The notes below the pieces were generated by a model. The model had not been told where the DNA came from. It did no database searches and worked only from the letters and a program-made list of their open reading frames with translations. A program made the position numbers and the translations under genes. This document shows positions 1 through 64,000 of a DNA stretch of 64,000 bases, in pieces; position 1 is the stretch's first letter; each line of letters starts with the position of its first letter. This stretch comes from Chloroflexota bacterium. Its GTDB lineage: Bacteria; Chloroflexota; Anaerolineae; UBA4142; SHND01. The DNA is taken from positions 1-64,000 of the forward strand of contig JAKOPZ010000152.1 in NCBI GenBank assembly GCA_029778615.1, written 5' to 3'.

Positions 1-599
1 AACTTGCCATCTGGGCTGAATGCAACACTCGTTACCTCAGATGTGTGTCCAATCAATGGCGGATCAACTGTTCGTCGGTTGAGTACATCCCACAAATAGA
101 TCGCGCCCTTGCCGCAAACGAGGTTCTTCCGATCACTACAAGTGCTTCCCGCTAGTAACTTGCCATCCCAGCTGAACACTACATCTGTCACAAAATCATT
201 AGGACCCGAAAGAGGTTGACCACTAGGTTGCCGATTTTTCGTATCCCACAAATATATCTCTCCTGTGAAACAAGATGCACCGAAACCCTGTGCACAACTG
301 CCCGACGCCAATAAGCTGCCATCTGGACTAAAAGACAGACTCGAGGCAGTACTTTTCAATTCATGAAGTATGTGGTTGAGTTGGGGTTTGCTGGTTAGCA
401 AGTCAAGCAAGTTGTTAAGTGCCTCACGATTGGTGTCCTGTCGAGTCGCTTCAACACCAAGCAATAAAGCCAGGTCGAATTCTTGGTCTCGCCTAAATGC
501 GGATAATACTGTCAATCTGCGCGATTGGCTGATACGGGCTTGCAGTATGGCATTTGATTCAGCGGTCGCAGCGGCATACGCTCTGTTATGGCCCGTGCT
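1..599 (-). pseudogene. WD40-repeat portion of frameshifted nSTAND ATPase (partial)
   Basis: On the minus strand an open frame runs from about 599 to the left edge of the window. It encodes a helical linker (RRLTVLSAFRRDQEFDLALL and following) and then WD40-type repeats, with SFSPDGSLLASG, IYLWDT, VAFSPDGK and a repeated LWD motif. This is the expected continuation of the STAND protein at 512-2680, but it lies in the -1 frame relative to it. The two frames overlap at 512-599, and similarity passes from one to the other near 579-584 (..ITER, then AYAAATAES). The 3' end lies beyond the window. WD40 repeats in such proteins form a beta-propeller thought to sense or bind partners. A sequencing or assembly error is an alternative to a real mutation. 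Confidence 0.75.
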
Positions 600-2680
600 T
601 CAGCTGTTGCACGTGCATTTGCTTGTGATTGGGAGGTTGCATTTGCAGCATTGGCACTATCGCGCTCATGCAAGGCAATGGCCTCAGCAGTGCTGCGCGC
701 GTTAGCTTCAGCTATGGAGGTAGCTTGCGCCTGTTGAGCTTGTACGCGTTGGAATTCAGCAGTTTTGGCATTCGCATCAGCAATTTTTTGCTGATCGAAC
801 GCTCGTGTTGACTCGGCTTGCGCGGTTCCGTTCGCAGCGACTGCGGTCTCTTGTTGTTTGACCGCGCTCGTTGAAGCGGCTTGGGAGGTTACGTTCGCCT
901 GATTTGCTGCATCGCGTTGTTCATTCGATTGTGTCAGAAAATACAACGCCGCGACAACTGCAAGCAACGCCAGCACGAACGCGCCTGCCAGAAACAGATT
1001 GCGTTGTCGCAAACGTTTATTCGCCGCCAGTTGTTGTTCAGCGCGTCGCTCTTGTTCCGCTGCGAGTTCTTGTGCTTGTTGCAATTCGCGTTGTCGCGCC
1101 GCTTCCCTCTCCGCGCGTTCGCGCTCGCGCACCGCAATTGCCATCTTCACAAACTCTTGCGCCAACCCGCTCAACACCAATTGCTTGTTTTGCAATTTTT
1201 CTTGCGCCGTCGCCAAACGCGCGCCGCGATACAAATAACTTTCATCACGTTTGTGCTGTTCCCACTCTTGTGCGTCCTGCGCGATTTCATTTTGCAAAGC
1301 GATTGCGTCGCGGTTCTCGTCCACCAACCGCCGCAGCCAGTCCCACGCATCAATCAAGCGTTCGTGCGCCAGTGTCACGGTTTCTTTGCCGTCCTGTTTG
1401 TCTGTCGTGATGAGCCGCGCATCCGCCAGTTTGGTTATCAAGGTCTTCACACGCGCTGCATCTGCGCCTGCGGGAACGAGTTCGCCAAACAGCGCGGTGC
1501 GTTTCGTATCCTCGCGTCCGCGTCCGATTTCGATGAGTCCGCTGAACACCGTGCGCGCCAATTGCTTTTCCGCGTCGTCCAGTTTTGCAAATTCCGCGTC
1601 CGCATGGCGTTCCAGTGCTTGATGCAAACTGCCGCGCGCGAGATAGCCGTCGAGCGTCAATTGGGCTTTATGTTTTTCCGCTTCGAATAAATCTTGCAGC
1701 GCGAATTGCATCAGCGGCAGCGCGCCCGGTTCGCCGCGCACATCGTTCACGATTTGCGAAATGAGCGCGGGGTCAATCCGCAAACCCACTTGATACGCGG
1801 GACGCGCAATCGCGCTCACCAATTCATCGGGCGTCATTGCGCCGACTTGGATAAATTGCTGATTGACCAACGCGTTGAGATTCGGATACGACGCACAGTT
1901 GGTGACGAAATCGGAGCGGAGGGTGAATATCACCAGCACGCGCCCGTTCTCGACGGTTGCCGCGTGAGTGAGCAAATTCAGAAAGGCGGCGCGTTCATTT
2001 TCGCGTTCGGATGCGAGTTGCGTGAAAATTTCTTCGAATTGGTCAATGACAATGACGGCGCGGCGTTGTGAATCATCCTTCAGCGCAATGTCCGCCCAAC
2101 GATGTAAACGCTCCGCATCGTTCAACGAGTGTGCACGCAAATCATCGCCCGCGTCAGGAGAGTTCGCGAGAGATGAAACGACGCGCGCGAGTTCATGCAG
2201 CGACGCGCGTCCGGGTTTCATTGTTTCGTACAACCAATGCTCACTGCCCGCGACCTTGCCCTTTCTCAATGCTGGCACGAGTCCCGCGCGCACGAGCGAC
2301 GATTTGCCGCTGCCCGATGGACCCGCGACAAACACCGCACGCGCGTTCGATGCCGCACTCGTCCCCACGCGCGTCACGAGTTCGGCAGTGAGCGTTTCGC
2401 GTCCAAAGAATTTGTCGGCGTCGCGTTCTTGAAACGAGGCGAGACCGATGTAGGGTGAATGTCCGTCGAACGGTTTGGATTGATGCTCGGTGCGGATTTT
2501 GTCAAGGAGGACAGTAACTTGCGCGGCGGTGTAACCGATGTATTCGTCGCCGTGAATGATTTTGTCGCGCCCGATAATGTCGCGCGCGGTGACATTCGCT
2601 TGACCGGAGATTGTGATGCCAGAGAGGTCAGCGGATTCAACGGGCGACTTCTGTTCGGAAGAGGGATCTGGTGTGTCCAT
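512..2680 (-). CDS. nSTAND1-type STAND NTPase with transmembrane segment, C-terminus frameshifted
   Basis: This is a signal-transduction P-loop NTPase of the STAND class. Seen in the sequence: an N-terminal stretch with GQANVTARDIIGRDKI (about 26-41), Walker A GPSGSGKS (about 120-127), Walker B VIVIDQFEEIF (about 209-219), a winged-helix-like region, a single transmembrane helix (LFLAGAFVLALLAVVAALYF), and an Ala/Gln/Thr-rich probable coiled coil. In known relatives the NTPase oligomerises when the C-terminal propeller senses a partner, as in regulatory or defence proteins. Here the WD40 part lies in another frame (1-599), and this frame ends in 21 unrelated residues. I chose ATG at 2680 over the TTG at 2689. 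No clear ribosome site is visible. A DUF192 gene lies upstream on the same strand. Confidence 0.85.
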   Translation of the reverse strand: MDTPDPSSEQKSPVESADLSGITISGQANVTARDIIGRDKIIHGDEYIGYTAAQVTVLLDKIRTEHQSKPFDGHSPYIGLASFQERDADKFFGRETLTAELVTRVGTSAASNARAVFVAGPSGSGKSSLVRAGLVPALRKGKVAGSEHWLYETMKPGRASLHELARVVSSLANSPDAGDDLRAHSLNDAERLHRWADIALKDDSQRRAVIVIDQFEEIFTQLASERENERAAFLNLLTHAATVENGRVLVIFTLRSDFVTNCASYPNLNALVNQQFIQVGAMTPDELVSAIARPAYQVGLRIDPALISQIVNDVRGEPGALPLMQFALQDLFEAEKHKAQLTLDGYLARGSLHQALERHADAEFAKLDDAEKQLARTVFSGLIEIGRGREDTKRTALFGELVPAGADAARVKTLITKLADARLITTDKQDGKETVTLAHERLIDAWDWLRRLVDENRDAIALQNEIAQDAQEWEQHKRDESYLYRGARLATAQEKLQNKQLVLSGLAQEFVKMAIAVRERERAEREAARQRELQQAQELAAEQERRAEQQLAANKRLRQRNLFLAGAFVLALLAVVAALYFLTQSNEQRDAANQANVTSQAASTSAVKQQETAVAANGTAQAESTRAFDQQKIADANAKTAEFQRVQAQQAQATSIAEANARSTAEAIALHERDSANAANATSQSQANARATAEARAITERMPLRPLNQMPYCKPVSANRAD

Positions 2681-2763
2681 GTGACGCAAGACGAGGAATC
2701 AATGTGCGGAAAGGATACACCAAAACGGGGGAGTTGGGTAGGGGTTTTTGAAAATCGTATGGC

Positions 2764-3123
2764 TTACAAAGGGTTCACTTGAAATTCAATTGCATCGCCT
2801 CTTTGCGTGCGAGATTGTTCAATTGTTCCAACCGCTGTCTCCACCACCATCCGCGCACCCCACGCCCCAGCGATTCGATTTGGCGGCATGGTGCAAGAAC
2901 GAATGACTTGAGTGTTCTTGTCCAGAAAAAGAACATCAATCGGAAATCTCATGCCAAAGGTGTGAATTGCCATGAAGGGCATCCAAACGCGTACGGGAAT
3001 GGCGAGAGCATGTCCCGGTTCAAGTCGCTCATGTTTCAATAATCCGATGCGACGCGCGTGAGCGGTGGTTGCGATTTCTACATGCGTGGCGATGAGGGTT
3101 TGTTTGGTGTGGTTGAGAATCAT
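2764..3123 (-). CDS. DUF192 family protein
   Basis: A 119-residue protein with the DUF192 hallmark: a bulky central motif MPFMAIHTFGMRFPIDVLFL (about 48-67), preceded by the RRIGLL element and followed by a region ending in DAIEFQVNPL. Many DUF192 proteins are exported or lipid-anchored, but no signal peptide is visible here. The family has a small beta-rich fold and no established biochemical function. The length is normal for the single-domain form. It starts at an ATG and lies on the same strand between the STAND gene and an aldehyde dehydrogenase, with 83 and 147 bases of spacing, so co-transcription is possible but not shown. Confidence 0.85.
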   Translation of the reverse strand: MILNHTKQTLIATHVEIATTAHARRIGLLKHERLEPGHALAIPVRVWMPFMAIHTFGMRFPIDVLFLDKNTQVIRSCTMPPNRIAGAWGARMVVETAVGTIEQSRTQRGDAIEFQVNPL

Positions 3124-3199
3124 TGGAAGAGAGCATATCGCGCCTCTTTGACTGTTCTTGGACAGTCATTGTAGTAGGTTCAACGACTGTGTGTTTTGC

Positions 3200-3232
3200 A
3201 AACTTGGGAACCCTGGTTCCAAGCCCCAAGGT
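3200..3232. other. Short hairpin between DUF192 and aldehyde dehydrogenase genes
   Basis: The stretch holds a palindrome with core GGAACC-CT-GGTTCC near 3210-3223, flanked by CTTGG/CCAAG. There is no T-run on either side, so it is not a convincing terminator. I see nothing else in the 147 bases between the two genes. Confidence 0.35.
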
Positions 3233-3270
3233 TGAATATTACCAAGCGAGTTGCATCGTTCGCGTCATTA

Positions 3271-4725
3271 CTAAAGCGGGTCAATGTAGACTGTTTTCCA
3301 TTCCGTAAAAAATTCGCGTGCTGCTTTTCCTTGTTCATGTAATCCGCTGGACGACGCCTTCGTGCCTCCAAACGGCACTTGGGGTTCCGCGCCTGCCGTC
3401 ATCGAATTGACGTGAACAATGCCCGCTTCGATTTCGCGCATAAAGCGCAGCGCCAAATTCAAATCACGCGTGACGACGGATGCGCTCAAACCGAAACGCG
3501 TATGATTCGCCAATGCAATCGCGTCGTCAACATCTTTTGCTTCAATGACACCAACAACGGGTCCAAAAATTTCCTCTTGCGCGATTCGCATGTCGGGAAT
3601 CACATTGTCGAAAACAGTTGGCGCGACAAAGAAACCATGAGCAAATTCGTCGCCGCGTAATTTTTCCCCGCCCGCCACCAAACGCGCGCCTTCGTTTTTT
3701 CCAATCTCGATATATTCCAAAACCGTTTTCTCCGCGTCCGCGCTGACGAGCGGTCCCATATACACATCGCTTTTCATTCCATCACCCACGCGCAGTTGTT
3801 TCACGCGCGCGGCAAGCGCTTCGCCATAATCCTTCGCCACATCGCGCACCACAATCGCGCGGCTCGTCGCCGTACACTTTTGTCCCGTCGAAAGCATCGC
3901 GCCTTGTATCGTCAATTCCACCGCGCGCAAAATATCCGCGTCATTCAAAACAACGATGGGATTCTTACCGCCGAGTTCCAATTGCGATTTTCCGCCGCGT
4001 TGCGCGACCGTTGCCGCGAGCCGCGTGCCAACTTCATTTGAACCGGTAAAACTAATCGCCTTTACTTTTGGATTTTCCACCATCTCTTGCCCTGCCTGCG
4101 AACCGCGTCCGACGACTAAATTCAAAACCCCGGGCGGCAGTCCCGCTTGCTCGAACGCGCTCACGATATACCACGCGGTCAGCGGCGTAATTTCGGCGGG
4201 CTTGAAAACAACGGTGTTGCCATACGCGAGCGCGGGCGCCATCTTCCATGTCGGAATCGCACACGGAAAATTCCACGGCGTAATCAATCCGACGACGCCG
4301 AGCGGCACACGTTCCGCAAAAAGAAATGTGGACATGCTCGCGCTCGGATACACATCGCCCGTCGGCTGCAAACATTCGCCTGCGAAAAAACGCAAAATGC
4401 TCACACCGCGCGCGACTTCGCCTTTGCCTTCCGCGAACGTTTTGCCCTCTTCGCGCGTCAACGCGGCGCCGATTTCATCGAGCCGTGCTTCCATCCAATT
4501 CGCGGCTTTGTCCAAAATTTCCCCGCGCTTGGGCATCGGCGTCCGCGCCCAATTTGAAAAGGCGCGTTGTGCCGCGTCAATCGCGCGGCGCGCATCTTCG
4601 CGCGTTGCCGAAGGGAACGTTCCCAATTCCTCGCGCGTATTCGCGGGATTAATGTCGTGCGTCTGCGCGTTGTTCGACGCATCCGTCCATTGTCCGTCAA
4701 TAAAATTTTTATATTCTTTGGTCAT
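3271..4725 (-). CDS. NAD(P)-dependent aldehyde dehydrogenase (ALDH superfamily)
   Basis: A 484-residue cytoplasmic aldehyde dehydrogenase of normal length that oxidises an aldehyde to a carboxylate with NAD(P). Visible residues: the oxyanion Asn in TPWNF (N152), the nucleotide-binding FTGSNEVG (227-234), the general base in LELGGKNP (E250) and the catalytic Cys in GQKCT (C284). The family style is closest to the ketoglutaric-semialdehyde/succinic-semialdehyde group, so a sugar-acid or semialdehyde substrate is plausible but unproven. I chose ATG at 4725 (MTKEYKNFIDG). A GTG at 4764 would add 13 residues that do not look like the family. A fragment of a second, diverged copy lies divergently at 4995-5093. 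Confidence 0.92.
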   Translation of the reverse strand: MTKEYKNFIDGQWTDASNNAQTHDINPANTREELGTFPSATREDARRAIDAAQRAFSNWARTPMPKRGEILDKAANWMEARLDEIGAALTREEGKTFAEGKGEVARGVSILRFFAGECLQPTGDVYPSASMSTFLFAERVPLGVVGLITPWNFPCAIPTWKMAPALAYGNTVVFKPAEITPLTAWYIVSAFEQAGLPPGVLNLVVGRGSQAGQEMVENPKVKAISFTGSNEVGTRLAATVAQRGGKSQLELGGKNPIVVLNDADILRAVELTIQGAMLSTGQKCTATSRAIVVRDVAKDYGEALAARVKQLRVGDGMKSDVYMGPLVSADAEKTVLEYIEIGKNEGARLVAGGEKLRGDEFAHGFFVAPTVFDNVIPDMRIAQEEIFGPVVGVIEAKDVDDAIALANHTRFGLSASVVTRDLNLALRFMREIEAGIVHVNSMTAGAEPQVPFGGTKASSSGLHEQGKAAREFFTEWKTVYIDPL

Positions 4726-4994
4726 GTCGAAACTGTACCATTGCTTGAGAGGAGTGTCAATCACGGTGTCATGCGATTAGGTGTTGCTCGCATATAGTAC
4801 GATCACTTGACGAGAAGTTGTTGCCCGAAAAAAGGTTTGGAGACGACCGACATCGCCTCCAAACAGAATAGCTCTATTGACTGAGGCAATGGTAATGCCG
4901 CGCAATTCTCGCGATACCACGAACAATGTTAAAATCTCGCGCGTTGATTAAGGGAGGCGCGGCCTCAACGACAACCTTCGTGTACCGTTGCGTA

Positions 4995-5093
4995 GGTGGA
5001 TATAAAGAAAGTAGTTCGGGAACAAGAGAACAAGGCAAAGCGGCGCGCGAATTTTTTACGCAGTGGAAGACGGTGTACGTGGATCCACTGTAA
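4995..5093 (+). pseudogene. C-terminal remnant of a second aldehyde dehydrogenase
   Basis: The plus strand encodes 32 residues ending in a stop codon. They read GGYKESSSG, then TREQGKAAREFF, then TQWKTVYVDPL. These match the end of the dehydrogenase at 3271-4725 (GGTKASSSG, LHEQGKAAREFF, TEWKTVYIDPL) with substitutions, so this is a diverged second copy and not a recent duplication. Nothing recognisable as dehydrogenase lies upstream in any frame, so roughly 93 percent of the gene is gone. The rest of 4726-4994 holds no gene. It contains one imperfect hairpin at about 4834-4866 (TTTGGAG/CTCCAAA). Confidence 0.8.
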
Positions 5094-5161
5094 ATGGCAA
5101 GCCGCGCTAGTCTATCGCGCGAGCATATTGAGATGAAATAGGATGATACCGCAAGCTCTTG

Positions 5162-5167
5162 TATAAT
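5162..5167 (+). promoter_or_regulatory. -10 promoter element for fluoride riboswitch 1 operon
   Basis: A perfect TATAAT lies about 7 bases before the expected transcript start and immediately upstream of the aptamer. The -35 at 17-base spacing (TAGGAT, 5139-5144) is poor, so promoter strength is uncertain. Confidence 0.6.
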
Positions 5168-5171
5168 TCGT

Positions 5172-5280
5172 CGCAGCGATGAGGCTCGCTGTGTGATGCG
5201 GTGGATTTCTTTCGCATCACACGAACCGTCCCTTGCGACTAATAGCCTCTACGGGTAGACCGTCCGTAGGGGCTTTTTGT
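5172..5280 (+). promoter_or_regulatory. Fluoride riboswitch (crcB RNA motif) 1 with terminator
   Basis: The fluoride aptamer is recognisable. P1 is CAGCG/CGCTG (5174 onward) around the loop ATGAGGCT. An extra hairpin is inserted (TGTGATGCG/CGCATCACA). A short second stem and the conserved TAATAGCCTCTAC follow. Loop GAGGC pairs with GCCTC to make the pseudoknot. The same GCCTCTACGG also starts a terminator stem that pairs with CCGTAGGGGC and is followed by TTTTT (5244-5279). Pseudoknot and terminator are mutually exclusive, so fluoride binding should turn transcription on. The next gene starts 17 bases downstream. The long inserted hairpin and the weak second stem make this the most divergent of the three copies in the window. 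Confidence 0.88.
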
Positions 5281-5296
5281 TTGCCTAAAAATTCCG

Positions 5297-6184
5297 ATGA
5301 GCGTGACAAACTGGCGCCAGACTCTAACCCGCGCGTTTGACCGTTTCCCGCGCGTCGTCGGGCGCGTGCAAGAACTGGAACCGGAGGAACAACACGCGCT
5401 TGAAAACATGTGCGGCGATGACGCGTTCGATTTCATCGCGCGCTTTCCGCCGTTCGATATGACGTTGAGCGAATATGCGCGCGCGCAGCGCCGCCGGGCA
5501 CTCGATGAGGCATCGTTGTCCCCTCAAGTCTGGGCGCGGCAAGGGAATCGCTTTTTTGTTTTGCAACATGTGTCCGGCACGACGCGTGTGCAGGTTATCG
5601 CGCGCGACGACATTCTCACCTTTGAACTCGGCGAGGTGCTGCTGCACGATTGGCTGGAACTCGCGTTCACACACGAAAACGAAACGCGCGTCGTGCATGT
5701 AGATTTCAACGCGGTCGGTTTGGATTGGCTCAAACCGCTCGTTGCAAGTTTGCGGCAGCGCGTTCAAAATACGGGTTCGGAAGCCGCGTCCACGCCTGAC
5801 GCTTCAAGCGCACCTTTGCCGTACAAATGGCAAACCATCCTGCAGATAGAAACAAAGGTGTTTAACGAAACTGCCCTGATGTGCGCGTTCGAACCGTCTG
5901 CGCCGCGGCGCTGGGTTTGGCAACACGGACGCGAAGGAAAACTGGTACTGCTCATGCCGCAGCACGTCGTCGTTGTGCGTGAGCCGCTGGAAATTTATCC
6001 GTATGGCTGGATTACCAAATCCTGCGTACGTTCGCAAATTCGTGACGCGCGCGTTGTGCTTGCCGAACAATCCGCCATTTTGGAATTGTCGCTCGGCGCG
6101 CGCAAGTTGAAATTTCCGATAGAATTACCGCGCCCTCATGCCGAAACGTTGGCGCAGATGGCGCAAGAACTTGGCGGTAATTGA
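5297..6184 (+). CDS. Hypothetical protein with two PH-like domains, first gene after fluoride riboswitch 1
   Basis: A 295-residue protein without signal peptide or membrane segment. Residues about 85-160 and 185-290 each look like a small PH-like beta-barrel ending in a helix. The second half aligns by eye with residues about 235-322 of the pyrophosphatase-like protein at 20327-21748. Shared positions include YGxI, a DAR triplet, a hydrophobic strand, FxIExP and a terminal helix. A linker rich in S/A/T/P (about 157-175) separates the domains. It starts at an ATG 17 bases after a riboswitch terminator, with no clear ribosome site. It is followed after 80 bases by moxR-type genes on the same strand. 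Function unknown; an adaptor or regulatory role in the fluoride response is inference. Confidence 0.8.
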   Translation: MSVTNWRQTLTRAFDRFPRVVGRVQELEPEEQHALENMCGDDAFDFIARFPPFDMTLSEYARAQRRRALDEASLSPQVWARQGNRFFVLQHVSGTTRVQVIARDDILTFELGEVLLHDWLELAFTHENETRVVHVDFNAVGLDWLKPLVASLRQRVQNTGSEAASTPDASSAPLPYKWQTILQIETKVFNETALMCAFEPSAPRRWVWQHGREGKLVLLMPQHVVVVREPLEIYPYGWITKSCVRSQIRDARVVLAEQSAILELSLGARKLKFPIELPRPHAETLAQMAQELGGN

Positions 6185-6191
6185 AAACGTG

Positions 6192-6233
6192 ACTGAAAAC
6201 GCGACAGGTTTCCGAAAACCCGTCATGTTTTCA
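6192..6233 (+). other. Imperfect intercistronic hairpin
   Basis: The gap between the PH-like gene and the MoxR gene holds CTGAAAAC paired with GTTTTCAG, with an inner GAC/GTC and GG/CC continuation. No T-run follows, so it may be an mRNA stability element and not a terminator. Confidence 0.4.
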
Positions 6234-6264
6234 GCAGATTAAAAATCAATTGGAGTAAATCCAA

Positions 6265-7236
6265 GTGGATGCAACGCAAGTACAGAATGCCGCGCACCGA
6301 ATTCAAGAAAATGTCGCGCGCGTCATTGTCGGTAAAGACGAAACGATTGAATTGTTGCTGGTCGCGTTGTTGTGCGAAGGACATGTTTTGTTGGAAGATG
6401 TACCGGGCATCGGTAAAACGATGTTGGCAAAAACATTGGCGAAATCGCTCGCTGCGTCGTTCCAACGCATTCAATTCACGCCTGACCTTTTGCCGAGCGA
6501 TATAACCGGCGTGAGCGTGTTCAATCAACGCACGAATGAATTTGAATACCGCGCGGGTCCGCTGCTCGCGCAAATCGTTCTCGCCGACGAAATCAATCGC
6601 GCGGGTCCGCGCACCCAAGCCGCGCTGCTCGAAGCGATGGAAGAACGACAAATCACCGTTGACGGCGTGACGCATGTGCTGCCGCGCCCCTTTCTCGTTC
6701 TCGCCACACAAAATCCTGTCGAACTCGAAGGCACATTCCCTTTGCCCGAAGCGCAAGTGGACCGTTTTCTCATGCGCGTCGCGCTCGGTTATCCGAATGA
6801 AAACGATGAACGCGCGATACTGCGCCGTTTCCGCGAAACCAATCCACTCGCCGAACTCGCGCCTGTGATTGATGCATCCGAAATTTTGGAATTGCAAAAA
6901 TTCGTGCGCGCGGTGGTGGTGCATCCCGCCGTTGAAGAATATATCGTGCGTCTCACGCGCGCCACGCGCAAACATGATGCGATTCAACTCGGCGCGAGTC
7001 CGCGCGGTTCGCTCGCGCTCTATCACACTTCGCAAGCATTGGCGGCAATGCGCGGACGCAATTTCGTTTTGCCCGATGATGTGAAACAATTGCTCGCGCC
7101 CGTGCTCGAACATCGCCTAATGACCTCGAGCCAAGCGCGCGTGCGCGGACGCGGCGCGCGCGAAATTCTCCAAGCCATTGCGGCGCAGGTGCCGGTGCCG
7201 GTGGAAGAGAGTTGGAGTGTGGAGGACAGTCAATAG
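6265..7236 (+). CDS. MoxR family AAA+ ATPase
   Basis: A 323-residue AAA+ ATPase of the MoxR group. Walker A is EDVPGIGKT (44-52), Walker B is VLADEINRA (about 105-113), followed by sensor-1 ATQNPVE and the C-terminal lid helix bundle. MoxR ATPases act as chaperone-like remodellers and are nearly always encoded with a DUF58 protein, as here (the next gene). The start is a GTG with a weak GGAG upstream. It is the second gene downstream of fluoride riboswitch 1 and is followed by a 94-base repeat-rich gap. A paralogue with the same partner lies at 40736-41743. Confidence 0.93.
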   Translation: MDATQVQNAAHRIQENVARVIVGKDETIELLLVALLCEGHVLLEDVPGIGKTMLAKTLAKSLAASFQRIQFTPDLLPSDITGVSVFNQRTNEFEYRAGPLLAQIVLADEINRAGPRTQAALLEAMEERQITVDGVTHVLPRPFLVLATQNPVELEGTFPLPEAQVDRFLMRVALGYPNENDERAILRRFRETNPLAELAPVIDASEILELQKFVRAVVVHPAVEEYIVRLTRATRKHDAIQLGASPRGSLALYHTSQALAAMRGRNFVLPDDVKQLLAPVLEHRLMTSSQARVRGRGAREILQAIAAQVPVPVEESWSVEDSQ

Positions 7237-7326
7237 TCAATAGTCAACAGTCAACAGTAATACGTATCCTTCATACTGACGACTGATTACTGACGACTGA
7301 TTACTGACCACTGACCACTGACCACT
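7228..7326. repeat. Word-repeat palindrome (AGTCAAT/ACTGACC type)
   Basis: The left arm is a run of AGTCAAT/AGTCAAC words. The right arm is a run of ACTGATT, ACTGACG and ACTGACC words, roughly its reverse complement. It fills the gap between the MoxR and DUF58 genes and overlaps the last codons of the first. It belongs to a family of low-complexity inverted repeats seen throughout the window. Confidence 0.7.
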
Positions 7327-7330
7327 CGAA

Positions 7331-8551
7331 ATGATTCGCACTCTGAATATTCTTACAATCATTCTTTTCGCTGCCAGCATCCTCTTGCAGAATCCGCTGT
7401 TGTTTTTGCTCGCCGCGCTGCTTGCGTTGGTGATGTGGACGACGGCGTTGTGGGGACGTTACGCGCTCGCGGGAGTGACGTACACGCGCAAACTTGGAAC
7501 GACGCGCATGTTTGTGGGCGAAGAAAATGATTTGTGGATTGAAATTGTGAACGCGAAACCGCTTCCCCTCGCGTGGCTCAAGGCGAATGATGAAATTCCC
7601 GCCGAGGTGCAGTTGATTCAAGCGGACGTTCATTTCACGCACAAACAAACGCGGCGCGTGTTGACGAATCTGCTTGCCTTGCGTTTTTACGAACGCGTGC
7701 GAAAACATTATCGCCTGCGCGCCACACAGCGCGGCGCGTTGGAATTTGGACCCGTTCAGTTGAGTTCGGGCGACATGTTTGGTCTGCGCACACAGCAGCA
7801 AGAATTTCCCCAAACCGATTTATTGCTCGTGTACCCAAAAGTTGTGCCGCTCACCGCGCTTGGACTGCCCGCCGCGCATCCGTTCGGCGACGCGAAAATG
7901 ACGCGCAAAATTGCCGAGGACCCGTTGCGTTTGATGAGTGCGCGCGAATACATTGCAGGCGACAGCCCGCGTTTTATTCATTGGAAAGCGTCCGCGCGGC
8001 GCGGTGCATTGCAAACAAAAATTTTTGAACCCAGCGCGCAGCGCGTGACCGCGCTTTTTCTCGACGCGCAAACGGTGCCATTTGAATATCAAGGATTCGT
8101 TCCTGAATATCTTGAATTTGCCATTACAACCGCAGCATCCATCGCGCGTTATTTACTCGATGCGCGCGAAGCGGTGGGTTTGTACTCCAACGCGTCGCGG
8201 CGCAATGAAAATAAACCCGCCAAACTCGCGCCCTCACAGCGTCCCGCGCAGTGGTTTGAAATTTTGAATACGCTCGCGTGGTTGAATTATTTGACGACGA
8301 CGCCGCTCGAAAACTATTTACATGCGGAATTGAGCGCGCTGCCGTTCGGCGCGACGGTGATTGCAATTTCGGCCGTCATCACGGATGAATTGCTCGCCGC
8401 GCTGCTCGAAGCAAAACGCGCGGGGCATCTTGTCGTGCTGCTTACAATTGGCGAAGAGCCGCCGCGCGAAATTCCGGATGAAATCAAAACGTATTGGTTG
8501 GGTGGACGTGGCGCGTGGGAAAATCTCGCGCAGTTGAAACTCGACGCATAA
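7331..8551 (+). CDS. DUF58 domain protein (MoxR partner)
   Basis: A 406-residue protein with two N-terminal membrane helices (ILTIILFAASILLQNPLLFLLAALLALVMW). A beta-rich domain and the DUF58 core follow, seen as REYIAGDSPRFIHWKASARRG (about 214-234). The C-terminal part resembles a vWA-like fold. DUF58 proteins are membrane-associated partners of MoxR ATPases. In several bacteria this module affects envelope integrity or stress resistance, but the substrate is unknown. It lies in the riboswitch-1 operon between the MoxR and DUF4129 genes, 12 bases before the latter. The length is typical. Confidence 0.88.
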   Translation: MIRTLNILTIILFAASILLQNPLLFLLAALLALVMWTTALWGRYALAGVTYTRKLGTTRMFVGEENDLWIEIVNAKPLPLAWLKANDEIPAEVQLIQADVHFTHKQTRRVLTNLLALRFYERVRKHYRLRATQRGALEFGPVQLSSGDMFGLRTQQQEFPQTDLLLVYPKVVPLTALGLPAAHPFGDAKMTRKIAEDPLRLMSAREYIAGDSPRFIHWKASARRGALQTKIFEPSAQRVTALFLDAQTVPFEYQGFVPEYLEFAITTAASIARYLLDAREAVGLYSNASRRNENKPAKLAPSQRPAQWFEILNTLAWLNYLTTTPLENYLHAELSALPFGATVIAISAVITDELLAALLEAKRAGHLVVLLTIGEEPPREIPDEIKTYWLGGRGAWENLAQLKLDA

Positions 8552-8563
8552 GCAGAGCTTGAA

Positions 8564-9991
8564 ATGATGCAGCAATTCATGCGCTTGAACGAAATAGACC
8601 GTTCGTGGAATTGGATTGACGACGGTGTGCTGCCGTATGCGCTGGCGGCAATGCGCGCGGTCTGGCTCTGGCTCGGGCTCAAACTGTGGGCGCATTTGTT
8701 TCTCCCGCCGCGCAGTGAACTTGTGCCGCTGCCCATCATGTTTGGTTTGTTGGCGCTCAGTACCTTTTTTACACAGTTGGCAATCTTTCGTTTGCGCGAT
8801 GCGCGCGGCACGTGGCTCGTCGTTGGCGGCGGCGTGTTTGCCGCTGTCCTCACCCTGTACGTGTCATTTGGCGCCAGCCCGTTTCAAGATTTCGGCGCGT
8901 TGTTTATCACCATCGTACTCATCGCTTGGTGTTGGCGTTGGGGCATCCTCGCGGGACGCGAACCGATTCGGTATGACACGTACGCGCGCAATTTTTTGTA
9001 TGGGGTGATTGCGATTGCGCTCGTGGTGTTTGGCGCGCTGCTCGCGCACACACTGGCGCCCGCCGAATTGATTTTTCCGATTCTGGCATTTTTTGCGCTG
9101 GGACTCGGCATTCTCGCGCTCGCCAGTCTGCGCGACGCACAGCAATACGAACGCGCGACATTCGGGCAGTCGTTTCGGCTAAATCGTTTTTGGCTCGGCA
9201 CGGTTGCGCTCGTCGTTTTTGCGCTAGTGCTAATCGGGTTTATCGTCGGCGGATTTTTTGTGCCCGCATGGGCAGCGCGCGTCGTGGACGCTTTTGTATT
9301 CGTTTGGCGCGCCGTGACGGGAGTCCTGCTGATTGTTGTGTATATCGTCGCGCTGGTCTTTTTTGGAATCCTCGATGTGCTTGGGCGCGTGATTCACTTG
9401 ACGCCCAATCAAGGCGAACCGATGCAAATTCCCGAGCCGCCGCGCCTCGATGAAATTTTCAAAAATCAAGACGCGGCGACATCAACCCTGCCGCCCGAAT
9501 TAGTCCTCCTCGCACAAATTCTTGCGGTGGTGCTGCTCGCGCTCGCGCTCGCCATAATTTTTGCCATCGCGTTTCGCCGCTGGCGCGAATACGCGACGGA
9601 GGACGCCGACGAGACGCGCGAATCGGTCTTTTCGTTCGACTTGCTTCAAGCACAATTGCGGAATTTGTTTCGGGGCAAGACCCAAGCGCAAAATGCCACC
9701 GCGCCGTTTGCGGAAATTCGCGGTGACGACGCGCGGGCGCAGATTCGTCGCGTCTATCAAGAGTTGCTCGCATGGGCAGCACAGCGCGGCGTGACACGCT
9801 CAGCGGGACAAACGCCGCGCGAGTTTGAACGCGCGCTCGCCGCGCAATTTGAAACGCGCGCCGAACAACTCGCGCTCATCACCGACGAGTATGTGAACGC
9901 GCGTTATAGTAGCGAACCAATTCGCGCACAAAACGCCGAACGCGTCTTGCGTGCATGGCAAGAATTTACTGTGACGGCGAATGAAAAATAA
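8564..9991 (+). CDS. Polytopic membrane protein with C-terminal DUF4129 domain
   Basis: A 475-residue protein with about seven hydrophobic helices in the first 270 residues, a further helix near 310-330, and a cytoplasmic C-terminus of DUF4129 type (about 385-465: IRRVYQELLAWAAQRG, then TPREFERAL and a terminal helix). In MoxR operons DUF4129 is usually fused to, or follows, a transglutaminase-like core. Here no transglutaminase triad is visible, so only the membrane scaffold and the tail are present. It is the last gene of the riboswitch-1 operon. It is inferred to act with the MoxR and DUF58 proteins at the membrane. Confidence 0.75.
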   Translation: MMQQFMRLNEIDRSWNWIDDGVLPYALAAMRAVWLWLGLKLWAHLFLPPRSELVPLPIMFGLLALSTFFTQLAIFRLRDARGTWLVVGGGVFAAVLTLYVSFGASPFQDFGALFITIVLIAWCWRWGILAGREPIRYDTYARNFLYGVIAIALVVFGALLAHTLAPAELIFPILAFFALGLGILALASLRDAQQYERATFGQSFRLNRFWLGTVALVVFALVLIGFIVGGFFVPAWAARVVDAFVFVWRAVTGVLLIVVYIVALVFFGILDVLGRVIHLTPNQGEPMQIPEPPRLDEIFKNQDAATSTLPPELVLLAQILAVVLLALALAIIFAIAFRRWREYATEDADETRESVFSFDLLQAQLRNLFRGKTQAQNATAPFAEIRGDDARAQIRRVYQELLAWAAQRGVTRSAGQTPREFERALAAQFETRAEQLALITDEYVNARYSSEPIRAQNAERVLRAWQEFTVTANEK

Positions 9992-10011
9992 TACGGGCGA
10001 ATGAATTCGCC

Positions 10012-10174
10012 GCAACGCATCGCGAATTCGACCTCCGTCGAATTGTTGGCTTTCCGTCAACGAAGGTTGACGTGCGGTCAGTTGCTGCGATTAGCAACGC
10101 ATCGCGAATTCGACCTCTATCGAATTGTTGGCTTTCCGTCAACGAAGGTTGACGTGCGGTCAGTTGCTGCGATT
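10012..10174. repeat. Two tandem copies of a structured 82-bp repeat
   Basis: Copies lie at 10012-10092 and 10094-10174. Each is closed by GCAAC/GTTGC and contains two hairpins: AATTCGA-loop-TCGAATT, and CGTCAAC-GAAG-GTTGACG. The copies differ only in the first loop (CCTCCG versus CCTCTA), so the stems are conserved. An extra hairpin GGCGAAT/ATTCGCC precedes the array and ATTGCATTT/AAAATGCAAT follows it. I see no gene in 9992-10382. Possible readings are a small RNA, a DNA-binding array or a transposon remnant. Confidence 0.75.
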
Positions 10175-10194
10175 TCCAATCGCCCGCATTGCAT

Positions 10195-10222
10195 TTGACC
10201 TAAAATGCAATGAGAGTAAAAT
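10195..10222 (+). promoter_or_regulatory. Candidate promoter for ABC transporter operon
   Basis: TTGACC (10195-10200) and TAAAAT (10217-10222) are separated by 16 bases. This would start a leader of about 155 bases before the permease gene. Confidence 0.45.
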
Positions 10223-10311
10223 CGCAAAAGTTTTTGAATGCCTATGTTAGCGGAAGCCAATTTATCTGAACCTGATAGTCCTATCCCGCAGCGCGCGGAT
10301 TTGCGCGCGTG

Positions 10312-10386
10312 GTCTCGTTTCCCCAGCTAGTTTTTCCTGATGCACGAGACTGCGCGCGCTGCGCGTGTCTCGAGGAGGTCTCGTGC
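10312..10386 (+). promoter_or_regulatory. Candidate RNA toggle over the permease start codon
   Basis: A single ACGAGAC arm (10342-10350, longer form GCACGAGAC) can pair with three downstream or upstream copies of its complement: GTCTCGT at 10312-10318, GTCTCG at 10367-10372, and GTCTCGTGC at 10378-10386. The last pairing covers the GTG start codon and traps the GAGGAGGT ribosome site in the loop. The middle one leaves both free. Mutually exclusive pairings of this kind suggest translational control. No known riboswitch class was recognised. Confidence 0.45.
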
Positions 10387-12104
10387 GTCGTCGAATTTTC
10401 ACTCCCTCTGTCATTCCGGGTCCTGTCTTTAACGCGGCGGACGCGCTGATTATCGCCGGCGTCGTCGCACTGCTTGCGTTTGGCATTTTCCTCGCGCTCG
10501 ATGCGCCGCGCAATGTCAGCGGTCCCGACATTCAACTCACGCCGTTTTATTTGCCGTGGTACGCCACCTATTCGCTAACGCGCATGTTGGCAGCGTATCT
10601 GCTCTCGCTCAGTTTTACTCTTGTCATTGCGTATGCGGCAGCCCGCAATCCTGCGGCGGAAAAAATTATTCTCCCCATTCTAGACATTCTCCAATCGGTC
10701 CCGATTCTTTCGTTTCTGCCCGTCGTCGTTTTGTCCCTCACCGCGATTTTGCCTCAAGCCGTCGCCTTGGAACTTGGCGCGGTGGTTTTGATTTTTACCA
10801 GTCAAGTGTGGAACATGACGTTCAGTTTTTATCAGGCGCTCAAGACCACTCCGACGGATTTGGGCGAAGCGTCGAGCATTTTTCGTCTCAATCCCTGGAT
10901 GCGTTTTCGAACGATGGAATTGCCGTTCGGTGGAATTCCGCTCGTGTGGAACAGCATGATGAGTTGGGCGGGCGGCTGGTTTTTTTTGATGGCAGCCGAA
11001 ACATTCACTGTCGGCGAGCGCGATTTTCGACTCGCCGGTTTGGGTTCGTATTTGCAAGCGGCGGCAGATGGCGCGGACGTGCGCGCAATTTTGTGGGGTC
11101 TCGCCGCGCTCGTGGGGACAATTATTGTGCTGGACCAATTCGTTTGGCGTCCACTGCTCGCGTGGGCAGACCGCTTCAAAGTGGAAATGGTGGAAGCGGA
11201 CGAACCGCCCACGTCATGGTTTTATGATGTATGGCAGCGTTCACGCCTTGCGACATGGTGGAGCATGCGCGTGCGGCGTCCTTTTTCGGAATGGCTCGAT
11301 GCGCGTATCGCGCGGCGTTTCCAAGCGCAAAATGTAAACGTGATGACCTCCGCGAGGGTTTCGCGCGTTGTGCGAATTATTTTGCTCCTGCTGCTCGCGG
11401 GAATTTTATTGTGGGGCGCTTACAGCGCGTTTGTGTTGTTGGCGCGCGTTTCATTGGACGAATGGGGTGCGATTGCGTTGGGCGCGGGCGCGTCGTTTTT
11501 GCGCGTACTCGTCGCGCTCACCATCGCGCTCGCGTGGACGTTACCTGTCGGCGTGGCGATAGGAATGAATCCGCGTCTCGCGCGGGTATTGCAGCCGATT
11601 GTCCAAGTGACAGCGGCGATTCCCGCTACCGCGCTCTTTCCAATCATCGTCTTGCTCTTTATTCAATTCACGGGTGGTTTGAATGTTGCCGCGATTTTGT
11701 TGATGTTGTTGGGAACGCAGTGGTATTTGTTGTTCAACATCATTGCGGGCGCGGCGGCGATTCCGCGCGATTTGGTGTACACGACCCAAACGCTTGGACT
11801 GCGCGGGTGGCGGCGTTGGCACACGATGATTCTGCCCGCGCTTTTTCCGTACTTGATTACGGGCATGATTACGGCGGCGGGCGGCAGTTGGAACGCCACC
11901 ATCGTCGCGGAATACGTGACGTTTGGCGGTAAAACGTATTTTGCAACGGGTTTGGGCGCGGAAATCGCGCGTGCGACGGCAACAGGAAATTATCCCGTAC
12001 TGCTCGCGGCGACGTTGACGATGATTGCGATTGTCGTCGCGTTCAATCGTTTTTTCTGGCGGCGGCTCTATCGCGTCGCCGAAGAACGCTATCGGATGGA
12101 TTGA
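10383..12104 (+). CDS. ABC transporter permease, two fused NitT/TauT-type domains
   Basis: A 573-residue inner-membrane permease made of two successive binding-protein-dependent permease domains (about 60-260 and 330-560). Each has around six helices and an EAA-type loop (for example DLGEASSIFRLNPW and YTTQTLGLRGWRRW). The type is that of nitrate/sulfonate/bicarbonate importers, but normally one such domain is encoded per gene, so this is a fused dimer. It starts at GTG 10383, directly after a strong GAGGAGGT. The GTG at 10365 would put that ribosome site inside the gene. The ATPase follows at 12201. No substrate-binding protein is visible nearby, so the substrate and even the direction are open. 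Confidence 0.88.
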   Translation: MRRRIFTPSVIPGPVFNAADALIIAGVVALLAFGIFLALDAPRNVSGPDIQLTPFYLPWYATYSLTRMLAAYLLSLSFTLVIAYAAARNPAAEKIILPILDILQSVPILSFLPVVVLSLTAILPQAVALELGAVVLIFTSQVWNMTFSFYQALKTTPTDLGEASSIFRLNPWMRFRTMELPFGGIPLVWNSMMSWAGGWFFLMAAETFTVGERDFRLAGLGSYLQAAADGADVRAILWGLAALVGTIIVLDQFVWRPLLAWADRFKVEMVEADEPPTSWFYDVWQRSRLATWWSMRVRRPFSEWLDARIARRFQAQNVNVMTSARVSRVVRIILLLLLAGILLWGAYSAFVLLARVSLDEWGAIALGAGASFLRVLVALTIALAWTLPVGVAIGMNPRLARVLQPIVQVTAAIPATALFPIIVLLFIQFTGGLNVAAILLMLLGTQWYLLFNIIAGAAAIPRDLVYTTQTLGLRGWRRWHTMILPALFPYLITGMITAAGGSWNATIVAEYVTFGGKTYFATGLGAEIARATATGNYPVLLAATLTMIAIVVAFNRFFWRRLYRVAEERYRMD

Positions 12105-12111
12105 AGGGATT

Positions 12112-12196
12112 TTTGATTTGTGATTTTGGATTTATGATTGCGCGCGCATGACGATTAAAATCGTCACTACGGTACCAAAATCATAAATTGATTTGC
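12112..12196. repeat. Low-complexity palindrome between permease and ATPase genes
   Basis: The left half has GATTTGTGATTTTGGATTTATGATT. The right half has its approximate complement, CCAAAATCATAAATTGATTTG. Between them sits ACGATTAAAATCGT followed by CACTACGG, which resembles the element at 15219-15280. It belongs to the word-repeat palindrome family. Confidence 0.6.
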
Positions 12197-12200
12197 GAAT

Positions 12201-13550
12201 ATGAACACAAACAACCACAATCACAACGTTCTCGTGGAACTCAAGGGCATTGGAAAATTTTATGGACGCGGACAGAGACAAATTCGCGCGGTGGAAAATG
12301 TGAATTTCAAAATTCACGACGGCGAATTTGTCGCGCTGCTGGGACCATCGGGCTGCGGCAAATCTACGCTGCTGCGAATGATTACGGGTTTAATGCCGCC
12401 GAGCGCGGGCGAGGTCTTGTATCGCGGCGAACCACTGCGCGGCGTGAATGAACACGCGACGATTGTGTTTCAAAGTTTTGCGCTGTTTCCATGGCTCACG
12501 GTGCAAGCGAATGTGGAAGTGGCATTGCAAGCGCGCGGCGTCGCGTCCGATGAACGCCGCGCGCGCGCATTGAAATTGATTGACCTCGTGGGCTTGGACG
12601 GTTTCGAGTCCGCGTATCCGCGCGAACTTTCGGGCGGGATGCGCCAAAAGGTTGGCTTTGCGCGCGCGCTCGCGGTGGAACCTGAACTGTTGTGTTTGGA
12701 TGAGCCGTTCAGCGCGCTCGACGTACTTTCGGCGGAATCGTTGCGCGGCGAGTTGATGGAATTGTGGACGAGCCGCGCGCTGCCCACGCGCGCGATTTTG
12801 CTCGTGAGTCACAATATCGAAGAAGCGGTGATGATGGCAGACCGCATTATTGTGATGGACAAGGACCCCGGGCGCGTGGTGACAGAGATTCAAGTCGCGC
12901 TGCCGCAGCCGCGCCATCGCAAAGATTTGCATTTTCTGGCGATGGTGGACCGCGTGTACGCGTCGGTCGCGGGGGAAACGCCGCGCGAACCAACCGCGTT
13001 GATGGGCACCGCGCCGGATGAACCGGGCAAAACCGAGATGCTGCCCCACGCGCCCATCAATGCCATTGCGGGGTTGGTCGAGTATCTGGCGGAAGAAGGC
13101 AAACGCGCCGATTTGTATTTTGTCGGCGAAAAGTTGGGAACAGAGTTGGACGAATTTTTGCCGGCAGTGGAAGCAACCGAGTTGTTGGGCATGGCAACTT
13201 TGCAGGGCGGCGATATTGAGCTCACGCCACTAGGCGAAACGTTCGCGGCGACGACCATTCTCGCGCGCAAGGAAATTTTCGCGCAGCGGATTCGTTCGCT
13301 GCCGATATTTCAATGGATTGTGGATGAATTGCAGCACGCGCCGGAACATCGTCTGCCGCAAGAATTTTTCTTGAAGGTCCTGGAAAGCGATTTCACTTCC
13401 GAAGAGGCAGAGCGACAGCTGGACATTGCCATTAATTGGGGACGTTACGCCGAAGTGTTTGAATTCGACGATGACCGCGACGAATTGTATTTGCCCGCGA
13501 ATGGTTTGACACTTGTCGGTGTCGGTGATACGATTTCGAGCAGAAAATAA
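12201..13550 (+). CDS. ABC transporter ATPase with C-terminal AAA-associated domain
   Basis: A 449-residue protein that energises the permease encoded upstream. Residues 1-260 are a complete ABC ATPase: Walker A GPSGCGKST (48-56), Q-loop, signature LSGGMRQKV, Walker B LLCLDEPFSALD and H-loop VSHNIEE. Residues about 290-445 form the AAA-associated C-terminal domain found on some NitT/TauT-type ATPases (motifs GLVEYLAEEG, DELxxAxEAxELLG, a late EEAERQLDIAINWGRYAEVF). That domain may sense a ligand. A fluoride riboswitch begins 5 bases after the stop codon, and a strong promoter lies inside the last 45 bases of the gene. Confidence 0.92.
   Translation: MNTNNHNHNVLVELKGIGKFYGRGQRQIRAVENVNFKIHDGEFVALLGPSGCGKSTLLRMITGLMPPSAGEVLYRGEPLRGVNEHATIVFQSFALFPWLTVQANVEVALQARGVASDERRARALKLIDLVGLDGFESAYPRELSGGMRQKVGFARALAVEPELLCLDEPFSALDVLSAESLRGELMELWTSRALPTRAILLVSHNIEEAVMMADRIIVMDKDPGRVVTEIQVALPQPRHRKDLHFLAMVDRVYASVAGETPREPTALMGTAPDEPGKTEMLPHAPINAIAGLVEYLAEEGKRADLYFVGEKLGTELDEFLPAVEATELLGMATLQGGDIELTPLGETFAATTILARKEIFAQRIRSLPIFQWIVDELQHAPEHRLPQEFFLKVLESDFTSEEAERQLDIAINWGRYAEVFEFDDDRDELYLPANGLTLVGVGDTISSRK
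13506..13534 (+). promoter_or_regulatory. Promoter for fluoride riboswitch 2 operon
   Basis: TTGACA (13506-13511) and TACGAT (13529-13534) are separated by exactly 17 bases. Both lie inside the end of the ABC ATPase gene. Transcription would start near 13541, just before the aptamer, so the downstream operon has its own fluoride-controlled transcript. Confidence 0.8.
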
Positions 13551-13642
13551 AATATGGCGATGAGGTTCGCCTGTCTTGAACAAATGGTCATCCGACCTAA
13601 TGACCTCTACCATACGCAGCGTGCAGTGGTAGAGGTTTTTTG
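13551..13642 (+). promoter_or_regulatory. Fluoride riboswitch (crcB RNA motif) 2 with terminator
   Basis: A compact canonical fluoride aptamer. P1 is GGCG/CGCC (13556 onward) around the loop ATGAGGTT. P2 is GGTC/GACC, followed by TAATGACCTCTACC (to 13611). The pseudoknot pairs loop GAGGT with ACCTC, a compensatory change relative to GAGGC/GCCTC of riboswitch 1. ACCTCTACCA then re-pairs with TGGTAGAGGT as a terminator followed by TTTTTT (13603-13641). Fluoride binding should prevent termination. It controls the operon that starts with the MutS-like gene at 13670. Confidence 0.95.
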
Positions 13643-13669
13643 TTGCCGAGTCCGGCTGAGGAAATTCCG

Positions 13670-15202
13670 ATGTTGTTTTCGAGTATGCTTTTTGAACAAC
13701 CGCAAACAGAACTCGATCGCGCAACGGTTGAGCAGCCCGAATGTTTTGGCGACCTCAACCTCGACCAAATTGTTGATGCGGTGACGGCGGGCAAACAAGA
13801 ATACAACTTGAAACCATTTTTCTACATGCCGCTGCATGATGTGGAGGCAGTCCACTATCGGCATGAAATTTTTCGCGCATTGGAAAATTCCGCGTTGTTG
13901 GAAACGATTCAAAAATTTGCCAAAGCCATACGGGCAATACGCGAACATTTGGAACAAGCGGCGAAACTCTATTACAAGGGACAAAAAGAAAAATGGTTTT
14001 TGGACGCGGTGCAAATCTATTGTGATGCGGTGAAACAACTTGCAGACGATTTATCGCAATTCGATTTGTGCGCGCGCGGCTTGTTGGCGTTCCGCGAATT
14101 TTTGACGAACTATGTCAACACCGATTCTTTTCGCGCGCTGCATGAGGAAGCAAAGCAGTTGGGCGCGGATTTGGCAACGATTCGTTACACCATTCACATC
14201 AAAGGCAATCGCGTCCAAGTCCGCAAATACGAGGAGGAGACCGATTACAGCGCAGAGGTCGAAGAGACGTTTGCGAAATTCAAACAGGGCGCGGTCAAAG
14301 ATTACCGCGCGAAATTTCCGAATTGGCAAGAAATGAATCACGTCGAGGCGCAAGTGCTGACGGGCGTCGCGCAAATGCATCCCGAAATTTTTTCGCGCCT
14401 CGCCAATTTTTACGCGCAGCGGCAAAATTTTTTGGATGAAACGATTGGCGCGTTCGACCGCGAAATCCAATTTTATCTCGCGTATCTCGAACACCGCGCG
14501 CGGCTCCAACGCGCGGGCTTGGTCTTTTGCTATCCCCGCGTGTCCGCACAGGATAAACACGTTTGCGCGGACAAAGCATTTGACCTCGCACTGGCGGACA
14601 AGTTGGTGAGCAAAGATACGCCGATTGTTTGTAACGATTTTTTCCTCAAGGATACAGAGCGCATTTTGATTGTCACGGGTCCGAATCAAGGCGGCAAGAC
14701 GACGTTTGCGCGCATGTTTGGGCAACTGCATTATTTGGCGAGTTTGGGTTGTCCTGTGCCGGGCAGTGACGCGCAGCTGTTTTTGTTTGACCAATTGCTG
14801 ACGCATTTTGAACGCGAAGAGAATATCGAAAATCTGCGCGGCAAATTAGAAGACGATTTGTTTCGCGTTCACGCCCTCTTGGAACAAGCCACGCCAAACA
14901 GCATTTTCATCCTCAACGAAATTTTCAACTCGACGACACTGCAAGACGAAATTTTTCTAAGCCAAGAAATTTTGCAAAAAATCAGCGCGCTCGACGCGCT
15001 GTGCGTGTGCGTGACATTCCTCGACGAGTTGGCGGCGTTGAGCGAAAAAACCGTGAGCATGGTGGCAACCGTGATGCCCGAAAATCCAACCGAGCGCACG
15101 TTCAAGGTGGAGCGCAAGCGCGCGGACGGATTGGCGTATGCGTTATCGCTCGCGGAAAAATACCAGTTGACGTTTGATGATTTGCGGGAGCGATTGCCAT
15201 AG
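13670..15202 (+). CDS. MutS-like ATPase 1 (no mismatch-recognition domain)
   Basis: A 510-residue protein whose C-terminal third is a MutS-family ABC-type ATPase: Walker A GPNQGGKTT (337-345), Walker B IFILNEIF, and a following loop with EIFLSQEIL. Upstream lies a long helical core (about 30-320) resembling the MutS lever/clamp. The N-terminal mismatch-recognition and connector domains of true MutS (about 800-900 residues) are absent. It starts at ATG 13670 behind TGAGGAAA; the TTG at 13640 lies inside the terminator. First gene of the fluoride operon. MutS-like genes are among those reported downstream of the crcB motif, but the role in fluoride tolerance is unknown. Confidence 0.88.
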   Translation: MLFSSMLFEQPQTELDRATVEQPECFGDLNLDQIVDAVTAGKQEYNLKPFFYMPLHDVEAVHYRHEIFRALENSALLETIQKFAKAIRAIREHLEQAAKLYYKGQKEKWFLDAVQIYCDAVKQLADDLSQFDLCARGLLAFREFLTNYVNTDSFRALHEEAKQLGADLATIRYTIHIKGNRVQVRKYEEETDYSAEVEETFAKFKQGAVKDYRAKFPNWQEMNHVEAQVLTGVAQMHPEIFSRLANFYAQRQNFLDETIGAFDREIQFYLAYLEHRARLQRAGLVFCYPRVSAQDKHVCADKAFDLALADKLVSKDTPIVCNDFFLKDTERILIVTGPNQGGKTTFARMFGQLHYLASLGCPVPGSDAQLFLFDQLLTHFEREENIENLRGKLEDDLFRVHALLEQATPNSIFILNEIFNSTTLQDEIFLSQEILQKISALDALCVCVTFLDELAALSEKTVSMVATVMPENPTERTFKVERKRADGLAYALSLAEKYQLTFDDLRERLP

Positions 15203-15218
15203 GAACAATTCAACCCGT

Positions 15219-15280
15219 AGTAACGATTTCAATCGTTCCACGCGCGAGCCGTGCGCGGGACGAATGAATTCGTCACTACG
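15219..15280. repeat. Imperfect palindrome between the MutS-like genes
   Basis: GTAGTAACGATTTCAATCGT on the left is mirrored by ACGAATGAATTCGTCACTAC on the right, around a centre of CCACGCGCGAGCCGTGCGCGGG. A short relative lies at 12146-12172. There is no T-run, so it is probably a dispersed element and not a terminator. Confidence 0.6.
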
Positions 15281-15289
15281 CCATGATAG

Positions 15290-16822
15290 ATGAAAGTTTT
15301 TTTGATGCACCGCGCGCGCGATTTTGATTTGAACGCGCCGCTGCCGACCAATGCCCAGGACCTGATTCAAGATTTGGAACTGGACACGCTGTTTCAAGCC
15401 ATGGCGGGCGAGGACGAATTTTTGCTCGGCGTTGCCCGACAAGCTGTGTTGTCGGGATTCGATAATGACCTTGACACGCTGCGCTATCGCCAGAAAGTTC
15501 TCAAGGATTGCTTGAACCACGCGGCGCTTGTGCGCGAAATGTACGAGATTGCTGTGCAAGCCATCGAACGCGAGCGCAAAAATTATTGGGGCATCACGAG
15601 CAACTATCCGCCTTCGACTCTGCATCGCGGGCGCGAAGTGATGCAAATGTTTGTCGAGATGCTCAAGAAATTGCGCGCCATCGCCGACGCGCACGCCGCG
15701 CAGTTTCAGTCGGACGGCTTTACGACGTTATTTGCGATGCTCCAGCGCGAACTGACGGATGAGTATTTCGCGCGCGTGCAAACGCATTTGCGCGCGTTGA
15801 AATTTGACGACGGCGTTCTCATTAGCGCGCAGTTGGGCAACGGAAACAAGGGCGTCAATTATGTTTTGCGGAAACCGCATAACAGCGACCAAAGTTTTTT
15901 CGAGCGCGTGTTTGCGTCCAAGCCGCCCGCGTATACGTTTTACATTGCCGACCGCGATGAGAGCGGCGCGCGCGCGCTCGCGGAATTGGAAGGGCAGGGC
16001 ATCAATCTCGCCGCCAACGCGCTCGCGCAATCGGATGACCATATTCTTGCGTTTTTTAAAATGCTGCGCGTCGAGTTGGGTTTTTATGTGGGCTGCTTGA
16101 ATTTACACGCGCGGCTTGCCGAAATAGGCGAACCGATTTGTTTTCCGATTGTCAGCGCGGCGCCGGAGCGAAAACATTCGTTTCAAGAACTGTACGATGT
16201 GTGTTTGGCGTTGAACATGGAGCAGCATGTTGTCGGGAATGATGTGAATGCGGACGCCAAGAATCTGGTCATCATCACGGGCGCGAATCAAGGCGGCAAG
16301 TCCACCTTTTTGCGCAGCATCGGTCTCGCGCAATTGATGATGCAGGGCGGCATGTTTGTTCCCGCCGAAACGTTTTCCGCGAATGTGTGCGACGCGCTGT
16401 TCACGCATTACAAACGCGAAGAGGATGCGAGTATGGCGAGCGGCAAATTCGACGAAGAACTCAAGCGCATGAGCGAAATCGTCGAACATCTCGCGCCCAA
16501 TTGTATGGTGTTGTTTAATGAATCCTTTGCCGCGACGAATGAACGCGAAGGTTCCGAAATCGCGCGGCAAATTGTTTCGGCGCTGCTGGAACGCGGCATC
16601 AAGATTTTTTACGTGACGCATCTGTACGAATTCGCGCGCAGTATGTTTGATAAACACTTGTCCGACGCGTTGTTTTTGCGCGCCGAGCGTCACACGGACG
16701 GTACCCGCACGTTCAAGTTAATGGAAGGCAAGCCGTTACAAACAAGTTTCGGCAAAGATTTGTACGAGAGAATTTTTGGAGGAGAAAATCCAATAGCGGT
16801 GGAGACAAATGGCAGAGAGTGA
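15290..16822 (+). CDS. MutS-like ATPase 2 (paralogue of the preceding gene)
   Basis: Exactly the same length as its upstream neighbour, 510 residues. It has a helical core (about 25-310) and a MutS-type ATPase at the C-terminus: Walker A TGANQGGKST (330-339), Walker B CMVLFNESFAATNEREG, and a late FYVTHLYEFA motif. As in the neighbour, the DNA-mismatch domains are missing. MutS ATPases work as dimers, so the two proteins could form a heterodimer (inference). The start is ATG 15290, with no clear ribosome site. The last 14 bases overlap the next gene, which indicates one transcript. Confidence 0.87.
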   Translation: MKVFLMHRARDFDLNAPLPTNAQDLIQDLELDTLFQAMAGEDEFLLGVARQAVLSGFDNDLDTLRYRQKVLKDCLNHAALVREMYEIAVQAIERERKNYWGITSNYPPSTLHRGREVMQMFVEMLKKLRAIADAHAAQFQSDGFTTLFAMLQRELTDEYFARVQTHLRALKFDDGVLISAQLGNGNKGVNYVLRKPHNSDQSFFERVFASKPPAYTFYIADRDESGARALAELEGQGINLAANALAQSDDHILAFFKMLRVELGFYVGCLNLHARLAEIGEPICFPIVSAAPERKHSFQELYDVCLALNMEQHVVGNDVNADAKNLVIITGANQGGKSTFLRSIGLAQLMMQGGMFVPAETFSANVCDALFTHYKREEDASMASGKFDEELKRMSEIVEHLAPNCMVLFNESFAATNEREGSEIARQIVSALLERGIKIFYVTHLYEFARSMFDKHLSDALFLRAERHTDGTRTFKLMEGKPLQTSFGKDLYERIFGGENPIAVETNGRE

Positions 16823-18020
16823 AACTGTGGTGGCTGCGCCGACGGCGAACGCGGAAACGGGACTGGAGCGCAATGTTGTTGCGCTGGGCTGGGTCGCGTT
16901 TTTTGGCGGCATGGCGCAAGACATGATTCAACCGGTGCTGCCGATTTTTTATACGACGGTGCTGGGACTCAATACGGAATTCATCGGCTTGATTGAAGGG
17001 TCGTTGATGACGATTGTGAGTCTGGCGAAAATCGGCGCGGGGTATCTTTCGGATGCGTTGGGCGTGCGCAAGCCGATTGTGTTTGTCGGATACGCGTTGT
17101 CCGCGCTCGGACGTTTTGGTTTGGGCTTTGCAAACAGCGGCGCCGCCGTGTTCGGACTGCGTTTGTCAGACGGCGTTGGCAAAGGGTTAAAGGACGCGCC
17201 GCGAGATGCGCTGGTGGCAGGTTCGGCGGGTTCGCGCAAATTGGGGTTTGCGTTCGGCGTACAGCGCACGCTCGATACGTTGGGTTCGGTGGTAGGACCT
17301 TTGATTTTGTTTTTGCTCTTGAATCTGTGGGCAGACCACACCAACAAGTATCACGAAATTTTTTGGCTCGCGGGCGCGATTGCGATGATTCCACTCGTTA
17401 TCATTGGACTCATCGTGCGCGAACGCCGTATGCCCATCTCCAAACAGCGCATCTCGCTCGCCGTACTCAAAGGTCCGTTCGCGTGGTTTCTCGCTGTCAT
17501 GTTGTTGTTCACGCTCGGCAATTCGTCCGATGCGTTTTTGATTCTGCGCGCGCAAAATGCGGGCGTCGCCACCGTTTTGATTCCGATTGTGTATGCGCTG
17601 TTTAATCTCGTTTCGGCGCTGACGGCAATTCCGGCGGGGAAACTCGCAGACCGCATCGGGCGACGGCGCGTTATCATGTACGGCTGGATTGTGTATGCGC
17701 TGACGTATCTCGGTTTTGCGTTCGCGCCGAGCGCGCTGGCGATTTGGGGCTTGTATGCGTTTTATGGATTGTATTACGCGTTGACCGAAGGCGCGGGCAA
17801 AGCGTTGGTTGCAGAACTCGTGCCCGATGAACAACGCGGCGGCGCGTATGGTTTGTACAATGCTTCGATTGGGGTGATGGCGCTGCCCGCGAGTCTCATT
17901 GCCGGATTTTTGTGGAATCAAATTTCGCCCGCCGCGCCGTTTGCATTCGGCGGCATCATTGCGCTGTTGGCATTGGTCGCGCTGCAATTTGTGCCGAGAG
18001 TGAAAACATCAAACGCATAA
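16809..18020 (+). CDS. MFS transporter 1
   Basis: A 403-residue major-facilitator protein with about 12 hydrophobic helices, a cytoplasmic N-terminus, and the MFS motif A-like loop SDALGVRK after helix 2, repeated as ADRIGRRR after helix 8. RDALVAGSAG in the central loop recalls motifs of drug or sugar-phosphate efflux families. The substrate cannot be read from the sequence. It overlaps the MutS-like gene by 14 bases and precedes a second MFS gene by 22 bases. The position suggests export of a toxic compound or a metabolite that accumulates under fluoride (inference). Confidence 0.88.
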   Translation: MAESETVVAAPTANAETGLERNVVALGWVAFFGGMAQDMIQPVLPIFYTTVLGLNTEFIGLIEGSLMTIVSLAKIGAGYLSDALGVRKPIVFVGYALSALGRFGLGFANSGAAVFGLRLSDGVGKGLKDAPRDALVAGSAGSRKLGFAFGVQRTLDTLGSVVGPLILFLLLNLWADHTNKYHEIFWLAGAIAMIPLVIIGLIVRERRMPISKQRISLAVLKGPFAWFLAVMLLFTLGNSSDAFLILRAQNAGVATVLIPIVYALFNLVSALTAIPAGKLADRIGRRRVIMYGWIVYALTYLGFAFAPSALAIWGLYAFYGLYYALTEGAGKALVAELVPDEQRGGAYGLYNASIGVMALPASLIAGFLWNQISPAAPFAFGGIIALLALVALQFVPRVKTSNA

Positions 18021-18042
18021 ACGCGCGCAACACAAAACTGAA

Positions 18043-19236
18043 ATGGCAAACGCGATAACGACAGCACTTGGAAAAGTGAATCTCCCGAAACAGACCGCGA
18101 TTCGGTTTGTGATTTTGCTCGGCGTCGTGAGCTTGTTCGCCGACATGACGTACGAAGGCGCGCGCAGTATTGCGGGACCGTTTCTCGCCGTGTTGGGCGC
18201 GAGCGGATTCATCGTCGGCGTCGTCGCGGGTTTTGGTGAATTGATTGGGTACGGTTTGCGATTGGTGTCGGGCTATTTCAGCGACCGCACGCAAAAATAC
18301 TGGACGATTACGCTCGTCGGTTACGGGCTGAATTTGATTGCGGTGCCGCTGCTCGCGCTCGCGGGGAGTTGGGAACTCGCCGCGCTGTTGATGATTCTTG
18401 AACGCACGGGCAAGGCGATTCGAACGCCCGCGCGCGACGCGATGCTTTCGTACGCAACGCATCAAACGGGACGCGGCTGGGGTTTTGGTTTGCACGAAGC
18501 GATGGACCAAATCGGCGCGGTGTTGGGTCCGCTCATCGTCGCGGCGGTGTTGGCGCTGCGCGGAACGTATCAAACGGGCTTTGCGATTTTATTGCTCCCC
18601 GCGCTGCTTGCAATGAGTGTGTTGGTTGTCGCGCGCGTGTTGTATCCGAATCCGCGCGAATTGGAAATCAGTACGCCGACCCTCAAGAACGAAGGGTTTC
18701 CGCGCGCGTATTGGATTTATCTCATCGGCGTTGCGTGCGTTGCGGCGGGCTATGTGGACTTTCCACTCATCGCGTTTCATTTTCAACAAGCGTCCCTCGC
18801 GCCCGATGCGTGGATTCCGATTTTGTACGCGGTGGCGATGGGGATGGATGCCATTGCCGCGCTCGTGTTCGGACGTTTGTTTGACCGCATCGGTATCACA
18901 ACGTTAATAATCGTTTCGCTCATGTCCGCATTATTTGCGCCGTTAGTGTTTCTCGGTGGTTTTGAATTCGCGCTGTTGGGCATGGCGTTGTGGGGAATTG
19001 GTTTGGGCGCGCAAGAATCCATTTTGCGCGCGGCAGTCGCGGGGATGGTTGCGCCCGAACGACGCGGCTCGGCGTATGGAATTTTCAACACGGGCTTTGG
19101 TGTGGTGTGGTTTTTGGGTAGCGCGTTGATGGGTTATTTGTACGATGTGTCACTGCCCGCGCTCATCGCGTTTTCGATTCTCACACAGCTCGCGGCGATT
19201 CCATTTTTTCTCGCGGTGAGACGGAGAGTGACGTAG
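18043..19236 (+). CDS. MFS transporter 2
   Basis: A 397-residue paralogue of MFS transporter 1 with about 12 helices. It has the RTPARDAMLSYAT loop (compare KDAPRDALVAGSA in the first) and a late ERRGSAYGIFNTGFG segment matching ERGGAYGLYNASIG-type sequence in the neighbour. The start is ATG 18043 in a tight operon. Two adjacent related MFS genes could encode a paired or diverged transporter. Function beyond secondary transport is not visible. Confidence 0.87.
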   Translation: MANAITTALGKVNLPKQTAIRFVILLGVVSLFADMTYEGARSIAGPFLAVLGASGFIVGVVAGFGELIGYGLRLVSGYFSDRTQKYWTITLVGYGLNLIAVPLLALAGSWELAALLMILERTGKAIRTPARDAMLSYATHQTGRGWGFGLHEAMDQIGAVLGPLIVAAVLALRGTYQTGFAILLLPALLAMSVLVVARVLYPNPRELEISTPTLKNEGFPRAYWIYLIGVACVAAGYVDFPLIAFHFQQASLAPDAWIPILYAVAMGMDAIAALVFGRLFDRIGITTLIIVSLMSALFAPLVFLGGFEFALLGMALWGIGLGAQESILRAAVAGMVAPERRGSAYGIFNTGFGVVWFLGSALMGYLYDVSLPALIAFSILTQLAAIPFFLAVRRRVT

Positions 19237-19252
19237 GAAGAGGCGAACGAAA

Positions 19253-19693
19253 TTGCACGCGCAGTTACTGAATGAAAATCAAAAACGTTCGGTGGCGGTG
19301 ACCCTGCGTCTGTTTGAAGAACGGCTCGCCGAAGTGGAACGAATGATGACGGTGCAGGAACGCGGCGTCCTGTACGAACGCGTCGCGCATTTCACGCCTC
19401 GGCAACAAGAACAAGTGCGCGCGTTGATTGACGAGGCGCGCCAAGTGATTCGCGACATGGCGCGCGAATTTCAATTGGAACGCGAGGTGCAGAATCCGGC
19501 GCGCCGCATTTTTGGTTTGTTGAGCATTACGTGGGAAAGTCTCGAAGAACTGCACAGCAAACCCCTGCGCGCGTATGGCGCAGTGGACCCGCGTTTGCCG
19601 GAGGTGATTGACCCGTACGCGGAAAAACTCGCGCGCCTGGCGGTCGAATTGCGTCACGCCGCCACACATGACGAGAATGGAAAGAATGAATGA
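19253..19693 (+). CDS. Small helical hypothetical protein
   Basis: A 146-residue soluble protein that is almost entirely helical and highly charged, with a probable coiled coil across about 10-85 (RLFEERLAEVERMM and following). It has no signal peptide, no metal ligands and no recognised domain. It starts at TTG 19253, with GGAAGAGG about 9 bases upstream, and its stop overlaps the start of the next gene (ATGA). That tight coupling makes it a real gene of the fluoride operon. Function unknown. Confidence 0.75.
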   Translation: MHAQLLNENQKRSVAVTLRLFEERLAEVERMMTVQERGVLYERVAHFTPRQQEQVRALIDEARQVIRDMAREFQLEREVQNPARRIFGLLSITWESLEELHSKPLRAYGAVDPRLPEVIDPYAEKLARLAVELRHAATHDENGKNE

Positions 19694-20283
19694 CCCGCTT
19701 TATTTTTGTGCGACATGGACAAACAGATTGGAATCGCGAGAATCGTTTTCGCGGGCGTTTGGATATTCCGCTGAATGAGGTCGGGCGCGAACAAGCGCGC
19801 CGCGTTGGCGCGTATTTGGCGCAAACGCCCCTCACCACAATTTACGCCAGCCCCGTTTCGCGCACCATGCTTACCGCGCAATTCATCGCGCCGCCGCACA
19901 ATGCGCGCGTCATTCCCCGCGTCGAATTGTACGATTTGGATTACGGCGATTGGCAGGGCAAAACGCCGGACGAAATCGGACCTGCCGCGTATGCGTTGTG
20001 GTTGCGTGAACCGGCACGCGTGAAATTTCCCGGCGGCGAAGCGCTCGCCGACGTACGCGCGCGGGTGGTGAAATTGATTGCCGAGCTGTGCGCGCAGCAT
20101 GAGGATGAAACGGTCGCGTTGGTTTCGCACGATTTGGTTGGAAAAATCCTTGTGTGCGCGCTGCTCGGCGCGGACGACAATTCGATTCACCGCGTACAGC
20201 AAGACAATGCCTGTATCAATCGTTTCGATGTGGAAAATGGCGCATACCTGTTGCGCGCAATGAATGAGACTGCCCATCTCTAA
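19690..20283 (+). CDS. Histidine phosphatase family protein (phosphoglycerate-mutase-like)
   Basis: A 197-residue cytoplasmic phosphatase. The catalytic RHGQTDWN motif sits at 8-15 (His9), with the second Arg in SPVSRTMLTA, the acid/base Glu in the ELYDLDYGDW region and the second His in VSHD. Length and motifs fit the cofactor-dependent PGM/CobC/phosphatase branch, so it could be a phosphoglycerate mutase or, more likely, a general phosphatase. It overlaps the previous gene by 4 bases. In a fluoride locus a phosphatase acting near glycolysis is notable, because fluoride inhibits enolase and phosphoryl-transfer enzymes, but the link is inference. Confidence 0.88.
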   Translation: MTRFIFVRHGQTDWNRENRFRGRLDIPLNEVGREQARRVGAYLAQTPLTTIYASPVSRTMLTAQFIAPPHNARVIPRVELYDLDYGDWQGKTPDEIGPAAYALWLREPARVKFPGGEALADVRARVVKLIAELCAQHEDETVALVSHDLVGKILVCALLGADDNSIHRVQQDNACINRFDVENGAYLLRAMNETAHL

Positions 20284-20326
20284 TGTGCGGCACTTGAGAT
20301 GTGCAGCGCAGCTTGACCGCTTTAAC

Positions 20327-21748
20327 ATGAAGGTCGAATTTTTCGCAGATGTAATTGTCGAAACGCCCAAAGGCGCGGCGAACGCGTACGAATGGGATGC
20401 GAAAGCGCAGGTCATTCGTTTGTGCGCGACGCGTCACGATGTAGAAACGCACCCCTTTGAACGCGGGCATCTGGCAAACAGTTTGACCGCGTACGGCGAA
20501 CCCCTACCTGCGCTTTTGGCGATAACTCTTCCGACGTTCCAGAATTGCGCGGTGAACGCGCGCGTGCTTGGCGCGCTCGAACGCGGTGACAGTGAAACAA
20601 CCGCGCACGTTATCGTTGCGGTCGCGGCGAGCGATGCGCGTTTGGCGCAAGTGTGCGATTACACGAGTTTGGAGCATGACGCGCGCGGGTATGTGGAAAC
20701 GGAATTGCGCGCGGGGGCGCGTTGGTTGGATGCGGACGCGGCGTTGGAAATTGTGCGCGCGGCAAGTCGGCGGTGGCGGCTCACGCGCGGGGAAGGGGAA
20801 AGCGTCGCCGCAAGCCCCGCGTGGCAACTGCACGAGGACGATGCCCCACTCGCACACGACGAACGAGGCACCTTTCGCCACTCCTCCGCCGAAGCGCGTT
20901 TGTTCACGCTGCCGCTGCGTTTTCAAAATTATGTTGCCGAACTGCTCGCGCCCGCTGAACGCATTCTGTTATGGGCGCATCGCCCGCGCGCGGTGCGGAC
21001 ACGCCTGGGCATTTTCGGACGCGAAATTTTGCGGCAAGGTTTGTTGGTGATTACGAATCAACAATTTTTGTGGATGAGTGACCCTGTTACGCCGCCACAC
21101 ATTGTTGCGGGCTATGGCTATATCGCGCGCACCTTTGCGCTCGAACGTTTGACGGATGCGCGGCTAAAGGAAAACAACGCGCTGCAATTCAGCGTCACCT
21201 TAAAGAACGGGGACGGCGCGGCAGAAACCTTTGACATTGAATTTCCCGAACACGCGCGCGGGGACTTGCGGCGCGCGGTGAATTTGTTGAATGAATTTGT
21301 GCCGCGCGCAGGCGAAACGCGCGTGATGCGCCGTTTGGAATTTGAACCGCTCAAGCGTGAATTGCAAGACCCGACGACGAGCCATGTGGAGGAAACGCGC
21401 GCAACCTTAAAGAAATTGCGCGACGCGCTGGCGGAACAGTTGAAGGGCGAAACGATTTACGCACAAGCATTCATTCCCGCGTGGGGCGGCGCGCAATTGT
21501 TGACCGTTACAAATTCGTTTCTGCATCACACTGCCGAGACATCCGCGCAAACTCTCACACACAAAATTCCGCTGGACGCGATGGGGAGCGTCGAGATTTG
21601 CAATTCGCAGCTCGATTCGTGGTTCCGCGTATGGCTGCCGACGCCAAAAGGTTTGCAGAATTGGGAAATGGCGTTTCCGGTTGTGTTTGCGCGCGAATTT
21701 AGCGAGTGTGCTTTGGCGTTGCGCGTGTTGTTGGCGGCGCCCAGATAG
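20327..21748 (+). CDS. Degenerate inorganic-pyrophosphatase-like domain fused to tandem PH-like domains
   Basis: A 473-residue protein. Residues 1-150 resemble a family-I inorganic pyrophosphatase: VETPKGAANAYEWD (11-24) matches the ExPKGxxNKYExD signature, and GHLANSLTAYGEPLPALL (47-64) matches the strand that normally reads DGDPxDVLV. All three metal-binding Asp of that motif are replaced (Y56, E58, P61), so this domain is probably not a working enzyme. Residues about 205-325 and 370-470 are PH-like. The first is clearly related to the end of the protein at 5297-6184. I chose ATG 20327 because the upstream 21 residues do not fit the domain. It is the last gene of the riboswitch-2 operon, 20 bases from the convergent CBS gene. 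Confidence 0.75.
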   Translation: MKVEFFADVIVETPKGAANAYEWDAKAQVIRLCATRHDVETHPFERGHLANSLTAYGEPLPALLAITLPTFQNCAVNARVLGALERGDSETTAHVIVAVAASDARLAQVCDYTSLEHDARGYVETELRAGARWLDADAALEIVRAASRRWRLTRGEGESVAASPAWQLHEDDAPLAHDERGTFRHSSAEARLFTLPLRFQNYVAELLAPAERILLWAHRPRAVRTRLGIFGREILRQGLLVITNQQFLWMSDPVTPPHIVAGYGYIARTFALERLTDARLKENNALQFSVTLKNGDGAAETFDIEFPEHARGDLRRAVNLLNEFVPRAGETRVMRRLEFEPLKRELQDPTTSHVEETRATLKKLRDALAEQLKGETIYAQAFIPAWGGAQLLTVTNSFLHHTAETSAQTLTHKIPLDAMGSVEICNSQLDSWFRVWLPTPKGLQNWEMAFPVVFAREFSECALALRVLLAAPR

Positions 21749-21768
21749 TTTATCCACACGGGCGCGCC

Positions 21769-23046
21769 CTACGTATCGCCATTCGTTCCCTGTCCCGTCA
21801 CGGCTGTCAATAACGCCTGACGATCCAACAGCCCGAGCGGTTTTCCATTCGAATCTGCGACAATCATCCACTTGCGCCCCGCCGCCAACATTCTTTGGGT
21901 TGCCTCGCGCAAAGGCGTGTCCGGCAACACCGTCAACACTTCGGGGGACATCAAATCACGCGCGGTGGCGGAACTGGCGGGGACCGGACCGCGCCGCTGT
22001 AACGCCTCTAGAATATTTCGCTGGTGCGCGGGCTGAATGCGGCTCACGACATCGGCATCACTGACCAGCCCGATGGCGTGGGCGTTTTCGTCCACCACAA
22101 TCAAACGATGCGTGTTCGCCGCGACGAACGCGTTGACGAGTTCAGCCAAGTCGGCGTCCGCGCGCACCGTTGGAATTTCCGATACCATTACATCGCTCGC
22201 CACATGTCCCGCATGTGCGGAAATGGGCTTGCGTCCGACTTTGGTTTCCGCGTTCGCGACTTGATGCAAAATATCGAGCCGCGCGATAACGCCCACCAGT
22301 TTTCCATTCTCATCCACAACGGGCAAGCGTTTGATACCGCGCGCTGCCATGCGCGACGCGGCGACGACGAGGGATTCTTTGGGATGCGTCGTTACGACCG
22401 GCTGACTCATTACCTCGCGTACCGTCAAGCCCGAATCGCCCAAATGTTGCAATTCTTGTTGCAAGAGGGCGCGGTCCAGCCGTGTTGCCACTGAGAGCCG
22501 CTGTCCCAATCCCGCGCGCGTCAGAATATCCTCATCGGTCAACATGCCGACGACGACGTTGTCCGCATCCACGACGGGAAGGGCTTTGGTGTTTTGCTGT
22601 AACATGCGGTCCCAGGCTTGCGCGAGCGACATCTCTGGCGCAAGTGTAATCACTTTGCGCGTCATCACATCGGCGACGGGACGGTCGGCGGGGAGCGGCG
22701 AGAGATAACGATGTGTGTATTTGACCACGCTTACATCGTCCAGCGTAATCAGTCCTTCCGTCACCATCGGCGCGATGAATTCCACTGCCTGCGCGATTTT
22801 TTCGCGCGAATCAATGATTTCGATGCGCAAGGGCAAGTCTTCCGAGAGGCGGAGGATGGAAGCGGTGTGAATGCGCGAGTGCGCGCCAAAACCCGCGACG
22901 CCGCGCACGACGGTGGCGCCAGCCATGCCGTGCGCCCGCAGCGCATCGAGCAGTGCCGCGTACAATGGTTTGCCGCGCCAGCGGTCCGCTTCGCCGATGT
23001 AAATGACCAAACGCTGCGCGTTCGCGCCAATGGAAATTTCTGCCAT
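21769..23046 (-). CDS. DUF190 protein with four CBS domains
   Basis: A 425-residue cytoplasmic protein. Residues about 8-110 are a DUF190 domain (RLVIYIGEADRWRG, LVEALL-like helix, VVRGVAGFG, PLRIEIIDS), a small alpha/beta domain of the PII-like kind that is often encoded beside crcB. Four CBS motifs follow (starting near VMTRKVITL, REVMSQPVV, SDVMVSEIP and RDLMSPEVL), giving two Bateman modules that usually bind adenine nucleotides. Start at ATG 23046, 8 bases after the crcB stop, with AGGA upstream. It probably tunes CrcB or another transporter in response to nucleotide state. Fusion of DUF190 to four CBS domains is less common than DUF190 alone. Confidence 0.88.
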   Translation of the reverse strand: MAEISIGANAQRLVIYIGEADRWRGKPLYAALLDALRAHGMAGATVVRGVAGFGAHSRIHTASILRLSEDLPLRIEIIDSREKIAQAVEFIAPMVTEGLITLDDVSVVKYTHRYLSPLPADRPVADVMTRKVITLAPEMSLAQAWDRMLQQNTKALPVVDADNVVVGMLTDEDILTRAGLGQRLSVATRLDRALLQQELQHLGDSGLTVREVMSQPVVTTHPKESLVVAASRMAARGIKRLPVVDENGKLVGVIARLDILHQVANAETKVGRKPISAHAGHVASDVMVSEIPTVRADADLAELVNAFVAANTHRLIVVDENAHAIGLVSDADVVSRIQPAHQRNILEALQRRGPVPASSATARDLMSPEVLTVLPDTPLREATQRMLAAGRKWMIVADSNGKPLGLLDRQALLTAVTGQGTNGDT

Positions 23047-23054
23047 GTGTGTTC

Positions 23055-23429
23055 CTAAATCAATCGTCCAATGTAAATCGCGGCGAGCATAACCACCCCG
23101 CCAAGAAACGCGCTGCCGAATAGATTCAACAGCCCGGAAACGGTCTGTCCCGCCAAAATGAGGTTGATGCTTTCGTACGTGTAACTGGAAAAGGTGGTGT
23201 ATGAACCGCAAAAACCAATTGCCACCAACACACGCCAGCGCGGGTCGAGCAAAAAACGCTCAGTGGCAAGCGTGATAAAAATTCCCAGAATCAATGTGCC
23301 GGTCAGGTTGATGACGAGTGTGCCAAACGGGAACGACGCGCCGAGCCGCTGAGTGACCCAATCCCCGACCCAGTAGCGCAAATTCGCGCCGAGAAGCGCG
23401 CCGACGGAAATAAGCAAAAATCGCTCCAA
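23055..23429 (-). CDS. crcB: CrcB/Fluc fluoride ion channel
   Basis: A 124-residue inner-membrane protein with four hydrophobic helices. It has the family signatures GALLGANLRYW (11-21), the FPFGTLVINLTGT pore segment with the conserved Asn, and GFCGSYTTFSSYTYE, the Phe-box region. Fluc channels are dual-topology dimers that let fluoride leave the cell. A single gene, as here, implies a homodimer. The start is TTG 23429: a stop codon lies immediately upstream in frame, and AAGAGGAG is placed 9 bases before. It is controlled by the fluoride riboswitch at 23526-23596 and co-transcribed with the DUF190-CBS gene. Confidence 0.96.
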   Translation of the reverse strand: MERFLLISVGALLGANLRYWVGDWVTQRLGASFPFGTLVINLTGTLILGIFITLATERFLLDPRWRVLVAIGFCGSYTTFSSYTYESINLILAGQTVSGLLNLFGSAFLGGVVMLAAIYIGRLI

Positions 23430-23525
23430 ACCATTCTACTCCTCTTGTGCGGGATGATTCGCTCGCGCGCGATGATTTCTGCGCGCAAGCGAAAGAGCAA
23501 CCCGTCGCTTGATCGCACTAACAAA

Positions 23526-23596
23526 TAAAAAATGACTTCTACCAAGTAGAAGCCATTAGCCCGAATGAGCAGTTACGGCGAGCTTCATCGCCGAAT
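23526..23596 (-). promoter_or_regulatory. Fluoride riboswitch (crcB RNA motif) 3 with terminator
   Basis: On the minus strand: P1 GGCG/CGCC (from 23592) around the loop ATGAAGCT, P2 GCTC/GGGC, then TAATGGCTTCTAC. The pseudoknot is GAAGC/GCTTC, a further compensatory change compared with riboswitches 1 and 2. GGCTTCTAC re-pairs with GTAGAAGTC as a terminator followed by ATTTTTT. It lies about 100 bases before crcB, the classic target. This copy anchors the identification of the other two. Confidence 0.96.
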
Positions 23597-23610
23597 CACA
23601 AACTCGAATT

Positions 23611-23638
23611 ATTCTATGCGTGATGCGCGCCTTGTCAA
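23611..23638 (-). promoter_or_regulatory. Promoter of the crcB riboswitch transcript
   Basis: On the minus strand TTGACA (23638-23633) and TAGAAT (23616-23611) are separated by 16 bases. The start of transcription falls near 23605, just before the aptamer. Confidence 0.75.
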
Positions 23639-23661
23639 AAACAAGCTGCGCGGCGCTGTGC

Positions 23662-23667
23662 TATAAT
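23662..23667 (+). promoter_or_regulatory. -10 element upstream of the DUF3565-GNAT gene
   Basis: A perfect TATAAT lies 27 bases before the ATG at 23695. No good -35 is visible. It is divergent from, and close to, the crcB promoter. Confidence 0.5.
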
Positions 23668-23694
23668 CTTGCCGCATCCTCAAGATAAAATTTT

Positions 23695-24345
23695 ATGCAG
23701 CGCAAAATTGTCGGTTTTCATCAAGACCAACGACGCGAATGGGTTGCCGAGTTGGAATGCGGACATGGAATGCACGTGCGGCACAATCCGCCGTATCAGG
23801 AACGCGCGTGGGTGCTTTCGCCTGAAGGGCGTGAGGCGTTTCTTGGGGTCGCGGTCGAATGTGCGGCGTGTGAAATTACCGTTCGTCATGCCGAGCCGCG
23901 CGATTTTTATTTTGTCACCTCTGTCATCAATGATTGGTGGGATGGGAGGCAAATGCGCGACATGCTGCCGAAATTATTTTTCATCCACTTTCGCGAGACG
24001 AGTTTTATCGCAGAGCAAAAGGATGCGCGCGTCGGATTCTTGAACGGTTTCTTTTCGCAGACGTTTCCGGCAGAGGCGTACATTCATTTTGTCGGCGTGC
24101 ATCCCGAATTTCGCAAGCACGGAGTTGCGCGCATGTTGTACGAAAAATTCTTTGCGGTGGCGCGCGCCAAAGGGAAAACGCGCGTGCGCTGTGTCACTTC
24201 GCCCGTCAACAAAACTTCGATTGCATTTCACCAACACATGGGCTTTGAAATGGAACCGGGGGATGATATGGTAGACGGAATCTCCGCGCACAGCAATTAT
24301 GATGGCAAGGGCGAGAGTCGAGTGTTGTTTGTAAAAGAAATTTAG
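23695..24345 (+). CDS. DUF3565 domain fused to GNAT N-acetyltransferase
   Basis: A 216-residue protein. Residues 1-62 form a DUF3565 unit: RKIVGFHQDQRREW, then AELECGHGMHVRHNPP, with a late VECAACE, a Cys/His-rich arrangement likely to bind a metal. Residues about 65-216 are a GNAT acyltransferase with the acetyl-CoA loop EFRKHGVARMLYEKFF (about 139-154) and a C-terminal TSVAFHxxMGF-type strand. The acceptor is unknown. DUF3565 is usually a stand-alone small protein, so the fusion is uncommon. It starts at ATG 23695. It is probably a single-gene or proC-linked unit, with 62 bases to the next gene. Confidence 0.85.
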   Translation: MQRKIVGFHQDQRREWVAELECGHGMHVRHNPPYQERAWVLSPEGREAFLGVAVECAACEITVRHAEPRDFYFVTSVINDWWDGRQMRDMLPKLFFIHFRETSFIAEQKDARVGFLNGFFSQTFPAEAYIHFVGVHPEFRKHGVARMLYEKFFAVARAKGKTRVRCVTSPVNKTSIAFHQHMGFEMEPGDDMVDGISAHSNYDGKGESRVLFVKEI

Positions 24346-24407
24346 GAGGTCGCGCATAACGCGAATTGCACGCGTGCAGCGGTGTTATGCGCCGAGTGGT
24401 CAGCCGT

Positions 24408-25247
24408 ATGCTTCAATCTACACGCATAGCGTTTATCGGTCCCGGCGCGATGGCAGAGGCGATGATTCGCGGTCTCGTCGTCGGCGAATTGGTGTCCCCC
24501 GCTCAAGTGATTGCGGCGGGTCCGCGCAGCGCGCGTTTGGAAGAGCTGCAAAACAAGTACGCCATTCACATTTCAACTGATAATGTTTCTGCCGTGCAAG
24601 GCGCGAACGTCGTCGTGTTGGCGGTCAAGCCGCAAATGCTCAACCACGTGATGCAGGCGCTCAAAGGACATCTCGCGCCGGACGCGCTTGTGATTTCGGT
24701 CATTGCCGGCGCGCGGATGCAGTTAATGGAGAATGGTCTACAGCACCGCGCGTTGGTGCGCTCGATGCCCAACACCCCCGCACAAATCGGCGAAGGGATG
24801 ACCGTGTGGACCGCGTCCGCCAGTGTGACGATGGCGCAGCGGGAACAGGCGCAAGCGATTCTCGGCGCGCTCGGCGAAGAAATCTTTGTCGAAGAAGAAG
24901 ATTACCTTGACATGGCGACGGCGTTGTCGGGCAACGGACCCGCGTATGTTTTCTTGTTTATGGAAGCGATGGTGGACGCGGGCGTGCATTTGGGTTTTCC
25001 GCGCTATATCGCCGAAAAATTGGTATTGCAGACCGTCAAAGGTTCCGTAGATTACGCGCAGCAGACTTCGCAGCATCTTTCGCGCTTGCGCAATCAAGTG
25101 ACATCGCCCGGCGGCACATCGGCGGAAGCGTTGTACTATTTGGAAAAAGCCGGTTTTCGAACGGCACTCTCGCGCGCGATTTGGGCGGGCTACCAACGTT
25201 CCTCGCAATTGGGGCGCGGGAAAAAACGGAATGTGCAGGACGAGTGA
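24408..25247 (+). CDS. proC: Pyrroline-5-carboxylate reductase
   Basis: A 279-residue cytoplasmic enzyme that reduces pyrroline-5-carboxylate to proline with NAD(P)H, the last step of proline synthesis. The Rossmann motif FIGPGAMAEAMIRGL (about 8-22), the VLAVKPQ strand, SVIAG, VRSMPNTPAQIGEG and the family signature SGNGPAYVFLFMEAM through LVLQTVKGS and SPGGTSAEAL are all visible. The start is uncertain: ATG 24408 fits the usual length, while ATG 24387 or TTG 24366 would add 7 or 14 residues. No ribosome site decides between them. The length and ending are normal. Confidence 0.93.
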   Translation: MLQSTRIAFIGPGAMAEAMIRGLVVGELVSPAQVIAAGPRSARLEELQNKYAIHISTDNVSAVQGANVVVLAVKPQMLNHVMQALKGHLAPDALVISVIAGARMQLMENGLQHRALVRSMPNTPAQIGEGMTVWTASASVTMAQREQAQAILGALGEEIFVEEEDYLDMATALSGNGPAYVFLFMEAMVDAGVHLGFPRYIAEKLVLQTVKGSVDYAQQTSQHLSRLRNQVTSPGGTSAEALYYLEKAGFRTALSRAIWAGYQRSSQLGRGKKRNVQDE

Positions 25248-25298
25248 AAACAAAATGCACAAGGCAGAATGGACAATGCAAAATGCGCACGACGCGAA

Positions 25299-25326
25299 TT
25301 GACAAAAGTCTCGCGCTGATTACACT
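25299..25326 (+). promoter_or_regulatory. Promoter of the tusA leader
   Basis: TTGACA (25299-25304) and TACACT (25321-25326) with 16-base spacing would start a leader transcript near 25333, about 230 bases before tusA. Confidence 0.65.
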
Positions 25327-25332
25327 TGCGTT

Positions 25333-25540
25333 CCATCCATGAATGACCTTTGCCGTTTTGCAATGCAATGCATCTGTACGTGGCGGAATTGCGTGGCAGC
25401 GCCGCCCGCAGTTCCGCGCCCTCGAACGGCGAGAGGATTCATGCAAAATAGAATGACACGTTGACACGCGCTTTTTTGCGCGCGCCGCTCTGCTGCATGT
25501 TAAAAACTCATCGCCGTGTTGGTGATGAGTTTTTTTTTCG
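25333..25540 (+). promoter_or_regulatory. Long structured leader with terminator before tusA, class unknown
   Basis: The 316-base gap before tusA holds no gene. After the promoter come several stems (for example CCTCG/CGAGAGG near 25420-25436 and GCGCG-TTTTTT-GCGCG near 25468-25483). A strong terminator follows: AAAACTCATC-GCCGTGTTG-GTGATGAGTTTT and a run of T at 25503-25538. A terminator only 25 bases before a start codon, behind a long folded leader, is the layout of a transcriptional riboswitch or attenuator. I could not match it to a known class. Confidence 0.55.
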
Positions 25541-25562
25541 AGTCGCTGCAACAGGAGAAAAA

Positions 25563-25811
25563 ATGTCCGCACAAATTCAAACCGAGTACGATTTATTTCT
25601 CGACAGCAAGAATTTATTGTGCCCGATGCCGATTATCAAACTGGCGCAAGCTATCAAAAAAATCAATGTCGGGCAAACGATTTTGACGGAAACCACTGAC
25701 CCCGGTTCGCAGTACGATATTGCCGCGTGGGCGCGCCAGACGGGCAACGAATTGCTTGCCACAGAAACCCAAGGCAACGTCTTTCGCTTTTTGCTGCGGC
25801 GAACCAAGTAG
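25563..25811 (+). CDS. tusA: TusA/SirA family sulfur-carrier protein
   Basis: An 82-residue cytoplasmic protein with the TusA core: LDSKNLLCPMPIIKLAQAI (12-30) carries the CPMP motif whose Cys accepts persulfide sulfur. A helix, a strand (GQTILTETTDPGS) and a DIAAWARQTGNELL helix follow. TusA proteins relay sulfur to tRNA thiolation, molybdopterin or sulfur oxidation. The start is ATG 25563, behind AGGAG. It forms an operon with the DsrE-like gene 84 bases downstream, a common pairing in sulfur trafficking, and sits behind a long terminator-bearing leader. Confidence 0.92.
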   Translation: MSAQIQTEYDLFLDSKNLLCPMPIIKLAQAIKKINVGQTILTETTDPGSQYDIAAWARQTGNELLATETQGNVFRFLLRRTK

Positions 25812-25813
25812 AG

Positions 25814-25880
25814 GGGGAAACAGGCGGACAGGTAGGTGGATAGACCGTGCCCTTACCTGTTTCCGTGTTTCCCCGTTATC
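25814..25880. repeat. Word-repeat palindrome between tusA and the DsrE-like gene
   Basis: GGGGGAAACAGGCGGACAGG and the following GTAGG words are mirrored by CCTTACCTGTTTCC and GTGTTTCCCC. It is one of the family of tandem-word inverted repeats in this window. Confidence 0.65.
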
Positions 25881-25895
25881 CGGAGAGGACAGCTG

Positions 25896-26474
25896 ATGGA
25901 TATTGAATTAGAACAACGTGTGAACGAGCTCGTGGCAAAACGGCTCGCCGAAATCGAAATCGAAAAAGCAATGCAAGACGCCCAGCGCGTCAAACGGCTC
26001 GCGCTCGTCGCGTCCAAAGGTTCGCTCGACATGGCATATCCGCCATTGATTCTTGCGTCAACCGCCGTGAGTTTGGGCTGGGAAGTGGGCGTGTTTTTTA
26101 CGTTCTACGGACTTGACATTGTGAACAAATACAAGTTGCCCAAACTCCAAGTCGCGCCGATTGGGAATCCCGCGATGCCGCCGCCGATTTCGGCTGTGCC
26201 TTCGCTCCAAGTGCCAAACATCGTTGGCATGTTGCCGGGTATGACACCAATGGCAACCGCGATGATGAAAAGCTGGTTCCATCGCGCCAACATTCCGCCA
26301 TTGCAAGACTTGATTGAGGTGACGCGCGAGGGGGGGGGGAAATTGTACGCCTGTACGACGACGATGGGCGTGATGGGTGTGAATGCGGAGAATTTAATCG
26401 AGGGCGTGGAATGTCGCGGGGCTGCCGCATTTTTGGAATTTGCGGCGAGCGCAGATGTTTCGTTGTTTATTTAA
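25896..26474 (+). CDS. DsrE/DsrF-like (DsrE2) sulfur-relay protein
   Basis: A 192-residue protein with an N-terminal helix (about 1-30) and then a DsrE2-type alpha/beta domain: LALVASKGSLDMAYPPLILASTA, FFTFYGLDIV, and GGKLYACTTTMGVMGV with the conserved Cys (about 152), ending in AASADVSLFI. DsrE2 proteins are peroxiredoxin-fold membrane-associated partners of TusA in sulfur transfer. It starts at ATG 25896 behind GAGAGGAC. The codons for EGGGK include ten consecutive G (26330-26339). The frame is intact and agrees with the family, but the tract could slip. Confidence 0.88.
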   Translation: MDIELEQRVNELVAKRLAEIEIEKAMQDAQRVKRLALVASKGSLDMAYPPLILASTAVSLGWEVGVFFTFYGLDIVNKYKLPKLQVAPIGNPAMPPPISAVPSLQVPNIVGMLPGMTPMATAMMKSWFHRANIPPLQDLIEVTREGGGKLYACTTTMGVMGVNAENLIEGVECRGAAAFLEFAASADVSLFI

Positions 26475-26516
26475 AATTGGGTAGCGGCGGAACCAGGTTC
26501 CGCCGCTACCCAATTT
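26474..26516. terminator. Perfect 21-bp inverted repeat, bidirectional terminator candidate
   Basis: AAATTGGGTAGCGGCGGAAC and its exact complement flank a single A (arms 26474-26494 and 26496-26516). It separates two convergent genes and ends in AATTT on both strands. A perfect hairpin of this size between convergent genes is best read as a terminator, although it also belongs with the palindrome families here. Confidence 0.65.
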
Positions 26517-26522
26517 CCGTGC

Positions 26523-27188
26523 CTACCCAATTTCGCTGATGGACAACGCGAGCGCGATTTGTCCGAGATGATACGTAATGATGATGCCGAGTTTCGCGGC
26601 GCCGAACGGTTTCACAAAACGATTCCACGCCAACATTCCATCCGAAATTAAAAACAGCGTCGCGCCGAGAATGACAAACGCGCGCCGCGTTTCGTTCCAC
26701 TCGACTCGAAACAAGGTTGCCCACGCGGAAAAGACCATCAACAACATTGCAACCCCGTACCCAATCACCGGCACAATGAGTGACGAATGATTCGACGCGC
26801 GCAAACTTGAAATCACGCGCCATTCGATAAAACCGACGACGAGCGCGCACGGAAGCAACACGACAAAGGCGTTGAACGGCGGCAACGTTGGATTCAAGCC
26901 AACGATGTAACAAACATGCGCCAACAAAAACGCGCCCAGTCCAAAAATGAACCCGCGCGTATTTGGAAGCATTAAAAAAATATCACCGAGCAGTGAAAAC
27001 ACAAATCCGAGAATGAACCAACGCGCTTGCCATTCATCATGCGGCATTTGCGTCAACACGAACGCGAGCGCAATGACACCGAGCAGCGTCGCAGGTTTAA
27101 AAATATATTCGAGCGTTTTGTTTTGACGCGCGACGGCGAACCAATCGGCAAACGCCAAGAGCCAAGTCGCGGCGAGAGCGATATTCAT
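26523..27188 (-). CDS. YhhN/TMEM86 family protein (lysoplasmalogenase-like)
   Basis: A 221-residue membrane protein with about eight hydrophobic helices and the family signatures FKPATLLGVIALAF (about 30-43), SLLGDIFLMLP (about 65-75), HVCYIVGL and FLISDGMLAWNRF (about 177-189), which contain the conserved acidic residues of the catalytic site. Characterised relatives hydrolyse the vinyl-ether bond of lysoplasmalogen. Whether this organism makes plasmalogens is unknown. It is a single gene, convergent with the tusA operon. It starts at ATG 27188. Confidence 0.87.
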   Translation of the reverse strand: MNIALAATWLLAFADWFAVARQNKTLEYIFKPATLLGVIALAFVLTQMPHDEWQARWFILGFVFSLLGDIFLMLPNTRGFIFGLGAFLLAHVCYIVGLNPTLPPFNAFVVLLPCALVVGFIEWRVISSLRASNHSSLIVPVIGYGVAMLLMVFSAWATLFRVEWNETRRAFVILGATLFLISDGMLAWNRFVKPFGAAKLGIIITYHLGQIALALSISEIG

Positions 27189-27203
27189 ACGCGCATAGAA
27201 AAT

Positions 27204-27240
27204 TTGGGACAGGGCATTCCTGTCCCAAATTTTTTATTTA
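27204..27240 (+). terminator. Strong hairpin with T-run
   Basis: AAATTTGGGACAGG-GCATT-CCTGTCCCAAATTT followed by TTTATTT. Its T-run serves the plus strand, where no gene ends nearby, so it may catch read-through or belong to a mobile repeat. Confidence 0.55.
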
Positions 27241-27255
27241 ATTCACCTTACACAT

Positions 27256-27347
27256 GTCATTTCGAACCCCTCCATCCTTCGGGGTAAACTCTGTGAGAAA
27301 TCTCAGTTTTTTCCACCGAGATTTCTCGCCAGACCGCTCGAAATGAC
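27256..27347. repeat. Dispersed palindromic repeat, copy 1
   Basis: About 92 bp bounded by GTCATTTCGA and TCGAAATGAC. Inside, CCTTCGGGGTAAACTCTGTG is followed by GAGAAATCTC and its mirror GAGATTTCTC. Closely related copies lie at 29621-29711 and 56785-56878. Confidence 0.85.
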
Positions 27348-27365
27348 AATTCTGCGTAACATGAG

Positions 27366-28388
27366 TTATTTAATCCACAGCGGGTCCCAGTCATCAAATC
27401 CCGAATGGCTCAAATTGTGGGGATTCGACGGACAATTGTCTTCCACACAGTCGCGCTCAATCGTCGCTTCCAATACCCAAATTTGCCAACGACTGCCATC
27501 TTGCGTCGCAAACGCGAGCTGTGTGCTGTCGGGCGAATAGGTCGGATTTTTGGTGTCGCGCTTGCCGCCAAAGTTTGTCAGGCGAATAAAACTCGGATTG
27601 GATTGCGGCGGCGCTTTGAAAATGTTTTTCGTACGTCCGTTATCGCGCGTCCACACGAACGCGATAGTGCTTCCGTCCGGTGACCATACCGGGTCGGTCG
27701 CCGCAAACACCCCCTTCGGCGTCCATACGCCTTGACTGCGATTTTTGATTGCGTCGAGCGGACCCAAATACAAATCACAGCGCACACTGTTGCAGGCAAC
27801 TTCGCCGAGCACCAACAACTGGCGGTCGGGCGAATATCCTTCAAGCGGTTTCAATTGTTGATACAACGCGTTCGCTTTCGCGCGGTCAATTTGTTGTTGC
27901 TCGCTTCCATCCGGGTTCATCACAAAAAATTGAAAATTATTGGGATATTTGCCGTTGCTGCGTGCGCTTTTGAACAGGATTTTGCCGCGCAGAGTTTCTT
28001 GAGAAATTTGTGGCGGCGCGGGCGAAGGTACCGCCGTCGGCGCGGCGGTGGCGGGACGCGTGGGCAATTCAGGAATCGGCGTAACGCTGGGAGAGAGATT
28101 TGAAGTCAATGTGGGAGGCGGGTTCGTCGCTGCGCCGATTGCCGTCGCCGGGCTTTGAGGCGGCGGAGGCGGTGTAACCGTATCGCCGACGGCGGGCGCG
28201 TTTTGCGTTGGCGCGCTCGCCGTTAACGTAGCGAGGACGCGCTGGGTGACGGCAGTTTCGGTTGCCGCAGCATTCGCGGTGGGCACTGCGCGCGGTGTAG
28301 CTGGAGGCGGAACCGTCGGAGCAGGCGTACTCGAGCACGCCGCGCCAAAAATCAATACAACGAATGCCAAAGGCAGCAAAAATTTCAT
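27366..28388 (-). CDS. Lipoprotein with C-terminal TolB-like beta-propeller
   Basis: A 340-residue exported lipoprotein. The signal peptide ends in the lipobox FGAAC (Cys18). A long Pro/Thr/Ala-rich low-complexity linker (about 20-125) holds the domain away from the membrane. The C-terminal 200 residues contain PD40/TolB-type blades: ILFKSARSNGKYPNNFQFFV with MNPDGSE, DPVWSPDGSTIAFV, NPTYSPDSTQLAF. This type reports numbers or binds partners; no catalytic residues are seen. The start is ATG 28388 with GGAG just upstream. It is divergent from the S58 peptidase gene. Confidence 0.85.
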   Translation of the reverse strand: MKFLLPLAFVVLIFGAACSSTPAPTVPPPATPRAVPTANAAATETAVTQRVLATLTASAPTQNAPAVGDTVTPPPPPQSPATAIGAATNPPPTLTSNLSPSVTPIPELPTRPATAAPTAVPSPAPPQISQETLRGKILFKSARSNGKYPNNFQFFVMNPDGSEQQQIDRAKANALYQQLKPLEGYSPDRQLLVLGEVACNSVRCDLYLGPLDAIKNRSQGVWTPKGVFAATDPVWSPDGSTIAFVWTRDNGRTKNIFKAPPQSNPSFIRLTNFGGKRDTKNPTYSPDSTQLAFATQDGSRWQIWVLEATIERDCVEDNCPSNPHNLSHSGFDDWDPLWIK

Positions 28389-28479
28389 ATAACTCCAATC
28401 ACGTGAGATGCACGCAAGAGTATGCGCGTTCAGAGAAATGTCAATTTGACACGCCCCGCTGTTTTGCCACAAGCCAAGA

Positions 28480-28485
28480 TATAAT
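28480..28485 (+). promoter_or_regulatory. -10 element for the S58 peptidase gene
   Basis: A perfect TATAAT lies 17 bases before the ATG. The nearest TTGACA (28446-28451) is too far away (28 bases), so the -35 is unclear. Confidence 0.45.
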
Positions 28486-28501
28486 GCGGATGGAGGTTGA
28501 T

Positions 28502-29563
28502 ATGACGCGTCCGCGTTTACGAGATTTGGGAATCACCATCGGCAAATTGCCGACTGGCACGTTCAATGCCATTACCGATGTACCCGGAGTGCGCGTGGGG
28601 CAAACGACATTGATTTACGATGAACCGCGCATTGCGCGCACGGGCGTAACGATGCTCGTGCCGCGCGACGGCGGCATTTGGGCAGACCACTGCTTTGCGG
28701 GTTATCATCGTTTTAACGGGAATGGCGAAATGACCGGCTTGCTGTGGGTTGAGGAATCGGGACTGCTCACAACACCGCTTGGGATTACGAATACGCATCA
28801 AGTGGGACTGGTGCGCGATGTGTTGGTCGAGTACGGGCGCGCACAGCCGAACGCGTCTGCGTGGCTGTTGCCCGTCGTCGCGGAAACCTACGACGGCTTT
28901 TTGAATGACATTGACGCGTTTCATCTCAAACGCGAGCATGTTTGGAACGCGTTGGAAACGGCGCGCGGCGGCGCAGTGCAAGAAGGCAACGTCGGCGGCG
29001 GAACGGGAATGCGCTGTCATGGCTTCAAAGGCGGCATCGGCACTGCCTCGCGCGTGGTTGCTATCTCGAACGAGGCGTACACACTCGGCGTCCTCGTACA
29101 GGCGAACTATGGGGTGATGGAATTTTTGCGCGTGGACGGTGTGCCCGTCGGACGCGAATTGGTCAACCGCCGCGCGCGCAAGCAAGCCGCCGAGCAAGGT
29201 TCCATTATCATTATCGTCGCGACGGACGCGCCGCTGCTGGCGACGCAATGCAATCGCCTCGCACAGCGCGCCACCGTCGGTTTGGGCAACGTGGGCGGAC
29301 ACGGGCACAACACGAGCGGCGATTTATTTTTTGCGTTCGCCACCGGAAATTCCGTGCCGCGCGGCGCGCAAAATTTGCTCCCGCTGAAAATGGTGCCCAA
29401 CCAAATGTTGAATGCATTGTTTGACGCGACAATAGAGGCGACGGAAGAAGCGATTCTCAACGCGCTGGTTGCCGCCGAAACGATGCGCGGTTTGCAAGGC
29501 ACAGTCGAAGCATTCCCGCACGACGAGCTGTTGGAAATTTGGAACGCGTATGGCAGACGTTAA
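28502..29563 (+). CDS. S58 family peptidase (DmpA/P1 type aminopeptidase)
   Basis: A 353-residue N-terminal-nucleophile hydrolase. DmpA-type enzymes cleave N-terminal residues from small peptides after self-processing into two chains. The processing and catalytic site is visible as a Gly-Ser pair in EQGSIIIIVATDAPL (G233-S234), so Ser234 would head the beta chain. Other family motifs are ITDVPGVRVGQTT (24-36), GNVGGGTGMRCHGFKGG (162-178) and GNVGGHGHNTSGD. The start is ATG 28502 behind GGAGG. The length is normal and there is no signal peptide, so the enzyme is cytoplasmic. Confidence 0.92.
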   Translation: MTRPRLRDLGITIGKLPTGTFNAITDVPGVRVGQTTLIYDEPRIARTGVTMLVPRDGGIWADHCFAGYHRFNGNGEMTGLLWVEESGLLTTPLGITNTHQVGLVRDVLVEYGRAQPNASAWLLPVVAETYDGFLNDIDAFHLKREHVWNALETARGGAVQEGNVGGGTGMRCHGFKGGIGTASRVVAISNEAYTLGVLVQANYGVMEFLRVDGVPVGRELVNRRARKQAAEQGSIIIIVATDAPLLATQCNRLAQRATVGLGNVGGHGHNTSGDLFFAFATGNSVPRGAQNLLPLKMVPNQMLNALFDATIEATEEAILNALVAAETMRGLQGTVEAFPHDELLEIWNAYGRR

Positions 29564-29598
29564 AGAAAAAGAAACCGCAAGGTCAACGCCTTGCGGTT
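29562..29598 (-). terminator. Terminator of the ABC-2 permease transcript
   Basis: On the minus strand AACCGCAAGG-CGTTGA-CCTTGCGGTT is followed by TCTTTTTCTTT. It begins at the stop codon of the convergent peptidase gene. Confidence 0.7.
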
Positions 29599-29620
29599 GC
29601 TCATAAGTGATGTTACGCAT

Positions 29621-29711
29621 GTCATTTCGAACCCCTCAATCCTTCGGGGTAAACTCTGTGAGAAATCTCGGTTTTCCACTGAGATTTCTCGCGAGAAAGG
29701 CTCGAAATGAC
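29621..29711. repeat. Dispersed palindromic repeat, copy 2
   Basis: Ends GTCATTTCGA/TCGAAATGAC and the internal GGGGTAAACTCTGTGAGAAA as in copy 1. Just outside, GTTACGCA and TGCGTAAG extend the inverted symmetry. Confidence 0.85.
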
Positions 29712-29730
29712 AGCTACTGCGTAAGGTGAG

Positions 29731-30531
29731 TTATAACTCTTCGCCAAACCGATTGCTCACGCGTGTAAAAAAGACATAGCCGATGATAAAAATCAAAGAG
29801 GCAGTGCCCAGCGTGCGGAGCAAAAACCCCAAGTCGGGCGGACCGGGCGGCGCGCCGTTGGTGGAGCCATAAAAAATATTGCGGTACGCTTCGATGATGC
29901 TTGCCATCGGATTGAGGTAATAGACAAGCCGCGAATTTTCGGTAATTTGCGGCGGCGAATAAAAAACCGGCGTGAGAAAAAACCACGCGGTCAAAAACAC
30001 GCCGATGATGACGCCCGTATCGCGGAAATACACATTCGCCGCCGAAAGCAAAAACGCAATGCCCATGACGAGCGCGAGCTGGCTCAAAAAGATAATCGGA
30101 AAGTAGGTGACGAGCAGCACGGGGTCAACGCGGATTTGAAAATACAAAATCAACGCAAAGATGAGCGGGAGCGCCAACAAGAAATTTGCCGCGTTCGCCA
30201 ACACCGCCGACGCGGGCAGGACGATGCGCGGGAACCAAATTTTTTTCACCAGATTCGCGTTACTCACCACACTGGTAATGCCGTCGCTGATGCCGGAAGT
30301 CGTAAAGCCCCACGTCAACCACCCAATCAAAATAAAGAGCGGATAATTTTTTATCGAGCTGAACGCGGTCACTTGAAAAACCAAAGTGAACACCAGCGTC
30401 ATCATGATGGGATTGCCCCACGCCCACAAAAAGCCGAGCACCGAATTGCGGTACCGCACTTTCAAGTCGCGCGTCGCGAGGTTGCGAATGAGTTCGCGAT
30501 ATTTGTAAAGATAGTTGAGACTGGAAAACAT
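29731..30531 (-). CDS. ABC-2 type permease, polysaccharide export family
   Basis: A 266-residue membrane protein with an amphipathic N-terminus, NLATRDLKVRYRNSVLGFLW (about 17-36), and six hydrophobic helices. It has the typical YFRD after helix 4 and a late YLNPMASIIEAYRNIFYG. This matches Wzm/TagG-like permeases that export O-antigen, teichoic acid or other glycans with a separate ATPase. No ATPase gene is adjacent, so the partner is elsewhere. The start is ATG 30531. It lies 42 bases downstream of selA on the same strand, probably by read-through only. Confidence 0.88.
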   Translation of the reverse strand: MFSSLNYLYKYRELIRNLATRDLKVRYRNSVLGFLWAWGNPIMMTLVFTLVFQVTAFSSIKNYPLFILIGWLTWGFTTSGISDGITSVVSNANLVKKIWFPRIVLPASAVLANAANFLLALPLIFALILYFQIRVDPVLLVTYFPIIFLSQLALVMGIAFLLSAANVYFRDTGVIIGVFLTAWFFLTPVFYSPPQITENSRLVYYLNPMASIIEAYRNIFYGSTNGAPPGPPDLGFLLRTLGTASLIFIIGYVFFTRVSNRFGEEL

Positions 30532-30572
30532 TAAAGAAATTATATGCAGGAAAGGCAAAACGCGGAAACAAG

Positions 30573-31982
30573 TCAGGCGCGCGGTCCCATGCGCCACACG
30601 CGCTCGATGCCTTCCAACAACGCGCCTTCGTCGTGCGGCAAAACGGTGCGCGGGTCAATAACGACGCGTTGATTTTCAATGCGCGCCACAATCGGCGGTT
30701 CATTCGCGCGCAGCTGCGCGACCAATGCGTCCGGCGAAGCGACCGCCAAGGAGACCGCGCGCGTGGGCAGTGTTTCACCGGGGAGACTTCCGCCGCCGAT
30801 GGTGGAAAACGTGTCTATCACTTGCGCCGCGAGTCCGGATTTGTTCCAGCGTTCTGCCCAAGGCGCCGCGCGTTTTCCCAAAGCGTCCGCGTTCGCCGAA
30901 ATCATTTGCCACACGGGAATTTTTTGTGCCGCTTCATTTTTCAAATAATGCAGCAGCGTCGCTTGCAGTGCCGCGAGGGTGAGTTTGTCCACACGCAGCG
31001 CGCGCGCGAGCGGATGCTTTTCCAGTCGCGCAACCAATTCTGCTTTGCCAATGATGATGCCGCACTGCGGTCCGCCGAGCAGTTTATCGCCGCTGAACGC
31101 GACCAAATCCGCGCCCGCGCTCAAACTTTCTTGCGGCATCGGTTCGTGCGCCAAACCGAACGCGCTCGTCTCCAACAGCGCGCCACTGCCCAAATCATCC
31201 GCGAGCAACAAATTGTGTTTGCGCGCCAGCGCGGACATTTCCGCGAGCGTGACCTCTTCCGTGAAACCGACGACGCGAAAATTGGACGGATGCACGCGCA
31301 AGAGCAGCGCCGTTTTTTCACTGACAGCATTTTCAAAATCCGCAACGCGCGTGCGGTTCGTCGTTCCCACTTCGACCATGCGCGCGCCCGATTCGCTCAA
31401 CACATCCGGGACGCGAAAACCACCGCCGATTTCCACCAACTGCCCGCGCGAAACAATCACCTCGCGCTGCTGGGCAAACGCGCGCAGAATAAACATCACC
31501 GCCGCCGCATTGTTGTTCACGACCAACGCGGCTTGTGCGCCCGTCAATTTCTTGAGCAACTCGCGCGCATGAATGTAACGCGAACCGCGTTCGCCTGCGT
31601 CGAGGTCATACTCGAGGTTTGAATAACTCGTCGCGGCGTCGTGAATCGCTTGCAGCGCGTCCTGTGAAAGCGGCGCGCGCCCAAGATTCGTATGGAGAAT
31701 CACGCCGGTTGCATTGATGACGCGCGTAAGCGTGGGGCGAATGGATTGTTCAATGCGTTCGGTGATGGCATCCAGCAGCAGCGCGGGCATGGGCGCGCCG
31801 CCTCCCGCGCGAATGTCCGCGCGCGCCGCGTCGAGCGCCGCGCGCACCGCGTCCAAAACGACTCCGCGCCCGACCTTGCGTTCGTACGCGCGCAGGGTAT
31901 GATTTTGCAGCAATTCTTCCACTGCCGGCAGCGCGCGCATCGCCGCATGCATGCTGCTCTCGGCGTCAGACACAGGACTCAT
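30573..31982 (-). CDS. selA: L-seryl-tRNA(Sec) selenium transferase
   Basis: A 469-residue PLP enzyme that converts Ser-tRNA(Sec) to selenocysteinyl-tRNA(Sec) with selenophosphate. Visible: the SelA N-terminal helical domain, VINATGVILHTNLGRAPLS (about 87-105), NLEYDLDAGERGSR, VNNNAAAVMF, and the PLP lysine in FSGDKLLGGPQCG (about 291-303). The length is full. The start codon overlaps the stop of a 68-residue gene (ATGA). selB, selC, selD and any selenoprotein are not in this window, so a complete selenocysteine pathway is inferred only from selA. Confidence 0.95.
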   Translation of the reverse strand: MSPVSDAESSMHAAMRALPAVEELLQNHTLRAYERKVGRGVVLDAVRAALDAARADIRAGGGAPMPALLLDAITERIEQSIRPTLTRVINATGVILHTNLGRAPLSQDALQAIHDAATSYSNLEYDLDAGERGSRYIHARELLKKLTGAQAALVVNNNAAAVMFILRAFAQQREVIVSRGQLVEIGGGFRVPDVLSESGARMVEVGTTNRTRVADFENAVSEKTALLLRVHPSNFRVVGFTEEVTLAEMSALARKHNLLLADDLGSGALLETSAFGLAHEPMPQESLSAGADLVAFSGDKLLGGPQCGIIIGKAELVARLEKHPLARALRVDKLTLAALQATLLHYLKNEAAQKIPVWQMISANADALGKRAAPWAERWNKSGLAAQVIDTFSTIGGGSLPGETLPTRAVSLAVASPDALVAQLRANEPPIVARIENQRVVIDPRTVLPHDEGALLEGIERVWRMGPRA

Positions 31983-32185
31983 TCCAATTCAATCGCGTCG
32001 AACGCGCTGTTATCGGTGGTTTCGATTTGCAGAATTTGAAATTGATGTTCGTCGCGCTGTGCGGACGTGGACGCATCGGCAACGTCGCCGACAAATTCTT
32101 CGACCAGACGTTCGGCGGTGAATTCATCGGGCGCTTGAATGCGGACTTTGTACGTCCGCGCGAGAAACACATCAAAAGTTGGCAT
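31979..32185 (-). CDS. Small hypothetical protein translationally coupled to selA
   Basis: A 68-residue soluble, acidic protein (MPTFDVFLARTYKVRIQAPD, then ERLVEEFVGD and a tail ending in AFDAIELE). It has one predicted beta-alpha-beta unit and no Cys. Its stop codon overlaps the selA start by 4 bases, which suggests coupled translation and supports it as a real gene despite its size. The start is ATG 32185. No domain was recognised. Confidence 0.65.
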   Translation of the reverse strand: MPTFDVFLARTYKVRIQAPDEFTAERLVEEFVGDVADASTSAQRDEHQFQILQIETTDNSAFDAIELE

Positions 32186-32221
32186 GGCGGAAAGGTATCA
32201 CAGGTGGTACGCGCGCGCAAC

Positions 32222-32250
32222 TTGACACTCGCGCCGTTCGCATTTACAGT
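32222..32250 (+). promoter_or_regulatory. Promoter of the propeller-lipase gene
   Basis: TTGACA (32222-32227) and TACAGT (32245-32250) at exactly 17 bases. The transcript would start near 32257, leaving a leader of only about 11-23 bases. Confidence 0.75.
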
Positions 32251-32267
32251 ACGCGCCACTCCGCCTG

Positions 32268-34907
32268 TTGAGAATTTGTGTGCCTTTGCGTCTCTCTTTT
32301 GTTTTGTGTTTCCTCTGCGCCGCGCTTTCGCTTTCCACCTCTATCGCAGCGGCACAATCCCCAAACTATAAAATTTTTACCACGCGGGATGGACTTGCGG
32401 GTAATTTCATTACCTCGATTCTGTTGGATGCTCACAGCGGCAATCATTGGATTGGCACAACCGAAGGCGCAACGTTAATCGCGTCAGACCGGTGGACAAG
32501 CTATACCCGCGCACATGGACTCGGCGACAGCTGGATTACTGCGCTTGGTGCAACGTCCGACGGACACATTTGGTTTGGCACGCAAAGCGGCGGCGTTTCG
32601 GTGTTTAACCCCACGACGAAAATTTTCACCACATACAATCTCGATAATTCCGACATTCCATCGAATTTTATTACAGCGCTTGTTGTTGATACAGAGAACC
32701 GCGTCTGGATTGGAACGTTGAATAATGGCGTCGCGCAATTTGACCCGCGCACGCAGCAATGGTCGCAACACGCGCTGCCGAACACGTCGGTCACATTTTT
32801 GTTTCTCGCGTTTGATGAAATACGAACGCCATGGACAATTGCGGATGGGCGCGTGTACGCATTGCAGAATGAACAATGGGAATTGCGCGCGCTGCCGAAT
32901 GATGAACGCGCCGTGCGTCTCGGCGACGACCACAGACAGATGCTCGCGTTTACAAGCGAACGCGCGTATATTTGGGATGGTCAAATGTGGCAGCGTTATG
33001 TGCCAATGGCCCAACTGCCACCCTTGGCGGGAATTTTGCAAGAGCCACAAATCACGGCAGCGGGGGAAGGAATGGGGGAGGATGTGTGGTATGGAACGCC
33101 GCGCGGATTGTATGTGATTGACCCGCCTTTGTTTTTCAAACCACCCCAGCCGCTGCCCGTCATTCTCGTGCACGGGTGGACCGTGACGGGCGACGACACG
33201 TTGGAATCGAGCGAATTTCGTTTTCTAAAAAGTTATGCCGACCGCGATGGAATTCCGATGTATTATGCGCGCGGCGTTTCGCCAAAAAATACTTTGTATC
33301 AAAACGCGGCGGTCATTCGTGATGAAATCGCGCGCGTGAAAAAGGAAACGGGCGCGCCCCAAGTGAACGTCATTGCATTTTCGATGGGCGGCATGAACAC
33401 GCGCGCGTATTTGGAATCGTCCCTGTACGCGAACGATGTACATCGCGCGATGATTCTGGGCACGCCGCAAGCGGGCGTCGAAATTTGGAAACCGATTTTG
33501 TTTCAACAGATTTTGCAGAAACCCGATGAACCTTCCGCCATCGAACTCTCACCCGAATACGCGCAAAGGATTGTCAACAACACGCGTTCGCCGAATCCGA
33601 ATGTCACCTACGATGTGTTGATTGGCGATGCGCGCCAACAATCCGGTTTGGATTTTCTGGGCGACATGCCTGCCAGCGATGCGTTGATTTCTGTACACAG
33701 CGCGCTCGCGCTCGATATTCCAAGTGAGCGCAAACACATCAACAGCGATTTGCATGATTGGGCGCCCGAACCCGTGCCGCTTGACCTCACGGGCTATTTG
33801 TATCCGCGCGAAACATGGGAACGTTATCTGCGTAACGCGCTGCGGAATAATGACAACTCGCCGCTCGGTTCCGAAATTTCTCAATCATCTTCTCAAGCAG
33901 TTGGTCAAGGCGAGGTGATGCAAGGCAATCACACGCCCGTCATGACAAAAAAAATTCGCGCGGGCGAGACAATTACCAACAGCATTTTGATTGATGAAAA
34001 TAAATCTGCGCGTTTCATCGCGTATTTTCCCGGTGGTCATGTTGACGTATCACTGCGCGCGCCCGATGGAAAATTGTACGAACCGAGCGACCTGCCGCGC
34101 GACGACGACGGCGTGTTGACTTTATCAACGGACATTGCAAGTTTCAGCGGTTATGTCGTAAAAAATGCGCGTGTAGGTGAATGGCAAATGATTTTGAAAC
34201 GTACCGATGCGGGACGCAATACGATTGACGTTTCCACATATGCCGAACTCGATTCACCGCGCCGTCTGGAGCTGTCTTTGCAGTTTGGCACGGTCGCGCC
34301 GGGCAAACCAAATTTGGTCAGTGCTTTTGTCATGGACCGTTCGCCTGACGAACCGTCGCTGCCGACGCGCCTCTACGCTTTCGTCGCGCAGCCATCAGAG
34401 AGTCCGGGCAAACCATTCACTCTTACCGAGCTTGAATTGTTTGATGATGGACAACATCAAGACGGCGCGGCGAACGACGGATATTTTGCAAATCAATACG
34501 AACCCGCGCGCGGGGGCTGGCATTTGTTGTTTGTCCAGGCGCGCGGCGCGAACTATGCGCGCGAACGCGAAACATTATTCGTCGTTGACCCCAATGATGC
34601 CCGCATTCAAGACGTTACGGTTCAACAGCGACGCGAAAATCTGACCGTTCACGCGAACGTCACGGTAAAACGCGCGGGCGACTATGAAGTCAGCGCGAGT
34701 TTGCGCCGCGCGGATACAAATGAAATCGTTGCGCGACAACTGAGCGTATTCAACCTGCCATCGGGAACCAGCCCGACGGTTCTTGACTTGGATGGGCGGC
34801 AGTTGGCGCGTGGAAAATATTTTATAGACTTGAGCTTGCTCGACAGCAGTGCCGCTGCATTCGAATTGGACCGCACAACTGCTTTGTACGTGTTGGATGC
34901 GCAATGA
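32268..34907 (+). CDS. Secreted two-component-regulator-propeller / lipase-like alpha/beta hydrolase fusion
   Basis: An 879-residue exported protein. A signal peptide (about 1-29) is followed by propeller repeats of the regulator type (about 35-285: NFITSILLDAHSGNHWIGTT, ALGATSDGHIWFGTQSGG, ALVVDTENRVWIGTLNNG). Next comes an alpha/beta hydrolase (about 295-530) with LPVILVHGW oxyanion motif and the nucleophile elbow AFSMGG, which has Phe-Ser-Met-Gly-Gly in place of the usual GxSxG. The C-terminus (about 560-879) is beta-rich, probably Ig-like. Substrate unknown; lipase or esterase is likely. The start may be TTG 32268 or GTG 32280. The stop overlaps the start of the adaptor gene by 4 bases. 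Confidence 0.82.
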   Translation: MRICVPLRLSFVLCFLCAALSLSTSIAAAQSPNYKIFTTRDGLAGNFITSILLDAHSGNHWIGTTEGATLIASDRWTSYTRAHGLGDSWITALGATSDGHIWFGTQSGGVSVFNPTTKIFTTYNLDNSDIPSNFITALVVDTENRVWIGTLNNGVAQFDPRTQQWSQHALPNTSVTFLFLAFDEIRTPWTIADGRVYALQNEQWELRALPNDERAVRLGDDHRQMLAFTSERAYIWDGQMWQRYVPMAQLPPLAGILQEPQITAAGEGMGEDVWYGTPRGLYVIDPPLFFKPPQPLPVILVHGWTVTGDDTLESSEFRFLKSYADRDGIPMYYARGVSPKNTLYQNAAVIRDEIARVKKETGAPQVNVIAFSMGGMNTRAYLESSLYANDVHRAMILGTPQAGVEIWKPILFQQILQKPDEPSAIELSPEYAQRIVNNTRSPNPNVTYDVLIGDARQQSGLDFLGDMPASDALISVHSALALDIPSERKHINSDLHDWAPEPVPLDLTGYLYPRETWERYLRNALRNNDNSPLGSEISQSSSQAVGQGEVMQGNHTPVMTKKIRAGETITNSILIDENKSARFIAYFPGGHVDVSLRAPDGKLYEPSDLPRDDDGVLTLSTDIASFSGYVVKNARVGEWQMILKRTDAGRNTIDVSTYAELDSPRRLELSLQFGTVAPGKPNLVSAFVMDRSPDEPSLPTRLYAFVAQPSESPGKPFTLTELELFDDGQHQDGAANDGYFANQYEPARGGWHLLFVQARGANYARERETLFVVDPNDARIQDVTVQQRRENLTVHANVTVKRAGDYEVSASLRRADTNEIVARQLSVFNLPSGTSPTVLDLDGRQLARGKYFIDLSLLDSSAAAFELDRTTALYVLDAQ

Positions 34908-36070
34908 AAAATATGCGATTGTCTTTTTTTCGTCGTCCCGTTTTTTGGCTCGCGCTCGGCGTTCTCGCGCTGCTTGCAGGCGGCGCGTATTTTTATTTCA
35001 ACCCAACGGTCGTGCGCGCGCCCGCGACCGTCGTCGTCACGCGCGGAGATTTGAAAGCGACCGTGAACGCAAACGCGCGCGTGCGCGCGCAAAAAAGTGT
35101 GCGGCTCGCGTTTCCGTTTTCGGGTTTGGTGAAAAGCGTGAATGTGCAAGAAGGCGACGCGGTGGAGGCGGACGCGGTGCTCGTGGAACTCGACGCGCCC
35201 GACATTACGCGGCGGCTACAGCAGGCGAACATGACGCTCGACGCGCGACGACAAGCGTTACAAGATGCGCAGCAGCCGCCGCAAGCGCAGGAATTGGAAA
35301 TCGCGCAGCAGAGTTTGAAAAAAGCCGCGTTCGCGCTTGCCGCCGCGCAGGACCAGTATAAACAAGACGCGACGGACCAACACAAACTCGCGCAAGACCT
35401 CGCGCAAAGCGATTACGACATTGCGCGCGCGAACTTTGAACGCACCACGCGCGGACCGACGCAAGCGCAGCTGGACGATTTGAAACGCGCCGTCGAGAAC
35501 GCCACGCTGGATGTGCAAGCGGCGGAAATGGCGTTGGCGCAGACGAAACTGCGCGCGCCGTTCGCGGGCGTCATCACCGAAGTCAATACCGAACCGGGCG
35601 AATTGTTCGGCGCGTATAACCCCGTCGTCGGGCTCGCGGATTTGAGCCAATTGGAATTGCTGGCGGACATTGACGAAATTGATGTGGCGCAAGTGCAAAC
35701 GGGACAAACTGCCGAACTGCGCTTTGACGCGTTCCCCGGCGCATCCGCCACCGGAAAACTGACGCGCCTCTTTCCGTCTGCCGCCACCGACCGCGGCGCA
35801 ACCGTGTATCGCGCGGTGATTTCGCTCGAAGCGACAAATTTGAAATTGCGTCCGGGCATGGGCGCGACGGCGACGATTGCGACGATTGAAAAGAAAAATG
35901 TTTTGCGGGTGCCGACGCGCGCCATCAAAAGCGCGGGGACACAAAAAATTGTCGTCGTGCAGGATGGCAGCGCCACGCGTAATGTTGTGGTGGAGACGGG
36001 CTTGGCGGATGGAAGCAATACGGAAATTATCAGTGGCGTGAGTGAGGGAACGGTCGTGGTGGTGGAATAA
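34904..36070 (+). CDS. HlyD/RND-type periplasmic adaptor (membrane fusion) protein
   Basis: A 388-residue protein anchored by one N-terminal helix (about 12-32). It has the usual adaptor layout: first half of the lipoyl domain with AFPFSGLVKSVNVQEGDAVE (about 69-88), a coiled-coil hairpin (about 95-215), the second lipoyl half (LRAPFAGVITEVNTEPGE), a beta-barrel and the membrane-proximal domain. Such adaptors bridge MacB/RND-type transporters. No transporter gene follows, since the next gene is convergent. It is translationally coupled (ATGA) to the propeller-lipase gene, so the two products may work together at the cell surface (inference). Confidence 0.9.
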   Translation: MKNMRLSFFRRPVFWLALGVLALLAGGAYFYFNPTVVRAPATVVVTRGDLKATVNANARVRAQKSVRLAFPFSGLVKSVNVQEGDAVEADAVLVELDAPDITRRLQQANMTLDARRQALQDAQQPPQAQELEIAQQSLKKAAFALAAAQDQYKQDATDQHKLAQDLAQSDYDIARANFERTTRGPTQAQLDDLKRAVENATLDVQAAEMALAQTKLRAPFAGVITEVNTEPGELFGAYNPVVGLADLSQLELLADIDEIDVAQVQTGQTAELRFDAFPGASATGKLTRLFPSAATDRGATVYRAVISLEATNLKLRPGMGATATIATIEKKNVLRVPTRAIKSAGTQKIVVVQDGSATRNVVVETGLADGSNTEIISGVSEGTVVVVE

Positions 36071-36071
36071 T

Positions 36072-36848
36072 TTACGTGAGCGTGATTTCGGCAAAGACCG
36101 GCAAATGGTCCGAACCTTCGACATCGAGCGTCCACACGCGTGAATGAAAATTGTGCGAACCGCCGACAAAAATTTCATCCAATTTTTGTTTCAAGCGCAG
36201 CGCGCGGACTTGCTGCGTCCACGGAATCTCAGCCGTGATTTCGTGCAGACCGATTTCGGCGGCGTCGCGCTTGAGTTGCGCCCAACTTGGTCTGCCGCCA
36301 ATGCGAAAGGTGTTGAAATCGCCCGCTAAAATCAAAAGGTCCACGTTCGGGCGCGCGCGCAGGTCTTCGAGAATCGCGCGGAACTGTTGGCGTTTAAAGC
36401 GATAGCCCAATACGTCGAGATGCGCCGTGCAAACGCGCAAGGAGAGCGTTTTGGTGAACATGCCATTGCCAATCAAATTCACGCGCGCCTGTCCGCGCAA
36501 GCGATTCAACACGACCCGTTCCGCGCGCGGCACGACGACTTGATGATGATTCGGCAGACGATGCTGTTCCACCGCGTCAAACCGGACGCGTGCAGTATTC
36601 CAAATCAACGCGTTTGCCTGAGGACGCGTTTTGAGATGATGATACACGTGATGGTACGACGAATAGTGTTCGCCCAATACGCGCGCAATCGCGGACGCGT
36701 CGTCATGCGCGCCTTGCGCCGACGCTTCTTGTAACGCCATCACATCCACATTTTGAAAATCGCGATGATGCGCTACATGGTCGAGCACGCGCGCGCGTTT
36801 CATGCCGACTTGAATATTCCACGAGCAAAAGCGTAACGTGTATGACAT
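36072..36848 (-). CDS. Endonuclease/exonuclease/phosphatase (EEP) family protein
   Basis: A 258-residue metal-dependent phosphodiesterase-fold protein. EEP signatures: FCSWNIQ (7-13), the metal ligand in VMALQEAS (about 36-43), a His in CTAHLDVLGYRFKRQQF, the catalytic LAGDFNTF (about 173-180) and the terminal GSDHLPVFAEI (about 245-255). Substrates in the family range from DNA to inositol phosphates and sphingomyelin, and cannot be decided here. No signal peptide. It is convergent with the adaptor gene, one base between the stop codons. Confidence 0.9.
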   Translation of the reverse strand: MSYTLRFCSWNIQVGMKRARVLDHVAHHRDFQNVDVMALQEASAQGAHDDASAIARVLGEHYSSYHHVYHHLKTRPQANALIWNTARVRFDAVEQHRLPNHHQVVVPRAERVVLNRLRGQARVNLIGNGMFTKTLSLRVCTAHLDVLGYRFKRQQFRAILEDLRARPNVDLLILAGDFNTFRIGGRPSWAQLKRDAAEIGLHEITAEIPWTQQVRALRLKQKLDEIFVGGSHNFHSRVWTLDVEGSDHLPVFAEITLT

Positions 36849-36872
36849 ACGAGAGTATTTAGATTACATCAC

Positions 36873-36900
36873 TTGTCATCTCGATTCAAATTGATACAAT
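36873..36900 (+). promoter_or_regulatory. Promoter of the LysM/M23 lipoprotein gene
   Basis: TTGTCA (36873-36878) and TACAAT (36895-36900), 16 bases apart. The -10 overlaps the first in-frame ATG (36899), so translation more likely starts at the ATG at 36914, on a very short or absent leader. Confidence 0.65.
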
Positions 36901-36913
36901 GCGTTTCCAATCT

Positions 36914-38425
36914 ATGCTTTTCCGTCTGTGCTTGTTCCTTGCCGCCGCGTGCGCGTTGGGCGCGTGCAGCGCGCAGCCCACACCCACATTGATTCCCGGC
37001 GCAACGCGCGTTCCCACCCCGCGTGCCGCGTTTCAACTCCCCTTTAGCAGTCCTGCGACGGCGACGCCAACCTCCGAGCCGGAGGACACTCCCGCGCCTT
37101 CGCCAACGCCCGGTCCCGTATTCACCGAATACATTGTGCGTTACGGCGACACGCTGGGCGGCATCAGCGCAAAATTTAATCTCACGTTGGAAGAATTGAT
37201 GCGCGTGAATGGCTTGACCAATCCGCACACACTGCAAATCGGGCAAGTGCTAAGAATTCCAACGTTCATTGAGCTGGAAGGTCCTGCGGAAAAATTACTC
37301 CCCGACAGCGAATTGGTGTACGGACCCGCGTACAAAAATTTCAGCATCAAAGAATTCCTAAAAAAATATCCGGACAGCTATCTCGCTTCGTACGTGGAAA
37401 CGGTTGACCGCGAACAGCGCACGGGCGCAGAAATTTTGCAACTCGTCGCGGAACGTTTCAGCGTGGGTCCGCGCGCACTGCTGGCGTTGTTGGAATTGCA
37501 GAGTCATTGGGTCACATCGTCCGCGTTGAACGGAAATCAAATCGCGTTTCCGTTCGGTTTGATAGACGGCGGACGCCAAAACTTGTACCGGCAAGCAGCG
37601 TGGGCGGCGAATCAGCTGAACGCGGGGTATTACGGGAAAATTTCGGGGCGACTCGGCGTCTTGGATTTCACGGACCGCCAGCGCGCGCGATTAGCGTGGA
37701 ATGTAAATCCGGGCACGGCGGCGATTCAGAATGTCTTGTCCAAAACCGCGTCGTGGGACGAGTGGCATGCGCTGGTTGCGCGCGACGGTTTTTTGGCAAC
37801 GTACGAAAAATTGTTTGGCGACCCCGCGCAGTACGAAGTGAAACGTTTATTACCCAAAGATTTGCAGCAGCCGAAATTGCGCTTGCCGTTGGAAGATGGC
37901 AAGGTGTGGTACTTTACAGGCGGACCGCACGCGGGGTGGGTGGACGGCAGTCCATGGGCGGCAGTAGATTTTGCGCCTGCCGACCAAGCGGGTTCGTGTT
38001 GGTTTTCACAGTATTGGAACGTGGCAGCGGCGCCGGGCGTGATTACCGCTTCGGAGAATGGACGCGTCGTGGAAGATTTGGACGGCGATGGGTTTCAGGG
38101 AACGGGTTGGGCGCTGTTGTACATGCACAATGCGACAGAGGAACGGATTCAAGTGGGAACCCAAGTCAAGACCAACGACCACATCGGGCATCCCTCGTGT
38201 GAAGGCGGCGCGGCGGAAACGAGTCATTTGCATTTCGCGCGGTTGTATAACGGACAATGGATTGCCGCGAGCGACGAAAAAATTCCGCTCGTGCTTTCGG
38301 GTTGGACCTTTAGCGGCGATTCACAAGAATACAACGGCGCCATGACGCGCGGCGATGTCACGCGCACGGCAGAAAATCAACGCCTCGAAGGTGTGAACGA
38401 CATCCTCCCCGACGCGGGCAAGTAA
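36914..38425 (+). CDS. Lipoprotein with LysM and M23-like peptidase domain
   Basis: A 503-residue cell-wall protein. The signal peptide ends in lipobox LGAC (Cys18), followed by a Pro/Thr-rich linker. A LysM domain follows (about 74-118: YIVRYGDTLGGISAKFNLTL, then EELMRVNGL and LQIGQVLRIP) for peptidoglycan binding. The middle is helical. The C-terminus (about 340-450) resembles LytM/M23: AAVDFAP, GVITASENGRVVED, a late TSHLHFARLYNG with the HLH pair. The usual HxxxxD first metal motif is not clear, so activity is uncertain. I preferred ATG 36914 over 36899 because the promoter -10 covers the latter. Confidence 0.82.
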   Translation: MLFRLCLFLAAACALGACSAQPTPTLIPGATRVPTPRAAFQLPFSSPATATPTSEPEDTPAPSPTPGPVFTEYIVRYGDTLGGISAKFNLTLEELMRVNGLTNPHTLQIGQVLRIPTFIELEGPAEKLLPDSELVYGPAYKNFSIKEFLKKYPDSYLASYVETVDREQRTGAEILQLVAERFSVGPRALLALLELQSHWVTSSALNGNQIAFPFGLIDGGRQNLYRQAAWAANQLNAGYYGKISGRLGVLDFTDRQRARLAWNVNPGTAAIQNVLSKTASWDEWHALVARDGFLATYEKLFGDPAQYEVKRLLPKDLQQPKLRLPLEDGKVWYFTGGPHAGWVDGSPWAAVDFAPADQAGSCWFSQYWNVAAAPGVITASENGRVVEDLDGDGFQGTGWALLYMHNATEERIQVGTQVKTNDHIGHPSCEGGAAETSHLHFARLYNGQWIAASDEKIPLVLSGWTFSGDSQEYNGAMTRGDVTRTAENQRLEGVNDILPDAGK

Positions 38426-38481
38426 TTCGACACGCCAGCCCGTCCAATCCACCCCAAACCAATTCCGCAAAACGAATTCGT

Positions 38482-40404
38482 ATGAGCTCATTAAAGCGCG
38501 TTTCTTTTTGGCTGACCACCGCGCTTGTCATTGTCGCTTCGCTGCGCGTCACCATTCCGCTCGTGCTGCCCGATGCGGCGGCGTTCCTCTTGGCGATGGT
38601 TTGTGTTTGGTTTCTCCCCGGCTATTTTGTAGAAGGAATCGTTTTTCCCGCGTCGCGCGAACTCTCGCTCACGCGGCTGCCCCTTTGGTTTGTCTTTGGG
38701 TTATTTGTATGGACTCTGCCTGCGACGGCACTGCAATTCGTGGGCGGCACGTGGTTTCACTTTCACCTCATTTATCTCGCGCTGTTGTGCCTCTTGTGGC
38801 TGGCGAGCGCATGGCGGCGCGGGAAAAATTACCCCCCCCCCACCATCGCATCACAACAGCGCGAATGGTTTTTTGAAGCAAGCTTGCTCGTATTGTGCGC
38901 GCTGCTCGCGCTGTACGTGGCGCGCGGTCCGCGTGATGCGGACGATTGGCTTTATCTTCAAATCGCGCAGCAAATTTTGGGCAGCGAGCCGTTTCAACTT
39001 TTGCAAGCGTCGGAAGCGCGTTATACGCTGCGCTATGCGTTTCACGTCTGGTTGTTTACGCAAGCGTACATGGCAGAAGCATTCGGCATTGACCTCGTCG
39101 TTCTCGTCCGCGAAATTCTACCCGCGCTGGTGGCGCCGCTCGCGCTGCTTGCATTTTACGCGTGGGCGCGTGAATTTTTCCGGCGCGCGGGCGCGGCATT
39201 TTTGGCGGTGATTTTTTTTCTGCTGATTGCCTTTACCAACATCACCGGCAGCGGTTGGGGCAGTGGGTTGATTGCGCGCGCGGCGCAAGACAAATTTTTG
39301 GTGTGGCTGCTTGTCGTACCGCTCGCGCTGAAATTTGCTTGGCAGTTTCTCAATTCGGGACGCCGCGCGTTTTTGGTCGCCTACGCGCTCGCGCTCATCA
39401 CGGGAATGTGGATTCATCCCGTCGCGGTGTTTTTGATTCCACTTGCGCTCGCGGGGTTCGCGTTGTTTAATTTGATTTCGCCGGTGCGTTTTTCGCGCGC
39501 GCGTTGGCTCGCGTTGACGCTTGCGAGTGCGCCTGCGTTCGGCGCGCCCGTTGTCATTCGCCTCACCACACTGCCGGAAGTTTTTATCACGTCCAGTCCG
39601 TTAGTCGAAGCATACATTCGTTTGAGCGAAGACCGTTTGTGGATTTTTGGCAATTGGTACGTCATCAATCCCGCGCTGTTGGCGCAGTCTTTCATTGTGT
39701 TCAGTTTGCTGCTGTTGATTTTGTTTGCCAAACGTTTGTGGCGCGAGCCGCGCCTGCAATTCTTGTGGGGCAGTGCGCTGGTGCCCCTCGCGCTGTTGAG
39801 CAATCCCTTTACCGCGCGCGTTTTGGGCGAACTGTTTACGCCGTGGCAGTTGTGGCGCATGACGTGGAATGTGCCGAGCGCGTTCCTTCTCGCGCAAGCG
39901 GCGGTAGATTTTTTTGACGCGCAGCGCGCGGGAATTCGACGTATGCGCCCGGCGGTCGCGGTGTATCTGGTACTAGCGGCGGCGCTTGCCGTCGGCGTCT
40001 ATGAAGTGAATCCGACGCGTTGGTACAGTAATCTCACCAAGGACCACAGTTTGGACGCGGCGACAGTGGACATGTTGGAACGCTTACGCAGCACCTTGCC
40101 CGAACGCGCGAATGTGCTTTTGCCGCGCGGGCTCACGCGTTACGCGTCGGCGTACACCTATCGCGCGGTGGTCATGTCGAACGACGCGCAAAAGCCCGAA
40201 GATGCGCGCGGACAGCAAATTGACCGCTTTTACGAGCCGAACGCCGACCCGAAATTTTTGCAGGCGTTTTTGGATTTTTGGCAGATAGAATTTGCGGTGG
40301 TGGAAAACGATTCGCCGCAGGCGCGTTTCTTGAAAACGAATCCGCGCGCGACGTTTTTGTACCAGAACACGGCATTGAGTCTTTATCGTGTCGAATTGCG
40401 TTGA
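38482..40404 (+). CDS. Polytopic membrane protein, glycosyltransferase-like
   Basis: A 640-residue inner-membrane protein with about 12 hydrophobic helices and a soluble C-terminal domain (about 515-640). An acidic loop after the third to fourth helix (ARGPRDADDWLYLQIAQQIL, about 151-170) is reminiscent of the first extracytoplasmic loop of GT-C glycosyltransferases, which use acidic residues there. No named family was recognised. The gene carries ten consecutive C at 38832-38841, within the codons for YPPPT. The frame is intact. The start is ATG 38482, 56 bases after the lipoprotein gene, so co-transcription is likely. Confidence 0.7.
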   Translation: MSSLKRVSFWLTTALVIVASLRVTIPLVLPDAAAFLLAMVCVWFLPGYFVEGIVFPASRELSLTRLPLWFVFGLFVWTLPATALQFVGGTWFHFHLIYLALLCLLWLASAWRRGKNYPPPTIASQQREWFFEASLLVLCALLALYVARGPRDADDWLYLQIAQQILGSEPFQLLQASEARYTLRYAFHVWLFTQAYMAEAFGIDLVVLVREILPALVAPLALLAFYAWAREFFRRAGAAFLAVIFFLLIAFTNITGSGWGSGLIARAAQDKFLVWLLVVPLALKFAWQFLNSGRRAFLVAYALALITGMWIHPVAVFLIPLALAGFALFNLISPVRFSRARWLALTLASAPAFGAPVVIRLTTLPEVFITSSPLVEAYIRLSEDRLWIFGNWYVINPALLAQSFIVFSLLLLILFAKRLWREPRLQFLWGSALVPLALLSNPFTARVLGELFTPWQLWRMTWNVPSAFLLAQAAVDFFDAQRAGIRRMRPAVAVYLVLAAALAVGVYEVNPTRWYSNLTKDHSLDAATVDMLERLRSTLPERANVLLPRGLTRYASAYTYRAVVMSNDAQKPEDARGQQIDRFYEPNADPKFLQAFLDFWQIEFAVVENDSPQARFLKTNPRATFLYQNTALSLYRVELR

Positions 40405-40432
40405 GCTGTGCGAACGAAATGTTGAATTCAAT

Positions 40433-40460
40433 TTGACACGCCTTTTGATTGCGTTATACT
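40433..40460 (+). promoter_or_regulatory. Promoter of tRNA-Cys
   Basis: TTGACA (40433-40438) and TATACT (40455-40460) at 16 bases. The tRNA begins 11 bases after the -10. Confidence 0.8.
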
Positions 40461-40471
40461 GAAAAAACGGC

Positions 40472-40543
40472 GGCGACGTGGCCAAGTGGCTAAGGCAAGG
40501 CTCTGCAAAAGCCTGATCGTGGGTTCAATTCCCACCGTCGCCT
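40472..40543 (+). tRNA. tRNA-Cys (anticodon GCA)
   Basis: A complete cloverleaf: acceptor GGCGACG/CGTCGCC, D arm GCC/GGC, anticodon stem AGGCT/AGCCT around loop CTGCAAA (anticodon GCA), T arm GTGGG/CCCAC around TTCAATT, and discriminator U, which is the identity base for cysteine. The 3' CCA is not encoded. It has its own promoter and a terminator directly after it. Confidence 0.97.
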
Positions 40544-40552
40544 TGGCGATGC

Positions 40553-40584
40553 AAAAACCTGCGAATGAACTCGCAGGTTTTTTG
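40553..40584 (+). terminator. Terminator after tRNA-Cys
   Basis: AAAACCTGCGA-ATGAAC-TCGCAGGTTTT followed by TTG. Ten base pairs and a T-rich tail. The remaining bases to 40735 hold no gene. Confidence 0.85.
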
Positions 40585-40698
40585 TTGCGTGGCATCGGAT
40601 TTGTCCGCGCACCGTATGTACAATGCGAGTGCTTGCGGGCGTTAAGGTTCTTTTCATGTTAGACTGGCATCGTATTCGCCAAAGCGCACGAACATCAC

Positions 40699-40704
40699 TA
40701 TAAT
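40699..40704 (+). promoter_or_regulatory. -10 element for the second MoxR operon
   Basis: TATAAT 31 bases before the ATG at 40736. The -35 at 17 bases is poor (TCGCCA). Confidence 0.5.
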
Positions 40705-40735
40705 CGCTCGCGTAAATTTTTCTTTGAGGAAAACA

Positions 40736-41743
40736 ATGGCTGCAAATGTAACCACTCCAACGGCTCCTCCCGCCGATTATCGCGTGCGCATTCAAGTCGA
40801 ACCGATTCGCGCGTTGGCGAATCAAGTCATCACCAATGTCGAACGCGTCATCATTGGCAAACATCGCGAGGTGGAACTCGCGCTCATCGCGCTGTTGTGT
40901 CAGGGACACGTCTTGATTGAAGATGTCCCCGGCACCGGCAAAACGATGCTCGCGCGCGCGTTTGCCAAATCGCTCGGCTGTTCGTTTCGCCGCATTCAAT
41001 TCACTCCCGACATGCTGCCGACGGATGTGACAGGCACGAGCATTTTCAATCAACAAACGCGCGAGTTTGAATTTCGCCCCGGTCCGATTATTGCCCAAGT
41101 GGTGCTCACCGACGAAATCAATCGCGCCACGCCCAAAACGCAGAGCGCGCTGCTTGAAGCGATGGAAGAACGCCAAATAACGGTGGATGGCATTACGTAT
41201 GCGATGCCCATGCCATTTCTGGTGCTTGCGACGCAGAACCCCATCGAATACGAAGGAACGTTTCCGCTGCCCGAAGCGCAGTTGGACCGCTTTATGATGC
41301 GGATTCATCTCGGCTATCCGAACGCGGCGGAAGAGGTGCAAATGTTGGAATCGCAGCAGCGCGTGCATCCGATTGAGGGCATTCGGCAGGTGGTGAGCGC
41401 GCAGGAATTAATCAACGCGCAGCAAGCGGTTAAAGAAGTGTACGTAGACCGTTTAATCAAGGAATACATTGTCGCGTTGGTGGAAACGACGCGGCGGCAT
41501 CCTGATGTGTATTTGGGCGCGTCGCCGCGCGGTTCGTTAGCGCTTGTGAAAACGGCGCAAGCCAAAGCGGCAATTCGCGGACGCGATTTTGTGGCACCGG
41601 ATGATGTCAAAGAACTCGCGGATGGAACGCTGGCGCATCGCCTGATTCTCTCACCTGCCGCGCGTTTGAAAAAAGTGGATGCGCGCGGGATTGTGAACGA
41701 AATTGTAAATTCGATTCCGGTGCCGGGCGCGCGAGTGCGTTGA
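40736..41743 (+). CDS. MoxR family AAA+ ATPase (second copy)
   Basis: A 335-residue MoxR ATPase: Walker [10 protein letters not shown] (about 62-70), Walker [14 protein letters not shown], sensor 1 ATQNPIE, and the C-terminal lid. It is clearly paralogous to the protein at 6265-7236 but carries a longer N-terminus. The start is ATG 40736, behind TGAGGAAA; the TTG at 40724 lies before that ribosome site. It is paired with the DUF58 gene 61 bases downstream. Unlike the first copy it has no riboswitch and no DUF4129 gene. Confidence 0.93.
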
Positions 41744-41797
41744 ATGGGTGACAAGGTGACAAGGTGACGCGTCATCCTGTCACCTTGTCACGCATTT
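41744..41797. repeat. Word-repeat palindrome (GACAAGGT/ACCTTGTC)
   Basis: GGTGACAAGGTGACAAGGTG is mirrored by CCTGTCACCTTGTCAC. It fills the gap between the second MoxR and DUF58 genes, just as another member fills the same gap in the first operon. Confidence 0.75.
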
Positions 41798-41804
41798 CCT
41801 CTTT

Positions 41805-43148
41805 ATGGACTTGGTGAAATCTCTTGTCACGCGCGCGCGCGCCCTCTATGCCCGCTCCGGTTTCATCCTCAATTTGCGGCGCGTCTGGCTGCTCATTATC
41901 ATCTGGGCAATCCTCGCCAATCTCGCCGTCGCCACCGAACGCGATATTTTTTATCGGCTCGCGTATTTGATTATCCTCATCGTCGCCGCCGCGTTTTTGT
42001 GGGCGCTGTATAGCGTGCAATCGTTTGTGCTAACGCGCGAAATGATGACCGCTCGCGCGCAGGTGGGCAATCTTGCCGAAGAAAAATTTTCCGCGACGAG
42101 TACGGGACGCATCCCCAAATTGTGGATTGAATTGGCGGACGGCGGCAACATGCCGGGGCATTTGGTCGGACGCGTGTTGTCCGGCATGGCGCCGCGCACA
42201 AAATACAATTGGACTATGCGCACGCTCTGTCGGATGCGCGGACGGTTTCGTTTGGGACCGCTGACCGCATCGAGCGGCGACCCGTTTGGACTTTTTATTT
42301 TTCATCGTACGCTGCCCGATACCGAAAAAGTGTTGGTCGTTTATCCGATGACGGTGGACTTGCCGCTGTTCGCACCGAGCGTTGGCAGCTTGCGCGGCGG
42401 CGATACCCATTTTCAGCGCACCCATCATGTGACCACCAATGTCGCGGGCACGCGCGAGTACGAGCCCGGTGATTCGTTCAATCGCATTCATTGGAAATCG
42501 AGCGCGCGCCAAGACCGCTTGATTGTCAAAGAGTTTGAACTGGACCCGACGGCAGACATTTGGATGTTGTTGGACATGGAGCGCGGGATTCATACGGGCA
42601 CGTGGTGGGAAGCGTCATGGTACGAGCGCGACCTCGACGCGCTGTGGGGGCAAGACAAAGTGACGAAACTCGCACCCAATACGGAAGAATACGCGGTGAC
42701 GTGCGCGGCGAGCATTGCCAAATATTTTCTCGACCACCAACGCGCGGTGGGACTTGCTGCATCGGACCACGAACACGCCTACGCGCAACCCGACCGCGGC
42801 GAACGACAATTGACGCGGCTGCTGGAAATTCTCGCCGTCGTCGAATCGAGCGGGAACGAATCGTTCGCTTCGTTGATTGCGCGCGAGACCGCGCGGCTCA
42901 ATCGCAACATCACCATTGTTCTCGTCACCCCTTCGCCCGAATTGGAATGGATTCACTATGCGCTCGATTTGCGGCGGCGCGGGTTTCACCTCATTGCGAT
43001 TGTGGTGGATGCGAGTTCATTCGGGATGGGCGTAGATTTTGCGCCCGTCATCGGAGAGCTGGCGGCGAGCGGAATTGTGACGTATGTTGTGCGGCAGGGT
43101 GATGATTTGCGCGCGGTGTTGGGGGGAGAAAAAAGCGCGGTACGCTAG
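41805..43148 (+). CDS. DUF58 domain protein (second copy)
   Basis: A 447-residue membrane-associated protein with two N-terminal hydrophobic helices (about 22-70), a beta domain, and the DUF58 core REYEPGDSFNRIHWKSSARQD (about 220-240). A vWA-like C-terminus contains IWMLLDMERGIHTG. It is the partner of the MoxR ATPase encoded just upstream. It is about 40 residues longer than the copy at 7331-8551, mainly in the linker after the core. ATG 41805. Confidence 0.88.
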   Translation: MDLVKSLVTRARALYARSGFILNLRRVWLLIIIWAILANLAVATERDIFYRLAYLIILIVAAAFLWALYSVQSFVLTREMMTARAQVGNLAEEKFSATSTGRIPKLWIELADGGNMPGHLVGRVLSGMAPRTKYNWTMRTLCRMRGRFRLGPLTASSGDPFGLFIFHRTLPDTEKVLVVYPMTVDLPLFAPSVGSLRGGDTHFQRTHHVTTNVAGTREYEPGDSFNRIHWKSSARQDRLIVKEFELDPTADIWMLLDMERGIHTGTWWEASWYERDLDALWGQDKVTKLAPNTEEYAVTCAASIAKYFLDHQRAVGLAASDHEHAYAQPDRGERQLTRLLEILAVVESSGNESFASLIARETARLNRNITIVLVTPSPELEWIHYALDLRRRGFHLIAIVVDASSFGMGVDFAPVIGELAASGIVTYVVRQGDDLRAVLGGEKSAVR

Positions 43149-43189
43149 CGAAAATTTGGTGCTATACTTTTGGCGCAGGAGGCATGATG

Positions 43190-43491
43190 TTGAAACGCGC
43201 AGCGACTTGGTTGTGCCCAACCCGGTGGTACTTGTTGAAGTTCTCTCGCGTTCAACGCGTGCGTATGACCGTGGCGATAAATTCAAATTTTACAAACAAA
43301 TTTCTTCGCTCCAAGAATACGTGTTGGTTGATTCCGAACGCGCGCACGTCAAAGTCTTGAGTCGCGCGGGCAAGCGTTGGAATATCGAAATTTATGAGGA
43401 TGCAAACGCAAGGATTGTTTTGAAATCCATCCGTTGCAAAATTCCGATTCATCAGGTGTATGAAAAAGTGAGCAGGTTCAGAGGAAAATAA
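43190..43491 (+). pseudogene. Uma2-family endonuclease-fold remnant (N-terminus missing)
   Basis: This frame encodes the C-terminal half of a Uma2 protein: SDLVVPNPVVLVEVLSRSTR, then AYDRGDKFKFYKQISSLQEY, then VLVDSERAHVKV and a terminal QVYEKV. The normal protein is about 190 residues and has a PD-(D/E)xK-like core that includes an upstream PD motif. Here that half is gone. A -10 (TATACT), an AGGAGG and ATGATG sit at 43164-43190, but that ATG reads a different frame, which is consistent with a deletion fusing the old start region to the middle of the gene. Uma2 genes are abundant and often decayed in Chloroflexota and cyanobacteria. Confidence 0.7.
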
Positions 43492-43517
43492 AAAGCGCGT
43501 TTTCTGCCAAACAATCG

Positions 43518-43560
43518 GCGGGGGGCGTCTCGTCGAGACGCCCTCCGCTTTTTTCTTTTT
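43518..43560 (+). terminator. Terminator after the Uma2 remnant
   Basis: GCGGGGGGCGTCTC-GTC-GAGACGCCCTCCGC followed by TTTTTTCTTTTT. Fourteen base pairs with one mismatch. Confidence 0.85.
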
Positions 43561-43579
43561 CGGATATACTCGTGTCACC

Positions 43580-46375
43580 ATGCTGCGCGTTTTTCTATTC
43601 GGACCGCTGCGGCTGGAATGGAACGGTCAGCCGTATAAACTCGCGGGTTTACCAAAAATTGCCTCACTGCTCGCATATCTCCTCTTGCACCGCGCGCATC
43701 TGCTTGAACGCGAACAGGTCGCCTTTACGCTTTGGGCAGATGAAACCGAGGCGAACGCGCGCGCAAATCTCCGCCGACATCTTCACGCCTTGAAACGCGC
43801 GCTGCCCCCCCAAGGCGCGTGGATTCTCTCGGACGCGGAAACGGTGCAGTGGAATCTTGAAGCGCCGTTTTGGCTCGATGTGGCGGAATTTGAGAGACAG
43901 ACAACAGACGACAGACAACAGACGACAGAGAATGTCGTCCGCCGTCTGTCGTCTGCGGTCAATTTGTATCGCGGCGACCTCTGCGAAAATTTGTATGACG
44001 ATTGGCTCGTCCCCGAACGCGAACGCCTGCGCGAAAAATATATTGCCGCGCTCGAACGTTTAATTGAAAATTTTGAACGCGCCCAGGATGTGCGCGCCGC
44101 GCTCGAGTACGCACAACAATTATTGCGCGCGGACGCGCTGCGCGAAGAAACATATCGCGTCTGGATGCGCTTGCTCGCGCAGAATGGCGACCGCGCAGGC
44201 GTGGTGCGCGCCTACAATTTGTGTATTACGACGCTCGAACGCGAGTTGGACGTGGAGCCATCGGTGGAAACGAAACAGCTGTACGAAAAGCTTGTCCTGC
44301 AAGAAAATGTTTCCACCCAAACGAGCACGCGCGCGCGGCACAATTTGCCACAGCCGCTTACATCCATCATTGGACGCGCAGCAGAACTTGAAGAAATTCG
44401 CGCGCGGTTGCAGAACGCGCGTCTGGTGACATTGACGGGCACCGGCGGCGTCGGCAAAACGCGTTTGGCGCTCCAAGCCGCTCACGCGCGGCTCGCGGAA
44501 TTTTCCTCTCTCGCACGCTTTTTTGATTTGACCGCCGTGAGCCAAGCGGAACAACTCGAATCGTATGTGATGCACACATTGGAAATTGTCGAGACAACGA
44601 ATCGCGCGCGGCGCACGGTGTTGTTGGAAACGCTGCGCGAACGCGAAATGCTGTTGGTGCTGGACAACTGCGAACACATCATTGATGCGGCGGCAAACCT
44701 CGCCCACGAAATTTTGTCGCACACAACGCGCATCAAAATTTTGGCGACCTCGCGCGAACCCCTGCATGTGCTCGGCGAAAACGTACTGACCATTGCGCCC
44801 CTGTCCCTTCCGTCTGCAAATGAAAATGCTTTGTCCGCACCAAGCGCACAGTTGCTGCTTGCGCGCGCCCACGCCGCGCACTCGACGTTTCAGGTGAATG
44901 CCGAAAACGCGGACGCGCTGGCGCGCATTTGTCGCGCGGTGGAAGGCATTCCGCTCGCGTTGGAACTGGCGGCGGCGCGCTTGAACGCGCTCAGTCCCAA
45001 ACAGCTCGCCGCGCGTTTGGAAACCCAAATTCAAATTCTCGAAACCAGCCGCCGCGTCGCGCCCGAACGACACCAAACGCTGCAAGCAACCTTCGATTGG
45101 AGTTTTGAAGCACTCGCGCCGCCACAGCAATTGTTACTCGCGCGGCTCGCGATTTTTCAAGCGGGCTTTACGCTTGATGCGGTAGAACAGGTCTGCGGTT
45201 TTGCGCCATTGGAAAAAGATGCTGTGCTGCCGCTGCTTTCGGACTTGATTGACAAATCGCTCGTCATCGTCGAAGCGGTCAATGGCGTCATGCATTACCG
45301 CATGTTGATTGTGACGCGCGAGTTTGCGCGCGTCCAATTGCGCGAGGGACTCGATGCGACACGTCAACATTTTGTGGAATACTATGTCGCGGCAGTGCAG
45401 GCACACGCGTCCGAATTTTACACTGCGCGCCAAATCGAAGCATATGCGTGGGTGCATCACGAATACGGCAACATCCGCGCCGCGCTCGAACTGGCGTGGA
45501 CCGCACACGAATCCCGCGCGCTCGCGCGATTGTGCAGCGCGCTGTGGCAGTATTGGTGGACGCGCGGGCAATTGACGGAAGGACGCATGTGGCTTGAACG
45601 CGCGTTGGCGCAGAGTGAAAGGTTGCTGCCGCACTTGCGCGCGGAATTGTTGAATGGCGCGGGGCGGCTCGCCGTGCTGCAAGAAGATTTGAATGCTGCG
45701 CGTCCGCTGCTTCAAGAGCATTTGGTGGTGCGCCGCGCGCTGGACGACGCACACGGCATTGGCGAAGCATTAAACTCGTTGGGCGCATTGTATTATCGTG
45801 ACGAAAACTTTTCCGCGTCCTACGCGGCGTACCAAGAGAGTTTGGAGATTTTTCGCGCGCTGCATCACACGGGACTTGTCGCACGCGCATTGGCGAATCT
45901 CGGCGAGTTGGATGTGTTACAAGGCGAGTTGGAACGCGGCTTGCAGCGGCTCGAAGAGAGTCACATCCTTTTCAAGGAAATCGGTGCGCTGCGCGGCGAG
46001 TCCATCGTCCTCATCAATCTCGGCACGGCGGCGCTGCGCGCAAACGATGTGCCGCGCGCGCGTGCGGCATTCCGCGACAGTCTGGAATTGAAACGCGCGA
46101 TACAAGACCAGGACGGCATCGCGTGGACGCTCGAAGGATTGGCGCTCGTTGCCGCGCGCGAAAACGATTTGTCCCGCGCGCTCCAATTGCTCGGCGCGGC
46201 AGCGCAGCAACGCGCCCGGGTGGGCACGGCAACGCCGCCATCCTTCATGCCCCTCTTGCATCAAGTTCCTCAAACGGCCCTCGTCCAAATGACCGCGCAA
46301 GAAATTGACGCACAGATTGAATTGGGACGCGCGTTACCTCTCGCCCAAGCCATCTCTCTCGCGCTTGACGCGTAG
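43580..46375 (+). CDS. SARP/BTAD-type transcriptional regulator with NB-ARC and TPR domains
   Basis: A 931-residue regulator. Residues about 1-92 are an OmpR-type winged helix, about 95-240 a bacterial transcriptional activation domain, about 255-520 an NB-ARC-like ATPase (GTGGVGKTR Walker A, MLLVLDNCEHI Walker B, KILATSREPL), and about 600-900 TPR-like helical repeats. Such proteins act as signal-responsive activators. Residues about 106-122 (QTTDDRQQTTENV) are encoded by a tandem-word palindrome that interrupts the BTAD in frame, an insertion not expected in the family. ATG 43580, with no clear ribosome site. Neighbours do not reveal the target. Confidence 0.88.
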   Translation: MLRVFLFGPLRLEWNGQPYKLAGLPKIASLLAYLLLHRAHLLEREQVAFTLWADETEANARANLRRHLHALKRALPPQGAWILSDAETVQWNLEAPFWLDVAEFERQTTDDRQQTTENVVRRLSSAVNLYRGDLCENLYDDWLVPERERLREKYIAALERLIENFERAQDVRAALEYAQQLLRADALREETYRVWMRLLAQNGDRAGVVRAYNLCITTLERELDVEPSVETKQLYEKLVLQENVSTQTSTRARHNLPQPLTSIIGRAAELEEIRARLQNARLVTLTGTGGVGKTRLALQAAHARLAEFSSLARFFDLTAVSQAEQLESYVMHTLEIVETTNRARRTVLLETLREREMLLVLDNCEHIIDAAANLAHEILSHTTRIKILATSREPLHVLGENVLTIAPLSLPSANENALSAPSAQLLLARAHAAHSTFQVNAENADALARICRAVEGIPLALELAAARLNALSPKQLAARLETQIQILETSRRVAPERHQTLQATFDWSFEALAPPQQLLLARLAIFQAGFTLDAVEQVCGFAPLEKDAVLPLLSDLIDKSLVIVEAVNGVMHYRMLIVTREFARVQLREGLDATRQHFVEYYVAAVQAHASEFYTARQIEAYAWVHHEYGNIRAALELAWTAHESRALARLCSALWQYWWTRGQLTEGRMWLERALAQSERLLPHLRAELLNGAGRLAVLQEDLNAARPLLQEHLVVRRALDDAHGIGEALNSLGALYYRDENFSASYAAYQESLEIFRALHHTGLVARALANLGELDVLQGELERGLQRLEESHILFKEIGALRGESIVLINLGTAALRANDVPRARAAFRDSLELKRAIQDQDGIAWTLEGLALVAARENDLSRALQLLGAAAQQRARVGTATPPSFMPLLHQVPQTALVQMTAQEIDAQIELGRALPLAQAISLALDA
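43893..43957. repeat. Word-repeat palindrome inside the regulator gene
   Basis: AGACAGACAACAGACGACAG words (repeated) are mirrored by GTCGTCCGCCGTCTGTCGTC. It keeps the reading frame and adds about 20 hydrophilic residues. Confidence 0.75.
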
Positions 46376-46466
46376 CGCAAATTTTAAATTTGCGTACACG
46401 GACGCGCTGCGGACGCTTTTCGGACGCCTCCTTTGCTATCCTAAAGCAAAGGAGGATATTTTTTCC

Positions 46467-48419
46467 ATGATGAAAAATACATTTCGCGCACGCGCGCTGG
46501 CGTTGGGAATTTTCTGCGCCGCACTTTTTGTGCTGTTGGCGCCGACGCGCGTGAACGCAGATTCTTCACCGCTCGCGCAGAGTGCCGCGCTCTCGGCGGG
46601 CAACACCGTCGCTTCGATTGACGCGGGCGGTCAGCACACCTGCGCGGTGCGTCAAGATGGACGCATGAAATGTTGGGGCGACAACAGCGCGGGGCAAGCG
46701 TTCAACATCGGCGGCGAATTTCGCGCGGTCACGACAGGCAATCAATTCTCGTGCGCAATCAAGGCGGACAGCACGTTGGTTTGTTGGGGCAGCAATACCC
46801 AGGGACAAACGAACGCGCCTGCGGGCGCGTTTCGCCAAATCAGCGCGGGTCTGTTTCACGCGTGCGGTGTGCGAATTGACGCAACGGTCGCGTGTTGGGG
46901 TTCCAACTCGAACGGCAAGACGAATGTGCCGCAGGGTTTGCTCGCAACCATGGTGAGCGCGGGGAATCAACATACGTGCGCAGCGGCGTTGGACGGACAT
47001 GCTGTGTGCTGGGGCAGTAATTTGGATGGACAAACGGATTTGAACGGCGCGCCGGTCATTGCCGTCAGCGCGGGCGCAGAACATACCTGCGGTTTGGATT
47101 ACAGTGGGTTCGCGCTCTGCTTTGGCGAAAATAATGACGGACAAGCAACTCCAACCAACGAACACCTTGTACAAATCTCGGCGGGGCTGGCGCATACGTG
47201 CGGTTTGAAAACGAATGGGCAGATTCGCTGTTGGGGCAGCAATGCCCAGGGACAGGTGGGGCAGGGAATTTTCGGCGGACCGTTTACGGCGGTTGCCGCC
47301 GGAGATTACCACACGTGCGCGGTGCGAAATACGGGACAGGTAAATTGTTGGGGCGCGAACAACAACAATCAGTCCACGCCGCCGAACGGACAATACAATC
47401 GCCGCCAAATCAGCGCGCATTGGAATTACACCTGCCAAGTGCGTCCGGACGGCAGCTTGAAATGCTGGGGCTATGATGAATTTGGCGTGTTGAATACGCC
47501 GGGCGGCACCTTTACCCATTTGAGCGCGGGCGGAGATTTCGGATGCGGTGTCGTGAGCAATGGCTTGGCAGCGTGCTGGGGTAGTACCAATACGTTTGGA
47601 CAATTGAATGAGCCGCCGGGCGAATTTGTCCAAGTGGCAGCCGGGACAAATCACGCGTGTGGCTTGACGATTTCAAGCACGATTGAATGTTGGGGCAACG
47701 ACGCGAATGCAAGGACCGACGGTGCAGAGGGTCAATTCCGCCAAGTCGTTTCGGGAGAATATCATTCGTGCGCGTTAGTGATTTCGAGTAATTTTGTTTA
47801 TTGTTGGGGTCTGAACAATGCCGGGCAAGCGTATGACCGTGGCGACTTGTTTCTGCAAATCGCCGCCGGTGAACAGGACAGCTGCGGGGTGATGGCGAAT
47901 GCGACATTGAGCTGCTGGGGAGCCGGGTTTGGAGCATATGCAATTCCCGCGGGCGAGTTTATTGCGGTGAGTGTGGGACCGGGGCACGCCTGCGCGATTT
48001 CAAGCGATGGCGCGCTCGTGTGTTGGGGCAAATCTGCATACGGCTTGGATAGTCCGCCTGCGGGGACGTTTCTTCAGGTCAGTCTTGGGATTGACCACGC
48101 GTGCGCAGTGCGAACGAATGGCGAACTGGTGTGTTGGGGCGACAACAGCAAAGGACAATGGGAACTGCCGTTGTTCGGACCCAAGAAAATTCCGCAAGGC
48201 GGAGTTGGTTTGCCGTATGCGAAAGATTTGAAAATTAAACAAGGCGAAGCGCCGTTTCGTTTTCGCAAAATCGGCAAACTGCCGAAAGGGTTGAAACTGA
48301 GCAAACGCGGCGCATTGTACGGAACGCCAACGGAACGCGGAACTTTTAATTTTGGTGTGCGGTTGATGGATGCGCGGGGTATGGCGCAAACGCGCGCGTA
48401 TAAATTGGTGATTCGGTAA
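46467..48419 (+). CDS. Secreted RCC1-repeat protein with C-terminal Ig-like domain
   Basis: A 650-residue exported protein: signal peptide (about 1-31), then about 14 RCC1-type repeats, each with HTCAV, a polar turn and xCWGxN. The repeated Cys pairs suggest disulfides outside the cell. The last 80 residues (LPYAKDLKIKQGEAPFRFRK, then GLKLSKRGALYGTPTERGTF) are a putative Ig/cadherin-like He_PIG domain. No anchor is seen. The start is ATG 46467 behind AAAGGAGGAT. Probably two beta-propellers used for binding at the cell surface; the partner is unknown. Confidence 0.87.
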   Translation: MMKNTFRARALALGIFCAALFVLLAPTRVNADSSPLAQSAALSAGNTVASIDAGGQHTCAVRQDGRMKCWGDNSAGQAFNIGGEFRAVTTGNQFSCAIKADSTLVCWGSNTQGQTNAPAGAFRQISAGLFHACGVRIDATVACWGSNSNGKTNVPQGLLATMVSAGNQHTCAAALDGHAVCWGSNLDGQTDLNGAPVIAVSAGAEHTCGLDYSGFALCFGENNDGQATPTNEHLVQISAGLAHTCGLKTNGQIRCWGSNAQGQVGQGIFGGPFTAVAAGDYHTCAVRNTGQVNCWGANNNNQSTPPNGQYNRRQISAHWNYTCQVRPDGSLKCWGYDEFGVLNTPGGTFTHLSAGGDFGCGVVSNGLAACWGSTNTFGQLNEPPGEFVQVAAGTNHACGLTISSTIECWGNDANARTDGAEGQFRQVVSGEYHSCALVISSNFVYCWGLNNAGQAYDRGDLFLQIAAGEQDSCGVMANATLSCWGAGFGAYAIPAGEFIAVSVGPGHACAISSDGALVCWGKSAYGLDSPPAGTFLQVSLGIDHACAVRTNGELVCWGDNSKGQWELPLFGPKKIPQGGVGLPYAKDLKIKQGEAPFRFRKIGKLPKGLKLSKRGALYGTPTERGTFNFGVRLMDARGMAQTRAYKLVIR

Positions 48420-48444
48420 CGCACACCAAAGAGTTCAAATAACC

Positions 48445-48490
48445 AAAGCGGATGCTGACTGCAACTGATGCAAGCATCCGCTTTTTTATT
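48445..48490 (+). terminator. Terminator after the RCC1 gene
   Basis: AAAGCGGATGCT paired with AGCATCCGCTTTTTT, with the tail ATTTTTT. I considered a T-box because the next gene is a cysteine ligase, but no T-box bulge or specifier loop is present. Confidence 0.8.
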
Positions 48491-48522
48491 TTTTGTGTAA
48501 TCGAGTTGAACAAATATGATGA

Positions 48523-48528
48523 TATAAT
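48523..48528 (+). promoter_or_regulatory. -10 element; leaderless start of the cysteine ligase gene
   Basis: TATAAT ends 7 bases before the ATG at 48536, so the transcript probably begins at or next to the start codon. There is no room for a ribosome site. The -35 is poor. Confidence 0.55.
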
Positions 48529-48535
48529 TTTTGGC

Positions 48536-49801
48536 ATGAAACTGTACAACACCCAATCGCGCGCGTTGGAAAATTTCGAACCGCAAGCTCAAACGGTCCG
48601 GCTGTACGTGTGCGGCGTCACACCATACGATACGACCCACCTCGGACATGCGGCGACGTACTGCGCGTTCGACGTGCTGATTCGCTTTTTAGAATACAAG
48701 GGCGCGCAGGTGCGTTATTGTCAAAACGTCACCGATATTGACGACGACACGATTCGCGAAGCCGCCAAGCGCGGCACGACATGGAAAGAGCTGGGAAATT
48801 TTTGGACCGCGCATTTTATGCGCGACATGATTGCTTTGAACGTGCGTCCCCCGGACTATTATCCGCGCGCGACCGACACGATAGCGGAAATTATTGAATT
48901 TGATAAAACGTTGATTGAAAAAGGGTTTGCGTATGAATCGGGCGGCAGTGTGTATTTTCATGTGGACGCGTACAAAAATTTTGGACAGCTCTCGCACATT
49001 CCGCGCGCGGACATGCTCGCGGTCGCAAACGAGCGCGGCAATTTTCCGGACGACCCCAAAAAACGCGACCCGCTCGATTTTGTATTGTGGCAAGCGCAAG
49101 CGCAAGGGGAACCTGCGTGGGCTTCGCCTTGGGGACCGGGGCGCCCCGGCTGGCATATCGAGTGTTCGGCGATGAATTACAAAACGTTCGGACCGACGAT
49201 TGATATTCACGGCGGCGGCGCGGATTTGGTCTTTCCGCACCACGAATGCGAAATCGCGCAGACGGTGAATTTTACCGGCGAGGACTATTTTGCGCGGATT
49301 TGGATGCACACGGCGATGGTGGGATACGAAGGCGAAAAAATGTCCAAGTCACTGGGCAATCTTGTCATGGTGAGCCAATTGCTGCCCAAATACACGCCGG
49401 ATGCGATTCGGCTCTATCTTGCTAAACATCATTATCGCGTGCCATGGGAATTTACATACGACGATTTGGATGCGAGTGTAGTACAGTGCACACACTTGAC
49501 GCAAGCGGCGCAGGCGCCGGGCGGTGACGGGCGTCCGATGGATTATAGCTACGCGCAAGAAAAATTTGAGAATGCGCTGGACAATGACCTCGACGCGCCG
49601 ACAGCGGTGGGCGTCTTGTGCGAGCTTGCCGGCGCAATCATTGAACATGCGGATGCGCGTCTGGATGTGGGCGCGGCGCAAGTATGGTTCCGCCGCGCGG
49701 CGAGCATTTTGGGCTTGCGGCTGGACGCCTTTGGTCCCGAAGCGCATGTGCGCGCGGGATGGGAACAGCATCTCAATCGCTTTCCGGTGACGGGCGCATA
49801 G
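48536..49801 (+). CDS. cysS: Cysteinyl-tRNA synthetase-family ligase (CysS/MshC type)
   Basis: A 421-residue class I ligase that activates cysteine with ATP. It has zinc ligands (Cys26 in YVCGVTPYD, Cys in GWHIECSAM, His/Glu in FPHHECE), HLGH (35-38) and KMSKSLGNL. The N-terminal text TPYDTTHLGHAATY and the missing C-terminal anticodon-binding tail resemble MshC, which joins cysteine to glucosaminyl-inositol for mycothiol. Ordinary CysS is about 460 residues and reads CGPTVYDxxHIGNAR. On the other hand some Chloroflexota synthetases share this text, so housekeeping CysS is not excluded. The start is ATG 48536; the upstream codons lie within the promoter. Probably leaderless. Confidence 0.8.
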   Translation: MKLYNTQSRALENFEPQAQTVRLYVCGVTPYDTTHLGHAATYCAFDVLIRFLEYKGAQVRYCQNVTDIDDDTIREAAKRGTTWKELGNFWTAHFMRDMIALNVRPPDYYPRATDTIAEIIEFDKTLIEKGFAYESGGSVYFHVDAYKNFGQLSHIPRADMLAVANERGNFPDDPKKRDPLDFVLWQAQAQGEPAWASPWGPGRPGWHIECSAMNYKTFGPTIDIHGGGADLVFPHHECEIAQTVNFTGEDYFARIWMHTAMVGYEGEKMSKSLGNLVMVSQLLPKYTPDAIRLYLAKHHYRVPWEFTYDDLDASVVQCTHLTQAAQAPGGDGRPMDYSYAQEKFENALDNDLDAPTAVGVLCELAGAIIEHADARLDVGAAQVWFRRAASILGLRLDAFGPEAHVRAGWEQHLNRFPVTGA

Positions 49802-49968
49802 TACTACTTTGTCATTTTACGGTCCGGTGATTCAAATGCGGCAACCCAGAGCGAAATCGGCCCCCGCCGATTGAGATTTTGCATAATTTTGAGCCGTTTA
49901 AGTCTGCGTAGGCAGACTTGGCGATGCGTTGGGGCGATTTCTAATCGCCAAGAATTGAACTGACAAAC
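49802..49968. other. Intergenic region with hairpin, no gene
   Basis: Between two convergent genes. CTTGGCGAT (about 49917-49925) is mirrored by ATCGCCAAG (about 49944-49952). There is no T-run. No coding signal was seen. Confidence 0.4.
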
Positions 49969-50565
49969 TCAATTCGAGTCGTCGGTTTTTATTTCGTTTG
50001 GCGCGCGCAGCGCGAAAAAGTAAAACAGAATTTGCAGACCGAACGTCAGTAAAAACACGATAGCATCCAACAAGAGCTGCGTGTCGCCGCGCCGCAAATC
50101 CATAAAATGGAGCGCCGCCGCGTAGGAAAAACTGCTCAGCAGAATGACCATCGTCGCGAGGATGAACGTAATCGTCCACGCTTTGCCCGGCGGGGGAATG
50201 GTGCCCGGTTTCCAGAGGAACGCCGCGTGCAGTTCGGGGATGCGCGCCAGATAATACGCCTTGATGGTATTCATTGTGTGCGCGCTTTCGTACCATGCCT
50301 GACGCAGACGAATCAATTTGAAACAAGTCAGGGTCCCGAGAACGCCCAATACAAAAAAGAGCAAGCTCAATCCTTGCGGCGGAATCAAGAGGCGTTCCAC
50401 CGGCGCGATGGATTGCGCCGCGAGAAGCAAGGAACCGACGCCGCCCATTAACAGCAGATACATATTCACGATGATGGTGCGGTCGTTTTGCGCCTGCGTC
50501 GCCGTTTCGCGCGCATATTCAAATTCGAGCTTGAGAATTTCTTCCGAGTGCAGTTCGTCGCGCAT
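49969..50565 (-). CDS. Small membrane protein with four helices
   Basis: A 198-residue protein: a charged N-terminal helix (LHSEEILKLEFEYARETATQ), then two helices (IIVNMYLLLMGGVGSLLLAA and LSLLFFVLGVLGTLTCFKLI), a cytoplasmic or external loop of about 50 residues, and two more helices near the end. The RLRQAWYESAHTMNTIKAYY segment after helix 2 recalls RipA/YggT-like small membrane proteins but is not a firm match. The start is ATG 50565; the ORF is open 18 codons further up. Unrecognised function. It lies 88 bases downstream of manC on the same strand order. Confidence 0.6.
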   Translation of the reverse strand: MRDELHSEEILKLEFEYARETATQAQNDRTIIVNMYLLLMGGVGSLLLAAQSIAPVERLLIPPQGLSLLFFVLGVLGTLTCFKLIRLRQAWYESAHTMNTIKAYYLARIPELHAAFLWKPGTIPPPGKAWTITFILATMVILLSSFSYAAALHFMDLRRGDTQLLLDAIVFLLTFGLQILFYFFALRAPNEIKTDDSN

Positions 50566-50653
50566 TACAAGCCCATGTTTCGCACAATGCCAAAAAGTTC
50601 GTTTCCAAACGCAAGACAAATTTCAAATTTGGCTCGTCCGTACGTCACGTTCG

Positions 50654-51721
50654 TTACAAATATTTTTTTGCATTTCGCGCTTTGAGCTCATCCACAATTT
50701 TTTTCACATCTTGTGCGCGGTCTTTGGCGCAAATCAAGAGCGCGTCCTCTGTATCCACCACAATCACGTTTTCCAGCCCGATGGTCGCAACCAACCGCTT
50801 GTGGCTGTAAATCAGCGAGGCAGTCGTGTCTACGCCGATGTGGTTGCCCTGCACCGCGTTGCCTGCATCGTCGCGCGCCATCAAATCGTACAGCGCCGCC
50901 CAACTGCCGACATCATTCCAGCCCGCATCGAGGGGCAGCATTGCGACGTGTTCGGCTTTTTCCATGATGCCGTAATCAATCGTCTCGTTCGGCAGCCCCT
51001 TCCAGTCTTGTTGAAACGAAGGCGCGTCGAGTCCGCGCTGAACAAGCGTTTCCATCTGCTTGAGCGTGTCGGGCATGTGCCGCGAAAATTCTTGGAGAAT
51101 TTTATCGCCGCGCCAGATAAAAATCCCACTGTTCCAAAAATGCTCGCCGCTCGCCACAAATTTTTCCGCCGTCTCCAAATTCGGTTTTTCGAGAAAACGC
51201 CGCACGCGAAAAACATTCATCCCGTTCGCGTCGCCCAACGCTTCGCCCGCATGGATGTAACCGTAACCCGTTTCGGGAAACGCGGGCGTGATGCCGAGCG
51301 TGACCAAAAAATTTTGGTCTGCCGTTTGCGCGGCGGCAGCGAGCGCGCGGCGAAAGAGTTCGCCGTTGGGTATCACGTGGTCGGCAGGCAGAATGAACGT
51401 AATGGCATCGGGGTCGCGTTCGCGCAGTAACAGCGCGGCGAGCGCGACGGGCGGCGCGGTGCCGCGCCCTTCGGGTTCGCCAATGATTTGTGCTTTGGGC
51501 ACGTACGGCAGCTGCGCGTGAACATCGTCCACATAGCGCCAGCTGGTAATGACAAAAACGTTTTCTTCCGGCACGAGCGGCACAATGCGGTCATACGTCT
51601 CTTGAAGCATCGTCCGTTCGGAAACGAGGTCGAGAAACTGTTTGGGATGGTCTTGGCGGCTGCGGGGCCAGAGCCGTGTGCCCGAGCCGCCTGCGAGAAT
51701 GATGGCATAGAGGTGAGACAT
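50654..51721 (-). CDS. manC: Mannose-1-phosphate guanylyltransferase
   Basis: A 355-residue cytoplasmic nucleotidyltransferase that makes GDP-mannose from mannose-1-phosphate and GTP. Signature: LAGGSGTRLWPRSRQDHPKQ (about 9-28), then EPEGRGTAPP (about 82-91), FILPADHVI, RFLEKPN, FWNSGIFIW and PLDAGWNDVGSWAA. The GDP-mannose pyrophosphorylase type without the C-terminal isomerase domain (about 350 rather than 480 residues). It supplies glycan synthesis and may serve the ABC-2 exporter type seen at 29731. ATG 51721. It follows the injection-system genes on the same strand but is functionally separate. Confidence 0.95.
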   Translation of the reverse strand: MSHLYAIILAGGSGTRLWPRSRQDHPKQFLDLVSERTMLQETYDRIVPLVPEENVFVITSWRYVDDVHAQLPYVPKAQIIGEPEGRGTAPPVALAALLLRERDPDAITFILPADHVIPNGELFRRALAAAAQTADQNFLVTLGITPAFPETGYGYIHAGEALGDANGMNVFRVRRFLEKPNLETAEKFVASGEHFWNSGIFIWRGDKILQEFSRHMPDTLKQMETLVQRGLDAPSFQQDWKGLPNETIDYGIMEKAEHVAMLPLDAGWNDVGSWAALYDLMARDDAGNAVQGNHIGVDTTASLIYSHKRLVATIGLENVIVVDTEDALLICAKDRAQDVKKIVDELKARNAKKYL

Positions 51722-51787
51722 TACGCGAATTATACACTCGTTCCTTGTATCATCGGTTGGCGGAAGGGATGCTCCTGTTCCATCTTG

Positions 51788-54199
51788 TTACCGCGCCGTG
51801 AACGGTATGACAAAATTCTCTCCCGCCGCGTTGTCGTAATTTCCATCCAAGAGCGAACCGTCATCCACCGCGCGCACGGCGGGCGCATCCGCTTCGTCGC
51901 TTGCCAGAACGACGAGGCGATAATTCCCCTCGACAAAAATTTGCGGGTCGCGCGCGCGATATTGTACGGTCTGCTCATCGCGCATGTGTACTTCACTGCC
52001 GATTCGCACAGGCACGCGTCCGCCCAACCGTTCCACGCGCACGCTCGACGCATCCGTGCCGACTTCCAATCCTTCGCGGCGCACGGGACGATTGAATTCA
52101 ATTTCAATCACGTTCACATTTTCGCTCACTTTGAAATCAACATTGGCTGGAATCGGCGGCAGATTCAAAACGCCCGCGCTGCTCGGCGCGCCTGCAACGG
52201 TGAGAAAGGTGACGCGTGTGATTTGCAATGGTTTCGCGGGCGCCTCGCGGCGTCCGAGATAAAACCAACTTTCAAAATCGCTTCCGCGCGCGCCGTCGCC
52301 CGACGGAAATTGCAGACCGATGCGCGTTTTTTTCAATTCGCTTCCGCTCGCGGGAATGCCGAACGCTTGTCCATCCAGATAAAGACGCTTGCCGCTTTGC
52401 TCGCTCCAAATTGTGCGCCCCATCAATTTTACGCGCACGCGCACCAACGCGCGCGCGGTGAGGGTTGCCAACCGTTCGCGCGCGTTGGCGCTCGGCTGCC
52501 AAACAATCACATTCGGGTCGCCGAAGGAACGGACAATTTCTCCATCCAACACCACTTGCAAACTGAAAAAGGTGGACGACGCGTTTTCTGCGAGCGAGGT
52601 TGCTTCCAGTGTAACAATAACGTTTGCTTCGTCCACCGAACGCGGGTCGGGCGGCGCGTTCGTTTGAATCACCAGCCCTTGCTGTAAAAATGTTCCGATA
52701 TCAAACACATCGTCGTTCAACCAATTTGTATTGGTTACATGGAACGCGTCCACTGCGACGGTGCCGCCAACTTCGGTCAGCGGCGGAAACAATTTGCGGC
52801 AGTCTTCGACAATTTCCAAACGTTCGCGTTGAAACTGCGCGAGCGCGAGGCGGCAGTAGTGATGTTGAATTCCGCGCGGCGGCTGTGGAATTGGTGAGGT
52901 GTTTGGAATTTCAAACGGCGCCCATTCGATTTCGCCCGTCGCGGTGCGCGCGGGAATTTGCCAATAATCGCCCGTGCGATACGCGCCTTCCGCAAATTGA
53001 ATTTGAATGCCGCCTTCGAGTTCCAGCCACTCGTTCGAAATTGGCACCGCACCCGCCGTGTCCCACCGCCGTAATTTTGCATGACGCGTCGCGTCATAAT
53101 TCAATGTAGGCGCGCTCTTTAATTTGATGACGCGCGTCGCCGCGTTCACCTCTTGAATCTGAATCAATTCGCCGGGCAAGCCGTTCAATTCCAACGCGTC
53201 GTCAATCACTTCGACAAATTGCCCGTTCGCAAAACCCAACACATCGTCGGGACCCACATCGCGCACGGTGATTTCTTGTCCGCTGATTTTTTCAATCAAC
53301 GTCACCACCGTGCCGTTATCGCGTGATGCTTTGAACGTCACATTTTTCGCGCCCGTTTTGAAATTGCCGCCGTCGTGAATTTCGACGCGATACAATTGAT
53401 TTTCCAAACGCTGATACCCCGCGCTCGGCGGCAAGAGACATGGATTGTCCTCATCGCTCGGCGGAACGGTGCGCGCGTTCAAAAGGGCGTTGCGCGGCGC
53501 AGTAAGTTCATTCCATTCTTTGAATTCACTCGCGCACGACATGCCGCCGCATTCTTCCGCGAGGCGGCGATTCACTTCATCCAATTTTTTCTGAACGGAC
53601 GCTTTGCGCGCGTCGCTGGCTCCCGCTTCCTCCAGCTTCTTCATCGTCTCGTTCAAATTGTTTTGCGTCGCGCGCAGTTCCGCGCAATTTTCGGAATCTT
53701 GCTTTTTCGCTTTCACCGGCAGCACGCGCACTTGCCAAACAATTTTTGCGCGCGTCGTCGTATCGGGACCGCCGAGCGCGACTTCCCGAAGCAGCGGGTC
53801 GTCGAGCGCGGTAATGTGCCGTTCCCATACGTCGAGATAGACGATGCCGCTTTCGGTTTTCGCGTTTTTCAAAATTCCCAAAATGTCGGGCGCGTTCGGC
53901 AAATCGGGCTGCGCGTCATACGCGACCTGCGCGTCGCTCTCGACGAGAATGCCGTCCACGTAAAAACGCCCTTTGCCAATCGCAAGCGATTTTCCATCGC
54001 TCGTTATGGCAAAGCCCGCGTCGTGTACGGGTGCGCCGCACGCGCCGATGACATCATACGCAGTCGTCGTATCGCGATGCGTGTCAATCGCCGCTTGCTC
54101 GTTCCAATCCGCGTCGGTCTGCACGCGTCCCTGCTGCATCAACACGCGCGAATAATGTTTTTTCGGGTCAAAGGTATCGCGACTAAAATCGCCTTTCAT
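51788..54199 (-). CDS. DUF6519-family protein of the contractile injection cluster
   Basis: An 803-residue protein. The N-terminus MKGDFSRDTFDPKKHYSRVL, then MQQGRVQTDADWNEQAAI, is the DUF6519 signature found in phage-tail-like injection clusters. A charged coiled coil (about 165-225) is followed by long beta-rich regions, and the C-terminus (about 690-800) looks Ig-like (FKVSENVNVIEIEFNRPVRR). No signal peptide or membrane helix. The large, modular, beta-rich build suits a surface or fibre component of the particle (inference). It is last in the minus-strand order of the cluster, after the tail protein I-like gene and a palindrome. Confidence 0.8.
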   Translation of the reverse strand: MKGDFSRDTFDPKKHYSRVLMQQGRVQTDADWNEQAAIDTHRDTTTAYDVIGACGAPVHDAGFAITSDGKSLAIGKGRFYVDGILVESDAQVAYDAQPDLPNAPDILGILKNAKTESGIVYLDVWERHITALDDPLLREVALGGPDTTTRAKIVWQVRVLPVKAKKQDSENCAELRATQNNLNETMKKLEEAGASDARKASVQKKLDEVNRRLAEECGGMSCASEFKEWNELTAPRNALLNARTVPPSDEDNPCLLPPSAGYQRLENQLYRVEIHDGGNFKTGAKNVTFKASRDNGTVVTLIEKISGQEITVRDVGPDDVLGFANGQFVEVIDDALELNGLPGELIQIQEVNAATRVIKLKSAPTLNYDATRHAKLRRWDTAGAVPISNEWLELEGGIQIQFAEGAYRTGDYWQIPARTATGEIEWAPFEIPNTSPIPQPPRGIQHHYCRLALAQFQRERLEIVEDCRKLFPPLTEVGGTVAVDAFHVTNTNWLNDDVFDIGTFLQQGLVIQTNAPPDPRSVDEANVIVTLEATSLAENASSTFFSLQVVLDGEIVRSFGDPNVIVWQPSANARERLATLTARALVRVRVKLMGRTIWSEQSGKRLYLDGQAFGIPASGSELKKTRIGLQFPSGDGARGSDFESWFYLGRREAPAKPLQITRVTFLTVAGAPSSAGVLNLPPIPANVDFKVSENVNVIEIEFNRPVRREGLEVGTDASSVRVERLGGRVPVRIGSEVHMRDEQTVQYRARDPQIFVEGNYRLVVLASDEADAPAVRAVDDGSLLDGNYDNAAGENFVIPFTAR

Positions 54200-54203
54200 A
54201 GGA

Positions 54204-54267
54204 ATTGGAGATTAGAGACTAGAGATTGGAGACTCGAATGGCAGTCTCCAGTCTCTAGTCTCCAGTC
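54204..54267. repeat. Word-repeat palindrome (GAGATTAGAGACT/AGTCTCTAGTCTCC)
   Basis: GGAGATTAGAGACTAGAGAT and GGAGACT words are mirrored by AGTCTCCAGTCTCTAGTCTCC. It fills the gap between two injection-system genes. The same words recur at 59556-59656 and in trace form inside the gp25 gene. Confidence 0.8.
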
Positions 54268-56295
54268 TTATGATTTATAAAAAATTCCTGCGTCCAAACC
54301 GAACCGCAGATATTCATCAAGCCGCGTGCGCAAATTGGATTCGCGCTGCGGCTGATACAAATCGTGAAATGCGCCCATCTCGGCAGCATCATCCGCGCCC
54401 GCGCGAATTTCTAGCGCGGCGCGTTGACTTAATTGACAGTACGTGGCGTCACCATAACGGAGCGAGTTAAACTGCGGATGCACGCGCGCTTGGTCGGATG
54501 GTTTCGTCGGTTGACAGCGATAGCGGCGCGGCGTTTGCGAAAAGAACGGCACGTACGAAAAACGCACGCAGCCCGCTTGCTTGCGCGCCGAAATCACGGG
54601 CGCGTTCCACACGTCGCCTTCCGCAAGCCGCGCGAGAAAAATCGAGTTGGACGCGAGTTCCATTTCGCGCGTGTGAATTTTGCCGATGACGGTAGAGTTT
54701 TTGATTGTGATGGGCGCACCCGCGCTTTCGCCATCCAACGCGGAATAGGCGACACGCGTTTCGTCGGTCGCATCCACGATGCTGTTTGTGATGACGACGC
54801 GCGCGCTTTCGACAACGCGCAATGCGCCGACGATGCAGCGGTCCATTTCAATCACCGCATTCGGCGCGTCCACAATCAAACTCGCCGCGTCGGGCGAAAC
54901 GGGCGCGCCGTTCGTATCGAGCGTTTGCCCCGGCACGAGCGTACAGTGACGCAAACGCAGTGTGCCAAAATTTCCCGAAACGTGCAGGGTTCCCCCGCTG
55001 ACGAGAAAACCGTTCAACGTCACTTGCGCGCTTGCATCTCCTTTGACAAGCAAATCGCCGCCGAGCGCGAGGTGCGGACGCGTGTGATTCGCCGCGCGCA
55101 GTTCGAGATTTGTATTCGCGGGAACATTCAACGAAAGCGTTTCGGCATACCGCGCGCTGTCTCCGATTTCCACCGCGCCGCTTTCCATCAGCGCGTCGAG
55201 CGCGTTTTGAATCGAATCGCCATCATTCACCGTTTGCGCGACGGACAACGCATCGTCAAACGAGTCCGCGCGATTGTATTCGCCGCCGCCCATGTCCGCG
55301 CTGAATCCGTAATGGTACGACACGACGACGGAATCGGGCGCGGCGTCGCTCGTGTTGAACGCAACGCGTCCGAGTGCGGGGTCAACCGCAATTTTTCCCG
55401 CATCGGGTTCATGTCCCCACACGCCATTCGCATCCGACAAATCGCACACGACAATTTGCGACGCGTCCACGTCCGCACCATTCACACGCAAGAAAAAATT
55501 CTGGTCGCGTCCGTAAAATTCCGCGAGCGATTCATTTAGCACGCGCCGCGAAATGGGCAAAGGCACATTGCGTGGCGTTGCGAGGCTTGTCCCGAGCGCA
55601 GTCGAGGGATGGATAATTTCTTTTTCGGTTTCGGGACGATTGAACAGCGGCGTGTTGCTGCCGAGCGGGCTGAAAAGGAAGCGATGCGCGTCGAGTTGAA
55701 ACGCGGGCGAATTGGTGAGCGGATACGCGTGCAACCGAAAAAGAAAAATGCCGATGTTGGGAATATTGTATTTGCCGCGTTGGCTTGAAATGTTTCGTAC
55801 GTCGAGCGTGTGCGCGGTGGTTTCAAACGCCGTGTTCAAGCGTTCGAGCGGTTCCCATTTTCGCAAGTCCGGCGTGACGATGGCGCGCGGGCGAATGTGA
55901 TTCATGTACTGCGTCGTCGCGAGCAATTGAAAAAATTCCACCACGCGCGCATCCCAACCCGTCACATCGCGCGCGAGTTGTTCGAGCACCGACGCGGTAC
56001 CTTTGCGGCGACGATACGCAATCGTATTCGCGACTTCGGCGCGCGGGCTGCTGATTTGAGGAACGACGCCGTGCAGCGCGCGATAACCAATCAAATCGCC
56101 AATGTACGGGACAACCCAATCCGCGCTCGTTTCGATGAATTGGTCGTCGTACAACTGTGCGAGATTTTCTTCGAGAGCCGCAACGTGTTCCGCAATCACC
56201 GCGAGCAGCGCGCGCAAAGGTTCGCCGCGTTCCGCATCGCGCAGGCGATACACGGCAGGCAAAAGATTGTAGAGACGGTCTGCTGCGTCAGTCAT
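54268..56295 (-). CDS. Phage tail protein I-like baseplate protein with beta-helix C-terminus
   Basis: A 675-residue protein. The first 200 residues resemble tail protein I/gpI-like components of tail-type particles: RLYNLLPAVYRLRDAERGEP (7-26), DDQFIETSADWVVPYIGDLI, RRRKGTASVLEQLARDVTGW. From about 355 the sequence becomes a right-handed beta-helix-like array (GDSIQNALDALMESGAVEIG and later ITNSIVDATDE, ITIKNSTVIG). gpI links the baseplate wedge to fibres, and a beta-helix tail could be the adhesive part. Longer than plain gpI because of the helix. ATG 56295, 8 bases from the upstream SRPBCC stop on this strand. Confidence 0.82.
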   Translation of the reverse strand: MTDAADRLYNLLPAVYRLRDAERGEPLRALLAVIAEHVAALEENLAQLYDDQFIETSADWVVPYIGDLIGYRALHGVVPQISSPRAEVANTIAYRRRKGTASVLEQLARDVTGWDARVVEFFQLLATTQYMNHIRPRAIVTPDLRKWEPLERLNTAFETTAHTLDVRNISSQRGKYNIPNIGIFLFRLHAYPLTNSPAFQLDAHRFLFSPLGSNTPLFNRPETEKEIIHPSTALGTSLATPRNVPLPISRRVLNESLAEFYGRDQNFFLRVNGADVDASQIVVCDLSDANGVWGHEPDAGKIAVDPALGRVAFNTSDAAPDSVVVSYHYGFSADMGGGEYNRADSFDDALSVAQTVNDGDSIQNALDALMESGAVEIGDSARYAETLSLNVPANTNLELRAANHTRPHLALGGDLLVKGDASAQVTLNGFLVSGGTLHVSGNFGTLRLRHCTLVPGQTLDTNGAPVSPDAASLIVDAPNAVIEMDRCIVGALRVVESARVVITNSIVDATDETRVAYSALDGESAGAPITIKNSTVIGKIHTREMELASNSIFLARLAEGDVWNAPVISARKQAGCVRFSYVPFFSQTPRRYRCQPTKPSDQARVHPQFNSLRYGDATYCQLSQRAALEIRAGADDAAEMGAFHDLYQPQRESNLRTRLDEYLRFGLDAGIFYKS

Positions 56296-56302
56296 TTTTT
56301 TG

Positions 56303-56734
56303 TCATTCTGCTTCGAGCAATTTTTTCATGCTGTCGAGCACCACGTTCCAATTTTGTTCCGAATGTTTCGCCGCCTCTTCCGTCGCGTTGTTGTCTTGAA
56401 TTATTGTGATGCGCGTGCCGTCGCCTTCGGGCGCTAATTCGTAGCGCACGGTGCTGTAGTTTTCCGGTTCATCAGGGACTCCAGAGAACGCGCTCCAGTA
56501 CGTCGAGACGAGCAGTTTTTCGGGCGCGACGCTTACAATCTGTCCTTTGTCTTCGTACGGCTTGCCTTCCCATACGCCTTTGTACGTGATGGGGCTGCCG
56601 ACCTTCCAATCGGTTATCACCTGCGTCCCAAATAGATATTGCTTGATGAGTTCGGGGTCGGTCAGCGCTTTCCACACGTGCGACGCGGACGCATTGATAA
56701 CGGTCGTCGCTTTGGCGACAAATCCTTTGTTCAT
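56303..56734 (-). CDS. SRPBCC/AHSA1-like protein inserted in the injection cluster
   Basis: A 143-residue START-like domain: ATTVINASASHVWKALTDPE (about 8-27), LFGTQVITDWKVGSPITYKG, and a C-terminal long helix (SEQNWNVVLDSMKKLLEA). AHSA1-like proteins bind hydrophobic ligands or interact with chaperones. It is not a known injection-system part, so it may be a passenger or an accessory. The start is ATG 56734, with ribosome site CAGGAGCG. That site lies in one of two 12-base direct repeats that flank a transposon-like element directly upstream. Confidence 0.85.
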   Translation of the reverse strand: MNKGFVAKATTVINASASHVWKALTDPELIKQYLFGTQVITDWKVGSPITYKGVWEGKPYEDKGQIVSVAPEKLLVSTYWSAFSGVPDEPENYSTVRYELAPEGDGTRITIIQDNNATEEAAKHSEQNWNVVLDSMKKLLEAE

Positions 56735-56752
56735 ATTGACGCTCCTGAAAAT

Positions 56753-56904
56753 AAGGCGACTGCAAAGTCCCTTGACAAGGATATGTGATTTCGAACCCCT
56801 CAATCCTTCGGGGTAAACTCTGTGAGAAATCTCGTTTGTCACGAAAGGTTGAGATTTCTCGCATCCGCTCGAAATGACAATTGGCGCGACTTTGCAGTTG
56901 CCTT
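56753..56904. mobile_element. MITE-like element with 12-bp flanking direct repeat
   Basis: A 152-bp element bounded by AAGGCGACTGCAAAG and CTTTGCAGTTGCCTT (14 of 15 complementary). It is flanked immediately by the direct repeat GCTCCTGAAAAT at 56741-56752 and 56905-56916, which reads as a target-site duplication. The interior contains copy 3 of the dispersed palindrome (56785-56878). There is no open frame for a transposase. The duplicated target includes the AGGAG of the SRPBCC gene. Confidence 0.75.
56785..56878. repeat. Dispersed palindromic repeat, copy 3
   Basis: GTGATTTCGA and TCGAAATGAC ends, with the shared core CCTTCGGGGTAAACTCTGTG and GAGAAATCTC/GAGATTTCTC. It is nested inside the MITE-like element. 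Confidence 0.85.
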
Positions 56905-56997
56905 GCTCCTGAAAATGAACTCTAGCAACGAATTGATTCGTTATCCAAACATCGCAAATTGCGAATTCGCGCTGCCCAATTGGTATTGAACAGTGCG

Positions 56998-59553
56998 TCA
57001 CGGCATGAGGTTCAATTCCAACGGACTCGCATCCAGCATCAACAATTCTGCCGCGTCCACATTGCCATCTGCACCCGCGCGCGGATACGCGGCAGCGAGT
57101 CGCGCGCGCAATCGTTTCGGTTCGCCGACGCGATAGAGTGCATTCACATCCACCCCGACGACACCTTGTACGGAATGCATGGCGGAAACAATTTGGCTCA
57201 ACGCGATGGGTTGTCCAAACGCGCGCGCGTCGAATGAAAATTCCGCGCGCAATGTTTGCTCGACCTGTTTCAGCACAATGTCCGATTCAAAATCCGAATC
57301 TATTTTTACACTCGCGTCGAGCGTGAACCGCGCGGGGCGAAAGGTTTGCACGCGCAGCGGCACGTACGGGTCGCCCGCGTTTTTCATCGCCGCGAGCAAA
57401 TTTTTGTACGTCGCGCTGTCTTGCGAAATCGTCGCGCCGTCCGCTCCCGCAATCGTGACGAATACGCCGCGCGTTTGTCCATCCCACGTCCACGTCGCCA
57501 ACGCCTTTGCAACGCCCGCGAACGAGCGCGCAAAGTCTTCGTAATCGCGTAAGGAAACAATTCGCCCCAATGTGAGTACTGTCAGCGGCGCATTCGCGCG
57601 CGCGCTCTTTAAGGTTTCGGCATCCGCGCCGCCGTTCGCTGCGAGCGGATTTGTCACCTCTTTGACGCCGAGTGGACGCGTGAGCAAGAGGCTCAATTGT
57701 CCCGCGTTCACGTTGCCCGCTTGACCAATGCCTTTGCGATATGTCGCGCGAAGGTTGCCTGTACCCGTCGGCGGACGCGCGCCCGTTTTTCCGTCGCCGA
57801 ATTGGACAGTTGTCTTGCCATCTTCGGAAACGCGCGTGACGAAAACGCGGTCGCGCGGATTTTTTTGAAAGAGCGTTTCGGTTTCATGCCAGCGCACATC
57901 ATTCACAAATACGTCGAGTGTGGACGCTGCGCCGTTTTCATTCGCCGCGCTGATGTACGTGAGCGGCGACTGCTTGAGCGTAAATTGTTGGTACGGTTTG
58001 CTCGCGTCGCCGCTGCCCAAAATTTCGCGCGTCGTTTCGCCGTGCGTCGCCAGCGCGACGTTTGCAGAAATGGTGACACTGCCGCGCAGATAGCGATGCT
58101 GGAGCGCGGTGGCAAGAATCACGCGCGTCACATCGTCGTCGCGTTCGGTGCGTTGAATCGTCACGCTTTCCGCGACGCGCGCGCCACTCTCGACATCTGT
58201 TCCCGAAACGAGCAGCGCTTGCCCCGCGCTCAAATCATCCACGCGTTGAGCGAGCGTGAACGCCGCGCCAAACAAATCGTCGGTAATCGGGCGCGCAACT
58301 TGCGCGAGTTCTTGACTTGCCGCGAACACGGTCACATTCCGCACATCGTTAAAGAGTTCGAGATTCTCGCCGCTCAATTCGACGCGCGTCACTTTACTGC
58401 TGATGCCGTATTCGGCGCGCGCCGCTTCGACCGCGCTGACGACGCGATAGACTTCGGTGTAACTCGGAAGCGCGAGAATGAGCCAGCTGCCCGCGACGAT
58501 GGACGGATACACTTGGTCGAGGTCAATCGTGTCGCGCTGACCTGCTGGCAGTCCGCGCTGCGCGGGCGTGTAAATGACAAAATCTTTCCATTCCGCTTTG
58601 TCGGCGGCAGTGAGGTCGCTCTCGTTTTTTCCCAGATAATTTGCTTTGGTCGAGTTCGCCAACAATCTCCAATCGGGCGCGTTGTAACCAAAGACATTCG
58701 CGCGCTGGCGCAACGCGTAAATTTTTGGCTGCGCGGCGGGTTTGACAAACGGTTTCGTCGAACCGAGCGGCTCGCGCCACGCAGCGCGCGTGCGGTTGTT
58801 TGCGGCGTCGCCGTCCACGCGTGTAATGCGGCGAAAATCCCACTGTTCGTTCCCCGAATTTTTTTCGCGTTCGCTGCCGAGAAACAACAGCACATCGCCT
58901 GCTTGAAGATTTGTATTCAATCCCTCGACATAAACGGCAGTGTCACCAAATTTGGGATAAACGAATTTGGTTTGCTGCGGCGTGAGCGCGTTCCACGCGC
59001 GGCGCGCGGTGATTTTTTCAATCGTCTCGAACGATTGCGCTTGCTCGCCGGGGCCGGGAATACTCTGCACGCGCGTTCCAATCTCAATCGTCGTGGATTC
59101 GGGCGCGCCGGGCGCGGTCTCGAGCGTGAACGCGAGATACGTACTCGCCGCGACGCCGGGACGCAATTTGTATCCGATAAGGCGCGCGAGTTCGCGCAGC
59201 GACAATCGCTCTGTTGCGGTGCGTAAATAATTTTCGTTCGCGATGCGTTCTTGATAAAACGTGAGAACGTCCGCAACCGTCGCCCACGCGTCGAGCAGCG
59301 CGATGGAAAAATCGTCGTCCTCGCGCGTTTTCAAATCGCGCAGCGCGGGCAGACCAATCGTCGTCAATGATGCGTCATCACGCATACTGCCTATCGAGTC
59401 GCGTGGTGCGTGATGACGCATCAGCGCGAGCAGCGATTCCTTGAAACGCGAATGTGTGCCGATGCGATACGCAATCGCGTTCAGCCCCGGACGATTAAAG
59501 AGTTGTGCGGGAATTTCCGCGCTCAAACCGTCACAGCAGTTGCAATTGTTCAT
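56998..59553 (-). CDS. Putative baseplate assembly protein, gpJ-like (second copy)
   Basis: An 851-residue protein of the putative baseplate assembly type. Near the N-terminus there is a Cys-rich MNNCNCCDG. AWATVADVLTFYQERIANEN (about 90-109) and LRELARLIGYKLRPGVAAST (about 118-137) match the wedge protein family. The C-terminus (about 560-850) holds the baseplate J part, with FGDGKTGARPPTGTGNLRAT (about 595-614) and ALATWTWDGQTRGVFVTIAG. gpJ forms the baseplate wedge that holds the spike before firing. It is paralogous in layout to the next gene upstream, 59657-62155. ATG 59553. Confidence 0.87.
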   Translation of the reverse strand: MNNCNCCDGLSAEIPAQLFNRPGLNAIAYRIGTHSRFKESLLALMRHHAPRDSIGSMRDDASLTTIGLPALRDLKTREDDDFSIALLDAWATVADVLTFYQERIANENYLRTATERLSLRELARLIGYKLRPGVAASTYLAFTLETAPGAPESTTIEIGTRVQSIPGPGEQAQSFETIEKITARRAWNALTPQQTKFVYPKFGDTAVYVEGLNTNLQAGDVLLFLGSEREKNSGNEQWDFRRITRVDGDAANNRTRAAWREPLGSTKPFVKPAAQPKIYALRQRANVFGYNAPDWRLLANSTKANYLGKNESDLTAADKAEWKDFVIYTPAQRGLPAGQRDTIDLDQVYPSIVAGSWLILALPSYTEVYRVVSAVEAARAEYGISSKVTRVELSGENLELFNDVRNVTVFAASQELAQVARPITDDLFGAAFTLAQRVDDLSAGQALLVSGTDVESGARVAESVTIQRTERDDDVTRVILATALQHRYLRGSVTISANVALATHGETTREILGSGDASKPYQQFTLKQSPLTYISAANENGAASTLDVFVNDVRWHETETLFQKNPRDRVFVTRVSEDGKTTVQFGDGKTGARPPTGTGNLRATYRKGIGQAGNVNAGQLSLLLTRPLGVKEVTNPLAANGGADAETLKSARANAPLTVLTLGRIVSLRDYEDFARSFAGVAKALATWTWDGQTRGVFVTIAGADGATISQDSATYKNLLAAMKNAGDPYVPLRVQTFRPARFTLDASVKIDSDFESDIVLKQVEQTLRAEFSFDARAFGQPIALSQIVSAMHSVQGVVGVDVNALYRVGEPKRLRARLAAAYPRAGADGNVDAAELLMLDASPLELNLMP

Positions 59554-59555
59554 AA

Positions 59556-59656
59556 AGATTGGAGATTAGAGACTAGAGATTGGAGACTGGGAAATTGTCA
59601 TTCCGAACGGTCCGATGATTACATCGGGTGAGGAATCTCCAGTCTCCAGTCTCCAA
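59556..59656. repeat. Word-repeat palindrome with partial dispersed repeat
   Basis: GGAGATTAGAGACTAGAGAT words and their complement CTCCAGTCTCCAGTCTCC surround a piece reading GTCATTCCGAACGGTCC, related to the ends of the dispersed palindromes. It lies between the two gpJ-like genes. Confidence 0.7.
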
Positions 59657-62155
59657 TTATTTTCCACCGAGCATTATCAACCGAAACACTCCGCGTTCGG
59701 GAAAATTCGCGTTATTGTCGCAGCGCGCGATTTCCAAGCGACCGAGTTCTAACTTGCCGCTTTTCAACGCGGCTTTGCTTTCAATTCCTTGCCGCTGAAA
59801 TTTTGTAATCTCGACGGAATCCACGCCCGCGACGTTTTGTGCCGCCGCGTAGAGTTGCGACAAATACACCGCTTGTCCGAACGTGAAATGGTCGGGATGA
59901 AAAACGCCGCGCGTGCCGTCGGACAAAACGCGAGGGTTGAAAATTTCCAGCAGCGCGCGTTCGACATCGCTCTTGAAATAATCCGCTTGCACGCACACGC
60001 GCATTTCGATTTCGAGCGAAACATAACGCGGCGCGTCAATTTCGACATCGTGTCCCGCCATGCGATAGCGTTCAAAAAATTCAAGCAGCGCGTTTTCAAA
60101 ATTTTCGTCAATGCTCGCACCGCCAAATCGGTCGGCGGTCACGAACACGGTGCGCCAACTGCCCGTCCAACGAAAACGCGCCGCCGCGCGCTGTATGTCA
60201 CCGCGTCGTTCCGCCATGCGCGCGTAATCGTCAGGCGTCACCGCGCGTTCTTGGGTGCGAAACGCGTACGGCGCGCGCTCGCGCACATCTTGAATCGTTT
60301 CCGCGTCTTGTCCGCCGCGCGCCGCAAGTGGATTTCGCACCGCGTCAATGCTCCCATCACCACTGACAACATGCACAATGCTGTCCGCGCCGACGTTGCC
60401 CGCCGCGCCATTACCGACGCGATACGTCGCGAGAAATTCTGTTCCGCTGTCGGGACGCTTGCCGTGCGTGTTGTCGCCAAAGCGAATGTACGCGCGTCCA
60501 TCGCTTTCAATTTCGACGACGAATTCGTTCGCGTCCGCCGCGCTGTTTAACAAATCGCGTTGTGCGTTCCACATCGCGTTATTCGTACCCAACGCGCTTT
60601 TGAGAAAAAGCGCCGCAAGTGCAGACGAAGGCGTTGTGCGTACCGAATCGCGCGCGGACGCGTTCGCATCGTACACGTTCGCAAAGGTGAGCTGTGCGTT
60701 TTTCAAAAAGGGACGAAAGCGCGGGGGAATGGGGACGTTACGGCGAACGTCCCGTACAGCGCATGGGTCGCCGCTTCGCGTTGGCGCGTATGTCATCGCA
60801 GACGCGGGAACAGTGCCGAGCGATTCAGATGCAAGTGTGAGTCCATGGTCGGCGAGAACGATATTGCCGTGCGCGATGCTCACGTCGGAAATAATTTCTT
60901 GTCCCACTTTTGAAGAAATGCAAAGCGGAAACGGCAGCGCGTCCTCTTCACTCCATTCAATTTCCGTCACGTCAACGGGGTCATCGTTCGGCGGATTTTC
61001 AAAACGTCCGCCGAGAGGGTCCTGCGTTACGTTGACGCGCGTCAGGCGAACCGCGTGCCGATGCGCGGGATTCGCGTCGTCGGCAATCCCCGTTTCAGGA
61101 CCTATGACTTCCTCAAAAATCAAAACATCGCCTTGCAGTAAATTTTCCAATTTGCCGCGCAGTGTTGCGCGCGTCGCGCCGCGCGGGAGACAACATTCTT
61201 GCGCGCCGTATGTGTAGAAAAATAAATCGTTATGTGCGACGAATAGACGCGCATCGTGCATCGCCTCGAACACTTCGGGATTCTGCGCGAGCGCGTCGTC
61301 ATATTCGCGCGAGTTCGGCGCGATGCGAATGGGCGAATCGGAAACGCGCGTGAGAAATTGCGTGCCCTTTGCGAGATTCGTATCCGCGTTCACGCGCAGG
61401 TGAATCCACACGCGCGCGTTGCACCCATCGTGCATGTGATAGTCCACGAGCCGCGCGTGACGCCGCACCGAAACGCGACGCCGCGCCGTTCCCAAATACG
61501 CTTCTGTCGCAATCGCATCCTGTTCGTAACTCAAATGGTCTGCCACATACGCGAGCAATTCCACGAGGGCGATGCCGACATCAGCAGGATTCCGTTCGCG
61601 CCACTGCGGCATCAGCGCGCTCATGCGGTCGAGCATCAATTGGCGAAACGACGCGTAATCTTTGGCGAGATAATTGATTTCGGGTTCGTCGCGAATTTCG
61701 GGGGGACAATCGTTTTGCGGCGCGCAATCGAAATCGCTGCCACATTCTACTTTGAACGAAAATTCGACTGACGCGCGCTGCGGGTCAATTCCATCGGGCG
61801 CGCTCAAATCATTTTCTGCGATGTTTTCATCGCCACGTATGAGACGCAAGGTATAGTACGAAAAATCGCCGGCCGCGTTGACGTTCACGGTGAGAACATT
61901 CGCGTCGCTGCCTGTGCCGATGCTTGCGTTCGTCACCGCGATATTTGTAATTCTTTCTCCGCCTTCAATGCGAACATTGTCCGCGCTCAACTCGTTGGAC
62001 GCAAGCGGTTTGATGAAATGCACAAACAGCGTGCGCTGACGCTGCGCGTTCGGCAGCGACGCGTCATCCAACACTTCTAGAAAATCAATTCCGTTCAGCG
62101 TCGGATGTTCAAGAATCGCGTTGCGGCGGCGTTCGGTACAGCAAGAGTAAATCAT
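59657..62155 (-). CDS. Baseplate J-like protein (first copy)
   Basis: An 832-residue wedge protein. Near 175-240 it has EINYLAKDYASFRQLMLDRM, then NPADVGIALVELLAYVADHL and SYEQDAIATEAYLGTARRR, the N-terminal hallmark of this group. In the C-terminal half it has YIRFGDNTHGKRPDSGTEFL and the gpJ terminal domains. Four Cys cluster near residues 133-147 (CGSDFDC, APQNDC), which might bind metal. It starts at ATG 62155, or at TTG 62164. Two different gpJ-like proteins in one cluster suggest a heteromeric wedge. A plus-strand gene pair begins just upstream. Confidence 0.87.
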   Translation of the reverse strand: MIYSCCTERRRNAILEHPTLNGIDFLEVLDDASLPNAQRQRTLFVHFIKPLASNELSADNVRIEGGERITNIAVTNASIGTGSDANVLTVNVNAAGDFSYYTLRLIRGDENIAENDLSAPDGIDPQRASVEFSFKVECGSDFDCAPQNDCPPEIRDEPEINYLAKDYASFRQLMLDRMSALMPQWRERNPADVGIALVELLAYVADHLSYEQDAIATEAYLGTARRRVSVRRHARLVDYHMHDGCNARVWIHLRVNADTNLAKGTQFLTRVSDSPIRIAPNSREYDDALAQNPEVFEAMHDARLFVAHNDLFFYTYGAQECCLPRGATRATLRGKLENLLQGDVLIFEEVIGPETGIADDANPAHRHAVRLTRVNVTQDPLGGRFENPPNDDPVDVTEIEWSEEDALPFPLCISSKVGQEIISDVSIAHGNIVLADHGLTLASESLGTVPASAMTYAPTRSGDPCAVRDVRRNVPIPPRFRPFLKNAQLTFANVYDANASARDSVRTTPSSALAALFLKSALGTNNAMWNAQRDLLNSAADANEFVVEIESDGRAYIRFGDNTHGKRPDSGTEFLATYRVGNGAAGNVGADSIVHVVSGDGSIDAVRNPLAARGGQDAETIQDVRERAPYAFRTQERAVTPDDYARMAERRGDIQRAAARFRWTGSWRTVFVTADRFGGASIDENFENALLEFFERYRMAGHDVEIDAPRYVSLEIEMRVCVQADYFKSDVERALLEIFNPRVLSDGTRGVFHPDHFTFGQAVYLSQLYAAAQNVAGVDSVEITKFQRQGIESKAALKSGKLELGRLEIARCDNNANFPERGVFRLIMLGGK

Positions 62156-62172
62156 AAGGGTCAATACGCGTG

Positions 62173-62178
62173 TATAAT
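62173..62178 (+). promoter_or_regulatory. -10 element for the HicA-like gene pair
   Basis: TATAAT 20 bases before the ATG at 62198. The -35 is poor. It lies inside the leader of the divergent baseplate gene. Confidence 0.45.
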
Positions 62179-62197
62179 GCGTTGCAGAGGTGGAATT

Positions 62198-62497
62198 ATG
62201 TACACACTAGAAGTTCGCGTGGACAATTTGAAATCTGTCGAATTGGGCAATGCGATTTTGGATACCGTCATCAAGCTGTCAGAGTGCTATGGCGCAATCA
62301 CAAGCGGTGGTGTTTCCGAATCTGTGGATTGGGATACCGAACGCGCTGTAATTCTTGACGCGCTCACTCTCGTACAGGAGCAGAATTCCTCCGATGAAAA
62401 ATCCAAAACAAGAACTCCAACGCGCCAAAACAGCCGACGAAATCAAGCGCGTCGTAAAACGAATGGGCTGGGACATCGAACACGGCGCCAACCATGA
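62198..62497 (+). CDS. Small protein upstream of HicA-like gene, antitoxin candidate
   Basis: A 99-residue protein: a beta strand (MYTLEVRVDNLKS), a helix (NAILDTVIKLSECYGAI), a strand-helix (TERAVILDALTLVQEQ) and a basic, disordered tail of about 35 residues, which lies over the start of the next gene in another frame. The ribosome site is GAGGTGG. Its compact core could be about 64 residues, with the tail a by-product of overlap. It is not a recognisable HicB. Antitoxin is suggested only by its position before the HicA-like gene. Confidence 0.55.
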   Translation: MYTLEVRVDNLKSVELGNAILDTVIKLSECYGAITSGGVSESVDWDTERAVILDALTLVQEQNSSDEKSKTRTPTRQNSRRNQARRKTNGLGHRTRRQP

Positions 62498-62657
62498 CCT
62501 CGCCGTTTCTCCATCTGGCGCCAAGGTCGCCATTCCTCGCCACAAAGGCGACTTGCCCAAAGGTACCTTATTCAGCATCATTAAACGCATCTTGCTCATC
62601 AGCGGTTCAATCTTGAGTGTACTGTACGTTTTGATGCAATTTGGAATTCTCCGTTAG
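62394..62657 (+). CDS. HicA-like protein with C-terminal hydrophobic helix
   Basis: An 87-residue protein with the HicA mRNA-interferase fold text: KTADEIKRVVKRMGWDIEHG (about 12-31), NHDLAVSPSGAKVAIPRHKG (about 33-52) and DLPKGTLFSIIKR (about 53-65). The catalytic His is likely that of GANHD, in place of the common GSHH. The last 22 residues form a hydrophobic helix (ILLISGSILSVLYVLMQFGI) not found in ordinary HicA, so the protein may be membrane-tethered. The start is ATG 62394, with AGGAG upstream, overlapping the preceding gene by 104 bases. Opposite in strand to the injection genes on both sides. Confidence 0.65.
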   Translation: MKNPKQELQRAKTADEIKRVVKRMGWDIEHGANHDLAVSPSGAKVAIPRHKGDLPKGTLFSIIKRILLISGSILSVLYVLMQFGILR

Positions 62658-62668
62658 TCATTCTCCTG

Positions 62669-63025
62669 TCAGATTGCGCGCGTAAATTGCGCGACTTGCG
62701 ATTGCTGTGTGCGGCGAATGATGTACTGCACTGTAATCTCTAATCTCGAATCTCTATTCTCCACACTCACCGTTTGCACTTGAATCAAATCGCCGAGCCA
62801 CTGTTGCAGCGATGCTTGCACGCTCAATTGCGTCGCGGCGGCAAGCGCGTCGCTGTTCGGCGCGAACACGAGTTGCAATAATCCGCTGCCGAACGTTGGA
62901 CGATTCACGCGTTCGCCGGGCATCGTGAACAACACTTGTTCAATCAAATCGCGAATGTGAGCGTCGTCATCCGTCGCGGCGGTGCGCCCGCGTCCGTCGA
63001 ATTGAATTGGATAATCGAGATTCAT
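62669..63025 (-). CDS. GPW/gp25 family baseplate wedge protein
   Basis: A 118-residue protein with the gp25 core: YPIQFDGRGRTAATDDDAHI (about 4-23), EQVLFTMPGERVNRPTFGSG (about 28-47), LVFAPN and a late LEITVQYIIRRT. gp25 is the lysozyme-fold wedge protein that nucleates sheath assembly in phage tails, type VI systems and extracellular injection systems. It has ATG 63025. Codons for ENRDSRLEIT (about 97-106) are made of GAGATTCGAGATTAGAGATT words like the nearby palindromes, so part of the strand may come from an old insertion. Confidence 0.9.
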   Translation of the reverse strand: MNLDYPIQFDGRGRTAATDDDAHIRDLIEQVLFTMPGERVNRPTFGSGLLQLVFAPNSDALAAATQLSVQASLQQWLGDLIQVQTVSVENRDSRLEITVQYIIRRTQQSQVAQFTRAI

Positions 63026-63034
63026 TGTTCGATT

Positions 63035-63107
63035 GTAGGGGCGAAGCATTTTCATTCGCGCACGCGAGACGATTCACAGCTGTATCTGAAAATGCTTCGC
63101 CCCTACG
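63035..63107. repeat. Palindrome GTAGGGGCGAAGCATTTTCA type
   Basis: GTAGGGGCGAAGCATTTTCA is mirrored exactly by TGAAAATGCTTCGCCCCTAC around a centre of about 30 bases. It occupies the gap between the gp25 and PAAR-like genes. No coding content. Confidence 0.8.
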
Positions 63108-63113
63108 CGCGCA

Positions 63114-63434
63114 TCACGTCGCCGTCACGCGCGTTTGTGTTACCAAGACCAACAGCGGTGTTCCTGTCGGCGCGCAGAGGGAATTGCTCGATTGCACAAT
63201 CACGGGCGCGCCATTTGCAAACACGCGCGTCGCGCCGACGACCCACTGCGCGGTCACGCACGGACCATTGCCGCCCGGCGGCACGAACGGACAGCCCGCC
63301 ACAACGTACGGCGTCGTCAATGTCACAATCGGTTGCCCGCTCACAAGCACGCGCGGATTCGGCGCGGTGGGCATTGCTTGTCCACCGTGCGAGCATAAAA
63401 CAGTTGCGCCGAGATGAACGATGAAACCGGGCAT
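63114..63434 (-). CDS. PAAR-like spike-tip protein
   Basis: A 106-residue protein with PAAR-like/DUF4280-type text: a His in HLGATVLCSHGG (7-18), PNPRVLVSGQPIVTLTTPY (25-43), and a late CAPTGTPLLVLVTQTRV. PAAR proteins cap the spike with a metal-bound point. The two Cys/His clusters are consistent with that. ATG 63434. It lies between the gp5/VgrG-like gene and gp25 in the usual injection-cluster order. Confidence 0.85.
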   Translation of the reverse strand: MPGFIVHLGATVLCSHGGQAMPTAPNPRVLVSGQPIVTLTTPYVVAGCPFVPPGGNGPCVTAQWVVGATRVFANGAPVIVQSSNSLCAPTGTPLLVLVTQTRVTAT

Positions 63435-63502
63435 GTTGTGGGTAGCAGGTAGTAGGTAGCAAGTGGGAGTGACAATACCTGTTACTTGCTACTTGCTACT
63501 TT
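63434..63502. repeat. Word-repeat palindrome (GTAGCAG/CTGTTACTTGCTAC)
   Basis: GTAGCAGGTAGTAGGTAGCA is mirrored by TACTTGCTACTTGCTAC. It fills the gap between the PAAR-like gene and the gp5-like gene. Confidence 0.75.
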
Positions 63503-64000
63503 CAAATCACCACCAACGCGCCGTTATTAATCGTCACGTTTGGACCAATCATCGTGATGCTTGCACCTTTGCCGTTTTGAATGTAAATGCCTGTGTCGTT
63601 GACGATGAGCGTGGCGCCTGTCGCGCTGCGTAACATGATGCCGCCTGTCGGTCCGGGCAAATCGCTGACGATGAGACCATTTTGCAAAGTCGTTTGCAGC
63701 GTAATCGCGGGAACGGCGGGCGGCGCGGTTTTGGACAACGCGGGCACTTCGGCGGCGCTGCCGTAAAAGCATCCGACCCAAATTGGGAAATCGGGGTCGC
63801 CTTGTTCAAATTCAACCCACACGCCCGAACCAATTGGCGGCACAGAGTAAACGCCCATCTGAATTCCCGCGACGGGCAAACACGGCATCGCCCACGTTGT
63901 CGGAATCAAATTCGAAACATCGGGCACCATTGCCTGAATGCGTCCCATTTGTAATGGGTCAATGTTGTTGATGACCGTGCCGCGATATTTTCCAAAATAT
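63502..64000 (-). CDS. Phage baseplate protein V / gp5-VgrG-like spike protein (5' end outside window)
   Basis: At least 166 residues, reading in from the right edge: YFGKYRGTVINNIDPLQMGR, then VWVEFEQGDPDFPIWVGCFY (about 62-81) and a C-terminal beta-helix (TGGIMLRSATGATLIVNDTG, then IYIQNGKGASITMIG). This is the OB-fold plus spike of gp5/VgrG-like hubs. The C-terminus is complete, and only the first few codons lie outside the window. It precedes PAAR, gp25 and gpJ in the transcript. Sheath, tube and ATPase genes would be expected further to the right. Confidence 0.9.
   Translation of the reverse strand, partial: YFGKYRGTVINNIDPLQMGRIQAMVPDVSNLIPTTWAMPCLPVAGIQMGVYSVPPIGSGVWVEFEQGDPDFPIWVGCFYGSAAEVPALSKTAPPAVPAITLQTTLQNGLIVSDLPGPTGGIMLRSATGATLIVNDTGIYIQNGKGASITMIGPNVTINNGALVVI

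Follow-up and report, generated by a model that had tools for sequence, protein, structure and literature searches.

What does a pyrophosphatase contribute to a fluoride regulon once its active site is gone? This question is raised by the gene at 20327-21748 on the forward strand of the window, that is, of the whole stretch of 64,000 nucleotides of Chloroflexota DNA analyzed here. Family I pyrophosphatase (PPase) is a classic target of fluoride. Fluoride-riboswitch regulons include extra copies of fluoride-sensitive enzymes, for example pyrophosphatase and enolase (PMC11139923, PMC5533749). The original prediction for this gene was that its product keeps the PPase scaffold without the metal-binding Asp residues, that it is fused to PH-like domains in a fluoride operon, and that such a dead copy could be a decoy, a sensor, or a regulator. 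The gene and the parts of its PPase-like domain are as follows.

20327..21748, + strand: pseudo-pyrophosphatase fused to tandem PH-like domains, 473 amino acids (from Pfam, the solved relative, and homologues)
20351..20773, + strand: PPase-like domain, residues 9-149, catalytic residues lost (from the PF00719 match, the residue table, and a dN/dS of 0.22)
20492..20509, + strand: former DxDPxD metal motif, now Y56-G-E58-P-L-P61 (from the alignment with genuine PPases)

The frame is open throughout and has an alternative upstream opening at 20264; we set the start at 20327 because the closest homologues begin at the equivalent position. The family I PPase profile PF00719 matched residues 9-149 and covered positions 1-151 of its 153, with 50.7 bits and an E value of 2.2e-13, which exceeds the curated cut-off of 23.5. 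The top solved relative of the reading frame was the Thermus PPase 2prd (E 5.7e-11), and profile-profile comparison (hhalign) of the pseudo-PPase family with genuine PPases gave a probability of 99.8% (E 2e-30). The likeness to family I PPases thus extends across the whole domain: the scaffold motifs E12-T-P-K-G, N19-A-Y21-E22, and G57-E-P-L-P-A-L-L are present, and the structural residues G57, P59, and G82 are kept. Predicted structures were of low confidence: a model of the full-length protein built from two sequences had a pLDDT of 32.7, and a model of the N-terminal domain, built from a five-sequence alignment that included three viral PPases, had a pLDDT of 42.4. When the N-terminal model was compared with the PDB, PPases ranked at the top with TM values of about 0.3-0.4 and E above 0.05, in a comparison whose input was biased by the true PPases.

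To clarify the state of the active site, we aligned the protein with eight genuine Chloroflexota PPases and 2prd, using E. coli numbering. The 13 positions compared are established as catalytic or metal-binding in family I PPases. Only E20, E31, and D97 are kept in the window protein, as E12, E22, and D88. The metal-binding Asp residues D65, D67, and D70 have become Y56, E58, and P61; K29, R43, Y55, D102, and K104 have become A20, A34, R46, A93, and V95; and Y141 and K142 fall within a stretch deleted from the protein. That is, 10 of the 13 residues are replaced, whereas all nine genuine PPases keep the whole active site apart from one D67E. The scaffold motifs and the changes of three Asp residues to Tyr, Glu, and Pro had been predicted exactly, and the extent of the loss had been understated. 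The protein therefore differs from a family I PPase in these active-site residues, in the missing Y141/K142 stretch, and in the PH-like pair fused onto it.

It might still be supposed that the protein is an active, unusual pyrophosphatase, made resistant to fluoride by its changed metal site, since PPase genes are frequently under riboswitch control and PPases with lower sensitivity to fluoride exist (PMC11139923). However, the 10 replaced positions include R43, K104, Y55, and the D65/D70/D102 set, and the replacement residues are not conserved within the family. We consider this reading highly improbable, and catalysis by the protein is very unlikely.

A chance match to PPases was rejected in view of the E value (2e-13) and the relatives in 30 other genomes. 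A decaying gene was rejected in view of the dN/dS between the window copy and that of the sister genome G003, which is 0.20 overall, 0.22 for residues 1-155, and 0.15-0.17 for the PH parts. These values show purifying selection on the PPase-like domain, which is not simply decaying within this genus.

The relatives were found by whole-genome searches of Chloroflexota, mostly of draft MAGs, and bring the family to 31 loci, of which a few are cut by contig ends and one (G306) has an internal deletion. The closest copy, with 77% identity, is that of G003, an uncultured Chloroflexi MAG, and members from several classes are 22-35% identical to the window protein. Four other genomes of the same genus gave no full-length match, a scan of viral contigs gave no pseudo-PPase, and a two-row alignment of the C-terminal part, searched against genome contigs, found G003 only. 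PF00719 was still matched at E 0.1 or better by 11 of 20 aligned members. The D65-D70-D102 set, K29, and Y55 are kept in none of the 16 members inspected, and none of the three equivalents of E20, E31, and D97 is kept across the family. In a tree, the pseudo domains grouped apart from the genuine PPases with a branch support of 100/100, which is compatible with a single origin; the inner order is unsure and several branches are long. Most full-length members of several classes retain a domain that can be aligned to PPases. The PPase signal weakens in the copies of the class of G498 and is nearly gone in those of the class of G602 (hhalign 12%), so that the latter are assigned by the C-terminal half that they share with the family and by collinearity. 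Two candidates were not counted as members: an apparent fusion in L083 (G108), where a long open frame contains a PPase of the genuine type, and L160:9028-10476 (G460:C166), a second PPase-like domain with an altered active site that lies behind a Nudix-like frame, has no PH part, and has no riboswitch that we could find nearby.

The genes and control elements around the pseudo-PPase in the window are as follows.

13506..13534, + strand: sigma-70-like promoter candidate upstream of the riboswitch (TTGACA-17-TACGAT with TG, 10/12, consensus match only)
13547..13616, + strand: fluoride riboswitch aptamer heading the apparent operon (RF01734, 37.2 bits; gathering score 34)
13602..13637, + strand: terminator hairpin overlapping the 3' end of the aptamer, with a U-run, as expression platform (fold -26.7 kcal/mol, z -4.0)
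13640..15202, + strand: MutS domain V ATPase, copy 1, gene 1 (PF00488, 6.6e-18; conserved neighbour; coordinates run from TTG, and the true start may be later)
15290..16822, + strand: MutS domain V ATPase, copy 2 (PF00488, 4.7e-23; conserved neighbour)
16809..18020, + strand: MFS transporter 1 (PF07690, 1.1e-41)
18043..19236, + strand: MFS transporter 2 (PF07690, 7.8e-25)
19253..19693, + strand: uncharacterised protein of 146 amino acids, a neighbour recurring in 7 genomes (neighbourhood comparison)
19690..20283, + strand: histidine phosphatase family protein (PF00300, 3.5e-57)
21769..23211, - strand: protein with DUF190 and four CBS domains, true start probably later (domain search)
23055..23429, - strand: CrcB/Fluc fluoride exporter (PF02537, 1.3e-24; TIGR00494 over cut-off)
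23540..23601, - strand: second fluoride riboswitch, upstream of crcB (RF01734, 47.9 bits; with terminator)

Riboswitch 13547-13616 heads seven same-strand genes with short or overlapping gaps, the pseudo-PPase being the seventh; judged from this spacing, the run is apparently an operon. That is, a co-directional RF01734 aptamer lies upstream and heads the gene run that contains the pseudo-PPase, which is the arrangement by which we assign a gene to the regulon. The pairing of the aptamer 3' end into a hairpin followed by a U-run is the usual terminator-type expression platform, and terminator-like matches across the operon region were no more numerous than in shuffles. The second riboswitch, 23540-23601, precedes CrcB and the DUF190-CBS protein. 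The prediction of a fluoride operon was therefore upheld by two riboswitches above the RF01734 gathering score and by the exporter at 23055-23429. Because the active site is lost, the domain is fused to a PH-like pair, the operon is under fluoride control, and the gene is kept under selection, we regard the protein as a real pseudoenzyme rather than a product of decay or chance.

As a separate observation, the two adjacent proteins with MutS domain V (13640-16822) stand at the head of this gene run, and such copies lie beside fluoride riboswitches in 11 genomes.

In order to follow the riboswitch linkage beyond the window, we ran a covariance model (R1), made from 16 Rfam- or search-supported riboswitches, over the family loci. 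With this model, 23 of the 31 loci had a co-directional riboswitch in the 7 kb preceding the gene, 16 of them within 0.8 kb; several of the other loci are cut by contig ends. R1 alone is partly circular, because some of its sites precede family genes; the results with Rfam are not. In G299, G306, and G484, an Rfam match above the gathering score directly precedes the gene, and in G565 one lies close to it; weaker matches precede the gene in G491 and G456. A matching terminator hairpin is present even at sites that score lower than the gathering threshold, such as those heading the gene runs of G412 and G053, and most of the riboswitch sites listed carry a terminator. At the loci of the class of G602, no terminator was seen at the riboswitch sites, and a GGTGGAGCATG-like sequence suggests translational control there. 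In the fetched loci, a riboswitch lay at most 600 bp upstream of 12 of 23 family genes versus 27 of 407 other reading frames (p 4e-8). Among 400 genomes of the phylum, RF01734 was present in 19 of 21 carriers versus 110 of 379 others (p 2e-8, by a hand tally in which kinship was ignored).

Two loci are crowded with riboswitches. L080 (G565:C46) has four above the gathering score within 8.2 kb (3876-12031), around MFS, Na+/H+ exchanger, and pseudo-PPase genes. G498:C30 (L166 and L082) is a dense fluoride island: numerous copies of the riboswitch lie on both strands, together with a PH-only protein, an exchanger, a MutS pair, and two CrcB genes.

The C-terminal half of the window protein and the separate gene related to it are as follows.

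20897..21331, + strand: first PH-like domain (PH1), residues 191-335, the best conserved part of the family (alignments, conservation)
21389..21736, + strand: second PH-like domain (PH2), residues 355-470, homologous to the first (hhalign; sub-threshold bPH_3)
5166..5258, + strand: third fluoride riboswitch, sub-threshold, with terminator (RF01734, 21.9 bits, E 6.8e-4; R1, 32.1 bits; fold z -2.8)
5297..6184, + strand: PH-like protein without a PPase domain, akin to the C-terminal half of the pseudo-PPase (profile match, E 6e-7)

Residues 191-470 matched no Pfam family above cut-off, and a PDB search with the PH-like profile found no solved relative. Comparison of the two halves of residues 191-470 with hhalign showed homology between them (probability 95.9%, E 5e-9). 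The likeness to bPH_3 (PF14470) consists of weak, sub-threshold profile matches in 5 of 12 members, the best with an E value of 0.0084, and the member shown scores 16.1 bits against a gathering score of 23. The domain differs from bPH_3 in this low score, in its tandem arrangement, and in its own motif, RFQ...ERIL...RP...T(D/N)xQ. We therefore assign the region, weakly, to two diverged copies of one bacterial-PH-like domain; of the predicted PH-likeness, the homology of the halves and the traces of bPH_3 stood up, and the name itself stays tentative. In 19 members, mean pairwise identity is 0.33 in PH1 versus 0.25 in the other two domains, and the most conserved columns of the family lie within or beside PH1. 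Nearly all of the strongly conserved polar residues (R198, E211, R212, R219, T243, Q246, E273, and R335) are in PH1.

The PH-like region also occurs without the barrel. The riboswitch at 5166-5258, which contains a long inserted hairpin, precedes the PH-only gene of the window, and the PH-only gene of G003 has an equivalent site at L032:16355-16457. A PH-only protein is part of the gene run riboswitch, CrcB, DUF190-CBS, PH-only in G119 (L085), and another lies downstream of a riboswitch in G498 (L166). Since PH-only relatives fall under the same riboswitch class and the most conserved residues lie mostly in the PH-like part, we suggest a core role for the PH module, with the PPase fold as a scaffold added to it. 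The tandem PH-like module looks like a shared component of the fluoride response, to which the PPase-like barrel was added N-terminally in one large branch. As for gene order, the stretch 5166-9991 of the window has the riboswitch and the PH-only gene followed by MoxR, DUF58, and DUF4129 genes, and this order is shared with G003.

The same observations could be read to mean that only the PH-like module matters and that the N-terminal domain has been retained as a relic. Besides the PH-only relatives in fluoride operons and the fading of the PPase signal in the classes of G498 and G602, G306 provides a natural case of a dispensable barrel: at L084:9686-10282, an in-frame deletion has removed most of the PPase-like domain and PH1, and PH2 and the riboswitch are kept. 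Because this deletion sits behind an intact riboswitch, the PPase-PH architecture is not strictly required. However, a dN/dS of 0.22 over residues 1-155 and the persistence of a PPase-alignable domain in most full-length members of several classes speak against a mere relic, and we think this reading quite unlikely.

A further possibility is that the dead copy joins or shields a genuine PPase, soluble or membrane-bound, and so alters its fluoride sensitivity. G003 has two genuine PPases, one of which is a neighbour of enolase in the fluoride island that also contains the pseudo gene, at a distance of about 17 kb from the latter; a membrane H+-PPase was present in all 16 genomes checked; and PPase is a known riboswitch-associated gene (PMC11139923). 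However, no genuine soluble family I PPase was found in the window's genome (95% complete) or in G299, G498, G535, and G412 (95-99% complete). Because five hosts show none, partnership with the soluble enzyme cannot be a general role. The H+-PPase does not discriminate as a partner either, because it is present in carriers and non-carriers alike, including sister genomes without a full-length pseudo gene. We judge such a partnership unlikely. With these hosts and the loss of D65-D70-D102 in all 16 members, which would keep a Mg-fluoride-PPi complex from assembling in its normal manner, the suggested decoy for a genuine soluble enzyme is not supported as a general role.

The remodelled barrel might alternatively be a sensor that signals through the PH-like part when it binds phosphate, PPi, Mg2+, or a metal-fluoride complex. 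The retention of E20, E31, and D97 equivalents in the window protein and the purifying selection on the domain favour this. Against it, these three residues are not kept across the family, the main Mg-site Asp residues are gone, and the barrel has few conserved polar columns. We regard a ligand sensor as rather unlikely, and we give little credence to its more specific form, in which the barrel would sense fluoride or a metal-fluoride/phosphate complex, or act as a decoy for it, and would signal through the PH-like module to the transporters. If this form were true, a second, protein layer of fluoride sensing, built from a fluoride-poisoned enzyme, would stand beside the riboswitch.

Taken comprehensively, we think it somewhat probable that the pseudo-PPase is a fluoride-induced, non-catalytic scaffold or regulator, in which the PH-like pair serves for docking and the barrel as an interaction surface. 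In this scaffold reading, a family I PPase barrel lost its catalytic and metal-binding residues, received a PH-like pair, and came under the control of a fluoride riboswitch. When intracellular fluoride rises, the riboswitch would block termination and the seven-gene operon would be expressed, as far as induction can be judged from the RNA sequence; CrcB would be expressed alongside under its separate riboswitch. The PH-like pair may then dock the putative scaffold to the membrane or to partner proteins, and the protein is possibly membrane-proximal. The barrel may offer a surface for binding another protein, perhaps one encoded in the conserved neighbourhood; candidates are a transporter, the MutS-V ATPase, the zinc-ribbon/HEAT protein, and the DUF190-CBS protein. 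It thus seems that a target of fluoride has found a second, non-enzymatic use in the defence against fluoride, and that the tandem PH-like module is a so far unrecognised component of the fluoride response.

The neighbours of the family recur as follows: MutS-V ATPases in 11 genomes, MFS transporters in 10, MoxR, DUF190-CBS/Usp, and DUF6062 proteins in 9 each, the 146-aa protein in 7, DUF58, zinc-ribbon/HEAT, and enolase in 6 each, and a Na+/H+ exchanger in 5; CrcB is also among them. DUF6062 proteins recur in the Chloroflexota fluoride neighbourhoods L033, L076, L077, L078, L080, L081, and L149. The genes known to be linked to the riboswitch are those for CrcB, Na+/H+ antiporters, enolase, PPase, and phosphatases (PMC11139923, PMC5533749). 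In the open-licence full-text literature, we found no earlier description of a pseudo-PPase in fluoride regulons. In several Chloroflexota classes, the pyrophosphatase slot is filled by a protein unable to be a normal pyrophosphatase; therefore, some genes annotated as riboswitch-linked pyrophosphatases may be unrelated to PPi.

A known system close to this arrangement is FRM of Enterobacter cloacae, a resistance operon under a fluoride riboswitch with the order ppaC-uspA-eno-gpmA-crcB (PMC5533749). The Chloroflexota loci resemble FRM-type operons in that RF01734 controls genes of the exporter, pyrophosphatase, phosphatase/mutase, Usp, and enolase types (PMC5533749). They differ in that MutS-V ATPase, MFS, and DUF6062 genes surround the pseudo-PPase and in that, whereas the PPase of FRM is annotated as manganese-dependent (PMC5533749), the corresponding slot in Chloroflexota is occupied by a dead family I domain.
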